Assembly (NCBI GenBank): GCA_950106755.1
Contig: OX467091.1
Span: 27,607,538 to 27,671,537 of the forward strand
Length of the DNA stretch: 64,000 bases
Direction of reading: 5' to 3'
Source of the DNA: Climacium dendroides
Lineage: Eukaryota > Streptophyta > Bryopsida > Hypnales > Climaciaceae
Both the position numbers and the translations under genes were made by a program. Shown here piece after piece: positions 1 to 64,000 of the stretch. The notes beneath the pieces were generated by a model. It searched no databases, had not been told where the DNA came from, and worked only from the letters and a program-made list of their open reading frames with translations. The first letter of the stretch is position 1. Every line of letters starts with the position of its first letter.

Positions 1-45
1 TGGGACCAATTTAAGTCGGGAAGAGACTTTGCTCCTGCAACATGC
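1..45 (+). pseudogene. SWIM-finger transposase gene, 5' part of fragment (left of CACTA insertion)
   Basis: These 45 bases align codon for codon with 54437-54481 of the large MULE/SWIM gene at the right of the window (Leu-Gln-His-Ala region). The reading frame stops at base 45, where the CACTA element enters, and resumes at 12886. The gene's upstream part lies outside the window. This is a paralogue cut by a transposon, not an independent gene. Confidence 0.8.
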
Positions 46-77
46 CACTATAAGAAAACGGTGTCCGCCTGGACATC
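46..77 (+). repeat. Left terminal inverted repeat of CACTA-1
   Basis: Starts CACTATAAGAAAACGG and is followed by a GTCCGCC-GGACATC tail. Its partner at 12851-12882 differs at only a few positions. It is preceded by the TGC target duplication. Confidence 0.92.
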
Positions 78-1117
78 CAGCCAAAAACGACGTATATCCG
101 CATAGACACGATACTTTGCACGAGACGTCAGGGTGTCAGGTCGAGAAAGTGGAGATTTTGCGATGATGTCTATGTTAGCATTGCTAGATTGCAGTCACAA
201 CATACTGATGTTACAAAAAACGTCCATGCAATGTAAGGCATCTAGGTGGACATCAGATGTTTCCCAGGATGTCCAGAATAACATGTTTAGCCACGTCATC
301 ATCTTTGGTCAAAAATACCTCACAAGTTTAGATAGAATTTTGGTGCGGTCAGAGGTAAAGTGACTGCCCAAGGCTAAAAAGAGGACAACGGGCAGGTTGT
401 GACTCCTAAAAGCTTATGTGGCATTTGATGTGGCGAGATGAGGTGGTTATTGTGTGACGTGGACCGACGAGGTGGCAAGATGACGTGGCTGCTGTGTAAC
501 GTGGCATGATGACGTGGATATTGTATGACGTGAACAAGGATGATGACGTGGCATGCCATGTCAGCATCCATGACGAGTCCATGTTCCGACCTCGGATGTC
601 TCTGTGGACATCACACCTGACGTTTTGACGTCCACATTGACATTACTTCTAGCGTTAACATTTTGTACTTCCTGCGACTGTAACTTCAAAGCACATGCTA
701 TCGACGGTGCGTTTCATTACGTCTGACTGGACGTGTGGGCGTTGTAGAAGCAACTATAGGCGTCCACTTTGATGTCAAATATGACTCCAGATGCATGACA
801 TTATTTTATGAAAAAGGGTGAATTTGTACATGATGCACTTCCTTCCTATGTGTTTACTTAGGTCAGGGGCATTTCTGGGCTCTTCAAGTCATACAACTTG
901 TGCACGTTCTTCAAACTTCATTAGGATAAGATTGCAACCTACTCTTATGATGTCACGTGCAGCACCGAAGTAGACAGATTCTGTCAAAAAATGCATGTTC
1001 AAGATGCATCAGGAATACTTGGAAGACATGAACATGTTGATGTCCACGTATTTCGCAGACGTCCTATGTGACGTCTAAATGCTATCACAGCATACACATG
1101 TCAATGATGTGAACACC
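60..1117. repeat. Left subterminal region of CACTA-1, GACGTC/GATGTC motif array
   Basis: About 1 kb packed with GATGTC, GACGTC, GGACATC and GTCCAC words in both orientations, plus a run of GACGTGG-containing units at 420-580. In En/Spm elements, short subterminal repeats are the binding sites of the TnpA-type accessory protein. I infer the same role here from position and density. No convincing ORF is present. Confidence 0.7.
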
Positions 1118-4100
1118 CTATGCTTCTTCCTCAGATGCGATGTCATCGCTAACTATGGCAACATACTCGCCACCATGGTCTATGGGTTGGCGCACCGGGT
1201 CCACGACTTGTTCCACTGGTTGTAGTCCATCGAAGTCCCTATCATTCACTAACTGCACCATGTTCGGGGTTGTCGTTAGAGGGTGCAATGAGCCACGTCT
1301 ACTCCTCACCTCAGTTCGGCAAACTACTTTCCAACCAGGCCGATGTGGATCATCGGAGAAGAATACCTGTTGGCAATGCAAAGGAAAGGCAAATGAATCT
1401 GCATGGACCGTTCCATCCAAATGGTTGAAGTTTGCCAACGTGAAGCCATACTTATCCTGTTGCACGCTAGGAGCTCGACTACCTTGTGTGCCCCTCACCC
1501 AATCACACAACAACACTGTGACGCAGTGATTTCGATAATCCAATACCAAAATCTCTTCAATGTACCCCACATACTCCTGCGTGGATTCCAATGGCCGGCC
1601 ATTTTGCAAACCCCAACGAAGCTGGCGTGTGAAACTCGCTACCACTCCAGAGTCACGGGTAACAAGCCCACGTTCAGAGCTTCGGACACGGAGGTGCATG
1701 CCATGACAATACATTTGACGATGGGATGTTGCCTTCCGCTCAGGAAGCTACGCATAATGTCTGATGTCTTCATCCACTGGACGTCCAGAATGATCAGCCT
1801 CCGTCACCGTTGACGTCAGTCACTGCGTGAAGGATGGAAACTCACTTAGTTCAATTGGATAACGGACAGCTCTTCCTAGATTTGAGCGCCGCCATGCAAC
1901 ACGAAAAGCTTCCCGCTCCTCCCATCTTTGGGACTTTGCTGTAGTGTAGTCCCTACATCACACTCAGCAATAATGAAATTAGGACAACGGATTGAAGATT
2001 TGACATCATGTATGCCGGGGCCAAGTACAGTGTGCATGGCACATCTGCAAAGGTGTGCAAGAATTCAAGTAGTCCTTAACAACGATCGTGTGTTGAGGGT
2101 TTCCTCTTCTACTGAGATGTCCACATTGGGGCCAAAACAAACATCAAAGCATCTTCCTCCATGACATCATTGAACGTGCCAACGTCGGATATGACGTCTG
2201 CTAGGAGTGTATATAAGGCAACGTGATGTCCAAAGTGGCACTGGAAAGCGGTGCCAGTTACTTACTCTCGCCAAGTTTCCAAACATGGCGCATTGTCAAT
2301 TACGAATGCATGTGCATACACTCGCAAAGCGTCGGATAATGCCCTCTCTTTTGATTTCCTGCTACGTATCACCTCGTCATTCATGATGGGATCTTCGTCT
2401 ACATCCCAAACGCGCTCACCAGTCCCTTGAAACTGTCTCATGTATTCCGTGCAGAAGCCAAGCGTGTCTTCAATGCGATATCCCTCTGCTATGCTACCTT
2501 CTAGATGCACCAAAGTCCGCACATAATCCTTCAAAGTCTTCATGTATCGCTCAATGGGGTACATCCACCTACAATGCACTAGGCCACATACAAATAACTG
2601 TTCAATAAGGTGCACTGGCAAATGGGTCATTATATTCAAGAATGTCGTGGGGAACTCCTTCTCTATGAGGCAGGTTGCTATAATAACATCCTACATGAGG
2701 ACATCTTTGTCAGCTTCCTTGATCTCCTTCTCACAAAGTCTTTGGAAAACCTTACTCATTTTTATAATAGCCAAACGCACATTCTCATCTAAGATGTTCC
2801 GGACAGCCACCGGTAGAATCTACACATGAACAACATCTCTGTAAGTCACTCTCCCACTACTACATTTTTAACACATTTCCTTGTAACTTGCATGAGGGTC
2901 ACCCGGACATTAATTTTAGACATCCACTACAACGTCTTTGTGCTGAATATGACATACTACTAGAAAACGCATCACAGCCAAATGAAACACTATCATGTTC
3001 ATGAAGACGTCTTCCTATGCATTGTCATTAACATACTACTGCCTTCAACAACGTTACTGAAGACATATGATGTCCACAACGGTTCAGGAGCAGTGACAGT
3101 CTCTGAACTCCCTCCCTTCCTTGGATAAGTTCAACGAACCCCTGTGTCACGTCCCATGGCAACCTCACCTGCTGTATGAGAATGTGATAATCATGCGTCT
3201 TCATATACTGTAACGTTCCATTCTATAGACGTTTATGAATTGCACCAACATAGTTTGTTGGGGTACGGATACTTGATACTATATCCACGAACTCCCTGCG
3301 CTCATCTACTGTCATTGCATACGATGCATTTGGCATGTAGAAATCGTCTTGGCATCTTCGTGGGCCTTGAAGCCAAATTTCTCTACGTATTCCAAGCTGT
3401 TCTGCATCAATGCGGTTGCCAGGGCTATCGTTCATAGCAAGAAGGGTCTTCACCATGTTCTCGCATAAGTTTTTCTCGCAATGCATCACATCCAAAATGT
3501 GTCGGATCAAAAGATACTGCAGAAGGGAACACACGTAAATCTTAAGTACGCTCTGCCCTCCGAAAAAATGTGTATCGTTACTTCCCGTGTTGTCTGCTAA
3601 GAAAACGTACAACGACATTCAGCCTTCACTTTGTATTCACGACTACGTCTGAGTGGACATGTAACACAACATGAAATGTTCACATTGCACGGCTGAATAG
3701 GCGGCCACTGTCTACAGCTATTGCAATTTGTGCAGCGGGATGTCTTCTATGACATCTACTTGGACATCAACGTGCCAGTACTATGACACAGAACGTCAAA
3801 GAGGACGTACCACTCAGACATTGGACACTACCTACATGTCAAAGTCAGGTTAGACCACTTTGTACCTTCCAGTAGGCAGCTCAAACAATGCACTCAAGCG
3901 TTTCACCCCTGTGGAATGCACTGGGTCATCCTTTCCATCTTCTCTTCCACCCAGATCTAGAAATGCTTGCCACCACGCAGCATATCGGATAACATCTTCG
4001 GCGGTCATGCCCTTTGGCTTGAAGCGATGCTCTACTTTCCCATTGAAGCGACGATTTTGACGATAAGGATGGTGTCGACTTAAGTACCTTCGTATGCCCC

Positions 4101-5688
4101 CATACACAATCTTGGACCCTCTTGTACTTCGATCCGCCCTCACATCGCCGGTTCTTGCAAGTCGAGAATCTGTCTGAAGACCACAATCCGGGCATCCTTT
4201 ATATCCCTTGCAAGACAAGCCAGAGATCAAAGCATACGCAGGAAAATCGGATATGGTCCACATTAGTAAGCCACGCATGATAAAGCGACGAGCACCTTCG
4301 GGCTGTGAGAAATTTTGAGCCACCACACCTTCCCACAATGCATGTAGCTCCTTCAACAATGGTCGCAAGAACACATCCATGTTCTTAGAAGTTGGGGACT
4401 ACTTCCCAGAAATGAGAAGGCTAAGGGAGATGAAGAATTTCTTTGTCACAAACCATGGCTCAAAATTGTAAATCAAAATGAGCATTGGCCATGTCGACCA
4501 ATTCGTGTTGCTCAGCTTGAAGGGATTGACACCATCCAGTGCTAGTGCCAAACGTAGGTTCCTGTCGTCAGCACTGAAGTTGTCAAAGTGGACGTCCTCG
4601 CTGACATGCTTCCAAGCAGGGCTGTCCACCACTGACCGCATGATGCCGTCATCGCTGACATGCCGCATCCAACCCGTCAGCATCTGAGCGATCTCCGAAG
4701 ATCGAAACATGCGTTTAAGTCTTGGGATCAAGGGAAAGTGTCGAACGACCCTTGTTGGTATCGAGTTCGTTCCCTCCACCCACCTTGGTTTAGAGCACTT
4801 CGGGCACGTACTTAGATTTGCATGCTCGTCTTTGAATAGCACACAACCACCTGGGCACACATGGATGTTGTTGTACTCTAAGCCCAACTTCCTAATCATT
4901 TTCCTTGCCTCATAATGACTAGTAGGGAGCTTGTTGTTCTTCGGGAGCAAGTCTAATGACAAATACCGTAGGAGCTCACTAGTAAAATGGTTACTCACGC
5001 GGAAGACCACGCACATATTCATGATGATGATTGTTGCTGACAGAATACTCGATGATGCCCCCTCGTATAGTGCTGTTGTTGCGTGCTCATATAAACGCTG
5101 CATGTCTTCAACAGTGTCAACGTCAACGTCTGCTTCAGCACCTGACGCTCCGTCAGATGCCAAGGTGTCCGAATGCAATGCATCGCCACAATCAAAGGCC
5201 TCCATGACTTGCCTTTGGACGTCGTGTTGTACATCCAGAGGAGCGTCGTCGTCATTAGCAGCGTCACCGACATTAGTGTCCCCTACTTCTGGTCCTCTGT
5301 TCACATCCTGCATCTGAATGTCTTCCTCTACTATGTCTGCGTCATTCTCAACGACGTCATCGTCGTCATACACAAGATCTTCCACCCATATGCCATTAGG
5401 AGGGTATCCATTGGGTGGGCCCCCTCCAATCATTGACTTCGTCAAAAAAACATCCCGTCCCACCTCTCCATGATGCTTTCGAATCACATGGATAGTCCGG
5501 CGTCTTCCTCCATGACAATATTTGCATGGACATGGAAACCTCGTCAAATTCAGCTGCGTTGCCACCCTCAACTCGGTTTGTAGAATGAGGTCACCTATAG
5601 GAATGTGGCGAAGGACACGGCCGTCTGCATTGATGCGCACTCTTACAGCACGACGTCCACGCCTGCCCTCCATGTCCGTCACAGGCAT
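1118..5688 (-). pseudogene. tnp2: CACTA transposase (tnp2 / Transposase_21) with DUF4218 and DUF4216-type C-terminal parts
   Basis: This is the DDE transposase gene of CACTA-1. The first exon (about 5688-3859) has a Cys-rich N-terminus (FPCPCKYCHG), an acidic linker, then the conserved run from CPGGCVLF through TCPKC, the WSTWPM/YNFEPW segment and CKGYKGCPDCG. The second exon, 3516-3169, holds RHILDVMHCEKN. The third, 2819-2266, has the DUF4218-like block (ILPVAVRNIL to WMYPIERYMKTLK). A DUF4216-like exon lies at 1714-1118 (YGFTLANFN, DPHRPGWKVV). Introns have GT-AG borders. TAG stops interrupt otherwise conserved sequence at 4399-4401, 3223-3225 and 2691-2693; each fits a CAG-to-TAG change. 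The exon between 2266 and 1714 is not resolved, and the start ATG is tentative. Family assignment is secure. Confidence 0.88.
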
Positions 5689-6909
5689 CAACACGTACGT
5701 GCACTTGCTGATATCATGCAATTTGAAATGTCCACTCTTGAAGTAATTAAACTTGTTTCCTACAACATGCAATGGGAAAGACAAAGAGAAAGATATAGTA
5801 GACAATCAGAAGGAAGTCAAGGGTGGTTGAAGAAGCTTCACTTCTGATCATCCAGTGAAAATTTTGAACGTCTGAATGTTTTTGTGAACATATGTTTGTC
5901 ACTGTAGACATCTACTTTGACACCGTCATGTCCACTGCACCTATCTGTTCATCACTATCTCTTAGATCGTGGATAGTAGTTCGTGTAGTACTGTAGACTT
6001 GTGAACCTATAACATCCAACATCACAGTCTATGAATTATTTGTTTTGGTGGCAACCAAATGTATACGTCCTAAGGAAGAAAGAAAATTTTCCACAAATAT
6101 TAGGTCCTATTTCCAAAGAACATGAGCGTAAACTGCAAATGAAGTTCATTTCCTTAGTACTTCAGAATGGGATAAAAAAGCATTGCCAAGCAATGAAAAC
6201 CGACGCCCAAACGCCTACTTCTTGCAAATTGTAATTGATAAGTGGCTTTTATGACTTGAAATCTCTTTGTAACTCTCTTCTTTTAACTACAGGGCATCAA
6301 CTCAAACAGAGGTAGGACACGTGAATGTGCTGGAGTTGACTTCCAAAGGCCCTAGGTGCGTCCAGCATCATGTCCAGTAAGACGCATTTATGTCTACAGG
6401 AATACCACAATGTCACCCACAGGCTTGTACGTGACATCAACACGTTTGAATAGAAGATAAAAGGTATTTGCTACACGTGCTACGTTTGACATGGGGTGCT
6501 ACGCCTAACATCCTGGAAGGCACTGGAAAATTATATAAGTTTATTCATAAGGACATTGACATGTTCTGCTTGACGTTAAATCCTGCGCAGGCAGGTTAGA
6601 AAAAGCATTGGGTGAAGCTACGCAACACTACATCCCATGCACTTTAAGGACTGCAGCTCTAAGCAGTCAGTGGTTTCCATGGCTAAGGAGGACAGTAAGG
6701 TTTGCGCTTTGAAATTATAGTACATTATAGGCACTACTTTCTTAGAAGAAGCTAATTTAGCATCATTTAGAAGCTACCTAGGTAGAGGATAGCCATACAA
6801 TACAGCAGAAGAAGAATGAATTGTATTGCTGGGACTTCGTTACTTCTAAGAAGAAAAAGTGGTTAATACAAGTTTCATTTCAATAAGTCCCCCATAAAAG
6901 ATGTAGAAA

Positions 6910-7290
6910 AGATAAAGACAAGGTGAATTTCAAGTTCTACTCTAAAGCTTCTAGTTTTCAAGCTCTAATTTGGTAGAGCCTCAAAGAAATGACTTAGAGC
7001 CAAAAAAAAATTAAAAGGTGAAAGGCAAGTTCTAATTTAGAAATTGTATTTTGAAGAAGCTTCAAAGAAATGACTTAGGAAATACAAATAGAAGGTCAAA
7101 GCCAAGTTCCATTTCACAAATTTTATTTTGAGGAAGCCTAATTCAAACTCTAGGATATTCTTTTACTTTAGACCCCACTTACAGAATAAAAATAGAAGGT
7201 CGAAGCCAAGTTCCATTTCACAACTTCTAATTATTCACTTGGAGAATAAAAATGGAAGGTCAAAGCCAAATTCGAATTTCTTGAGAACAT
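6910..7290 (+). repeat. Tandem repeats of about 75-90 bp inside CACTA-1
   Basis: Units share the words GGTCAAAGCCAAGTTC, CCATTTCACAA and GAATAAAAATAGAAGG, repeated about four times with drift. They lie between the two divergent element genes. No coding potential seen. Confidence 0.6.
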
Positions 7291-7713
7291 GTGCAATGAG
7301 ACGCAGTCATGCCTACTAGGACACGATAGTGTCATTTGTGATGTCATGCAAAACATCATCGCAACATATGCCCTTGTCCATTTCAAATTGGCAAAAAATG
7401 CATCGTTACTAACACCAAGTCAGACATCATGATGTCCGAGTTGATGTCTACATGTCAATTGTGATGTCTGCTGAAGCACACGAATGTCAACTTCCGACCT
7501 AAGGGCCCTCTTGAAAAGTACAGCACCCGACGTCATACATGGGGCTGTCGGTCCGTCATGGGACTTAGACAAACCCTAGGCCCACGTTCGGCCTTCCTCT
7601 TCCTGCAGCCACTCTTCTTCCTTCACCTACACTCGAATTTGTAAACTTCTAAGGAATTGAGCATGTTTCACTAGTTTGTGGACAGCATTGTTGCTGCTGC
7701 ACTCACCGCAGGG

Positions 7714-7929
7714 ATGGAAAAATCAGTAGCTGTAGTAGATGGAAGCCCCCGTCGCAGTAAGCGCCTAAACAAGACCAAGCACCGTGTAGACAACTTCCTC
7801 CCTCCTTCGCTTCCTCCTCTCCCTCCTCTCCTCTCCTCTCCTCTCCTCTCCTCCCTTCCCCTCCCCTCCCCTCCCCTCCCCGCCCCGCAAGCCTCCGTCA
7901 TGGCCTCCAGCAGCTCCCGTCAATTCTAG
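7714..7929 (+). other. Short ORF with a basic SPRRSKRLNKTK segment upstream of the Transposase_24-like gene
   Basis: An ATG-started frame encodes a short basic stretch resembling a nuclear localisation signal and then runs into a proline/serine-rich translation of the polypyrimidine tract. It could be a 5' exon or upstream ORF of the gene at 9010, since it lies on the same strand, but I see no clear donor that would join them. It may be noncoding. Confidence 0.2.
7795..7886 (+). repeat. Polypyrimidine tract (CTCCT)n to (CCCCT)n
   Basis: About 90 bp of almost pure C/T, first as TCCTC/CTCCT repeats and then as CCCCT repeats. It lies between the two divergent CACTA-1 genes, in the likely promoter region. 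Confidence 0.85.
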
Positions 7930-8109
7930 GAATTAAAATTGGCGTCATTGAATTGTGTAGGCAGATTAGGGTTTCATCTATTTTTTCCATCCGTGACACA
8001 CTGAGGCTTCAACTGATGTCTAATTGAACATCACTAGGAGCGTTGGGGAGTTTAAGCTTGACATTGGGATTATCTTTGTTCTCTTGTTGATGCATCTCTT
8101 GTTTGAAGG

Positions 8110-8560
8110 TGGAGGAGCAACGTGCGGAGGTGGAGCGTGGGAGCGTGGGAGCGTGCAGGCGGAGCGTGGGAGTGTCGAGGCGGAGTGTGGAGGCGGGAAG
8201 GACTCCCACGCCCAAGCGGGGAACCCCGGCACGCTTGCACGGAGCCCCCACGCAAGGGCGGGGAGCCCCGCACGGAGCCCTCCCGGCGCCGCCCCTGCGG
8301 AGAGCCCCTCTGTGGGGAGCCCCCTGCCGCGGGGAGCCGCGCCGCCCCTGCAGGGAGCGCCGCAACTGCGAGGAGCCCCCAGCGGGAAGCCCCCCGGGCG
8401 AGGAGCCCCCTACTGCGGGGAGCGCCCCTGCTACGGGGATCGCCCCTACCGTGGGGAGCCCCTACTGCGGGGAGCCCTTGCGCCGGAAGAGGGAGCCCCT
8501 CCCTCGCCGGAGGAGGGAGTCCCTCCCGCGCCGCAGGTCCTTCAGCAGTGGGAGCCTTAG
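8110..8560. repeat. GC-rich island of GGGGAGCCCC-type repeats in CACTA-1
   Basis: A very GC-rich block begins with GGAGCGTGGGAGCGT repeats and passes into repeated GGGGAGCCCC words, each a self-complementary decamer. All three plus frames and several minus frames stay open, which explains the overlapping Gly/Arg/Pro-rich ORFs here; I do not regard those as genes. It is bounded by AT-rich DNA and a T-run at 8570-8585. Confidence 0.75.
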
Positions 8561-9009
8561 AGGTTTTTGAATTTTTTTTTTTTTTGGTTTTGCTTTGTTG
8601 TAGTCTTGTGTTGTAGTGAATTTTCAATCTCTCTCCTTACACTCCAGTACTTTGGTTTCCATTTGCAGGAGTGATCCTAGTGTTGGCCTTTGAGAGTAGC
8701 ATGAGAAAATCCTTGTGTTGGCTTTTAGTAGTAATGTTTTTATAAACATGCAGATGTCCAATGTGATGTCCTTCAGTGCATCACATGTCACGTTCTTGGT
8801 TCTTAAGCGTCTTGTATACAAAGGAGTCGAACGGTGGACGTCCATTAAAACGTCCTAATGTTAAATTGGACGTCCAGGTGCTGGAATTGATGTCCAGGAA
8901 AGCACACCATTATAGCATGTTAGTTGGCCGTTTTGTTCTTTTAGTTTTGAGCTGTGATTGCCTTACGCAGGTTTTGGGTGAGGTTTTTCATTGTTGGCCG
9001 CTAGCTGAG

Positions 9010-11493
9010 ATGGCCCCCGATTCTCGGAGAAAGCTGCCCGTGAAACGGGCAGCACCGTCTCGGCATCATGTGGACAGTGACAATGACGACTCTACCGCTG
9101 AGGAGGTACACGCTAGAGGTCGGCCACTCACAAAGCAACGGTCGAAGCAAAGGAACGATCCTTGGCATGTGAGTAGTCGTGTGAAGGACAAAGGCAAAGC
9201 TGTAGCAAGTACTCCAGCACCCAAGAGGCGTCGCACGGGAGTGTCACGCACGAGAAGGAATGAAGCACAGTTGTCTATGAGCGAGGACGACTCCGTTGAA
9301 TCTGAGCCCAGGTGACTAGTGCCACCTAAACTTCTTATGTGGTGTGTTATTGAAAGGAGGTTGGATGTTTATATTCGTTTATGTGGACATTGTGTTAGAC
9401 ACAGCACGCTGCCTTCTGCATTTCAACGTCTTAGTCTTCTGTCTAAGTAGATGTCCAAGTCGATGTCTGAGTTGATGTTCTAACGAAGATCAAGTGGCCG
9501 TTGACTTGCAAGTGCTGGTTGTATTTGAGGTTTCATAGGACCACATCTCGATCTCCTGACACGGATGAGGAAGAAGAATCAAACGACGTAATGGTCATGG
9601 AGAAGGAGCCTATTAAACCTCTACTTCGCAAGATCAATGTGAAGAAGGAGCGCAACAACAAGCGCAAGCAATATGTGGAGGTGAACGAACACGGTTCTCC
9701 CCGTGGGAAGGCAAAAAGCTATTTGATAGCAAATGTGAAGGCTTTTGCCAAGGGATTGAATCCTTTGTTTGGGTGGGCTGACCAGCCTTTGGATGAGAGA
9801 CAACGATTCTTTGATAGAATCTACGCAGGTAATGTGACGTGACCGAAATTGCTTGATTAGGTTGTGAGTTCTTTTTTTGAATTTGATGTCCTCTTGGACG
9901 TCATGATGCTGAATATGACATTTGGATGAGCATCACCATGCCTTCTATATTGACGTCTGCAGTGGTGTCCAGATGTCTACAATGATATCTATGTAGACAT
10001 CATTGTGTCTGCGAAATTAAATTATCTCGGAAGTCTTATCGTTTGCAAGTGTTTTGTATTGTGACTGTCTTATTTCAGACTGGGAAGTTGGAGGCGACCA
10101 AGTGGAGATAAATCCTTCGTGGTTTCCGAAGCATGTGACGAAGACTTTGATCAATGTTTGCCATCATTTGATGAAGTTGATCGATGGGGACTGTCCTAAA
10201 CCACCAGAAGTTGATGCCTCCGTGTGGAGGAGGTTGCAAGAGAGGCGCAGCTCGTCAGACGCCAAGGAGAAGTCCGTGCAGATGCGTGTAGTTTCTAAGG
10301 CGAAGGGGTTCAAGGAGGCTCAATTGAGGCTCATTGAGAAGAATGTCATAGGTGAATTGGTGAGAGTCCTCCACTTCCATCTGTTTCGGATGTCCATTCA
10401 GACATCATGTTGCTTTGTAAGATGTCTGCATTTATGAACCTCATGTCTGAAATGATATTTGCGTGGACATCAATGTCGAGACCTTTAATTGTTTTCGTGT
10501 GCTAGACCCTACAACTTGGACGCATACCTTATGAGTCGGAGGTGAAGGAGGCAACGGACAAGGAGTATGCTCGGCGCCAAGCGGAGACCCGCAACTCACC
10601 TCATGACTACAGTCCAGATATACAAGAACTACGGACGTCGAACGCAGAGTTGGGAGGGCGCCTTGGTCGAGTAGAAGAGCTTCTCCAACAACTCCTTCAT
10701 TTCCTTGGAGGCAACAATCTTCAAAGTCATGTTGTCTCAAATGCAGGAAGTGGTGGTCAGAATGCTGGATGCGATGTCACTCTTGTGAAGAAGGTAGCTG
10801 TTGAGGACGTCCCCACAGACGTCGAGGGGGATCTTTACGTCAATGTTGACGTTGGTGGTGACGTTGCTGAAAACATCGCAGATGATGTTGAAGAAGAAGT
10901 GGACTACCTGAAGGACACCGTTTCGGACGTTCAGACTGACAACAACGCTGGTGCAGACGTCCGAGAAGACGTCCAATTGTGCGTTGTGCAGACCATTCCC
11001 AAGCACAGCGATGCTTCAGCAGACGTCGGAAAGGACGCGGAGAAGTCCTCCACAGACCCGTATGCCATTTCCATGGATGAAGTTCCCCCCGCCGAAGTGC
11101 AGACGTCTGCTCTTGCAGCACAAACCGGTAGAGTTCAAGAGGTATTTTATACACCCTAAACCGTATGACAAGAGGTCATTGGATGTCATTCATGTTTTTT
11201 TCCTCATAAGAATTAGGCTTTGTGTCCTTACATCCACATGTAGCCCAAAATGCGACGAGTCCACATTCTCTAAAGTGTTTTAAATTATCGCTTTGTTCTA
11301 GGTGGGAAATATGCAATCCTTCGGGTCATCTACCCGTTCCAATCGGGTCACAAGGACTGTACCAAGTGCAAAGCCGTCCAAGTTTGTGGCCCCAATGAAG
11401 CCCTTGAAGGCAACTGCACCGAAGTCTTTGAAGGCAAGCCCTTCTACGGTGGCAGATCCCCCTAAGAAGGGAGAGGCACCACGCAAGAAATGA
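9010..11493 (+). CDS. CACTA second protein, Transposase_24 (Ptta/En-Spm)-like, five exons
   Basis: I assemble exons 9010-9311, 9539-9828, 10079-10359, 10506-11141 and 11302-11493. All borders are GT-AG and the phases match, giving a 566-residue protein with no internal stop. The N-terminus (about residues 1-110) is basic and Ser-rich. The middle (about 200-320) has WFPKHVTKTL, SDAKEKSVQMR, KGFKEAQLRL and RIPYESEVKEA, in the style of the plant Transposase_24 domain (QRKFREAQ-type). A leucine-rich coiled segment (LGRVEELLQQLLHF) follows, then an acidic Asp-Val-rich stretch and a Lys/Pro-rich tail. By analogy with TnpA it should bind the subterminal repeats. The Asp-Val stretch is itself written with GACGTC words. 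This is the only intact-looking gene in the element. Confidence 0.75.
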
Positions 11494-11879
11494 ACACACG
11501 GTGAGATTCTTACCAATCTTGAAGTTTGTATTGAAATTATGCCGTTCTCGGACGTGGACAGTGGTTCCAAGAACATGGAGTTGTTGATACCTGTGTCAAA
11601 TGGAATGCAGACCGTGTTGCAGAGGACGTCCTGAGAGACAGGAGGACGTTAGCCCCAGCAATGGGACGTCGCTGCAGACATTCGCGTGTCTGGAAAGTAG
11701 CGGACGGGAAAAGAAACTGAAGAGGTTGCTTTCATACGAAATTCTCTTATATGTGTTTTGCTTTGTGTTGATTTCTTTATTCGGCTTAGTCTTCATTTTC
11801 AGCTTTGGCTTTGTGTTCTACCGTGATCCTCCTTTGAGAGACATGGTTGCTTTTTGTATTGGATTTTCTATTCTATGAA

Positions 11880-12850
11880 TATGGACATACTCCTATTTCA
11901 AGTCATTGTCAATTTGTGGATGTTGTTGATGTCTAAAGCAGCATCCCGTGTCTCGCCAACCAATGAATTCTGACGTCAAAATGTCCAATACAATGCATTC
12001 ATTAAGCATGACGTGTCTCGTAGCACACATCCGCTCAGACATCTTCATGTCCAATTCAATGCAAATACAAAGCATCGGAGTGTCCCAGACAACAAATCCA
12101 TCGGACATCATAATGTCTAATGCAATGCACACAAAAAACATCAAAATGTCCAACACAATGCACACAGAAAACATCGGAATGTCCAATAAAATGCATCCGC
12201 GAAAACAGTGGAATGTCCAACAAAATGCATACATGCGTTGCAGAAGACTTAGATCTTCTAACGGGACGTTACCGCTGACATCCTACAATGCATCCATCCA
12301 TCTGCTACCCTACCATGTAGGTGCGCTGCCTCGTGCAAGTAGACATCTCCTATGACAGGGACTGCTTTGAGATGTACGCATGTGCAAATTCCACACGTCA
12401 GGATGGACATCACATTCAACATATAAATGTTTCAGTTGACATCATAAAAGCCATGCGGATGTCCACAACGATGTCTCAGGAGACATTCGGAATTGCTAGG
12501 GAGACCAGACAAGTGGTCCCAAAAATGCCACGTCAGCATCTGCGGATGCCACGTCAGCCGATTCCGTCAGCTCTGACGTGGCATGCCACGTCAGATACAC
12601 GTCAGACGCCACATCATAGACAGGCAATGGATGAAAAAAATGACACTCTGGCTTTCCCGCGCCTATGTGGCAGCCACATGTCAACTTCCTAAGCCCCCCG
12701 TTGACCGAAGTTTTTTTGGACATCACGATGTCCAGCCTGAAAATCTGCATGGACGTAGCATACAAAATGCATGTCCACGGCAGCGTGGTCTAATTGGACG
12801 TCCACCCTGACATAGACACGTCAAGCGCGATGTCCGAATGTCAAAATCAC
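11880..12850. repeat. Right subterminal region of CACTA-1, ATGTCCAAT/GACGTC array
   Basis: Dense repeats of AATGTCCAAYRCAATGCA (11975-12235), spaced about 30 bp, then GACGTGGCATGCCACGTCAG-type palindromic words around 12520-12600 and further GACGTC/GATGTCC motifs to the end. This is the counterpart of the left subterminal array. No gene seen. Confidence 0.7.
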
Positions 12851-12882
12851 GATGTCTCGGCGGATGCAGTTTTCTTATAGTG
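12851..12882 (-). repeat. Right terminal inverted repeat of CACTA-1
   Basis: Reverse complement reads CACTATAAGAAAACTGCATC and continues with a CCGCCGAGACATC tail matching the left end. It is followed by TGC, the second copy of the target duplication. Confidence 0.92.
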
Positions 12883-13418
12883 TGCGGGATTCTGTCTCTA
12901 GGAGCGACCAACTTTATCACCACGTAAAATTTTCAGTATGTCGAAGGTTTTTCAAACTGTTTTATATGATCATGCACCACCATCAAATGCAGATGTATAT
13001 CCAACAGTGAGGAACAATCGTAGTATTCGTAGACTTGCAAATGCCCCCACAATAGAGCAACGGAACAAGTGGGAAAGTGCAAGGAATATCAAAGGCCAAA
13101 TCATAGGAGTGACCTTGCTTCCATTACCAGGTCTAGGTGCAATTGTATCATTGGAGACAGGAGTAGATGACAAAAAAAATGTGTATCGCATTACAATGGG
13201 TATGTTCCCTTCCTGCACATGTCCAGACTTTGTAAGTATGGTTGTATCTGCCATTGGAGGACGTCAGCAATATGTTAATTGCAAGCATTTGTACTACTTG
13301 TATCGATACTTCTGCAAGATGAGCATTGAGGATGACATTCATTCATGCACCAAGCTATAGTTTCAACGAGTTAAAGGTTCTCTTAGTTCGAGCGGGGATT
13401 ATTACTATTCCGGATTAG
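12883..13418 (+). pseudogene. SWIM-finger transposase gene, C-terminal fragment (right of CACTA insertion)
   Basis: This continues the frame broken at base 45 and aligns with 54482-55024. It has the zinc-binding SWIM pattern CTCPDF...NCKHLYYLY, and the conserved YPTVRNNRSIRRLANAPT and EQRNKWESA segments precede it. Decay is clear: a TAG at 12899-12901 replaces a Gln codon of the paralogue, and two bases are missing near 13341 relative to the paralogue, which shifts the last 30 codons. The ancestral stop would be 13416-13418. The SWIM domain is associated with DNA or protein binding in MuDR-type transposases. Confidence 0.85.
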
Positions 13419-13652
13419 GCACAAATATTTTTTTCTATGTACTTGAATTATATACTATGAATATGAAGTTCTAAACAATTGAATTGCAAAATATTGGTAT
13501 TTGTTTTCTTTTTTATGAAATGTCTGCTTTGTAGTTGTTGTATGGTTATAAAATTTTGTACTTCTCATTTTCTATGTACTTCTTCTTTGGGATGATGAAA
13601 CTGTTACCCATTTAAATAACTTCTATGTGAAGATGTGGTCACTCCATTAAGT

Positions 13653-13730
13653 TGAGAGTATATTAGCAAAATTGCGAGAGGTCTATGAGACTAGAATGAG
13701 GTGGCCCGGGTTCGAATCCCGTGAGGCTTC
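13653..13730 (+). other. tRNA-like / SINE-head sequence with A-box-like and B-box words
   Basis: TTAGCAAAATTGCGAGAG resembles a polymerase III A box, and GGTTCGAATCCC is a perfect B box, at roughly tRNA spacing. The cloverleaf cannot be closed: the 5' acceptor strand does not pair with the 3' side. It may be a decayed tRNA or the head of a tRNA-derived SINE. The rest of 13419-14035 is AT-rich without features. Confidence 0.35.
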
Positions 13731-14035
13731 TAATTATGCCAAGGTGCAATCCCTGTATTGAGCTAAAAGCAAAGCAATTGTAGTAGGATTATTATTTTTA
13801 TAGTTTATGGACATCACAAATGCAATCATTGAAGGGAACTGGTTAAACATGAAAGAAGTAATATTCTTTAATTTTGCCATATAAAAGAAATTACTAGCTT
13901 GAAAATGAAAACTTTGTGAAAAGCACGGTAATAGGGCAAGCGGTCATAGGACTCATAATTTTCCAAAAAAAAGTAAATAAATTTTAAGTCCAATTTTTTT
14001 TTAAATTTATTTTTAATTTAAAAATAATTAATTTT

Positions 14036-14105
14036 CAAGCTCCCTGCTCACGAGCTCCTCGCTCGCCACTCACAAGCTCGCATGCTAGCGTCGTTGGCTC
14101 TAAGA
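14036..14105 (+). repeat. GCTCACAAGCTC-rich 3' module, copy 1
   Basis: A C/T-biased block of GCTC, GCTCAC and ACAAGCTCGC words ending GCTAGCGTCGTTGGCTC, about 620 bp past the SWIM gene stop. It matches the block after the paralogue at 55405 and, in the same orientation relative to transcription, the blocks after genes A and B. Confidence 0.6.
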
Positions 14106-14229
14106 GTGATCATGACGGAGAGGTACATTTTGCTTTAGTAAATGTACTAGCACATTTTAGGACATGGTCACTTTTAATGACCGTTGCCTTTCAACTTAAA
14201 AAAATTCATAACTAATTACAAAAAGATTT

Positions 14230-14480
14230 AAAAAATATGAAAGAAATCAAGTCACCAAAAAAATATAAGGATAAAGGGCCTAACGTGCATTTCAAAATCT
14301 ACTCTACAATTTTTTAAATGAATCTTTAATGTGGTTTTTTCTCCAAGAGTTAGTGGATTTAAGGCTCATTTCCAAAAGCCCTCAACACTATGAAAGTCAA
14401 GTTTGTGATGGAAACTCTTGAATAAGAAAATCATAATCAATCATTTAGAAAAGTGGATTTTTGATGCTAAAGTTAGATTT
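14230..14480 (-). repeat. Dispersed repeat family R, copy on minus strand
   Basis: Contains, in reverse, the family words AAATGAGCCT, AATCTTGACTT-like, and GATTATGATTTTTCT. Other copies are at 16640, 19985 and 55895 (plus) and 59640 (minus). AT-rich and noncoding. Confidence 0.6.
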
Positions 14481-14489
14481 AAAATAGAC

Positions 14490-14494
<5 letters not shown>

Positions 14495-14548
<54 letters not shown>
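14495..14548. repeat. (TA)n microsatellite
   Basis: Uninterrupted TA dinucleotides, about 27 units. Confidence 0.97.
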
Positions 14549-14549
<1 letters not shown>

Positions 14550-14836
14550 TACTAAGAATAGCAACTTGGTTAAGTATTATTAGACTTAGAATCTCTATTC
14601 TCATAGATAATTTTCTTTCTTATTTAGTATTTAGGAAGCTTTAATTCATTTAATTAGGATTTGTTATGAGATTTCAATTTGTTTTCATCAATTTTTTTTG
14701 AGATTTCAACTTATGTCCTGTTATAAATTCTGAAAATTTCACTACATGCTATATTTATTTTATTTTATAATTAAATTTTAACAAATCTGACTCGAACATA
14801 GGGTATTCAAACTGATGAACTTCAATATGTATAAGA

Positions 14837-15110
14837 ACGGCCAGTTCGTTGTCCGCTCGTCCGTCGTCCGCCTGTCCGCTCGCCCGTCCTTTGTCCGTTC
14901 GCTATCCGTCTAACCGTCCGCCGCCTGCTGTCCGTCCGCCGCGCGGTTGGAGCGTCCATCTGCGGGCTCCGTCCGATGCAGTCGTCCGCAGTTCATCGAG
15001 GCCGTGCGATTGGATGCGCCGGGGCATATTGCCCGTCCGATCTGGCGGTCAGCCCGTTCACCCGTCGGATTCGGGCAGTGATGTCAGCATCGGCGGACGG
15101 TATAAAGAGG
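14837..15110 (+). promoter_or_regulatory. GTCCG-rich promoter-like block with TATAAAG, upstream of the gene at 15323
   Basis: About 260 bp of GTCCG/CGTCCG/GTCCGCC words end in TATAAAGAGG at 15101. The first ATG of the next gene lies 220 bp downstream. The same arrangement (GTCCG block, TATA, ORF) recurs before the kinase-like gene. This suggests a core promoter with an upstream motif array; it is inferred from position only. Confidence 0.5.
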
Positions 15111-15322
15111 GGCGCGGACGGCCCATTCCACACAGTTGTTTCCCTTGTGGAGTGGGCAGATCCAGCGCCAATTGGTATCTGTGAGCCCCTTCCGACTTGG
15201 AGCGTGAACAACTGTGAATGAATTAACTTAATTTTTTGTAATCTCTTCATCACCTTCTCAATTATAGAAATTGTAAACTTCTCACTCAAACATTGCATTC
15301 GGTGCGGAAAAGAAGGATTACC

Positions 15323-16375
15323 ATGGCTCCAAAAGGATTTCCCAATCCGCTGAAGAAGAGTACAAAGGAAAAATCACAAGACATGGATTGGGACGCCTAC
15401 TTCAACCACTTTTGTGTGGCTGAAGAGGGATGGCAATACGTGCCCAAAGCAGTATGGACTTGCACAACGTGTCGAGAGTATGTGAAAATGTCACACATTG
15501 CGAAACTCTGGCCAGCAGATAACACGGTTGTATTAGAGAGACAAATGAGACGGTGGGAAGGTCCCATGAACACTTGCAAGAGTGAACTTTTCAAGCAGAG
15601 ATACGAGGAGATTTGGGCATCTTGCGGTCTAGGTGCTTCCAAACCAAATATCATGAACTATTCCACCATGGTAATGATTTGGGCGGAGATTGTACTCCAG
15701 AAAGATGTGGATTGGCGTATGGTGCCTGCAAAGGACAAGAAGACCAAATTGAGCTGTGACAAGGCAGTGATAGACACCAATTGGGTTGGCCCAAGCGATT
15801 GCATGCCGGAGTGGTCTAATCGGGGTCAATTTGGATTTCCTCCGGAACCATTGCCAGATGCAGAGGACAATGATGATGATGACGAAGAAGACTTACCACC
15901 TCCACTTCCACTTCCACAAAGGCACGTACGTCGAGAAGAGCGCGAAGACTTGGACTTCCAAAATCAATTGCGAGAGGCAACAAGAAATAGTATTTTGGAT
16001 CAAGGTCGCCCGCGTCAACAACGGTCACCACCTCGTCATGATTGTGATGTGCGTTGCCCGCAATATGAAGGAGGAAGTTCGCATTTTAACCCTGGCCCCC
16101 ACGATGACTTCCAAAACATATTAAACATACGAGGAAGTCATGGAAGCACAAGGTTCACGAACTACAGTGGATCTCAATATGGTGGGTCGCAATTCTATCC
16201 AGGGACGGGAGGGCCGGATTCATATGGGCCTCGCGGAAGCTCATACTACACCGGCTCAAGCGAACGAGGGACAAGAGGGTCCGAGGCAAATGCATCACCT
16301 CCTCCACCTCCACCATTTGGAGGTCCATACTTCTACGATTACGGACAAGGAGGAGGGTCTGGCGGATATGGGTGA
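15323..16375 (+). CDS. Unrecognised 350-residue protein with acidic, Pro- and Gly/Tyr/Ser-rich C-terminal half
   Basis: An open frame starts at ATG in a good context (ACCATGG) and ends in TGA. Residues 1-190 look globular: aromatic-rich, with CTTC followed by further Cys residues, and GPMNTCKSELFKQRYEEIWAS. I do not recognise the fold. Residues about 195-215 are an Asp/Glu run followed by PPPLPLP. From about 230 the chain is low complexity, with RGS, GGSQ, YTGSS and GGPYFYDYGQGGG segments like RNA- or assembly-type disordered tails. It shares the GTCCG/TATA promoter layout with the kinase-like gene 1.4 kb downstream, so the two may belong to one mobile unit. No stops or frameshifts. Confidence 0.55.
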   Translation: MAPKGFPNPLKKSTKEKSQDMDWDAYFNHFCVAEEGWQYVPKAVWTCTTCREYVKMSHIAKLWPADNTVVLERQMRRWEGPMNTCKSELFKQRYEEIWASCGLGASKPNIMNYSTMVMIWAEIVLQKDVDWRMVPAKDKKTKLSCDKAVIDTNWVGPSDCMPEWSNRGQFGFPPEPLPDAEDNDDDDEEDLPPPLPLPQRHVRREEREDLDFQNQLREATRNSILDQGRPRQQRSPPRHDCDVRCPQYEGGSSHFNPGPHDDFQNILNIRGSHGSTRFTNYSGSQYGGSQFYPGTGGPDSYGPRGSSYYTGSSERGTRGSEANASPPPPPPFGGPYFYDYGQGGGSGGYG

Positions 16376-16639
16376 TCTGGTGGCTTCGGTCCCACACCCC
16401 AAGGTCGAAATGACAATAGTAGTTCGGATTCAGAATAGAGTATAATGTAGTTTAACTATTTAAGGGTAGAGTAGAAAATGTCTTTTGACTTATTCAGAGG
16501 TTATGGATTTACTATTATTGTTTAAATGTATTTTGGTGACCACTTTTGTGACCATTAGTGGTCAAGGATGTCACTATTTAAAACTTTGAACATGCACATC
16601 TATTGAACATGTTTAGTTGTAGTACCAAAAATCTCTTCT

Positions 16640-17060
16640 TGGAAATGCTTGACAGTGTTTTTTCTTTTTTAGATTTAGTGCAAGGGTACCGAATGCAATG
16701 TTGACTTTTTGTATTCTTTACCTACTCTTGGAAGTTGGAAATGAGATTGAAATGCAATTAGTTCTGGAGAATACATTAGAATCCAAATTCATTTGGAAGA
16801 ATTGTATAATAGTATTGTGGATTTTGATTAGCCCTAATGTAATTGGGCTTATACACATTAAGCCTTCCAATTTTTTGTGTCACGAAGTTCATAGGTTTGA
16901 CTTGCAAGAAATATTTGAACTCTTTTTTGCAATTTGAACACCCTCATAGGTAAACATTATAATTTTTAACTCCATAAGGGATATTGTTGTGCTTTCTTTT
17001 TTTCCATAATGTCTAGCATGTCTAGTTTGAATTTGTACGGTTAAAAACTTGAAATTCCAA
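16640..17060 (+). repeat. Dispersed repeat family R, plus copy
   Basis: Shows GTGCAAGGGTACC, GACTTTTTGTATT, GGAAATGAG and CTCCATAAGGGATATTGTTG in the family order, then GTCTAGTTTGAATTTGTA. It lies between the two GTCCG-promoter genes. Confidence 0.6.
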
Positions 17061-17275
17061 GAAAATGATAAATGTAATGAAAATATTGACATTTCTTCAG
17101 AAGTAAAAATTTCAAGAAATTGAAGAAAGTTGAGAAGAAACCTTGGGTCTATTTTTTTAATTATTAGGCATTCAAATGCCCAAATGCCCAATTCCTCCCA
17201 AACAAGAAGACCTACATGAAGCTTATTGAATGAAAAGGGGGAAAAATCACCCTAAAAATGAGACGGTAGAAATGA

Positions 17276-17600
17276 AGCGGACGATCTAAAAATCGCCCCC
17301 TCTGGACCGTCCGATCACGCAGACTGTCCGTCCGCCCGATTGGATGGGCCAGAGGGGGCGGACGGCCACCCCGTTCGCCCAATCGGATGGCCTCTATTTG
17401 ATCGTGCGGACCGGATGAGGCGTCCACCAACCCTAGACCGTCCGATCGGACGGCCAAAAAGAGGCAGACGGCCAATCCGTCCGCCCGTTCGAATGGACTA
17501 GATGGAACGGCCGATCGGACGGCCTCCGTCCGTTGTTGGACTGGAATGAGGCCGTCCGCCTCATATAAGAGAAGCAGACGGACCGTCCGCTCTCACTTTT
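17276..17600 (+). promoter_or_regulatory. GTCCG/CGGACG-rich block with TATA box before the kinase-like gene
   Basis: Many CCGTCCG, GGACGG and GATCGGACGG words occur in both orientations, then CATATAAGAGA at about 17562. The ORF begins at 17753. It parallels the block at 14837, although the words here are arranged more symmetrically. Confidence 0.5.
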
Positions 17601-17752
17601 GCCTTCCCCTTGCATGCAAGAGAGAGCGGAGAGCTTAGTGGTTTGAGCTCCATTGGCTCCTTTCTTTGGGTGGATAAGAGTCTAATATTTGGAGTAACTC
17701 TTGCCAATTTTTTTTAAAACTTTGACGTTCATCATTCTACCGGATTATCAAC

Positions 17753-19157
17753 ATGCCGAGGGCGAAGAAGGCTTCCAAGGAGCCGAAGGGAAAAGAAGAA
17801 GCCCCCTCTATTCAGTGGACAAGGGAGAATCCCTCAGAGAGTTGCAAAGCATTCTTAATTGAATTGATTGTGAAGTTTTATAAGACAGAGACTACAGTGT
17901 CTCTTGACACTAAATATGTGCGATATGAAGAGGACTGCATCGAGAAATTCTTCGTGGATATGAGGCAGAGGATGTTGGACGCCTTGCACGTATCGTAGTG
18001 GATTCATGAAACGGAGAAGAAGAATTTCCCCAACTTTCTTGACAGCAAGGTGCATGATGCATTATGGAATGCTTCGGTCATTTTGGATAAATATTGGAGG
18101 AAGAAATGCGGAAATGATGAAGCCTTCGAGCATGTCATTATGAAAGCGGATTTATTCACCAAAAGGTGCCAACCATTTAGGAAGAGGCAGAATAGAGCAG
18201 GATCAAGTGGTTGGTGGATGAGCAAGCCTAGAATGAACCAAGCACAAAATACACGTCGCCTTCTAATAGCCCTTTCGGAAGCGGCCATGGTGATTCCCGT
18301 AAATAACAAAATCATGCGGGGTGGCTATGCTACAATTCGGAGAGTGCGAATAGAAGGATGTGCGGAGATTCATCCATCATGGGAGTTTGCAGCAAAGATG
18401 TCTCTCCAAAAAGGTGAACGACCTGCTTTTGCAAAGATGGAACACAATACTGAGACTATGGCAGTAAGGATTCCGCATGCTGGAGTAATACGTTAATTTG
18501 CAGTGCACTCCAAAAAGAATGAAGGATACTCATTCTGGTGGAACGGCGGTACATTGCGTGAAATGATGCGTCGGGATGACGACTGTCTAGACAACATAGC
18601 CCTTCGAGTGCTGTATGAGCTGCGTATAACAGAAGAAGAAATCATTGCTGCTAAAAATTTGAAGCGATTTAGAGCCAAACGCGTGGAGCTTGTATGGGCA
18701 TTACTGCACATCATGAATGCGGTGCACACCGTTGGACATCTCTACAACGACATTTCTCCGGACAACATCATGTTTCATTTTCCTGAAGATGAGTCTCGGG
18801 TTTACATTGGAGTTTGTGATTGGGGGATGACTACAGTGATGAGCGAGCCCATGAAGTCGTTGTATACATTCACATCAACAGCTGAAAAGGACGAAGCTAT
18901 AAAGATGAGGTGGTGGGTGGATCCCACTATTACCTATGTACACGGAAGAGATGTGGATGTGCAAAACATCCCTTCTCTTTCCATGCAATCCGAACAATAT
19001 GTTGTTGCTAAATTAGCTAAACGGATCAGTAGGCAGTGCATGTCGGAGGCGTATCACAAGTTGCAACGTGAATCAAGTAGCTCACACGTCAAGTACCTCC
19101 ATCCACAATTTGCACAGGTGTTTGATACTTACTTGAAGCGTGTTCAGAACGAAGAGA
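17753..19157 (+). pseudogene. Protein-kinase-like gene, two in-frame stops
   Basis: One frame runs from the ATG for about 468 codons. N-terminal residues 1-180 are Lys-rich and unrecognised. The kinase domain starts near residue 185. It has a glycine loop (RGGYATIRRV), an Ala-x-Lys (EFAAKMS) suited to ATP binding, a catalytic loop YNDISPDNIM with Asp and Asn in place, and DWG where DFG is usual. So the catalytic residues are kept. A TAG at 17996-17998 and a TAA at 18494-18496 interrupt conserved-looking sequence and are one C-to-T step from Gln codons. The natural C-terminus was displaced by the CACTA MITE. Without the MITE the frame would continue about 17 codons into 19375-19428 (TLAQVIFDYSTSFN, then TAG). 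The current end is a MITE-derived tail at 19204. Confidence 0.65.
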
Positions 19158-19371
19158 CACTACAAGAAAAGCAGTCCGAAATGACAAAAACTGGTCCGAA
19201 ATGACAGAAATCAGCTAGTCCTAATCTACAAAAAATTGACAGTTTTTTGTCAATTTAGGCTATTTTCTATAGATTAGGACAGTTTTTGTCATTTCGAACT
19301 GAAATTTGTCAAATGTTTGTAGATTAGGACTAGCTGATTTCTGTCATTTCGGACGTGTTTCTCTTGTAGTG
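19158..19371. mobile_element. CACTA-type MITE, 214 bp
   Basis: Ends are CACTACAAGAAAAGCAG and the reverse complement of CTCTTGTAGTG, with AGA duplicated at 19155-19157 and 19372-19374. TCCGAAATGAC(A) words and CTAGTCCTAATCTACA/TGTAGATTAGGACTAG arms make it almost a single foldback. It has no coding capacity and inserted in the last codons of the kinase-like ORF. Confidence 0.92.
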
Positions 19372-19984
19372 AGAGTACTTTGGCACAAGTCATCTTCGAT
19401 TATAGTACTTCATTCAACTAGCCTATTCCAGATGAACACTTCCGTGGTTCATATTGAAGTTCAAGAATAGTTTATATAACTATATAGGCTGGTAGTATGC
19501 ATAGATGCCAAGTAGTATGTATGCGAATTACATAGTTGCATAGCATATGTGCACCATTTTGATTTTTAATTTAAGACCAATGAATGCCAATGTAGTTGGA
19601 CTTTTATGTGCCTTTGTAATTGACGAGGATATTTTAATTGATAATGATTTTTAAAGTGTGTGAATTGTCCCTATCTTTTCTCATTGTTGGTTTGCAATTT
19701 TGCATAGAAAAGTCTAAAACCCTACAATTACGGAAATTGTGATTTTTTAAGTTGGTATTTGCAAGATTGGAAAGTTTTTGTTTTAAATTGAATGTCTTCC
19801 AATTGTTCAATTTGCCATGTATGGTTGAAGATATTCAATTGGACAATGTATTATGTATAATTGTAAATTGTCTTCTAGATTCTAGAAGCATGTTTTATTT
19901 GTTTGCTATCAATGGTGTGTTGTTAATTTTTTTAATGCAACGGGTTTGTCGGCTTCATTAAGATGTTAAAAAAAAATAGTAATT

Positions 19985-20640
19985 ACCCCCTAAATGCTTG
20001 AGGTACCAAAATATTAAATATGGTGTTTGCAAAACTTTGAAGTTCAGTAAAACCTAACTATTTTTCATCATTTTAGTGAGCTAATAATTTAGGGAAATTC
20101 TTTTTGAAGTCTACTTTTGGATCCAGAAGTCCGATCTTGCAATTAAAGGACAATGATTTTTCTAAAAGAGTTATTATGCAAGGGTACCTTGTGCAATCTT
20201 GACTTTTCTTTTGTATTAAGAGCTTTTGGAAATGAGCCTCAAATACAGTAGATCTTGGAGGAAAATTCACATTGAAAATTCATATTAAAAAATTATAGAG
20301 TAAATTTTGTAAAGCCGTAAATTGATTGGGGTAGTGCAAGTTTGGCCCATTAACCTCATATTCTTTGGGTCCCCAACATTTTAGATTTGCCTTGCCAAAA
20401 AGGCTTCAACTTTTTTTTGCGATTTTAACAGCATCATAGTCAAATGTTATAATCTTTCACTCTACAAGTGATATTGTTGTGCTTTCTTTTCCTATGCAAT
20501 CTTTAACAAGTCTAGTTTGAATTTGTATGGTTACAATTCCAAAAAAATTGATACATCTTACCAAAATGTGGGCTCTTTGTTCAATTTAGAGCAAATTAGA
20601 GGAAGTTGAAATTTGAAAACAAGGCTTGGGCATGTAGGGG
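19985..20640 (+). repeat. Dispersed repeat family R, longest plus copy
   Basis: Runs from ATTTGCAAAACTTTGAAG through GCAAGGGTACCTTGTGC, GAAATGAGCCTCAAAT, AGTGATATTGTTGTGC and TCTAGTTTGAATTTGTA. It is colinear with the copy at 55895. The flanks 19372-19985 and 20640-21000 are AT-rich with nothing recognised. Confidence 0.65.
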
Positions 20641-21004
20641 TTACAACATCCTATGGTTATTTGGATGATTGAATTTGTTTGAACCATCAACCATTGTTTT
20701 TTTGGGCCAATTGAAGGCCCAAATGCCTAAAAAACAAATGGACTCACCAAATCTATAGGTTAAATTTCAAGAAAAATTGGATGATAATGCCAAATTGCTC
20801 GAATTTGAAAGAAAAAAAAATTGGATGAAATTGTGCACATCATATGTAACTCATCTAAATATGTGGATGAAAAGATAATTCTATCCAAAATATAAATGAA
20901 TACTAAAAAATTTAGTAACATTATTTTGTCATATATTGCCACTTTAGCAATTCTCCAAAAATTGGAAAAAAACCCATGGTTTCATCCCTACACCGAAGTT
21001 TACC

Positions 21005-21215
21005 CCATTTTCCACCCGATGCCCCGATCGGACGACCCCACACCGACTCGTCTGCCCCGTCCGCCTTCCTGTTCAGCTCCCCATCCGCCCTCCCGTCCGC
21101 CCCGTCCGCCTTGTCCGCCCCGTCTACTGGACGGGGACGGTTGGAACGTCCTATGTCGGCGGACGTTCGGGAACCAGCAGACGTAGACGCTGGATGTTTG
21201 TCCGGACGTCCATGT
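21005..21215 (+). repeat. GTCCG-rich block without an adjacent gene
   Basis: CCGTCCGCC, CCGCCCCGTCC and GGACGTTCGG words resemble the promoter blocks at 14837 and 17276, but no TATA box or downstream ORF follows. It may be the remnant of a lost third gene of that family. Confidence 0.45.
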
Positions 21216-21289
21216 AATCCTAGGCCAAATGGGGTGTTTGTCCTTAGTTCATTACTGAAATTTTTTACTTTTTTTCTCACATAAAAACA

Positions 21290-22970
21290 AGCGATAGAAA
21301 TGGCGAGAGCAATTGAAAATATATTTTTTCAACAAACTAAGTGTGAATTTCTTATGAATTTTTGAAGTGCTCAGCCCATCATGGCCTAAAAGCCCCTAAA
21401 TCCTCCATAACCAACAAAAATTATACCTATAATACTCATCTTACTCACGTAATGCAGTCAAAATATTTTCTAACATGGAAGGTCTGAAAAAGTCACTTTT
21501 CACAGTGAATTAACTCTAAAATGCTGGAAGTTCCTATTGCAGTCCCTAATCACCCCATTCCATTTAGCTATGACATTGATTGCAGTCAGAATCTAAAAAT
21601 CTGGAAGAAAATTGTAATGGGTTCATTCCTAGGGGTCCGTAATGGGTAAAAGGTCCTTAATGGGTTGTTCTACCTTATATGCTTGCCCCAAAAAATAGCA
21701 AATGCAACCAATGAACAAATGAAACGACAAGCCACTCTAGACAAGGCGGATTTTTCCTAAATTAAACATTTATTAAAAATTTATCACTCATACTCATTTG
21801 GTCTACATGGGTGGAATGCTAAAAATGTGCTCTCTGTACCGAGAGGTACTTAGTGTGAAAAATACTCATGCATTTCTAAACCTTAAATTCTTTTTTATAG
21901 CTAAATTTTTTTCATTTCCAGTTTTTTTTTCATTTTCTTTAATATTTCATTTGCTATTCATCATCTTATTTCAATCATTTGGACATTTTTAAGCCATTTT
22001 GTAGAACTTACCAAATTTTGGTTCTTAATGTGAATAAAATCGATCATGATAGTGAACCATCTCACTTATTCAATAGCCTAAAATCATCCACATGGGATGT
22101 TAGTTCCTCATCACAAAAAGTTAATTCCATTTCAACACCCATGTGCAGTGCTTTAGAGCCTTTTGTAGGGGTGGTTCTTAATGCCTGAACCATTTTAGAG
22201 CCTCCCCCTATAAGCTTGGCCCAGAAGTTAAGTAGCCACTACAATGAATTATTGCATCCAAGATGGCCATCATAAAACCTTAAACGGTGATTTCAAAAAC
22301 TAAAGCACTTATAAAATTACTATTAATACACAATTTAGGAAGTTATAAATGAATTTAACCACTTAGAAGAGACCATTCTATTTTGCGTAGTACACTATTT
22401 TGACTACCATTCTATCTTTGTAAATGACTACACCCTTTTGGAATTGAAATGTTTCATTCTAAAAACGAAATCAATTTTAGTAGTATATTTTGGACTTATT
22501 ATTTAAGATGCTAGTATGCTTAAGTCTTTAGTTCTTGTTAATTAGCCCCTAACCATGTTATGAATTAGGTGGGTATTAAGAGAACTATGGATCTACTACT
22601 ACTTTAGGTTGCATCTCATAACTCACAAGTCTTCAAATTTTGCAATTAATTCTGATTTTTGTTGTTGTGGTCCACTTTTGAATCATACCCAAATAAATGA
22701 TTATGGCACATTAAGTCATGTTAAGCACTGAACCAAAAATATTATCAATGAGGAGGAGCTCATTTTTACGCTATGCTTACATGATTCATAATGACCTATT
22801 TATTTTTGGTGTTTTTGGTTATTATTCTGGTTATTATATATTTAAGAAAAGGAGAAATTTAGAAGTGAAATATCTTATTTACACCACATTTTTTGGGTTT
22901 AAATGCCCACAACGTAGAACATACCCCTAATTATATTATATTATCCAAAGCATGAACCTTTATCTTTAAC
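21290..22970. other. AT-rich stretch, no gene seen
   Basis: Only short chance ORFs and homopolymer runs. I see no repeat family, terminal repeats or conserved motif. Confidence 0.6.
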
Positions 22971-22974
22971 CCAA

Positions 22975-23590
22975 GACTCCATCTCTTCCCTAAAAAATGG
23001 CAAATGAATTGAGCAATACTATCTCCCCATTTCTTTTCATCGCTATGGTATTCCAACACACTTACATAAAGAAAATAATGGGAGAGTAATTGAGCAATAT
23101 TATCTCCCCATTTTTCTTCATTCCTTTGGTATTTCATCACACGTATATCACAAAATGGCAGATACATTGAGGAACACTATTTCCCCATTTTTTTCATTGC
23201 TACATTATTCCACCACACTTGCATGAAGAAATGGGAGAGTAATTGAGCAATACTATCTCCCCATCTTTTTCCATTCCTCAAGTATTCCACCACACATATG
23301 TGAATAAATGGCAAATAAATTGAGCAACAATATTTCCTCTTTGTTTCTCATTGCTTTGTTATTCCACCACCCTTGCATGAAAAAATGGGAGAATAATTGA
23401 CAAACGTGCATTTCAAGTATTACACCAAATGTGCATGTATAAATAGCAAATAAATTCAACAATACTATTTTTTTTCTTCATTGCTACGTTATTCCACCAA
23501 ACCTACATGAAGAAATAAAAGAGTCTCTCCTTTTTTGATCATCATTGCGACATTCTCCCATATTTGCATGAAGAAATGACAGAAGCATAC
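22975..23590 (+). repeat. Tandem array, about eight units of about 78 bp
   Basis: Units share AATGGGAGAGTAATTGAGCA, TACTATCTCCCCAT, TTTTCATTGCTA and GTATTCCACCACAC, alternating between GGGAGAG and GGCAAAT versions. This suggests a two-unit higher-order period of about 155 bp. The last two units are degenerate. Confidence 0.85.
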
Positions 23591-23637
23591 CCCTTGAACC
23601 CTAAAACCTTTAAAATATTGAAAACCCATTTGTCATA

Positions 23638-23661
23638 CCCTAAACCCTAAACCCTAACCCT
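23638..23661 (+). repeat. Interstitial plant-type telomere motif (CCCTAAA)n
   Basis: CCCTAAACCCTAAACCCTAA, slightly over three units, in a degenerate neighbourhood of CCCTGAA/CCCTAA words. A shorter run occurs at 58778-58796. Confidence 0.85.
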
Positions 23662-23742
23662 CTAAAAATTCATAGCCTCAAAACCCTGAATCCTAGAACC
23701 CAAAAATGGACTTGACAAAAAATAAGCCAACAAAAAAGGCCT

Positions 23743-24016
23743 AAAAATACTGAGCAATCGATGGGCACACGACCCGAGAAGTCAACCTAGTGGAACTACA
23801 ACAAAGAATTCTATGTAGGGACAAGCTTTTTTTGGAAAATGCATTGGTGGAGCCACATCTTTCTTGTAGAAAGCTGGCAAAAAATACTAAGCAACCGATG
23901 GGCACAGGACCCCAGAAGGCAATCTACCGGAACTAGAGCAAACAATTATGTGTATGGACAAGTTTTTTTTGGAAAATGCATTGGTGGAGACACATCTTTC
24001 TTGTAGAAAGCTGACA
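23743..24016 (+). repeat. Direct duplication, two units of about 137 bp
   Basis: Each unit runs from AAAAATACTRAGCAAYCG through GGAAAATGCATTGGTGGAG to TTCTTGTAGAAAGCTG. The units abut and differ at scattered positions. No coding content. Confidence 0.8.
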
Positions 24017-24999
24017 AAAGCGCCTTCAAGCGAATGATTGAACACCCAAGAATCAAGGAGTTTGCAGGAAATTTGAAATTTGGAATTGCCCGCTAAAATG
24101 TTCCCGCTTTTTCCAACTTTTTGCCCATCTCCTGCCACGTGCATGTTCACTTGACAGAACTTGCCTTCCTCCACAAACACGCAGAGGTGACTCTTTTGTT
24201 GTTGCTATTCTCTTGCGCTTCAAGTGTATCTACATAGCACATTGACAAGTTCAGGTCTGCAATGATTTTTCTTCTTGTTTAGGAGTTCTTAGAAAGAAGG
24301 TGTACATTTGTATTTAAATTAGTTGCCATTGACCTCGTTTGCTAGTGAGTTTGTTTTGCACATCTTGATGTCAGGAAGTACGTGGTGCTAGTCGTTGAAG
24401 GTCCATGTTTGTAACATCTCAATGTATGAAGACGTTATTTTTCTCGAGTAAGCCTGGAGACTATAGGAAATTGGTTACTCGTGTTGTTAGTGAAGAGAGT
24501 TGTAACACAACGTTGTTTGCACTGCCCATTTTTTGCGGCGTGAATTTCGGAGCATTTCATGGATAATTCCATTACCTCAAAACTGTCAATGAGGGTACTT
24601 ATCGTTGAGTTGACGATAACAATGACCTCTTTGACTTCTGGTTATCGTCGAGTCGATGATAACGTAGTCAGATTTTTTCAATTGGCATTCCTAGCAAATG
24701 TGTAGCACTAGTAGAAAACAGGCTATCAATGACTGCTGTTTATAACTACGTAACCAGTCATTTAGGACACTAATGTCAATAGAATGACTAAAACTGGATT
24801 TTGGGCTCAGAGTCATTTAGGACAAGTAATTACGGATAAGGCAGTCATTTGGGACAAGACCATTCTTTTTCATCCTATGTTGATGTGGAACTTCATTAGG
24901 GTGTGATTATATGGAGTACCTCCAATGGCAGTTTGCCACGTGGCTACAGATCTAACATGTTGAGTTGGCAGTTTTTTATTCGTTGGTATTGGAGTGATT

Positions 25000-25290
25000 C
25001 TATTTGATGTCAAATAGGTTGTTGGAGTCATATTATAGGCTGCTGGAGTTATTTTGCAGGTTGTTGCAATCAGTTTGCAAGCTGCTACAGTCATTTTGTA
25101 AGCTGTTGGAGTCATTTCGCAGGTTGCTGCAATTAATTTGCAAGCTGCTGCAGTCATTTTGTAAGCTGTTGGAGTCATTTCGCAAACTGTTGCAGTCACT
25201 TCGTAGGTTGTTGTAGTCATTTTTCTGGTTGCTGAAGTCATTTTGTAGGTTGCTGGAGTCATTATATAGGTTGTTGGAATCATTTTGTAG
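25000..25290 (+). repeat. 21-bp tandem repeat inside CACTA-2
   Basis: GTTGGAGTCATTTYGYARRY units, about 13 copies, with two alternating variants. It keeps a long open minus frame of seven-residue repeats, explained by the period being a multiple of three. Confidence 0.85.
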
Positions 25291-25445
25291 TTACTATGTA
25301 AGCTATGGTAGTCATTTTCAAGTGATATTCATTCCAAAAAATGATTAGATCGATCACAATATTGTAAGTATAAATGACTACATTTATACTATTACTACAC
25401 TATGTTTGCACTATGACTACACTATGACTATACTATAATTGCACA

Positions 25446-25770
25446 ATGTCAAAATCTGAATTGCTTCAGTTGCCTAAATTGCATGAACTACCTAAACTCC
25501 TTAAATCGCCTAAATTGCTAGAAATCAAGAATTGCCTGAGTTGCTTAAATTGCTTAAATTTTCTAAACCACCTGCATTACCTAAACTATCAGAATTTCCT
25601 GAACTACTTGAATTGCCTGAACTGCTTGAATTGCCTCAACTACCTGAATTGCCTGAACTACCTGAATTGCCTGAACTGCCTAAATTGCTTGAACTACCTG
25701 AATTGTCTGAACTGCCTAAATTGCCTGAACTATCTGAATTGCCTGAACTACTTGAATTTCCTGAATTGAA
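25446..25770 (+). repeat. 9/18-bp tandem repeat (TTGCCTGAACTACCTGAA) inside CACTA-2
   Basis: Simple repetition produces open frames of Leu-Pro-Glu or Leu-Asn-Cys repeats. I regard these as a by-product of the repeat, not proteins. A purine-rich segment (25780-26050) and CCATCCATTTGATCCATC repeats (26215-26350) follow. Confidence 0.85.
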
Positions 25771-27284
25771 CAACAACAAATAACAACAAACAAGAAGTAA
25801 ATAGTAGAAAGCACTAAAGAAAAAGTAAATTGCTACATTCAAGAGATAAAGTTGGAAGTAGACCTAAACCTTCATTTACAAGCAAGAGGAACAAATGAGA
25901 GGAAGTTGATGAACAAGATGCAAGAAGGAAACAAAAACAAGAAGAAGAAAAAAGCAAAGAGGAGGCAAAAGCAAGAAGAAAATATGAAAGAAGATGAAGC
26001 TTGAAGAAGAAGGCAAAAATAGGAGGAAAATATAAGAAGAGATGAATCTTGAAGAAGAAGGCAGCAGCAGCTACAATTACAATATGCCACATGTCAACCT
26101 ACATAGAAATAGAAAGGCGGCTGACCTAAAATGTGGCGGCTAACCTAAAATCTAAGCCCTCCATTTACTATCAAGATACAATCTTATCCATCCATTTAAA
26201 GTCTAAACTATTCATTTTCAAATTGCCCATCTAATTCCACCATTTCAACCATCCATTTGATCCATCCATCATTCCATCTAAGCCATCCATTTGATCCATC
26301 CATCATTCCATCTAAGCCGTCCATCTGATCCATTCATCTAAACTGTCCATTTGAAAAGTAGTTTGTGACTTAAAAATGACTACAATGCAATTAGCATTTT
26401 ATAGAGAAGTAAATAATAAATTTAATAAGTTCAATTTCCATGGTGTCCTATTGTCAGTCATTTTTCAGTTTTACTATAGTCATATATTGTGCTCATTTTA
26501 TGATAGCACAACTCAAATATGACTCAACGAAAACTACATCAGCAATAAGGCCACAGAATACAGACTGAACTGTGGATGACACTAGTTCTGGTCGTTTGTT
26601 TCATCTAGTCGCCATCCACTGCTCTGGGAAATCACTACTAAATGACTACTGATTGTGACAGGTCAGCTTTGGCACCATTTCCATGACTGTCAGTCATTTT
26701 TCAGTAGCCTTTTAGTAACCAGTCATTTTTTGACTAGTTACATTTGACCTTGTTTTCTACTAGTGTAGCTACTTCAATTTCTTTTGATTTCAAAGGAGAA
26801 TGTGCATCGGGTTGAATTATTTCTTCTTCACATCCAACGAATCATGAAAGGAATTTCATTGAGGGTAGTTATCGTTGAGTCAACGATAACTCTGAGTTCT
26901 TTGGCTTCTGATTATCGTCGAGTCGATGATAAAGTAGTCGAATTTTTGCAATCGGCGTTCTTAGCAAATGTGTAGCTACTTTAATTACTTATGATCTCAA
27001 AGGAGAATGTGCATTGGCTTGAATTATTTCTTCGTCACATCCAACGAATCATGAAAGGAGTTTCCTTGTTGGTACATATCGTTGAGTCAACGATAACTCT
27101 AAGTTCTTTGACCTCCGGATATTGTCGAGTCAATAAACCGTAGTCGAATATTTGCAATTAGCATTCTCAGCAAATGTGTAGCTACCTCAATTTCTTATGA
27201 TTGCAAAGAAGAATTTACATTGGCTTGAATTATTTCTTTGTCACATCCAACGAATGAAGAAAAAAGTTTCATTGAGGGTTAGGG

Positions 27285-27345
27285 TTGCTATTTGGCGAGC
27301 CTATGAGCCTGAGCCTGTGAGCCTGCGAGCTTGTAAGCGTGAAAA
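27285..27345 (-). repeat. GCTCACAAGCTC-rich 3' module, copy 3 (downstream of gene A)
   Basis: On the minus strand it reads CACGCTTACAAGCTCGCAGG and continues with CTCACAGGCTC words, then TAGCAACCCTAA. It lies about 310 bp past the gene A stop and matches the block after gene B in sequence and orientation. Confidence 0.6.
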
Positions 27346-30300
27346 AAATGAATTGAAAAAATTTAGAATCTTGTAGAGTTGACCTATGACCATGGGTATT
27401 GTGTCGTGTACAGAGTGGTTAATGTGAGATCTGTTTTTGAGAGTCGGTTTAGTGTCCTGTTTTTATCTTTCAATCTTTCTTATAGGTAAAGACAAAATAC
27501 TATCAATTGAAGAAAATGAAGCAAGTAGAAAACATGCAAAAAATTGAACACATGGAAGAAGTATCCATAAAACACACAAATTCAACTACAATGAAAATCA
27601 ACACATAATAGTTTGACCCATTAAAGAGATTTGTCAATCTCATGAATCTAAGTTGTTTAGGACTCTATCAAAGAATCAGAACTCGGAGATGACTCTGAGG
27701 ACTCTCTACCTTCGGATGCTGAAACATCTATATACTGTAAGACATTTAGAGCGTAAGTGTCTTTACGGCGTTTGGGTTTGGAGCAACCAAACTCCGTGAA
27801 GGCACTCGCCATTTGCTCGGCATAGATTGGGAGCTCAAAAGACTTCTCCGGACTGATGAGAAGACTTAGTTGGGGTAGGGTGGCATTCCTTGCCATCAAT
27901 CTCCCATCTCTGCAACGGAAGAAGACATGTTGTCAATATTGTAGAACATGAAAGTCTTCATCCAAGCAAAGATGAAAGAAAATGCCAACTTACTTATTGG
28001 ATTTTCCCTTGCGAACGAATTTGCGAGGCACCATTGGCATATCCTTCGGATCTTGTGAAAGGTGAACTATCGGTGGCACAGTTGGTGTCACCACTACGGG
28101 TGTTGGTGACTTCCTCGTGGGTTTGGCATCATAAATGTCTTTATTCCCTTCCAAAGCCACAATGTGGTGGCAGGTGCCACGGCAAGCCGTAATACATGCA
28201 CCTGGAGGCAGTGAAATCAAAATGACTTAGTTCCATGAAAGAATTGGAAGAACACATTTGGAGGAATAAACTTCTGAATGGAATCATTACCTGGAGATGC
28301 GGTACAATCCAGAATCAAGTCTCCTGGAACACTTGTTGCCTCCAGGAGGATAGTGAAGAACCTTGGATCTTTTTCGCGTTCGCCTTGCCAAGGTTTGTTT
28401 CCATTCATAGCCACGTCATCTGCATGGGTGTAATTGATCAGCATGTCATCGATAGCCAAGTCCACACCAGCCTTCATTGTGGTGTTAGTCTTTTTGAAGG
28501 AAAATTTGGATTTTCCTTTGGAGCCGAGGTCCTTCACGAGGAGGGTGATTCCAAACTTCTGTGTCTGCAACGTCCATAGCAAATGTACGTAAGAATGCAT
28601 TGAATGGAGTGCATTGCAACTTGTTCATAAAAGTCAACAAAATTCTATGAAAATTACCGTCTTTGTGTTGTCTATAGCCGAGGTGATGTGCATGCGGTTC
28701 ATCCCCATCCAGTCCTTCTTCATCAGCAAGTCATACGCCTCACATACCCCATCAATGTTCTCTTTGGATTTGATGCTGTAGGAGTGAAATAGAATGATGC
28801 ACCCATCATCTTGTAGATGCTCTGTGGCGAAGCTACATGCCAACTGGAGAGCCTCATCATCAGCATCTGCATTCCACATTGGCACCTCATGGGCCGGTGT
28901 AGAAAGCCCAGGCACGGGTAAATTCTCCGGACAGTCAATGAATATGACATCCACCCCCGGTCGAGCATTTGGCACTCCCTCGAACATGCAAGTCTTTCCG
29001 GCCGACATCTGCAAACATATAGAACATGGTGAAGTTAAAAATAAGCACAGAAAACATTCATGAGACATGAAAGCACAAAATGCGCTTTTGAGTACAAAGA
29101 TGCATATGCATACCTTTTTCAAGAAATGCAGCACCTCGTTGTACCACGTGGGCTTCTCCTCGACCATGTCTTTTGCCAAGACTTCGATGGAGATGTTGAG
29201 GATCAAATCCTCCGTCTTGGAAACATCACCTTCTGTAATGACCATGGCTTGTGTCATACGAGTGATAACTTCCTCGGTGAGCTGTAGGAGAGTAGCCTTC
29301 TTCTATACTGCACTTTGCGCCTGTGAATCTTCATTTGCGGTGGAAGATGGTACCACCTCACCTCCCACTTCCTCCTTCTTCTTTCCCTTTCCCTTGCCTT
29401 TACCTTTCTCTTCCTTTTCTTTTGCCACCTTTTTGTCAGCGAGCTCGGACGCCTTCATCTCCTTCGCTTCAAGGTGGACTTGGACCCGCGCCTCTTTCTT
29501 CCGGTCCAGAAAATCCCTCCTTGCAATGGCCTTCTTTCTCGCTTTGTCATCCAGGCCTGTAAACTCATTGATCTCTAAGTCCAAGACCCCTTTCCCGTCC
29601 AAAGATCTCCTGAATTCAACCTCGGAAGGAGGAGTGAACTCGAGGAGACAATCCAGGTACCATCCTCCACTGCTGAGATGAGCTGTGGTGTAGGTGCGGA
29701 GCTGGTGTGCGGTGAACATACAAGAATTGGATGTGCGATCTAGATATGATGATAGGAAGGGGGGAAGGTCTGAGCGATCGATGGCTCCTTTTCCTTCGAG
29801 CTCAAATTTGAAATATCTACAACACAAGCATGATTTTGCATTCAGGAGAATGTAAATGATGATCATGGAATCTCTACAACATACATCTGTGAGCAATTCC
29901 GGATGGTAAGACCAACGAACTTGTGAAAAATGAATGCATTTCCAGTATAAGGACCTAATGGAGACGTTGCAGAAGAGAATTATCATACAATTGTATACCG
30001 AAAGGTTCTAAAATAAGGAGTTAGAGTTGAAGTGAACATTTGAAACCTCATTATAATGGACTTCAAATAGTATAGTGATTTTTACAATAACTTGCTGTCC
30101 ACCAAGTTATTAGACATATTCCAGTATTGAGATAGTGGAACTCACCGGTACAAAACTCTACGCACAGCAGCGGCTGACGCTTCGTGAGCCATGAACGAGT
30201 CCCCCTTTTTGAAGTAATTGTGCCCTTTGAAATATGTCTGAAACCTGTGCTCCCAAATTGTGTGCCTCCACCCTTCTATGTACTCTACCAAGTACTGTGG

Positions 30301-32348
30301 TTGTGTTGGAATGCTGTAGTTCACAGTGATGTTGTCCTGCTTCACCACCGAGTTGAAGTACTCCACTGCTGCATCTTCGATCTTCAAAGTACAATGCATG
30401 CTAAAAATGTACAATTGAAGACATTCATGGTTCCATTCTGAACTTGTGAGTTACAATTTGAAAACCAAGTATCGCTTGGTATAGTTACTTGACTACAGGA
30501 AACAATTCCCTTACCCCAGCATACCAGATGCATTTGGCAAGGAAATGGGGCAGGAGATTTTCGGAGACGGGCTTTGGTGGGAACTTCCTTGCTTCGCGAG
30601 ATGGAGCAGAGGAGTTCCACCACTTCAAGATCTTGATCTTGTGTGCAGGCGCCATGTTGCATGTGGCCACCATTTGCAACTTCTCCAATGTCATTTCAGG
30701 CACTTCATTAGTGCTCCAGTGCCTTTCCACCTATGACAGCAACACATTCAATAACTCTTGGTGTTTGAAAACAGAAGAAGTAAATTCGTAGTTGTGCAAG
30801 GTTTCAGAATTAGACTGACCTCCTGTAAGAAGCCTAGCCCGTTAGATGGTTGAGCCACTACCAACAACTTCCCCATTTTCACCATCAGAGTTTTGGTTTT
30901 CTCCTTTGCTCCCATCCTCATGGCAAGAGCGACTTCTTTAGGGGTCTTCTCCTCTTCTGGTGTAGCATCGGTATACTTTCTCACTGCAGCATCCGCAGCT
31001 TGGGAAATCTCTTGCTACACATTCAGACAATAACATTGAATTAGAAGTTAGTCATGTGAAGAGTTTTGGGAGCAGGCTACAGCAAACTGAAGGATTCCAA
31101 ATTTGTATAACACATAGTGTCTTACCCTGAAAATGAACGATGTGAAGACCTCCATAGATATGCTATACCATTTCCTTGAAACCTTGAATTGCAAACACCT
31201 TTTCTTCTCCCCGGGCTTGAGGAGATCAACAAATTGGTTGATTGGGAGAAGACCATACTTCTGCACCTGGTACAGAGTGTGTACCAAGTTTGTCTTCACG
31301 TGTGAATCCTCCACTGATCTGGAAGTAGAACACTATTTTAGGAAATCCAATAAGCCTCCATGATTTCACAACTAGGGCACATAAAAACCAAAGACCGGAA
31401 AAGCAGCTCAAGAAGGAAGAACTCACTTGTTGATGTCATGCATCACTTGCATGACAAGCTCGGTCTTCCCTTTGGTTTCCAGTACAATGCAATCTACGAC
31501 ACAGTGCCATTTTGGGAGCAATGTGTAGCACCTGTCAATGAGGTTCATCCACGCAATGCGGCGATGGTTGCCGTCGCAAATGAAGAACTTCAAGTTCTTG
31601 AGGAACTGAAGTTCAGGTCTAGAGTCGAGGTAGCATGTGAACACTTCATTTTTCTCTCTTCAGATTGGATCCCACTTGTTCATCTCGTCCTCTGCGAACT
31701 CTTGGCTTTCTCCTTCCTCATTAGTGGTAGAGACATAGAACACTGCCGCTCCATCACGGTATCCACCTGCGAATTCTTGCTCCAACTTCGTAATGTCACA
31801 AGCGAGTGTGGGCCTCACCATGGGCATAACGACAAGTCTGCAAAGCGGGATGTGTAGCCGGAAGAGTTCTTCGAGCTTCATTCGCAGAGTGGAGAGGATA
31901 TCTACTGAGTTGCCTTTTTGTATGCGCCGCAATTCATCCTCCATGAGTCCTTGATCTTCGTCTTCTAGGTCATCTATTTGCATGGGATCTTGTCTTCCTC
32001 CTTCTTCGTCTTCTTCTTCAACCTCTTCTTCTTCGTCCCCAATATGCGACTGTGTCGTTTCATCTGTTCCCGGAGTCTCCAAGATGGTCTCTTCTTGAAT
32101 TATTCCAGTGGGTGAAACATCCATCTGCATGTACAATTCCAGTCAGAGAAGATTGCACTCGCAAATTAAAAAAGAGGCCAAGTCCGTGCGAAGAATTTAT
32201 GTTGAGACGTAGTTGAAAATGCTTTACTTCAATAAAAAAAAATTACACTTATAGAATGGAAGAGTGGTAAATATATGAAAGAAAAACAGCTTGCACATGG
32301 CTTGCATGTCTAAAACCGCACAAGGTATGTAATTGGGGTCATGAAACC

Positions 32349-34731
32349 CTATTGGATGATGTCCACGTCATCATCCTCATTTGAGTCTGAGCTGATCGAG
32401 GATGATGACTTCATATGTGTAAACTCTACCAATCCCAATACTCTCACTCACTTCCTCAAACGAGGGGCTAGAGCTAGCATTTGAGAGCTCAATGGCGGAG
32501 GAATACTCCGTCTCCGAGCTCTCAGGGGAGAACCATGGCCCAGGCCCTTGGTTCCAACTAAGCCTATCTCCCTCGAAGTCATTTATAGCACGCTCTGCAA
32601 CGTCCATGATGTCTGCAAAACTCACCAAGTTCTCTTCATCATCATTAGAGTCACTTGAAAGCACTTGGCGTGCTTGAGGCCCCTTCTGTGGTTGAGAAGG
32701 CCCTCCTATCTGCAACGACGTCAAGGTCTGGTCAATTGGGGCCTGCTTCTCTTTAGATGTCACCCTTGGGCGCTTGCCTTTGCGTTGGCCAGCCTGGAGG
32801 AATGAATACAATGAAATTAGAGTTGAGGTTGAAGACAATGTCTAAGAGACATTGAATGCAACTGTAAGCAAGGAAACTTCAATTTACAAATCTCAACATG
32901 TATTATAAATACCAAAGGTCTCCGTAACCGAACTTCCTGTACATATAGGATTCATTCCCCTACATGAGTTCTATACCTACATTGAAGTGTAAAATCAAGA
33001 CGCATATGTCTTGGCAAGGTAATTCTCTCTAACAATATGTTATAACTCTTTTAGAACAACAAAAGATGCATTTGCAAAGAACACAGTGCAATAGCAATTC
33101 AAAATCCAAGCCAAAGGCTATGAGTACATTAGTAAGATTTTCCAAAGACATAGAGAACTGAAGGACGAGTCCTAACGAATAATGTAAGCAAAAAAAATTG
33201 GGAACTTGAGAACGAGTTCCCTAAGACAATCAGAGCTTGGGGACGAGTTCCTAACGACATTGAGAGCACTAAGCCTAAATCCCAAATCCGAATGCCCTCT
33301 ATTTCATTATTTAAATATAAACAAAAAAGACAGATACTAATACCTCATCAGAGATTGATTGTGTGCCATCGAACAACTCCCCATGACGATCACATGTCTG
33401 AAGAAAGCAAATGCACACGTCAGGATTGAAGATGGACCCATACAGTAGTTTTGGAGTACAAATCGAGTAAAATCAACTTGGACATGTGAAAAATTCCATC
33501 AGGCTGGGGTGTCACCGTGAACACCGTCAGATCTGACGGTGTTCACGGTGACACCCCAGCTTGATGGAATTTTTCACATGCCCAAATCTCTACTTCATGC
33601 AGCAACATTCTAATGAGATATGTCCAGTCCAAAGCGACATTAAATTTCTAGGAGGTAAAGGACAGTCCACAGCCACATTCCAAAGACACCCACGCCAGTC
33701 CACGCGGGAGATTTGGGCATGTGAAAAATTCCATCAGGCTGGGGTGTCACCGTGAACACCGTCGGATCCGACGGAGTTCACGTTGACACCCCAACTTGAT
33801 GGAATTTTTCACACCTAGTCCTCTCTCAAAATCAGATTTCTCTCAAAATGAGATCCAAGCCAGTCCACGCGGGAGATTTGAATGTTAATCGATCAAGGCA
33901 AGTGCACGCGTTAGATTAAACATTTCTCATTCTAGTGTTTATACCGAATCTAAAACGCCTTGCTGGGACTGAGGATACTACGTGCTGCGGTGACAAATTT
34001 CATTAGAAAAACAGAATTCAGAAGCTAAATCGACCCAGCCTTTCTCAATATCAGATTTATCTCGGATTATCGCATCTCCTCCAGTGTGGAGCTCAAGGAA
34101 GATAAGACTTCCGCTCAAAACCGGGTCAGGGTGGTCGTTGGAGTCGTCGGCATGAAGAAAAAATGATCAGCCCGAGGGTGCTACTTGAACACCGTCGGAT
34201 CCGACGGTGTTCAAGCAGCACCCCCGGGTTGATCATTTTTTCTTCATGCCGACGTGACACCTCCCTCATAATCAACTTCCGAATTATTTTTAGCTGGATC
34301 TGCCGCTGTGTATCCCCCCGTGTGAGCTTTCGTAAGCCCAAAATATGGCAGTTACCGATCGATTCTAACCTGTATTGCTCCAGTGAACCGCTAAAGGAGT
34401 GAACTGCTACAGTCAATACTAATGTGGTGGTTGGCAACCAAACCACGCGATTGAGGATTTTAGTCTCAGACTTCTGATGTTTCTGCCCCTTCTTTAAGCC
34501 CAGATTGGAAACTCAACAATGGAAGCCAAAGCACTCGATCGAGCAATTTCAATCTAATTGAATCGGGCACTCAAGAAAACAAGCATCACCCACGTGATGC
34601 GACTGTCGCGCGCCGCGCGTGGCGCGAGTGGCGCTGCTGAAGCTTGTACTCCTTAGCGCATAGGACTCACATAAGAATACCAAAATCTAGACACCAACCT
34701 GAAGCGCTGGGTTCGGCTCAACATCTGCCAT
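32349..34731 (-). CDS. Gene A alternative short product (read-through of the third exon's 5' splice site)
   Basis: Exon 3 can end at a GTGAGT donor (32625) leading to the ParB exon, or read on. The read-through is protein-like and conserved in gene B: LVSFADIMDVAERA against LVSFNDVMEAAEFA, then SPESSETEYSS against SPESSDTEYTS, ending in an SSDSNEDDDVDIIQ/SSDSEEDVEID acidic tail before a stop. In gene A this tail is in a shifted frame near 32395, so the copy looks damaged and its current stop is TGA at 32377. I infer that the locus makes a short acidic protein and a long one by alternative splicing. The function of the short form is unknown. Confidence 0.4.
33483..33580. repeat. GATC-centred palindrome P1, 98 bp, in gene A intron 1
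   Basis: Two 49-base arms with no spacer, centred on CAGATCTG. The arms differ at a single pair (G opposite T). Ends are CATGTGAAAAATTCC and its complement. It would form an almost perfect 49-bp hairpin in RNA or a cruciform in DNA. Confidence 0.95.
33721..33812. repeat. GATC-centred palindrome P2, 92 bp, in gene A intron 1
   Basis: Same outer arms as P1 (GTGAAAAATTCCATCA) and same middle words, but the centre is CGGATCCG. A few unpaired positions. The flanks GAGATTTGGGCATG (left of P2) and CATGCCCAAATCTC (right of P1) are also inverted, so P1 and P2 form a larger inverted pair. Confidence 0.93.
34145..34254. repeat. GATC-centred palindrome P3, 110 bp, in gene A intron 1
   Basis: Centre CGTCGGATCCGACG. 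Arms end CGTCGGCATGAAGAAAAAAT. The inner GAACACCGTCGGATC part matches P2, while the outer arms are unrelated to P1/P2. Each new outer sequence is matched by its own complement. A short GC-rich self-complementary run, GCGCGCCGCGCG, follows at about 34607. Confidence 0.93.
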
Positions 34732-35839
34732 CCTGGAATGACTGCAAGTAATGTGGGCCATTGCAGCTTCGTCCTGTAGATCAAGGATTGCCAAGCTGTT
34801 AGATTCTTCGGACACATTGCTACACTAATGGTGAACGACTTCCATGTTCCAAGGTATGATAGTTTAGTAGTTCGGCCTGAATAATCGATTCACAAAATGA
34901 AAATCCCACAAGTTCTCATTCCAGCACACGCGGCCATTTGATTGCATGTGATATCATCGAGCACCAGCTTCTCAATGTAAGGTCCTCCACCGTCAAGTGC
35001 GTATCGTGAGCGATGAGAGAGTTTGAATGTTTCCCGCCTACGTCCACAGGAGGAATCCCTGGAAGCTCATTCGTTGGACGGCGCAGAGAGATATCCGTGA
35101 GTCTATCTCGAAATCAACTCACTTGGGCGGCATCCAGGACTCCTAAACTTGGAACGGAAGTACCTTTTTGGAGGCCTTTTGGACGCTTGGAAATTCAGGA
35201 ACCAACTTCCTGGAGTGAGCGGTGCGGGAGACACCAAATTGTAGCTTAGGGCGTTCGATCGATTCGAAGCTCTTATTCATCTTCCCCGATTTCCAATTTC
35301 AAACTCACAGTTTCCATCTTTGGACTCCCAAGACTGGCTTTTGGATTGCTAGTTCAGAGGACAACTAACTTCTGAGCACTCTTTCATTTTGAAAACTCCG
35401 AAGCAACCCTGCTGGTGATTAAATTGCTTTGGCATTATAGAACTTTAAAAAAAAATTCATTTTCTTTCTTAGTGACATTAGAATGTCTACAAGCCTTCAA
35501 GGCCTATGAATGTTTGCAAGCTTCATGTGAACACCGCAGATAAATTGTTCTTGTTAGTACAAATGTCTGGCCTTGACCTTAAACACCCTTTCCAAATTAC
35601 AGAAAAGTCCTTCTAAAATAAGGGATGTTCTACTTGTCTCTTTAGAGCAGCACCAGAGCCTTCAAGGCCTTCACTCCAAATGAGAGTACTTATCACTCTC
35701 AATTGATCTTGTTTGTCAGTACTAAAAATTGTACAACAACAACAGGAATGCAAATTTTGCGTGTTCAGAAATGCAACTAAACGCAAGTTCTCTCAATGCT
35801 TGTCCATGACTCACTAAAAGTCTAAAACTGAAGGTCTAC
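34732..35839. other. Upstream of gene A, no gene seen
   Basis: Mixed-composition DNA with only short ORFs and no recognised motif. It probably includes the gene A promoter, but I see no clear TATA box. Confidence 0.5.
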
Positions 35840-35905
35840 AACTCAGGGTTGCTACTGTGCAAGCCTGGAGCAGGAGCCTGTGAGCTTGTAAGCGGGAAGT
35901 ATTTT
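35840..35905 (-). repeat. GCTCACAAGCTC-rich 3' module, copy 4 (downstream of gene B)
   Basis: Minus strand: CGCTTACAAGCTCACAGGCT with CCTGCTCCAGGC words, then AGTAGCAACCCTGAG. It lies about 460 bp past the gene B stop, in the same orientation as after gene A and the two SWIM genes. Confidence 0.6.
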
Positions 35906-36362
35906 CGATGAAGAAATCTATCATCAAATCTGTATTTGATGGGGGAAAGGTGTGACGAACCCATGACCGTGAACTTGGGGTCAACCGAGGTTCTATGACC
36001 GTGGATTTCATAAACATTTGTGGGTATATAAGTTGAGGGTCATTTGTGGACACTTAGAGGCACTACCAATTTTGTGGAGAAACCCTTATCACGTAAAACA
36101 GAATTATTTTGTTTAGGATCACATATGAAGTGTTCTAAGAATGCAAAGGAAATTAAATGAGCCCAAGATCTACCAACTATATTTTATCAAATATTAATGG
36201 TTTACCATCAGAGATCATTTTTCATTCCTTCATTTTCAATGTACGTTCAAAATCAAACAATAAATACAATGCATGCAACTTGTAGCCATGAATCACAGAA
36301 AACCAAATCAACTTAGAAATCAATGAGCCCAGTTAAATTCATCAGATATGGAAATCTTATGA

Positions 36363-39300
36363 ATCTAAGTGGCAGTGGAGTTCGTCATAGAAACCTCACT
36401 TGAGGTTGACTCTGGAGTCTTTTCACCCTCAGAAGCTGAAACGTCCAGAAAATGAACTACGTTTGCAGCGTATTTGGGTTTGGAAGGCTTAGGCTCTTTG
36501 CAACCATATCGTTCATACTGTGATGCCATCTTCTCGGCATACACTAGAAGATCGTAAGACTTCTCTGGACTCAGAATAAGTCTTCGGATCTTCTTTATAC
36601 GATGTTTGTCCGTCACTCCTTCGTTCCTTCAAATACAAACAGTGCAACGTTTGTCATATTGATTTATGAAACGCAATACTTTTTGAATACAAAAACACAC
36701 TTCTCTTTCAAGAGTGAAACTTACTTACTAGGTCTAATGTTGCGTGTAAACACCATTGGTTCCACGTGCACGGCATCTAGATCAAGAGCGGCAAAAACTT
36801 ATGCTGGATCTTGTGTCACTCCTTGTAGTAGATTGGCTTTTTTCATTGGCAAGAGAATCCCCTTGAAGATGTTCTCATCCTCTTCCAAAGCCACAATATG
36901 CCGTCCTGTGTCACGACATGCAGTAATGGATGCCCCTGCAGTACAAGCGTGTAGGCATTAGGACTTCAATAATTATACACACAAATAAACATTTCAGTTT
37001 GAAGCTCCTATTTCAAAGCAACAACTGACCCGTAGCTGCGGTGCAATCCAAAACTACATCTTCTTCATCCGAGTAGCCTTCGATGAAAAATTGAAGGAAC
37101 CTTGCATCTTTCTCTCACGGCCCGCGCCAAGGCATTTTTGATTCTTGGTTGACTAACATTGTTTCCTCAGTGATATAATTGATCACCATGTCCTTCCTTT
37201 GAAGATTCCACTTTGCCTTTGTCATGGCATCAGTCTGCCTAAACGTGAAGGTTGATTTCCTTTTCTCACCCAGATCCTTCACAAAAAGGGTGACTCCAAA
37301 CTTCACAATCTGCAAAAATGGACAGAATGTTCAGTAGAAAGAAGAATGCCTACAAGACAATTGGCATGCACATAGAAAATTCAAAAAAACTTACCGTCTG
37401 ACCAGGTGTAATACCCGAAGCTAGGTCCAATTGGTTGAATGCCAACCACTCCTTCTTCATCACCAACTTCTTGAAGACGTTCTTCAATCCCGCAAACATA
37501 CGCCGCAATTGAAGGCTGTACGAGTGAAATACAATAACGCAGCCATTGTCTTGTAAGCTTTCCTCGGCAAAGTAAAATGCATTTTGCATTCCCGCACACG
37601 CTGGGTCCGCATTCCATGACGGAACGTCCTTCTCAGAGATGAGTGGTACGGGTAGGTTCTCTTGGTAGTCAAAAATAATAAGGTCCACCAAAGGCTCCTG
37701 GCTCACTCTACCATTTAGTGAGCGAAGTTTACCTGCATTTGCCTACAATGGAGTAATTGTTCATGTTATTAGAAAGTTCAAAATGAGACCATTTCTGATT
37801 TAGAAAATCCATTGAAGTTACTAACTGAATTTTATGGTGCCACATACCTTTGGAATGAAGTCCATGACCTCAATATAAGAATTTGGTGGTGAACTCTCCA
37901 AATTGTCCATGATGTCAATAATAGATGCATTCAAGATGAGCTCCTCCGACTTCATGTCATCATCATCTAGTCTAACGACCTGCGTGCCTTGTGTCACCAT
38001 ATCCTCCGTCCACTCGGCAAGCACAGCCTTCCTCTTCATCCCACTCTGACTTCCCTCCACCAACTGCGAGTTCTGATCGACTGCTGATGATGATGGAACG
38101 ATGATATCACCATCATCGTTTTTCTTCCCCCTTGCCTTGGCTTTCTCCTCCTTCTCTTTTTGCTTCTCCTTCTCCTTTTCTTCCAGCTTTGCCAAACGCT
38201 TTGCCTCCTTCTTTTGCTTGTTATCTAAAGCAATTTGGAGACGGATTGCTTTCTTCTTGTCAGCGTGGTCCTTCTTTGCAATTGCCTTCCTCTTCTGATC
38301 TTCGGTAAGGCCTGCAAATTCATCGACATTGATGTCCACCGCTCCAATGCCTTCCAAAGAATTTCGGAGGTGTACCTCCGATGGATGCGTGTACGATATC
38401 GGGCAATCAATGTACCATCCACCGCCACTTAGATGAGCTGTGGTAAATGTTTTAAGTTGATTTGCTGTGTACATGCAACTTGTGGAACTGCGATCTAGAA
38501 AGACCGGAAGGAATGGAGGAAGGTCTGCCCTTTGAATGGCTCCTTTTCCTTCCAATTCAAACTTGAAATATCTGCATCATGATAACAAAAAAAAGTAAGG
38601 AATAATTTTAAAAATCAAATTAGACCACAGAAAATTTCAATCATGCGTACATCTGCTTGAAAGCAAGTTTTCTTATGTCTCAAAAAATAGAAGATTAGAA
38701 AATTAAGTTCTAGACCTTCCAAAGGATAGAAATGGGGGACCACCAACTACTTCTCGAGGATGCCTCGGATCCAAGGCAAGTTCTACAAGTAGTGAGAGGC
38801 CTAGCTCCCTTTTTTTTCCATTCTGTACCTCAAAGAAGTTTAGTTGTTCAACTACGTGTTTTAGGCCAAGTTAAAGGATACTCTTAGTTGAAATTATCAC
38901 TTTGAAATGAATATTTCTTTATCTAGTTGAAGACATACCGAAAAAGGACCCTCTTCACTACCTGTTGGGACCCCTCATAAGTGTTGAAGTTGTCGCTTTT
39001 TTTGAAGTACTTCGCTCCTCTAAGATGAGCCAAGAACCCTTGATCCCAGATTTTCCTCCTCCAACCTTCCAAGTATTCCGGTAAGGTTTCTAGCTGAAGT
39101 GGAACCTTCATATCGATGATGATGTTGTCCTGCTTGACAACTTCTTCAAAGTATTGTACGGCTGCATCTTCAATCTGTGGAAGGAGAAGAAATTTTAGAA
39201 ATCATATAATATGTAGTGAATGTAATTTGAATTTTTCAAAATCCTAGTGAGTACGACCTGTAATGGCTTTCAATTTGAATTACATGAATAGGTGATCACT

Positions 39301-41603
39301 TACCCCTGCGTACCAAACACAACGGTTCAAGAAAGGACCGAGTAAGGTCTCTGATACCGGCCTAGGTGGAAAACGTCTCGAATCCTGTGATGGCGTAGAG
39401 GAATTCCACCACTTCAGAAATTTTATCTTGTGATCTGCCGAGGTATTGCAAGTGGCCACCATTTGGAGTTTTTCTAGAATCATCTCCGGAACCTCATTGG
39501 AACTCCAATGTTTCTCAATCTGGTCAACAAAAGAAAAGAAAAGGCTATTACATTTCAATGTCCCAATGACATCAATGGATTCAGATTATGACGTGGGTCA
39601 TGAAATCACGTCATCTAGAAAACCTTGTTTGTTAGGTGTTCCGGATCACATAGCATGTGCCAGTCCCTCCTCAATTCTATCATCCTCTGGAGTCATCTCA
39701 TTGTACCTCCGCACTGCTGCATCTGCAGACTGGGCAATTTCTTGCTGTAGAAGTGGAACAGGCAAAAATTTCACATTAATGATTGTATAATAAGAAGGTA
39801 CAAAAAAACATAATACATATGAATGGAGAAGCATTCACAAAGATTCTCACCCTGAAAACAAACAACGTGAAGACTTACAGTGGCATAGAATACCAAGTCT
39901 TTTTAGCTTCAGAGGCACTATACAGTCGGAGCTCCGACGGCCTGAGCATCTTTTTGAACCGCTCAATAGGAAGGAGACCATATTTCTGAACCCAGTATAA
40001 TGTGTGCACCAAATTGGTCTTCACGTGCGAGTCTTCTGTGGACTTGATGCATTTAGAAGCAATTTCAATTAGTGTTGTACCCAACATTTGCCACGTAGTT
40101 CAAATCAATGAAAACAAGTCAAACATTAAAGTTCCAATGAGGTAGATAACAGACTTACTTGTTAATGTCATGCATGACATGCATGACCAATTCGGTCTTA
40201 CCCTTCGTATCTAGTACAATGGAGTCCACCGCGTAATGCCACTCCTCATCTTTGGAGTGTTTTTTGGTAATGTAGTTCATCCATGAGATGAGTCGGTGAT
40301 TACCATCACAAACATAGAACTTAAGGTTATTCAGAAACCTCAACTCAGGTTCGGAGTTCACACTAGCATTGAAGATGTCATTCTTTGCCTTCCACAGCGG
40401 ATCCCACTTCTCTATCTCCTCTTCTGTGAATTGTGAGCTCTGTCCACCTTCATCCGTTGTTGTGACATAGAAAACTGCCGCTCCATCTCGGTAACCTTTG
40501 CTGAACTCATGCTCCAAGAAATCAAGATCACATGACAGAGTCGGTCTCACCATGGGCATAGGAACCATTTGGCAAAGTGGGATTTGTGGTCGGAAGAGGT
40601 GAGTCGGCTTCATCCTCAATGAAGCAATGGTATTCACTGAGTCCACCTTGTGATATTGTTGGAGATCGTCTTCCAACAAGTCTTTGTCATCATCCAACAA
40701 TAGGTCATCAATAACGTCCTCATCCACCGCATCTCCTTCATTTTCACCTTCATCTTCACTTGTAATGGGTGGTTGTGTTGAATCATCGATCTTTGGCGTT
40801 TCTAGAATAGTCTCCTCGTGCCAAATGTTTGTAGGAGTGCCATCCATCTACAAGGTTCACCCATGAAATTAAGCAACATGCTTGTACTCTCATCGAGGAA
40901 TCTAAAATTCCGTTCAAACAAAACCGTTGTGGGATTCAATAAACAAATGATTGCATGAGTAGTCAAGCAGTTGAGGGCAGAGTTTAGAGATCAAAAGACA
41001 TGCATATTATAGGACACGTTTTGACGCGATATGTCTTTAAAGGAAATCCAATACAATGGGATCAATCTATCTCTACATCTTCCTCTGAGTCAGAGCTCAG
41101 AAGAATGATGATGGGTTCTCCTAAACCATGAAATGCGCTACGTGCACAATCAAAAGTCTCCTCCATCAATGGCCCATCAATGGTGATGGAGACTTCTGTG
41201 TCTGAGGTGTACTCAGTGTCCGAACTCTCGGGAGACATACACTTGTTTGGGTTGTTTCTAGCCTTCTCAAGGATAAATTGAAGACGTCTACGTTTTTGGA
41301 CAGACGTGAGTTGATGTGCATGTCTTGGTGATTGGGTGTCACTCACTCGACTGAGTTTAGAACTTTCAAATGCATCAACAGCGAACTCAGCTGCCTCCAT
41401 GACATCATTGAAACTTACCAACTCCTCATCTTGAAACTCTTACTCCTCCATGTCTTTCTCTTCATCGGAATCGCTGGAATCCTCCATAGTTTCCTTCAGC
41501 GGTGAAAGAGCTTGTGATGGTTCTGCCTCATGAGTGCCTGGGACGTGAGGAGGTGTTGTCGTTGATGAAGAGACATTTTGCCCATGTCTGACCTTCTTTG
41601 GAA
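36363..41603 (-). pseudogene. Gene B: paralogue of gene A (ParB-like plus permuted methyltransferase-like)
   Basis: Colinear with gene A exon for exon. Landmarks: acidic exon near 41603-41419 with a GTAAGT donor and a conserved read-through ending at 41062; ParB-like FYVCDGNHRLISWM in 40847-40159; KLQMVATCN in 39529-39308; the charged exon 38573-37848; motif IV-like LIIFDYQENLPVP with GCVIVFHSYS in 37737-37394; motif I-like LDCTAATGASITACR with HIVALEE split over the exon ends near 37029 and 36940. DPPY is replaced by DYQE. Stops at 41440-41442 (TAA), 39875-39877 (TAA), 37115-37117 (TGA, Arg in gene A) and 36799-36801 (TAA), plus a truncated exon near 39660-39750, mark it as decayed. The protein, not the introns, is conserved with gene A, so both descend from a gene once under selection. 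Confidence 0.62.
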
Positions 41604-41804
41604 TGCAACATTTTCAAAGTTAGGAATCCATAAGCCAAATCATCAAAGACCACAATTATATTGCTTGAGTGCATTTGGCTGTGAAATAAACTTTTCCAAG
41701 TCCAAATCAGATAAAGGAAATTGACCAATGCATGTGAAGATCTACGAGTACATACCAAGAAGGTCTACTTTAATCTTTCCTATTAATCTCTAAATCCAGT
41801 CCAA

Positions 41805-42030
41805 ACAATCACAAGGATCACCAAACACTATAAGAATCATCAAGATCACCTACCACTTTCAGAATGAACAAGATCAACAAACACTGTATGCATTACCTTA
41901 AACACCAAACAATGTAGGAATCATGAGGATCACCAAAAACACTAAGAATCAATAGGATCACTAACTACTAAAAGAATCAACAGGATATGAATACACGGTG
42001 ACAATCATTAGGATCACGAAATACTGCCAC
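41805..42030 (+). repeat. Degenerate 30-40-bp minisatellite (AGGATCACCAAACACTA)
   Basis: GGATCACCAAACACTRTAAG and GAATCATCA/GAATCAACA words recur about six times. It lies just upstream of the gene B exons. Confidence 0.6.
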
Positions 42031-42187
42031 ACCCAATAGGGAAACAGAATAACGCCGCGGCATGAGAGTCATAATCACTACTACATTTATAATGCATTCA
42101 AACACCGGTAATAAGAAGAATAATCAGTGGTGAATTTTCAGAAATAATCTCCAAAGCGTGCATATCCTGAACCTCAGTCCAATAAAT

Positions 42188-42259
42188 GGGGGTCTTGGTG
42201 AATGCTGCCATGTGAACCTTGGATCCGAGACTTGTCTGGCAACACCTACCAGGACCCCC
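42188..42259. repeat. GATC-centred palindrome P4, 72 bp
   Basis: Ends GGGGGTC and GACCCCC, centre TTGGATCCGA, with several unpaired positions. Oldest-looking member of the gene B set. Confidence 0.85.
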
Positions 42260-42410
42260 TAAAATTCAAACATTAGGCTTCATTTCCAAATGATACAAAA
42301 ACACGAAATTCTAGTCTTCTAGGAATGACACGGACACATGATAAAAAAATGGGCCACTCATCCGTTGGACCTTCAGAGATTTCAAATAAAAGTATAGTGT
42401 TAAGAAAATA

Positions 42411-42482
42411 GGGGGTCCTTGTGAGTGTTGCCAGACCAGCCTCGGATCCGAGGCTCGTCTGGCAACACTCACAAGGACCCCC
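42411..42482. repeat. GATC-centred palindrome P5, 72 bp
   Basis: Arms GGGGGTCCTTGTGAGTG and complement, centre CTCGGATCCGAG, one mismatched pair in 36. Same length and frame of symmetry as P4 and P6-P10. Confidence 0.93.
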
Positions 42483-42794
42483 TTGTTTCACAAATTTTTA
42501 TTTTCTTACGATTGTTTCAAGAATCAGGATTAGAAGTAGTGGCTCAAAGACGATTACATACCATCCTACTCTCAACCGAAAAAAGATGCCAACTAGGGAT
42601 TCACGGCGCTCATTTGAAGACACCACCAGTAGTTGATGAGAAATCAAAGTTTTCTAATTGCGGAAGAGAATGGTCACAAGGCTGAAACTGAAAGGAATCG
42701 GCGGAAGATCAACATGGGGAGTGCAACCTCTGGCTCCATTTCATTGAACATGGAAATTGTAGCGGGTCTAGAATTGGAGACTTATCCAAAAAAG

Positions 42795-42866
42795 GGGGGT
42801 CCTGGTGAGTGCTGCCAGACTAGCCTCGGATCCGAGGCTGGTCTGGCAGCACTCATTAGGACCCCC
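42795..42866. repeat. GATC-centred palindrome P6, 72 bp
   Basis: Arms GGGGGTCCTGGTGAGTGCTG and complement, centre CTCGGATCCGAG, with few mismatches (TTAGG against CCTGG). Confidence 0.92.
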
Positions 42867-43198
42867 TGATTCTTACAGATTTCACTTTACAATGGTAAGG
42901 ACGTATTCATTAATGAAGAACAAAAGTTGCAACTCTGATACAATTACATACCGTCCTAGTCTCAACCATGTCTATGCCAACAAGGGATAAACGGGTGTTG
43001 ATTTGATCACCTTACCAGCCCCTTCTGAGAAATCAAAGTGATTTGGTTTTGACAGGGATTATGGTCGCCAGGTTCATTTGGCGGAAGGGCAACACCATGA
43101 GATCAGGTTGCGGCTTCACTTCACTCAGTAGGAGAATTGTATAAGGTCCACACATAGGAACGACAAATACATTAAAATCATTTTTGTGTTAAAAGAAT

Positions 43199-43940
43199 GG
43201 GGGTCCTGGTGAGTGCTTCCAGACCAACCTCGGATCCGAGGCTTATTTGGAAACACTCACCAAGACCCCCCCAAATTCAAAAAATATGTACGATCGAAAG
43301 GAGACTGAACAAATTGGATTGTTTCCACTCTTAGGACTGTATGGTCTGAAGGCTAAAATTGGGTAGAATTCACAAAATCACACCATGAGGAGTGGGGCGT
43401 GCGGATGGATTTAACTAAAGGTCGAGGCCGAGGTCGACGTCGGATGCTTTAGAGGTCGATCAGGTTTTGAAATAACCGGGGGTCCTGGTGAGTGCTTCTA
43501 GACCAGCCTTGGATCCGAGGCTTATCTGGAAACACTCACCAAGACCCCCTCCAAATTCAAAATGCACTGTACAATCCGACCGAGACTAAACGAACAGGAT
43601 TGTTTCCACTCTCAGGACTGTTGGGTCTCAAGGCTGAAATTGGAAAGAGCACCATTAGGAGTGGAGCGTGCGGTTGGATTTCACTCAAAACAGAGAGACA
43701 AACCAGGTCGAGGCCCAGTTCGGATGCTTCAGAGGTCGATCAGGTTTTGAAATAACCGGAGGTCCTGGTGAGTGCTTCTAGACCAGCCTCGGATCCGAGG
43801 CTTATCTGGAAACACTCACCAAGACCCCCCCCAAATTCAAAATGCACTGTACAATCCGACCAAGACTAAACGAACAGGATTGTTTCCACTCTCAGGACTA
43901 TTGGGTCTTAAGGCTGAAATTGGATAGTATTTACAAAACC
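43199..43940 (+). repeat. Tandem array of about 280-bp units, each starting with a GATC palindrome (P7, P8, P9)
   Basis: Palindromes P7 (43199-43270), P8 (43478-43549) and P9 (43758-43829) are 72 bp each and spaced 279 and 280 bp. The intervening sequence is also repeated (AATGCACTGTACAATCCGAC, GATTGTTTCCACTCTCAGG, GAGGTCGATCAGGTTTTGA). P7-P9 have lost some pairing (GCTTCTAGACC against CTGGAAACACT) but keep the centre CGGATCCGAG and the G5/C5 ends. Confidence 0.9.
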
Positions 43941-43976
43941 GGAGTTGCCGGAGTTGCCGGAGTTGCCGGAGGTGCC
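43939..43976 (+). repeat. 9-bp minisatellite (GGAGTTGCC)n
   Basis: Four units of GGAGTTGCC, the last with GGAGGTGCC. Confidence 0.95.
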
Positions 43977-44390
43977 ACAGTCAAGGTACCACCGCGAGCA
44001 TCATCAACGACAGATGAGACAAGCAATGCAGAAAACCACAAAACAATTGTATTGCGGCATTAAGTCACAAAATCACAGGAAATCGTACCCTCTTCATTCT
44101 TGCAAGTGCTAGAGCGACACTTGTATCATGTGCTCCTTGCGTTGCGCGACTCCTTGTGTTCCTTGTCATCTGTGGTTGCTGCAATTTCCAACCGCCGTGA
44201 GCTCAAGTCAGGTTTTACAAGTTCCACACCATTCCTTTAGAAGCGATGGCTATGTTTAAATCACGGCTAAGGACCCAAACCACAGAACCCGAATCCACGA
44301 TGCGCACAAGCTAAGGTAGCGTACATCAGATTCTCCTTCCATAACACCGCAGCATGAGAGTCTTCCTCCGGAACTCAGGAACTCCGCGGA

Positions 44391-45125
44391 TCTAACATAT
44401 TCCATTTCCGCCTTGAAAATGATCGGATTAGCATGTTTGTGAAAGCAAGAAGGCCGCGGATGGCAGGTGCATCCGGTCCAAAAAAAATTTCCAAGTGTGA
44501 TGCTCGGTTTGGGCCCACCGAAGGGAGCTCCCACCGCAGATCTAACAGATTCCATTTCCGCAATCCTAATGCTCGGATTAGCATGTTTGCGAAAGCAACA
44601 AGGCCGCGGAAGGTAGGTGCATCTGGTCCAAAAAAAATTTCCAAGTGTGACGCTCGGGTTGGGCCCACCGCGGATCTAACAGATTCCATTTCCGCCTTTG
44701 TCATGCTCGGATTAGCATGTTTGCGAATGCAACAAGGCCGCGGATGGATGGTGCACCCGGTCCAAAAAAAATTCCAAATGTGACACTCGGTTTGGGCCTA
44801 CCGAAGGGAGCTCCCACCTCCCAAACTCACAGATTCCAGTAACGCCTACGGAATGCTCGGATTCGCATGTTTGCTAAAGCAACAAGGCCACGGATGGATG
44901 GTGCATCCAATTAAAATAAATTACAGATGAGGCTCGGTTCGGGAGACAAGGGAGCTCCCACCTCGGAACGGATAGATTCTAGTAACGCCTACCGAAAGGC
45001 TTGGATTTGCATGTTAGCGAAAGCAACAAGGCCGCGGTTTAGGGTGGTGCATCCGATCAAATAATTGACGGATGAGGCTTCGTTTGGATGCCCTAAAGGG
45101 AGCTCCCACCTCCCAAACTCACAGA
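44391..45125 (+). repeat. Tandem array, five units of 134-150 bp
   Basis: GCATGTTTGCGAAAGCAACA recurs at 44431, 44581, 44715, 44865 and 45009. Each is followed by GGCCGCGGATGG, GGTGCATCCGGTCCA, and AGGGAGCTCCCACC. Divergence increases to the right. The open minus-strand frames here are repeat translations. Function unknown. Confidence 0.9.
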
Positions 45126-45799
45126 TTCACTTTTAAGCATCTAGGTAATGTGGCGGGTGGACCAGAGGCAGCGACTACCATATTCATGATCTAACCCCAC
45201 AACTCAGTCAGTATTGGGCAATTTCCAAATGGACTTAAGCCAAATTTACGGGTTCACTCCACGCCACGCTGGTGCTTAAATAAATTAATTATCGAATAGG
45301 ATTGCAAGCAAATATTTATAAAGTGCAAGAAAAGAATTTCAATAGCCTATACATTTGCAGTCCCCTTAAAGAATGTACAAGGTTTCATAGGAAGTTTCTA
45401 ACCATGGAAAAGTAAGGTCATATCATATTTTTTCATATGTAGATTGCATGTAATCCATTGCCCCCACACTCATGTCTGATAAACTCAACAGCAAAGAGTG
45501 ATTTCGTATAGACCCGAAGTGCCAAGCACACAATGTCTTTACGAACACCTGAACTCTAGAGCAGTTACTAACTATATGTATACCTCACCTACAGAAGTAT
45601 AGTGATCAATGCTTTTTTAAACTCTCCGATGTATGCTATCAAATAAAAATAGCGCTGAAACTTGTTCTCTTCGCGAACTGACTATGTTGCATTGATACCA
45701 TCAACATTGCCAAGACCATGTAATCCTCGGTTGCCCTTTCCTGAACCCTAAACTCAAAATGAAATTGAAATGAATCGAGGTAGTCCAGAAACTTCTTAC

Positions 45800-45994
45800 A
45801 GTACAGACGTCCACAAGTCTTCCTCCATGCTGTTGACTTCTATTCTCCATGGTAACCACTTGCTCTGCCTCCTCGCCATTAGTACGTGAATCCTCCTCTC
45901 CAGCAGTGCTCCCCGTCTCGTAGCGAAGAACTCTCCATAGATCAGCTGGTGTGGAGTCTGCCTTTTTCGGTGGGACTCTCCCTCCTCTCGTCAT
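45800..45994 (-). other. Possible 5' exon of gene B
   Basis: An ATG-started frame of 65 codons (MTRGGRVPPKKADSTPADLW) ends in a GTAAGA donor in phase 0, the phase used by the gene A 5' exons. If it is spliced to the exon at 41603, palindromes P4-P9 would lie in the first intron, as P1-P3 do in gene A. There is no sequence similarity to the gene A first exon, so this is weak. Confidence 0.25.
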
Positions 45995-46042
45995 CCTGGA
46001 TCGCTTCAATGCCTTCGCCGATGAAAAGAAAATGCGAGCCAC

Positions 46043-47552
46043 GTCTGCCTTCTCTCTTGATGTGCTTCAATCTAATTAACGAGAACCGCTGCTCTCTACA
46101 TGCGACAGGAAGGAAGAAAATGGAAACATTAGCGCCGTGAACTACACCACGAAAAGAAGAGAGGAAACTAGACAATGACGTCGATGCCACAAAGGTGTCC
46201 TCTTCAGTTTGGCATTGCAAGTGATTAATGAGCCGCCAATCATAATGTTCAATTGATGAACCCTAGTTCAATAAACTCCGCATTTGCGCGTGGTTTGTTC
46301 AAGGCTGTGCCGCCAAAGGAAAACATGTACATCGTACACCTACAATGGGGGCTTTGTCAGCATTTAGGAATCTAATTACAATGTGCTACTATCATTATGA
46401 ATTTTGATGACGTCCAAATTCTCATGCATAGGTTCCGAGAGACACAAATCCCAAAGACTCTTTATGGAGCCGCCTTTTTGGAATGACGGAAGCGTGGTAC
46501 AAGTCGGGAATCCCAAAGTCATAATTCATTCATCCGTTCTTGAATTCAACGTACTTGACAGAGAGGAATTGCCAAGTCCAAGAGAAAACTACAAATGCAG
46601 TGACATAGTTGGAGATATTCCCAATCTAGCATGAGAGTTTAAATAATTCGGCGCCATAGTTTTCTAAACTACTGACAATAGGTTTGAATATTATTGCATG
46701 ATAGGATGTTTGTTCTAGAACATGGGCAATATGAACAACCTTGAAAAAATTGAAACTTCTATGAATGAAGAAATTGAGCATAGTTTTTGATTTCCATATA
46801 CATGGAATGGTTATGAATATATATTTTTTATCACGAACATGAATACTTATTGAGATTTGATTTGGTGTCAATTCTGAAATGTCTATTTTCAAATACACTT
46901 TGCCACTATTCTGTAGTGTCAAATTCTTTGTTTTTGGATAATAATAGAACATAACATTTAGGATAATATTAGTCTTTTTTGAAACAATGATGTATGCTTG
47001 TATTTGAAATTTATTTAAAATGATTTTGCTATTGGTTAGGTATTTTGCATAAAATTTAGATGTCAATTTCAGTTGACCTTCAAAGACTATTCCAATTCAG
47101 AAATTGAGAACCTATAGTTGGGGATATTTTGATCTATACCTAATGTTAGCATTTTTTGCTATGGCTCTGGTAAAATGAAGTCACACTCATTAAGATGAGT
47201 GTAGTTGGGAAATCTAGACTACCGTCACCGCTTACACTATGATTAGTTTCCTGACCTAAGTTAGTAATGTTGGGGTACGCTTTGCTCTAATTTATGGTCA
47301 AATACTAATTGTAATTTAAAAGCCACAAACATTTAATTATTTTTATAGAAATTGTTGTATTTTTAAATTTAATGTATGTACAACAAGGACATGGTGCTTA
47401 TGGTTAGTTCAACAGCGAACTCACAAGACTAGCCAAATAGAGAACTAGAAGATGCGCACTCAGAGAAGACCCAAAGTTTATTTTTGTTTACCTCATCTCT
47501 TGCGCTAGATTGAGTATCCCACGTTCTTAGAGTGTCTCTGCTGGTAGCTGCA
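46043..47552. other. Intergenic, no gene supported
   Basis: Contains a 57-codon ATG frame at 46464-46634 (MEPPFWNDGSVVQVGNPKV) that looks protein-like but is unrecognised, then AT-rich DNA with chance ORFs. The promoter of the downstream transposase gene should lie here; no clear TATA box seen. Confidence 0.35.
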
Positions 47553-48467
47553 ATGGCTTGGCTTAGGGTTTATGGTCATGAAATTCCGCTTGTGTTTCCA
47601 ATTCCAGATGGTGAACATGCTAGAGTCCCTTGTCACCTTCTTCATGTCCGCTTTAAATTTGTAGAAACCTCGATCTATGTTGAGGAGGAAAAAAGGTCCG
47701 AAATAGGGGAAGTGCTTCGGACTGTCCCTGTGGTGAGGTCGGCAGAGGATGGAATGCACTGTTGGTATCGCGCTCCTGGGAACTACAGAGCATACGGACT
47801 TCCGCTGTCCATGCTAGGTGCATCTACAGAAATACTGAGTCGCCACTCAGATAATTCTACTGTGGATATGCCATGCAGTCCTTACGCCTTGTCACCCAGC
47901 CCAACCACAGAAGGTCTACCGATCCTAGAAATGCCCACTAAACTTCTTGTCGTGAAAGAAGAGAGATTACATTCTATTATAGAGTTGTCTACCGAATCAG
48001 AAGGAGAGTCTCCCAATGTCAATTCTCACAAGCAAACGTGTCCTGTCGATATGGCACCTACACAGATAGATATGGTACACTCACTGTCCAGAACCCCGTC
48101 CACAATCATGTCTAATTCCTCACTGTCACTATCCCTACCTAAATCATATACAATTAGAAAAGCAAGCATAATGGATTGTCTAAAGAGACTTGCTAGTATG
48201 CATCGATCTCGAAATGAACTATCCACGATGGATCTAAGCACCATGAAGCACCAAAGGGTTCCGTTTCTTCCACCAGTATTTGATGGAGATGTCATCTTCG
48301 AATTGCCTCCTTGTGGGTCATCTTCATCTTCATCGGGGGCCAAGAACTTGGAAGGGATGGACAAACGTTACGATGGACATTCGTGGTGCAAGCTTGTGAC
48401 CACCAACATCCACAACTCCGACAACCTTAAATTCCGTAAATCCTACTGTGCTGGCCATCTTACTTGT

Positions 48468-51400
48468 TGTGACAACTCATATTTTTTATTTTTATTTGTT
48501 TACCTTTTTGATCGAACCGGAAATTAGAAATAGGTATCCGGATTCATCTAAATTCTAAAGAGACAGATAAAACCAAAAATAGTCACAAAGGGACCTTACG
48601 AAACTAATCCGGTTTTAGGGAGTCAGCGGATTGGATTAGATTTCTAACCGGATAGTATTTCTAACCGAAATCTCGTTGACCGGATTGGAGAGAACCGGAT
48701 GTCAAGAACCGGACTGGATATTTGACCAGTCATAAAGACAGTCCAGGGCGTCAAGACTATATAAAGCCTGACCCTGCCCATTTTCAGGTCTCTGGATTTC
48801 CACATGTTGTCATGTCCTGATTTAGCGCCTGACGTTTTTATCGTTGACCACGGCAAGGAAGAGAAAGTACAAGAGGGTCCGGAAGTGAGTGCGGGGTGTA
48901 AGACGGAGAGATCTCCTCCGGACATGAGTGGATGAGACATTGAGTGCGAACGGATACGTGAGAGACTGAGAGTGTGAGCACGCCAGTAGGATAGTTTACA
49001 AGCAGAGCGGAACATCTGAGTGTCGGTGCTCCCTTGTTAGGACTGTAGAAGAGTGAAAACCAGATTGAGCTACCCTCATGCCGCGGCTGAACCGGAAGAG
49101 AGGTTCTAACACCCCGCCCCCGAGTGAAGTAAAGCTTAGAAAAGTAGTTCCGGTCATGCCGACCAAGGAACCGGAACAGGGAGAACTCAGAGAGGATTTA
49201 TCGTTGATGGGTTGTCAAGGGTTAGCTTTGAAACCTTGGGGTTTCAAAGATGAGAGGATGGTTAGAGAAATCCTGAGTGGCGTATCGAATCAGTTCAATA
49301 ACACCCTGAGAGGGAATCCGGTCCAATGGACCGAGGCTTTGTGGCGGGATGTATACGGATTCCGGCCAGGAGGACTCGGGCTTGCCAACCGGAAGGATGA
49401 TTTCATCCAGGGCAAGTTTGGAAGCGTAGTGAATCCGAAGGACGGCTACGCGGTAGAAGACTGCCTCGATGACTGGGAGCGTTGCCTGCTCCAGTTCCTG
49501 GTTCCGGTTCTGCATCCGGAAAAGCCCACTAGGGTGACTATCACCTTGGCTAACACGATTTTCAGAGCGCTGAGCAGAACCCGGAAAGTAGACTGGGGCC
49601 GGATCTTCTTTGATCTGGTGTCCCAGCTTAGTACAAGGGTGGGGAGAAGTAGGGCTACCCCATTGTGCCCTTATGTGTACCACCTCTACCAGCAACAGGA
49701 ACTGCTGACGGAAGTGGAGCTGAAGGTGTGGAAGGCCCAGGAGCAGACCATGAAGTACGGCGAATCCGAGTCCGACCAAGAAGCGGATTCCGGAAACGAA
49801 ACCGAGGAGGAGGAAGAAGAAGAAGAGGAAGAGGAGGAACCGTATGTTCCCGCCAAGAGACAAAAGACCACACCGACTCGGAATTGAGGAACGCCCCCGA
49901 GACATCCGCGTCCGCGTAGAGGGGAGACTCCAACCGGATCAGGAACCGCAGATCTGTTCGACGAGTTGGTTGGGATCCTCTGCGGAATCCGGGCGGATTG
50001 GGAAGTTAAGAAGCGGACGCTCGGGGAGATCGCGGAATTAATCGGAGCGGAACCGGACAGCCAGTTGCCGTAGAAGGTAGCTGAGAGTGTTATCAATCCG
50101 GATGAGCTCCGGAAGATGAAGGAGGACAGCAAGCGACAGCACAATGAGGTGGACACCCTCAAGGCCGAACTTTTCGCGTTGCTCGAGAACGCCACCGCGA
50201 CAAAGGAGATGGTGGAGGAAATGAAGAAGTTGGCCGCAAAAGTGAAGGACGTGCTTGGAGGGCCCGGAGCCGCGGTCACCAAGGCACGCCTGTTCGAAGA
50301 GGAGGTGCACAAGGAAAAGAAGATATCCGGAACAAGGGTGGTGCACATCCTCACCGATTTTGAGGAGCAGATGGAGAAGCTCCTATCCAAGGCACGGGAG
50401 TCAGCGGATCGGATCGTGGAGAGCAGCCAGAAGTTGACGGAGATTCCGGTCCGGCTCTCTGAAATTTCTCTTCCGGACTTGTTTCCGGAAGACGTAGCTC
50501 AGGAACCGGGAAAGGACAAGACGCCCCAATCAAGTAGGGCAAAGAAGGAGACGCCCTCGACCGGACATCAGCCGATAGATTTGGACTCCCCGGAAGCTGA
50601 GGAAGATCATCCGGCTCTACCTACGGATGGAGAACGGAACTGGAATCTAAATGAGGTCTTCGAGCAGTTGGAGAGACCTGATGAGAGCCCTACCATTGGA
50701 TCCCGAGTGTATGAGACGAAACAGGAAGGATTGTAAAAATAGGACTTATAGATAGGAACCGGAATAGAATCCGGTTAGGATAAGGTAGGACCGGATTGTC
50801 AGCGCCTTCAAAGGCGGAAATCATGTATTCACTTTTTGCTTTTTGCTTTTTGTATATAAAACAGTCTCTAAGCTGGAGACTGGAGAGGAGTTCTTTTGGC
50901 ATTTCCTTGTGTACTTTGCTTTAACCTAACTTTTGTGTAATTTTCCCGAGTGTTGGCAGGAGTGCACGGAGTCAGAGTAGGAAAGTGAGTACGGAGGTGT
51001 TGATAGAGTTTCTCCCCTTGATGTATGTTTCCGGTTCTAGGTACATGCGAGTAGGTTATGAAGAGTTAGGAGTGGATTCCAATGCCTCAGCAACTACAGA
51101 AGTTTAGCATTCCGAGTAAGAGATCCATTGATCAGGCTAGGCGGATAGGGAGGGATTCCTTAGCTGTGCTAGAACTCCCGGGTGGGAAATCCGGTCGAGC
51201 ATCCTGACTCCTGTGAGGTCTTGCCACCGTTGTGGGTGAACGGAAGAACTTTCGTAGGTGTTGGAACGGACGGATGTACTTGTAGCCACCTAACTTCGTA
51301 CGGAACGGATCAGTGTCAAGGTCGTTGTAGTATGAGAGGATCGTATGGGGGATCTTTGTGTGACCTGTGATTCGGGTTGCTATCCGGATTACTGTGAAGG

Positions 51401-51885
51401 ATCAAACCGGATCTGTGTTAGTTAGGGGATCAGTGGATAGGAAAGTGGGTCTTCAGCCACTATAATTCACGGAAGGAGTAGTGGGCCTACCACTTTCAAA
51501 AGCAAGCGGTGAACCCTCTGATGGTAAAACAGAGGTAAAACTAAACCGAGTACGGAAGGGTGGACTGGATCGGATCCGCCCAGGAGGGTACATAGGACCG
51601 GAAGTTGCAGGGTCCAGAATCGAGAAGTCAGTCCAGAAACCGGGGAACTAGTAAAACCGGAAGTAGGATACAGTATGGTTGTAGTTTTCCGGTTGGTTTT
51701 GGATGTTCCGGTCGTCAGAGGTAGAACCGGAAAAGTAGAATTAAAGGGTTTAATTGGGTTTATCTCCTTGTTAGAGTTAGCTACTTCACAGGATCTCGTG
51801 GGTTCGATCTTTAGGGTCATTTTATTATGCTCTAGGGTGATTTTTGTGAGTATAATAGGGAAATTGCTTACCCTGTGCTGCGACA
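48468..51885 (+). mobile_element. 3.4-kb insertion with TGT...ACA ends and 5-bp target duplication
   Basis: CTTGT is present at 48463-48467 and 51886-51890. The element begins TGTGACAACTC and ends GCTGCGACA, as retroviral-type LTR elements do. Removing it with one CTTGT rejoins the transposase reading frame exactly (HLTC then ENANYEY). I cannot find a direct repeat that would be the LTRs, and there is no pol gene, so its class is open: a non-autonomous LTR element with lost or very diverged LTRs is most likely. TATA boxes are seen at about 48758 (ACTATATAAAGCC) and 50853 (TATATAAAAC). The whole element is saturated with CCGGA/TCCGG words. Confidence 0.8.
49078..50736 (+). pseudogene. Gag-like / 'putative plant transposon protein'-type ORF of the insertion
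   Basis: One frame of 553 codons starts at ATG. Residues about 40-230 (RDVYGFRPGGLG, TITLANTIFRALSRTRKVDW, YVYHLYQQQELL) resemble the plant transposon-protein domain found in gag-like ORFs of plant retroelements. An acidic run of about 13 Glu follows, then a basic linker. The second half has a coiled coil (TLKAELFALLENATATKEMV) and a Pro/Ser tail. TGA at 49885-49887 and TAG at 50071-50073 interrupt it, fitting CGA-to-TGA and CAG-to-TAG. No protease, reverse transcriptase or integrase follows. Confidence 0.6.
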
Positions 51886-53287
51886 CTTGTGAGAATGCCA
51901 ACTATGAGTATCTAAAGAGAGCTGCAAAGCGAAACGAAACTAAGTGGAGTGGCTACACTGTGTTGCCATTTAATAGCGGTGGGTGTCCACCAAAAGAGTC
52001 TACCGTAGTTTGCAAAGTCTGCAAGATGGCACCGACTTGTCTAAACGCATGCAAAGCTAGGATGTACTTTGTCTACACTGATAATCCAGAAACGACAAGG
52101 GCGGCTATTCATTTTGGTGAGCATGGACACCCCGTTGCTAAAGGCATGTATAGGGATTCTACCGAAATGATTTGTGGACTCACTGTAGAGCAAGTGTCCA
52201 AAGCACCCACGGCCACAAACTCCGCAATAACTCTTTCGGCTAGTAAGGACTTCCTTGGAAGCTACCTATTTCACGATGGAGAAGGGGAGAAACAAATGCT
52301 GAAGACGGAAGAAATGGAGGAAGTCATGGACCGCTTCCAATACTTGAGTAGTCCAAGTATTCGCAACGTGATCTCTTCTTTCCTTTCAAACAATCGAGGA
52401 GGGATAATCGACAACATTATGACTATGAAGAAAGAGTCAAAGTTCGAGTTCATACACGACAGCGTTTTTCCAAGCCAAGGCAAGGAAAAGGTTTACATTT
52501 TCAAGATGCTTACCGAGGGACTAGGAAGTGGAGTTGACCTAGTAAGGCGGATGCAACCGGATGGGGATCTGCAAAATGCGTGGTTGATGTTTGACCACAT
52601 CAAGCGCGTGAAGGACTGGACTACTATGGCTTGCCACGTGTACAATACTGAGTATAAGAAAGTAATGACGATTGCTATGTGCGATATGCAATCCGAAGAT
52701 ACCGAAGTTCAAGTACAATTTTGGCATAGCTTGAACGCGGTCATGCATCGCCACGGAGTGCCAAACCCTAACTTCAAGGGATTCATGGCAGATAGTGCTA
52801 TGGCCAATTGGAATGCAGTTCGCATTGTCTACAGCACTGGATTTGCCAATGTCAAAATGGAGAATCGCGAGAGAACATGTTTGTTGCATTGGAGTACTTC
52901 TCTTCACAAGCACATGCAGAAGTACATTAAGGAAGCATTTCAACAACAGCATATCTGTTTATGCAAACAATACAAAGATTCACAAAATATGGAGCAAGCG
53001 GAGGTCCGTTACCTTGCAATACGCTCATGGTGGTTGTCATCTGGAGCTACCAGCGAAGAAGCTCTACATCACCTAGATCATTGGCTAGCTTTCTGGCATT
53101 TTCGGTATCGTCGATGGGGAGGCTTCATGGACATGGTGAGTGAACCCGGAATTCCAAATTGTGTAAGCATTGAAGTACCTGACACTAGTTTTTTACTAGG
53201 ACTTCGAACCCTATTGTCATTTTTTTATCTTTAATTTTGAGTCTTTATGAAATATAGAAAGAACTCTTCTTTGCGGCACCAAAACTG

Positions 53288-53359
53288 GGGGGGCCTCAAG
53301 ACAGTGTACAAACAATTGTCGGATCCGACAGTTGTATCCAAGGTGACAACAGGACCCCC
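53288..53359. repeat. GATC-centred palindrome P10, 72 bp, in the MULE/SWIM gene intron
   Basis: Same length and ends (GGGGG...CCCCC) as P4-P9, but the centre TTGTCGGATCCGACA is closer to P2/P3. The middle of the arms is partly unpaired. Its presence links the transposase gene to genes A and B. Confidence 0.85.
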
Positions 53360-55404
53360 ACATTTCAATAAATGGGAGACAGAAGTCCTATTTTGGAATG
53401 ACTACAGTAAAAATATTTTTCTTGAATTCATTTATAGGATTTAGGTGAGGGATAAATATGCTTCAGTATTTTAGGTGGTATTTGATAACCCTAAACCGAT
53501 CAGAGTCATTGGAAATTCTTCAAGTGCCTTTTGAAACTACCATGGCAGTGCAAAATAATTCTTATGAAGTTGGAAATTGAAATGGTGGAGTATAACTACC
53601 ACTAACCATTTCATTATTACATGTTGAATTTGTAGAAATTGACTTTGGATGAGATGCTAGACTTGCCATCGTGCAATTTATCCAAAACAGTGCATAACAA
53701 GTGGCTACAAATGTCCGGAAAGCGAGGCAACAACTTGTTTGACGCCACATGTGATGATAGTATCCGTGCTTGGATGCAAATGACAAACTATCGTGCATAC
53801 CTGAAATGATACACAGCAGGATCAGAGCCGTCCAAAGGAGAGCTGAGGTTGAGAGCTACGAGAAGAAGTGGAGATCCGAAAAAGATAGCGGAGGCGTTGA
53901 ACACATTGCCTGGAGCAGAAGGTGTGGGAACCAGAGTGCCACACTTGGAAGGAGAAGAGATTTTTGGAAGCACTAAGAGGAAGTTGGATGTGCCCATTGG
54001 TGATGCAGGAGACTCACATAGACCGGATAAGATCAACTTCTCTCAACCCCGTATGAGAACGAGGTCCACCACAAGTGCCTCTCAATCTTTTGGAGACAAG
54101 GGTGAACAACCTCAGCCAAATATTTCTCGCCATGTTACGGTAGCATTTGAAAGCGATTGCGATACATCCAAATGGCACATTGCTAGAATCAGCCACAAAT
54201 CCAATGCAAGATGCCAAGCTCAACAACATAGATCAAACATCAAGTGCACTAGCAAGATTGCGAAAGGGAAAAAAGATACTCCAGCTCCTACGTACCGCGG
54301 TCGGAAAGAAGAGTACGGGAGTAAGTGAGAGGTGGTGGCTGATTTCTGGTTTTGTTGGGATGACATTGAACGATGCGTGAAAGGGACAAAGCGGAAATGG
54401 GTTCTTGATTGGCTGGAGGTACCAGAGGTTTGGCCTGTCTTGTCCGGAACTAACTTAAACTGGGAGGAGACATTGTTGCTACAACATGCAGGATTTTGCC
54501 TCCAAGAACGACCAGTCTTGTCACCACGTGGTTTGTTCAACATGTCAAAGATTTTCAGTCCTATTTTGTATGACCACCCTTTACCAAAAAACCCGGACGT
54601 ATATCCAACAGTGAGGAACACCAGAGCCATTCGAAGGATTGCAAATGCACCTACTACCGAACAACGGAACAAGTGGGAAAGTGCAAGTAATGTTAGAGGG
54701 CAAATTGTAGGAGTAACACTACTCCCTCTTCCAGGCCTTGGTGCGATTGTGGAGTTAGAGACAGGGTTTGACTCTAACAAAAATGCATATCGAGTTACAA
54801 TGGGCCAATTCCCCACGTGCACGTGCCCAGATTTCGTGAATATAGCAGTGTCCGCTATTGGAGTTCGGCAGCAATACATCAATTGCAAGCACTTGTACTA
54901 CTTGTACAGATACTTCTGCAAGATGGATGTCAACCAAGACAAATTCATTCATGCACCAAGTTATAGCTTCAACGAGTTGAAAAAACTCCTAGTACGAGCG
55001 AGAATGATCACACTTCCAGAATAGGCATGGCTACAGTTTGCAATGTATTTCAATTGTAATGCAGTCAGTTTATATATGACAATTGAAATGTGAATGAATT
55101 TGTGTTCACCAAGAGTGCTCAACTTTCATAACCTGTAGGGAAAAAAAATAGTGATTGATGGAGTTGCCCCCTCCATTGAAATTTGTGGACGAATTTGTGT
55201 TCACCGGTGGTGCTTGGCTTTCACAACTTGTAGGGAAAAAAAAATGGTGAGTAATGGAGTTGCCTCCAAATTAGAAAAAAAATTTCATACAATCCATGGT
55301 TATAGGGTACACGGTAATAGATCAGAAATTAGACATTTCTCCTCTTTTTTAACAACAAAATTGGCAAAAAAAATTGGGGGGTTAAAATTTTATATTTTTT
55401 TAGT

Positions 55405-55487
55405 TCTGGGGCTCCTAGCTCACAAGCTCCACGCTCCATGCTCACAGGCTCCCCGCTCTCGCTCGCACGCTAGCATCGTTGCCTCGT
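55405..55487 (+). repeat. GCTCACAAGCTC-rich 3' module, copy 2 (after MULE/SWIM gene)
   Basis: GGGGCTCCTAGCTCACAAGC and further GCTC words end GCTAGCATCGTTGCCTC, about 380 bp past the stop. It is near-identical in its last 20 bases to copy 1 after the left paralogue. A repeated ATTTGTGTTCACC/AGGGAAAAAAAA unit precedes it at 55100-55250. Confidence 0.65.
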
Positions 55488-55894
55488 ACTTTAGTACATT
55501 TCATCCTGAAATTGTCAATATCATAACTCTAAACCCCTCATGTATTTTGATAAATACATTTTGCATACTTCATATATCACATTTCTTTATGGGATTCTTA
55601 ATATTTCATTGATAGTCATCAATATTGAAAAGGTATGACAAAAATTATGATACGATTTCAAGATAGTGAAACAAATTATAAACTTTATCATCCCCACATT
55701 ACTAATTATTCGATACACTCTCTACTACAATGCACTTGAAGATTCTTGAATGTTCTTTTCTGCACATCTTAAAAGTACCTTTTTTTTATTGATTCTTACA
55801 AAATTTAATCATATAATACCAAATGTCCTCACTCTTTACAATTCCATCTTATAATTAATTTTTACTATTTGTGTGTATATATTAGGGTTCAAGT

Positions 55895-56410
55895 GAAATC
55901 TAAAATGAACTCATAAATGCCCAAAGCACCCAAATATGGTATTTGCAAAACTTTGAAGTTAAATAAATCTTAACCAACTTAGTACTTTTAGTAGTTCATA
56001 TTTTTGAATGTTCTTCTTGAAGTCTAGATTTACCTCCAAAAGTCCGATTTTGAAATTAAATGACAGTGATTTTTCTATAAGAGATTTTGTGCAAGAGTAC
56101 CCTGCGTAATCTTGACTTTCTTAAGTGTTAAGAGCTCTTAGAAATGAGCCTCAAATTATACAGTACATCTTGGAGAAAAAATCAGATTCTAAATTCATTT
56201 TAAAATGTTGTAGAGAGAATTTCGAGAAGTCGTAAATTCATTCGGGTTCTTCAAGTAAGGCAAGTTAACCTCAAATTTTTTTTGTCATGGACTTTTTAGA
56301 TTTCACTTGCAAAAAAGACTTCAATTGTTTTTTGCTATTTTAGCACCTTCATAATCAAACGTTATAATCTTTCACTCCATAAGTGATATTGTTGTACTTT
56401 TTTTTCATGT
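55895..56410 (+). repeat. Dispersed repeat family R, plus copy
   Basis: Colinear with 19985-20460: ATTTGCAAAACTTTGAAG, GTGCAAGAGTACC, GAAATGAGCCTCAAAT, CTCCATAAGTGATATTGTTG. It is followed to 57000 by AT-rich DNA including a two-copy AAGGTCATTCAAAG/GACCA unit (56480 and 56665). Confidence 0.65.
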
Positions 56411-57049
56411 GAATTTCATGACTTTATATTGATTTGGACATTAAAGGACAGGGCAAGGTTTTTGACCCCATTTTCTTTATTTCACGTAGAAGGTCATTCA
56501 AAGTGACCACCAATATCATATTTTTTTGAATGCTTGAGTTTAGGATTGATTGCAACTTGGACAACATGTTTCCCATTTTTTTTCACATGAATGTCTACTA
56601 TTATATAGTTTTGGACATTAAAGTACAAGGCAAGGTTCTAGCTTTCATTTTTTATTTCACATACAAGGTCATTCAAAGAGACCAACAATTGCCTACATCT
56701 GTGTCTAAATTCTTGAGTTTATGAGTGACTGCAAATCGCACAATATGATTTCCTTTTTTTTAAAATGATTTATTCTATTGACGATATACTAGGGCTTGGA
56801 TGCTATTGCAATATTTTCAAAATCAAATTATTCATGCTCAAAGTAGAATTCAAAAAGATCCTTCCAAAAATTTAAACTACCAAAAATAGCAATCAAGTAA
56901 GGGTTCATATAACTTCAAAGTTCTTTACACACAACATTTTGAAAGAACATGCTCAAAGTAGAATTCAAATTTTTTGAATACCATTATTGTTTTGTTTTAT
57001 TTTCATTCTTATTAATATTGTATTCATTCTTATTAATATTGTTTTCAAG

Positions 57050-57526
57050 ATGCTCCATCCAGACATAGAGGATGGGCTTATTGTTAGAGATGCTGGCACT
57101 CGCCATGGCATTGACAAAAACATGACCCCTTTGTCACAAGGATTATCTTCATCATGTGGTGCATACAATGTTCCAGAACTCCCAGTCTTTATTGATGACG
57201 ACGTAGGAGAAATTGGTATTTCTAATATTGAAGAAGAGCCGATGGTCTTCAAAGACAAAGATCCCAAAGTGTGTGGGGTAGTTCGGCCTAATCCTCATGT
57301 TCTTTTTGAAGACCTATTGACACTAGTAGATGAATATGATTTGCATGATCACCGGATAGCCGATCTTCAAGCCATTCGAGGGAAGTATAAGAGTATGGTA
57401 GCACGAGGGGTTGCCAATGTTGGAGCATTCAATAGTACTTGGTCTTTCCCTGAATTGCTTGGTGATAACAGTTTGATATGTCACAAAGGATTCTTAGAAC
57501 CGAAGTCTAGGAAAGTTCAAAAGTAG
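57050..57526 (+). CDS. Unrecognised 158-residue acidic ORF
   Basis: ATG to TAG with protein-like composition: acidic N-terminal two thirds (DDDVGEIGISNIEEEP), then VVRPNPHVLFEDLLTLVDEYDLHDHRI and a basic end. A TTTTCAAG|ATG border would also suit a 3' splice site, so it may be the last exon of a larger gene. No family recognised. It lies between two R repeats of opposite orientation. Confidence 0.35.
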   Translation: MLHPDIEDGLIVRDAGTRHGIDKNMTPLSQGLSSSCGAYNVPELPVFIDDDVGEIGISNIEEEPMVFKDKDPKVCGVVRPNPHVLFEDLLTLVDEYDLHDHRIADLQAIRGKYKSMVARGVANVGAFNSTWSFPELLGDNSLICHKGFLEPKSRKVQK

Positions 57527-58589
57527 CATGTCATTGATACATGGTAGGTAAAGGTTTAGCCATTTAATTGTAGGTCTACAAGTATTATATGTCAACACTA
57601 TTTAGAAAAAATGAAAGAATATGTTCTTTTGAAATTTTTGAGTAATTTAATGCCTTAGATTTCTTTATGATTTACATTCTTATAATCTAAAGACACAAAT
57701 AATCCTACATGTTTTAATTTGCAATGCCATGGCACAAATTAGAGTGTTTGAATCTTATATTACAAGCATTATGAATTTGATTTTTTCTTCTGTTTTGTAT
57801 ATAATTGAAGTTAATTATTTAAAAAAATAATAATAATAGGGTTTCTATTCTATTGATTTTTTCAAAATTTAAATGAATTTATTGAATACAAATTTATCAC
57901 AATTCAAAATTCTTAATACAACAAATTTCAATTCACTCACAAATGACCAAATAGGTTAGTTTGGATTTTCTGAGAACTTCTGAGTCCTCTATTGGTTTTA
58001 TGATTTAGAATCTTTACATGAATTTCATATAGTGGATGTCATTCATTCAAATTTATATGTGAAGCTTTGTTTCATGTCATTCCAAAAAAAATTCCAGAAG
58101 TCTTAAGTTTAATTTTTTATGTTAAAATTGGGTAGTAAAAAATTTATTTCAAAAGAAATATTGTATGTTTTTTTAATTGCATAAAATGATACTTTCTCCT
58201 CAACTTCTAAACCATTCAACTTTTAATTATGGAATAGAAGTTATGATTGTATACATTAATACCTACACCTAACTTTTGAACCATTCAAATTTTTAATTAT
58301 GAAATAAAAGTTATGAAGAGTTTCATTTTGCAAAAAAGGAAAGGTCTCTAAACCTTGAGAATACTCAATTTCAAGAGTTGCCAATATGAATTCTCAATTC
58401 CACAAAGCTTCAAAAAATATGCAACGACTTGGACCAAATGTCAATTCTCCTTGTCTTTCAAGGAAAATTTACTGAAAAATATTTCAAGATGTTTCACCTC
58501 CCTAAAATTCAGTTCCAAACCTTAGATGGTCGACTTATGGACTTCGTACCTTAATTGATGAGTTCAGTTCTGTACTAAGGAATGGACCA
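57527..58589. other. AT-rich stretch, no gene seen
   Basis: Homopolymer-rich DNA with two near-copies of CCATTCAACTTTTAATTATGG (58205 and 58275). Nothing else recognised. Confidence 0.55.
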
Positions 58590-58772
58590 GTAGCAGGAGT
58601 TGGGCTAAGCGAGACGGAGTTGCTGAGTTGGAGGGAGTTGCTGCGCGAGAGGGAGTGGAGGGAGTGCAGCCGGGTAGGACTGCAAGCCGGGCAGTTGGTC
58701 CTAGCAGCTTGGTCAGGGCCCATTGCCTGCCACAAAAGCCCCTTTTTTTGCTCGAGGGGGGGTGTTTAACGT
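58590..58772. mobile_element. Right end of a second foldback/Mutator-like element (partial)
   Basis: TTTTTGCTCGAGGGGGGGTG and then TTTAACGT at 58744-58772 match the right end of the element at 58842-60251. The purine-rich stretch before it (GGAGTTGCTG, GAGGGAGTGGAGGGAG) resembles that element's inner arm. No left end is visible, so this copy is truncated or its partner has diverged. Confidence 0.55.
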
Positions 58773-58841
58773 CGCGCAAACCCTAAACCCTAAACAATAA
58801 CTGGTCAATCGTAATCGGAACTGAACCTGCAAATGCCGGAC

Positions 58842-60251
58842 GTTAAACACACACCCTCGAGCAAAAAGGGGGGTCTGTTAGGCACAGTGGGCCCCTACTT
58901 CTCCTCTGTTCCCTCTATCCGTTCCCTTCGTTTTCTGCCTTCGCTCTTCCTTTTCTCCTCCCTCTCTTGCTCCCTTGCTTCCTTCCTTGACTCCTATCAT
59001 TTGGCCACAGGTTTCTTTAGCTTCAACCTCATGTTTTTGCCTTTATCTCCTAATTGTCCAAGGCATCGAATTTTTGCGTTTCAAATATTGTGATGTTGAA
59101 TAAAGCCTTAAGAATCAATTTTCTTTTCCTATGTGATCTCTAACGTGTCTAGTTTGAATTGTACAGTTACAATTCAAAAAAAATTGATTGAACTTATCAA
59201 AATGTTGGCTTTTGTTCAATTTCAAGCAAATCTCGAGAAGCTAAAAACAAGCCTTAAGCATTTAGGATTAAATGTTTTCTTTTGCATCAAATGTTTTATT
59301 TAAAATTTCATTTCAAATACTTCTTAAGCACCATTCATTCCAAAAGCATGGTTATAGTCTTCATCAATGTTTTTTTAAAACAAATTCAACCATAGGATTC
59401 TTTGGTTAACTTGTTCAAGTATATTGTTCTAAGATTATAAAATGACTTTTACTACCAATTGCAAGTTCAATGTACTAAAAGTTAACTTTAAATGTAGGCT
59501 TCACTAGCACTTCTAAAAGGTGAAGGCTTTTGTATTTCAACATTTTTAGAAAAGAAATATGTATGTGTTATAACTTGTCCATGTAGTCAATATGTTGAAA
59601 AAGTCAATATGTTCAAAAACCTTCCAAATTTCTTTTCACATATGAAATCTAAAAAGTTGGTCACCCCCAAAATATATGAGGTTATAAGGCCCAACATGCA
59701 CAACCCCAATCAATTTATGGCTTTCCAAAATCTATTCTACAATTTTTTTAAATGAATTTCTTATGTGATTTTTTTTCCACAATCTAGTGTATTTGAGGCT
59801 CATTTCCAAGAACCCTCAATACTACGTGAAGTCAAGATTGAAATGGGTAGCCTTGCGCAAAATCTTGAATAGAAAAATCATAATCATCTATTTTAAAAAT
59901 CGGATTTTTAATGCTAAAATGAAACTTCAAATATAGTTTTGCAAAAAAATAAACTATTAGAAATAGAAAGTTGGTTAGGTTTTATTTACCTTCACAATAT
60001 TTGAAACTTGAAAATCTGGTGCCTTGAACGATTAAGGGTTAAACACAAAGACACAAGGTTGAGGTTGAAAAAATCCGTGGCCAAAGGATAAGAGTGAAGG
60101 GAGGGAGCAAGGGAGCAAGAGAGGGAGGGAGAAGAAGAGGAGCCAAGGCAGGACAGCGAAGGGAACAGACAGAGGGAACATACTAGGAGGAGCAGGCCCC
60201 ATTGCGCCTGACAGGCCCCCCCTTTTGCTCGAGGGGGGGTGTTTAACCCTT
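58842..60251. mobile_element. Foldback TIR element with long target duplication, Mutator-like, 1.4 kb
   Basis: Left end GTTAAACACACACCCTCGAG and right end CTCGAGGGGGGGTGTTTAAC are inverted. The similarity runs about 150 bp inward through GTTCCCTCT..GTTCCCTTCG and CCCTCTCTTGCTCCCTTGCT. AAATGCCGGAC flanks both sides (58831-58841 and 60252-60262), a 9-11-bp duplication typical of the Mutator superfamily. The inside contains an R-family repeat (minus, 59640-59990) and no transposase. Confidence 0.82.
59640..59990 (-). repeat. Dispersed repeat family R, minus copy inside the foldback element
   Basis: In reverse it reads GCAAGGCTACCCATTTC, AATCTTGACTTCACG, GAAATGAGCCTCAAATACAC and AAATTGATTGGGGTTGTGC, matching 19985-20350. 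A plus-strand piece of the family (TCTAGTTTGAATTGTACAG) lies at 59145. Confidence 0.65.
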
Positions 60252-60931
60252 AAATGCCGGACCCATGACCATTGATTTCAAGCCTTAGTGCCCATCACTT
60301 ATTTTTCTTCCATTCTGCAACTACATATACATAAAAAATTTTAGATTTATTTCTCAGAGATGAAACTACATGTCTTCTTTAGATCACAAAAAATTTAGAT
60401 TATTTTGAGCAAAATTGATTTTTTTGATAATTTCTTAAGAAAAAGTGAAGACAAATCATATCAAATAAAAAATTAGTTCAAAAAATCCGAAATTTTCACC
60501 ATGTGTGTATATTATAGTGATAAACATCATGGTGTAAACTCAATTTCCATGTCATCCTATAAATAGAATTCTATAGAAATTGAAAATACATCCGAAGTTC
60601 ATTGGAGTAGAAATTAATGTACATGACCTTCGTTTCACTAGTTCAACTCAAACTCAGAAAACAACATTTTTGTAGAGAGATTTCAGATTTAGAGCAAGGA
60701 ACCACAACTTCCCAAAATACACTGACTAAAATAGCATATTTTGTAATCCGTTTTTTTACTTAATCCTCAACTACATACCCACAAACACTAGGTAGACTAA
60801 AAACTCAATTGGATATTCTTTGTAACTCAACATGAAAGATCAACAACAAGAAGTGGATGAAAAAAATGCTTCTCATCTCTCTTGAGAACCCTAGACTGTC
60901 ATCCAAATCCTGGACTATCATCCTCAACCCT

Positions 60932-60998
60932 AATCCTATGCAATTTGCACTGGCGGCATTCCAAGGTTAACGTCCGGGCCTGCAAATTGCATAGGATT
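60932..60998. repeat. Short inverted repeat, 18-bp stem with 31-base loop
   Basis: AATCCTATGCAATTTGCA and its exact complement. The loop contains GGCGGCATTCC. It could be a small hairpin RNA or a tiny MITE; no transcript evidence. The rest of 60263-61250 shows no gene. Confidence 0.8.
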
Positions 60999-61298
60999 CT
61001 TCCTTTTCTTTTTCTGAATTCGACAAAACAGTCAATTAATATCGACATTAGGTTCTGGAAATAGGAGTTTTTTTGCGTAAAAAAGTTATACTGGTGACAT
61101 CGAGCTAAATATTCTTAAGTAGCTAAAAGTGGAAGATTCTAGGCTGTCAGAAATTAATAAATGCACTTGTCAATGGGAGCAAAAGTGCCGGCGTATTTCT
61201 ATTTGCGGTTCATGAGAAACATTTGAAAATCCCGCGCCTTGTTTCCAGGATAACCTTTGCGTAATGCGTTTAGCGGTAAGAGTGTTCCTCTCCCTTTC

Positions 61299-61452
61299 CC
61301 TCATGCGAACTTCCCATTCTCATTTCCGCCGTCCACAATCAGAATCCTCCCTCAGGCAGAACTTTCCATTGTCATTTTCGCCGTCCGCACTCATACACCT
61401 CCCTCACGCACAGCTCCCCATTGTCATTTTTGTCGCCTGCACTGAGAATCCT
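61299..61452 (+). repeat. Tandem repeat, three units of about 52 bp
   Basis: CCCTCAxGCGAACTTCCCATT, TCATTTCCGCCGTCC and CA(CT)xxAGAATCCT recur three times with substitutions. Confidence 0.85.
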
Positions 61453-62032
61453 ACATCTCTTTTTGTAGTATGCCACACACCCAATCTAACAAAGGTCATT
61501 TTATTACGTCTTTACTAGGACAGTAAGTAGGCATCTTTGATTTTCGTAAGGGTCACTGGCGACAATTCATTTGATTTGATTCCGGGTTTGGGTACGCAAT
61601 ACATGTCCCTCAATCTCTCTTCATTTTCTTCCAACAATCGTTTTGCTTTTTCCATCAAGCATTGTTATTCTATCTCTCATGCGGCCTCTCTGACAATATG
61701 CTTCGCGTATCTGCAGTGCACATCATTTGAATTTGTGTCTTCTGAATTTTACGTAATCCAGTTGTGGGACAGTGGAGAGTACGCGGATTTCATAGGGTGA
61801 TTGGAAACGTCTTGTTTGCTTCTTGTAATTTTTTGTAGATTTTGAGGTCTTTCAATGTTTTCATTTTGGATATGGGACTTATTGCGATCAACTCGGCAAG
61901 GCTCTGTGTCACATTCCATGGTTAATGGTGTAGTTTGTGGAAATGAAATCCCCGAATACCCGCCGCATTTTTAGGATGATCACTATATAACGTAATATGA
62001 GAAACCTCCGTGAATTGCGGGAACGAACTTCC

Positions 62033-62751
62033 ACTCGACCCGAGTTAAAATATGAGTACATCATTCGACGAGAATTGTGTTATAGGAGGAATTTCAACTC
62101 GACCCGAGTTAAACTATTAGTATATCATTCAACGAGAATTGTGTTACAAGAGGAATTTCAACTCGACCCGATTTAAATCATATAGGAGGAAATTATTTAA
62201 TCTCACTTCTACCTGGTAGAGGACAAAAGTAACTGTAAGTTTGGAATATACAAATAGAACCGTTATTTTCTATTTAACTCGAGTCGAGTTGACTTTGTTT
62301 TACCTTTAGGGCATGGTGTCTTGTTTCAGAAATGAATTAATATCTATGATCATATGGAACCATATGAACTTTGATATTTAGTCAGCCATGAAATTCTGCA
62401 ATGTCACATTGTATCTAATCGTTCAAGTACTTTATCTCGTATCGAGTTAAATGTTGAAGTATATTTTAGATAAAATTCTTCTCGCGAAAGGTATCATGTG
62501 CTCTCAATCCTAGTTCATTTAACTCGAATCGAGTTGATGATTTCAGGTTGCATGTTCACTCTCATCAAATTGATTTCTTGATTTATTGACCTGAAATAAT
62601 CGATTACTGATTTCGTCCGTAGGATATTTTAATGTTCTGTATATCTCACCCTCATAAGATCAATCATCAATGCCCTCTAAGTTAACTCGATTCTAGTTAA
62701 ACCTCAGTATCTTATAAGGTCGTTACTTACAGTTAACTCGAGTCGAGTTAA
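62033..62751. promoter_or_regulatory. Array of eight near-palindromic AACTCGAGTCGAGTT boxes upstream of the gene at 62835
   Basis: Boxes at 62033, 62096, 62160, 62274, 62434, 62519, 62681 and 62732. The consensus TTAACTCGAGTCGAGTTAA is symmetric. Some boxes change one half and keep the other (CTCGACCCGAGTT, CTCGAATCGAGTT). The first three ride on a 64-bp tandem repeat. The last box is 84 bp before the start codon. Position and symmetry suggest binding sites for a dimeric protein, perhaps the element's own; inferred. Confidence 0.6.
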
Positions 62752-62834
62752 GTATATTCATCCGCACGGTGATATCAAATGATTCAATATTAGTATCCAT
62801 GTCTAATAAATTGTTAATTTCACACAGAGTTGAT

Positions 62835-63643
62835 ATGGCTGCTTGCGATTATCCTTTGCAGGAGTACTCTTCTGATGAAGGAGAGATTGAGATTGATCCA
62901 ATACAAGACATCGTCATTCCAGATTGTGACGGTATCCCTCGAAGACTATGGATTACGAAAATTGTTGTCCTCCACAACTCTGATGGGAAAGTGGTTGCTA
63001 AGGGAATCTGTCATAGCGTGAATTCCGAACATGTTGTAGGTAGCAATGGTCCCCTTGATACTCACTTGTCGTTGTTCAAATATCCAAATTGCTACGGCCT
63101 ACTGAAGTTCCTGAAGACTGGAAGGACTCACTTCGTGCTTGGCCCATTGACCGGGTGTTTTTAAATGGGACCAGCCTTAATGACCACGAGATTCGAGACC
63201 AATATAATCGTCTACAAGCAAGACTGTCACAGGGGTCCTCCTCAAGTGCAAGACCATACACAAGCTCCGTCAGGATTCCTCCACCTCAGGCTCCTGTTAG
63301 AGCATACACTCTACTCAGTCAAGAGTCTATCAATTTAGTATCGAGCAAGACGTGCTGCCCCGGAAACTGTGTCCAACCTTTTCCAAGAGAAAAGATTCGG
63401 GCTTTCCGTGAACGTATGTACCACAAGACAACCTTTGAATTCTGATACCACATGAAGTTGGACGTTCATCGACAAGTTCACCGTAATGCTCAGGGGAAGA
63501 GGGTGGTCACTCTCGAAGGGATTGATGTTTGTATGGCAACATGGCGGCATATTGCAGGTGACTCCGAATCCACCTTCCACCGTTTCCAAGGATATGTTGC
63601 AAGAGGTGAACAAGCTCAACCACATGGAAATTTGGAAACGTAG
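62835..63643 (+). pseudogene. N-terminal part of a transposase-like gene, frameshifted
   Basis: Starts at ATG with an acidic segment (YSSDEGEIEIDPIQDI) followed by a conserved-looking IPRRLWITKIVVLHNSDGKV. The frame shifts near 63090 into PTEVPEDWKDSLRAW. A TGA at 63443-63445 (fits CGA) precedes KLDVHRQVHRN, VVTLEGIDVCMATW and RHIAGDSESTFHRFQGYV, the last like a helix-turn-helix. This resembles N-terminal parts of DDE transposase-like plant genes, but I cannot name the family. No catalytic core is seen before the window ends. Confidence 0.4.
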
Positions 63644-63779
63644 AAGGCTCGAAAGCATTCTTTGCAAGTGAGAGAGCACGGGAATCCAGTCTTTAGGTTT
63701 AGAAGGGAAATAAGGAGAATAGAGCTTTTTACTCCCTATTTTTTTTCGTTTTTCGTTAGAAAAGTAGACCGTAAATAGT

Positions 63780-64000
63780 TAGGAACCGGATACCGAAATA
63801 GGGTTACTTTAGAATAGATAATAGTGTTAACAGAAGTAACCGGAAACCGGAAACCGAAAGTCCGGAAACGGCATAGATAGGTCAGGAGTAGGTCAGAGTG
63901 ATTTTTATTAGAAACCGGAAACCGGAAGAAAATAAAAGACCGGAGACCAGAAACGGAAGACAGGCAATCCGAGTGTAATGGGTGCCTACCCAGTTCTAGA
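63780..64000 (+). repeat. CCGGAAACCGG-rich segment, start of an element like the 48.5-51.9-kb insertion
   Basis: Repeated AACCGGA, ACCGGAAACCGGAAACC and CCGAAA words with an AT-rich start (TTTTTTTTCGTTTTTCG) echo the composition of the insertion in the MULE gene. No end or ORF is visible before the window stops. Confidence 0.4.

Follow-up and report, generated by a model that had tools for sequence, protein, structure and literature searches.

Two decayed ParB-methyltransferase-like paralogues in the moss Climacium dendroides, with a DPPY tetrad altered in both copies and in their sampled relatives

Analysis of a 64,000-nucleotide stretch of Climacium dendroides DNA (the window) revealed two broken paralogous genes, A and B, whose products join a predicted ParB-like N-terminal domain to a methyltransferase-like C-terminal region with an altered DPPY tetrad. 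Our best reading, to which we give a probability of roughly 55%, is that A and B represent, in decayed form, two old sublineages with many copies each, within a eukaryotic family of ParB-methyltransferase fusions like the transposon accessory genes known from algae; the family would have been spread by mobile DNA, and its methyltransferase-like domain would be non-catalytic.

The original prediction of two colinear, multi-exon paralogues at this place was confirmed; both lie on the minus strand, and in our hand-spliced models all nine intron positions match, GT donors are present in 18 of 18 cases, and the longest intron is the same one in A and B (Table 1). Read through their stops, the models give proteins of 1110 aa (A) and 1096 aa (B), that is, about 1100 aa rather than the ~1,190 residues expected beforehand. 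BLASTP aligned the two with 543/1122 identical positions (48%) and 756/1122 positive ones (67%), and such similarity over ~1100 residues is far beyond chance. Both copies carry the full set of motifs that had been listed for them, namely DGNHR, a charged central region, D-x-x-E-N-L-P-V-P, LDCTA..GA.ITACR, and HIVALE.

Table 1. Genes A and B, their domains and neighbouring features (positions within the window).
Feature	Position	Strand	Description or basis
Gene A, ParB-methyltransferase-like	27657..32130	-	10 exons, 9 introns of ~81-329 nt, at least 2 in-frame stops
Gene B, paralogue of A	36365..40847	-	10 exons, 9 introns of ~88-367 nt, at least 4 in-frame stops, plus a length change at one splice acceptor
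ParB-like domain of A (approximate limits)	31426..31905	-	ICDGNHRR; member of 94-row family alignment
ParB-like domain of B (173 aa)	40158..40676	-	VCDGNHRL; AlphaFold model, fold matches
Methyltransferase-like region of A, exons 6-8 (approximate limits)	28120..29008	-	motif IV DCPENLPVP, then motif I LDCTASPGACITACR; sequence and profile comparison
Methyltransferase-like region of B, exons 6-8 (approximate limits)	36840..37742	-	motif IV DYQENLPVP, then motif I LDCTAATGASITACR; PHROG, CcrM and PF01555 matches
Companion ORF 5' of A	32380..32841	-	acidic, SPESSETEY motif; comparison with B companion
Companion ORF 5' of B	41065..41439	-	ends in IIILLSSDSEED, putatively SUMO-interacting-motif-like; comparison with A companion
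Non-coding stretch 3' of A, common to B	27279..27343	-	GCTTACAAGCTC.CAGGCTC ... AGCAACCCT.A; A/B comparison
Non-coding stretch 3' of B, common to A	35843..35898	-	A/B comparison
CACTA-type tnp2 transposase	3850-5805		Transposase_21, E 4.5e-31 and 8.4e-22
Three near-perfect palindromes 5' of A	33478..34254	.	GATC centres; at 33531, 33766, 34199
Six palindromes 5' of B	42188..43842	.	GGATCC-centred, partly in tandem units of ~280 nt; at 42223, 42446, 42830, 43234, 43513, 43793
Degenerate palindrome, intron 5 of B	38733..38805	.	GGATCC-centred; 23/36 arm positions

Our modelling indicates that the N-terminal region has a ParB/Srx-like fold, which bears out the ParB-like assignment made from the sequence, although the PF02195 (ParBc) profile itself matched none of the 94 family members in a Pfam scan at E 0.1. 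A structure model from the two sequences was useless (pLDDT 34.8); an AlphaFold model of the B domain from the 94-row alignment reached a pLDDT of 78.3 and a pTM of 0.75, and in a fold search it resembled ParB, Noc, KorB, and sulfiredoxin folds. The predicted fold is thus like that of sulfiredoxin and of the N-terminal domains of bacterial ParB, Noc, and KorB, at sequence identities of 8 to 15%. DGNHR, in place of the GERR motif of bacterial ParB, is kept in 81 of the 94 alignment rows and is followed in the model by helix 126-139, in agreement with a G-x-(H/R)-R type motif and succeeding helix, which we take to be a trait of the ParB/Srx superfamily. Other Pfam matches among the 94 members were weak (DUF1015, 3/94; DndB, 1/94) or chance-like (KMP11, 7/94), and a PDB sequence search with ParB-like profiles returned no ParB match.

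The C-terminal region is, by motif order and profile comparison, a permuted beta-class amino-methyltransferase-like domain with motif IV before motifs X-I, as had been proposed. When aligned by hhalign with three annotated phage DNA methylases, it scored 96.2% (E 2e-9) over 195 columns, most of its length, with D-x-x-E-N-L opposite the phage D-I-P-Y-N-L and the alignment ending in the motif I/II part, whereas the ParB-like profile, used as a negative control against the same phage alignment, scored 0.1%. The aligned phage methylases are ~250 aa long, too short to include the ParB-like part as well. B matched PHROG 18293, a methyltransferase family, at E 2.8e-9, and the CcrM model at E 7e-4, far below that model's cut-off; A alone had no methyltransferase match in the same libraries (Pfam, PHROGs, and the CcrM-model library). 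PF01555 matched B at E 0.002, also below the cut-off, and did not match A. In a PHROG scan of 29 alignment rows, no methyltransferase family was matched by more than one member, and A matched none. A two-sequence profile of A and B matched DpnA at 0.0017 in a search of the PDB, in which the bacterial beta-class enzymes named were DpnA, CcrM, and MboIIA, and tblastn against phages gave 239 records at E <= 0.1, the best of which (E 1e-6 over 95% of the query) was an unannotated contig. Phage and bacterial beta-class methyltransferases share with A and B the order of IV before X-I, the domain length, and the LD....G and E of the cofactor part. Both the conserved first D of the tetrad and the matches to named proteins point more to adenine enzymes.

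Where the phage and bacterial enzymes have DPPY, the A/B family has D-x-x-E/K. The altered tetrad noted in both copies (DCPE and DYQE) proved to extend beyond them: the C-terminal profile found 27 relatives, and among the 20 that cover motif IV the fourth position is E in 18, K in 2, and aromatic in none, a count that lineages with an intact tetrad could escape, since the query consisted of A plus B. The catalytic (D/N/S)-P-P-(Y/F/W) pattern of beta-class methyltransferases is thus absent from A, B, and all 20 relatives, which makes its alteration a trait of the sampled relatives and not a matter of decay in A and B alone. Even so, the tetrad's first D and the N-L just behind the tetrad are retained in 20/20, and the full E-N-L-P-V-P in 14/20, one of them the JGI ORF P0021 (28% identity to B across 81% of the query). 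This conservation is a point for the main rival explanation, in which D-C-P-E-N-L is an unusual but working motif IV of an active, self-marking methyltransferase that methylates the DNA bound by its ParB-like domain. Against such an enzyme stand the E or K at the aromatic position in every one of these relatives and the motif I of A and B, which reads LDCTA..G; the usual motif carries a first glycine that is missing here. We consider an active enzyme unlikely.

Fusion of ParB-like and methyltransferase-like domains in a single protein of ~1100 aa, as found in A and B, already has a eukaryotic precedent. The accessory protein of the Ectocarpus transposon Sola1-1_Ec32, at 1104 aa close in size to the two moss proteins, is described as having a ParB-like and a predicted N4-cytosine or N6-adenine methyltransferase domain, and its gene lies inside the 21.5-kb transposon, opposite a transposase (PMC12477816). 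The same source proposes that such proteins bind and epigenetically mark their own transposon, which lends support to the self-marking explanation. Going by its description, the Ectocarpus gene is like A and B in architecture, length, eukaryotic setting, and association with repeats; it is unlike them in being accompanied by a transposase, whereas A and B have none tied to them, are broken, and have an altered tetrad. Transposon-encoded ParB-methyltransferases of green and red algae (Iyer 2011 and Petroll 2025, as cited in PMC12477816) have the same architecture, according to the citing paper. Marchantia MpDN4MT1, a plant 4mC methyltransferase said to be of bacterial origin (PMC8885841, PMC8566409), is likewise a plant amino-methyltransferase but, in the available descriptions, is active and, unlike A and B, has no extra N- or C-terminal domains. 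We found no land-plant report of a ParB-methyltransferase fusion in the open-access literature, a scope that leaves out most subscription papers.

That the genes belong to a repeated family, another element of the original prediction, was upheld. The ParB-like (DGNHR) exon gave 496 database matches at E <= 1. Among the family's clusters at 90% identity, P0043 stands for as many as 48 sequences and P0008 for 42; the contig column is 1 for both, and we infer a high copy number per genome from the cluster sizes. A full-length search with B residues 60-1060 gave no match at E <= 0.001 among 7992 scored candidates, probably because the relatives are stored as exon-sized ORFs; domain-sized queries succeeded. 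In a quick tree of the ParB-like exon, rooted at the midpoint for drawing only, A grouped with 28 other rows (support 99) and B with P0028, P0029, P0030, P0032, P0034, P0035, and P0036 (support 85-94, not starred), and the 41 rows of a third group (support 96) came from contigs no longer than about 19 kb. From this grouping, A and B likely represent old sublineages, each of which expanded later.

Both genes are broken, A by in-frame stops near 31661 and 29304 and B by stops near 39876, 39647, 37116, and 36800, together with an altered length at the splice acceptor of exon 2 (near 40042), which throws the frame out. Over 1072 aligned codons, pS between A and B is 0.756 (saturated) and pN is 0.311 (0.237 in the ParB-like and 0.346 in the methyltransferase-like region); with pS saturated and pN not, the split must be old, and both proteins were constrained for much of that time. 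This past constraint, the conserved 9-intron structure, and the absence of any transposase or terminal repeats that we could tie to A or B would suit an old family of host genes that multiplied by ordinary duplication, not a transposon accessory gene. Arguing in the other direction are the 90%-identity clusters of as many as 48 sequences, the decay of the coding sequence in A as well as B, and the published case of this architecture within a transposon (PMC12477816); we regard a host family as rather improbable. In the fusion-family reading that we prefer, we infer that the ParB-methyltransferase-like gene spreads with a mobile element.

Each gene is preceded by a companion ORF. The two companions are acidic, end before the ParB-like exon, and are conserved in part (32% identity; 91 alignment columns including 29 gaps; E 3e-10 in a single comparison); the B companion had no Pfam match, and its terminal IIILLSSDSEED is presumably a SUMO-interacting-motif-like sequence. 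The non-coding stretch shared 3' of both stops could be part of an element end. No terminal inverted repeats were found around A and B in a scan that short ones would escape, and the inverted pairs that it did return were palindromes or repeats elsewhere in the window. The tnp2 transposase and other repeat-like genes also present in the window showed no tie to A or B, and Rfam and tRNA scans of the window returned nothing. The observed/expected ratio is 0.70 for CpG and ~0.71 for CAG/CTG, with no depletion of CCG (1.12) or CGG (1.19); this composition fits plant-type CG and CHG methylation in part only.

An origin as the relic of a large eukaryotic DNA virus might account for the giant-virus and phage ParB-like folds that appeared among weak viral fold matches. 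We consider such an origin very improbable, since none of 94 pattern matches of the ParB-like exon in a viral contig collection was confirmed, the ParB-like exon of one family member (P0111) had no match in phage records, a Pfam scan of 16 window ORFs found no viral core gene, and the 9-intron structure is spliceosomal.

The palindromes 5' of both genes, which begin ~1.4 kb from the ParB-like exon, are suggestively placed. At a threshold of at least 22/36 paired arm positions and more than 50% G+C, 13 palindromes pass, 11 of them centred on GGATCC or AGATCT: three upstream of A, six upstream of B, a single one in a B intron, and a related copy at 53323, outside both genes. Block shuffles of single bases left 0, 0, 0, 1, and 1 palindromes across the window, an undercount, because two central pairs were required in the shuffled scan and not in the real one. 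A1-type arms are unlike those of B beyond the core (8/31, shuffle p 0.61), arms of A3 and B are alike (15/31, p 0.008), as are those of B and the 53323 copy (18/31, reached by 0/5000 shuffles), and 3 of 10 type pairs had p < 0.05. Of the changes within the B array, 4 occur in mirrored form on both arms and 22 on one arm alone, which does not argue strongly for maintained symmetry; several copies arose by tandem duplication, so the number of independent events is small. The copy at 53323, the tandem duplication at B, and the weak likeness of some arms make a dispersed palindromic repeat the simpler reading. A role of the palindromes as ParB-type binding sites is speculation. It is highly doubtful that the ParB-like clamp and pseudo-methyltransferase of a mobile element, its tetrad lost family-wide, recognises the long GGATCC palindromes 5' of its own gene in a parS-like manner on a eukaryotic chromosome.

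If A and B are decayed members of a mobile fusion family, the ParB-like domain, perhaps a nucleotide-switched clamp, would load on element DNA, and the methyltransferase-like domain would keep its S-adenosylmethionine- and DNA-binding shape. Without the D-P-P-Y aromatic residue, the main role of the latter might be that of a reader or partner with no catalytic activity, protecting the element from silencing or aiding its mobilisation. ParB-methyltransferase fusions would then reach beyond a few algal transposons to a large eukaryotic family, as large as the 496 matches at E <= 1 suggest, one lineage of which would have given up the usual catalytic residue. The family would thereby offer a testable case of bacterial partition and modification parts reused by eukaryotic mobile DNA, possibly as a reader or shield and not as a writer, and would counsel caution in labelling such genes as active plant 4mC or 6mA enzymes.

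Beyond genes A and B, the two broken paralogous ParB-methyltransferase-like genes, the window carries the features listed in the table. A 152-aa frame is open throughout the first of the two minisatellite-like arrays (24994-25329), and the dispersed repeat, with its two copies in direct orientation, also has inverted partners near 59.6-60.0 kb.

Other features of the window (window positions).
Feature	Position	Strand or orientation	Details
CACTA-type transposase fragments	3850-5805	minus	Transposase_21, E 8.4e-22 and 4.5e-31
Related gene pieces with SWIM-like C-terminus	51528-55024 and 12902-13360	plus	
Protein-kinase-like ORF	18497-19204	plus	Pkinase E 7.5e-5, below cut-off
Dispersed repeat	20016-20491 and 55932-56406	direct	79% identity
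Minisatellite-like arrays	24994-25329 and 25456-25783		periods 21 nt and 9 nt
Tandem units, 5' of gene B	44384-45128		spacings 150 and 134 nt; likeness 62-89%

Outside genes A and B, a degenerate palindrome was observed at 53287-53359, with the centre TCGGATCCGA; it has the arm end AGGACCCCC in common with the B cluster, the six GGATCC-centred palindromes 5' of gene B.

The two SWIM-like gene pieces are related at the DNA level (73% identity between 12883-13452 and 54487-55058), and the shorter gives a weak match to SWIM; the longer, which is without a Pfam match, looks, as judged by eye, like a MULE-type transposase.
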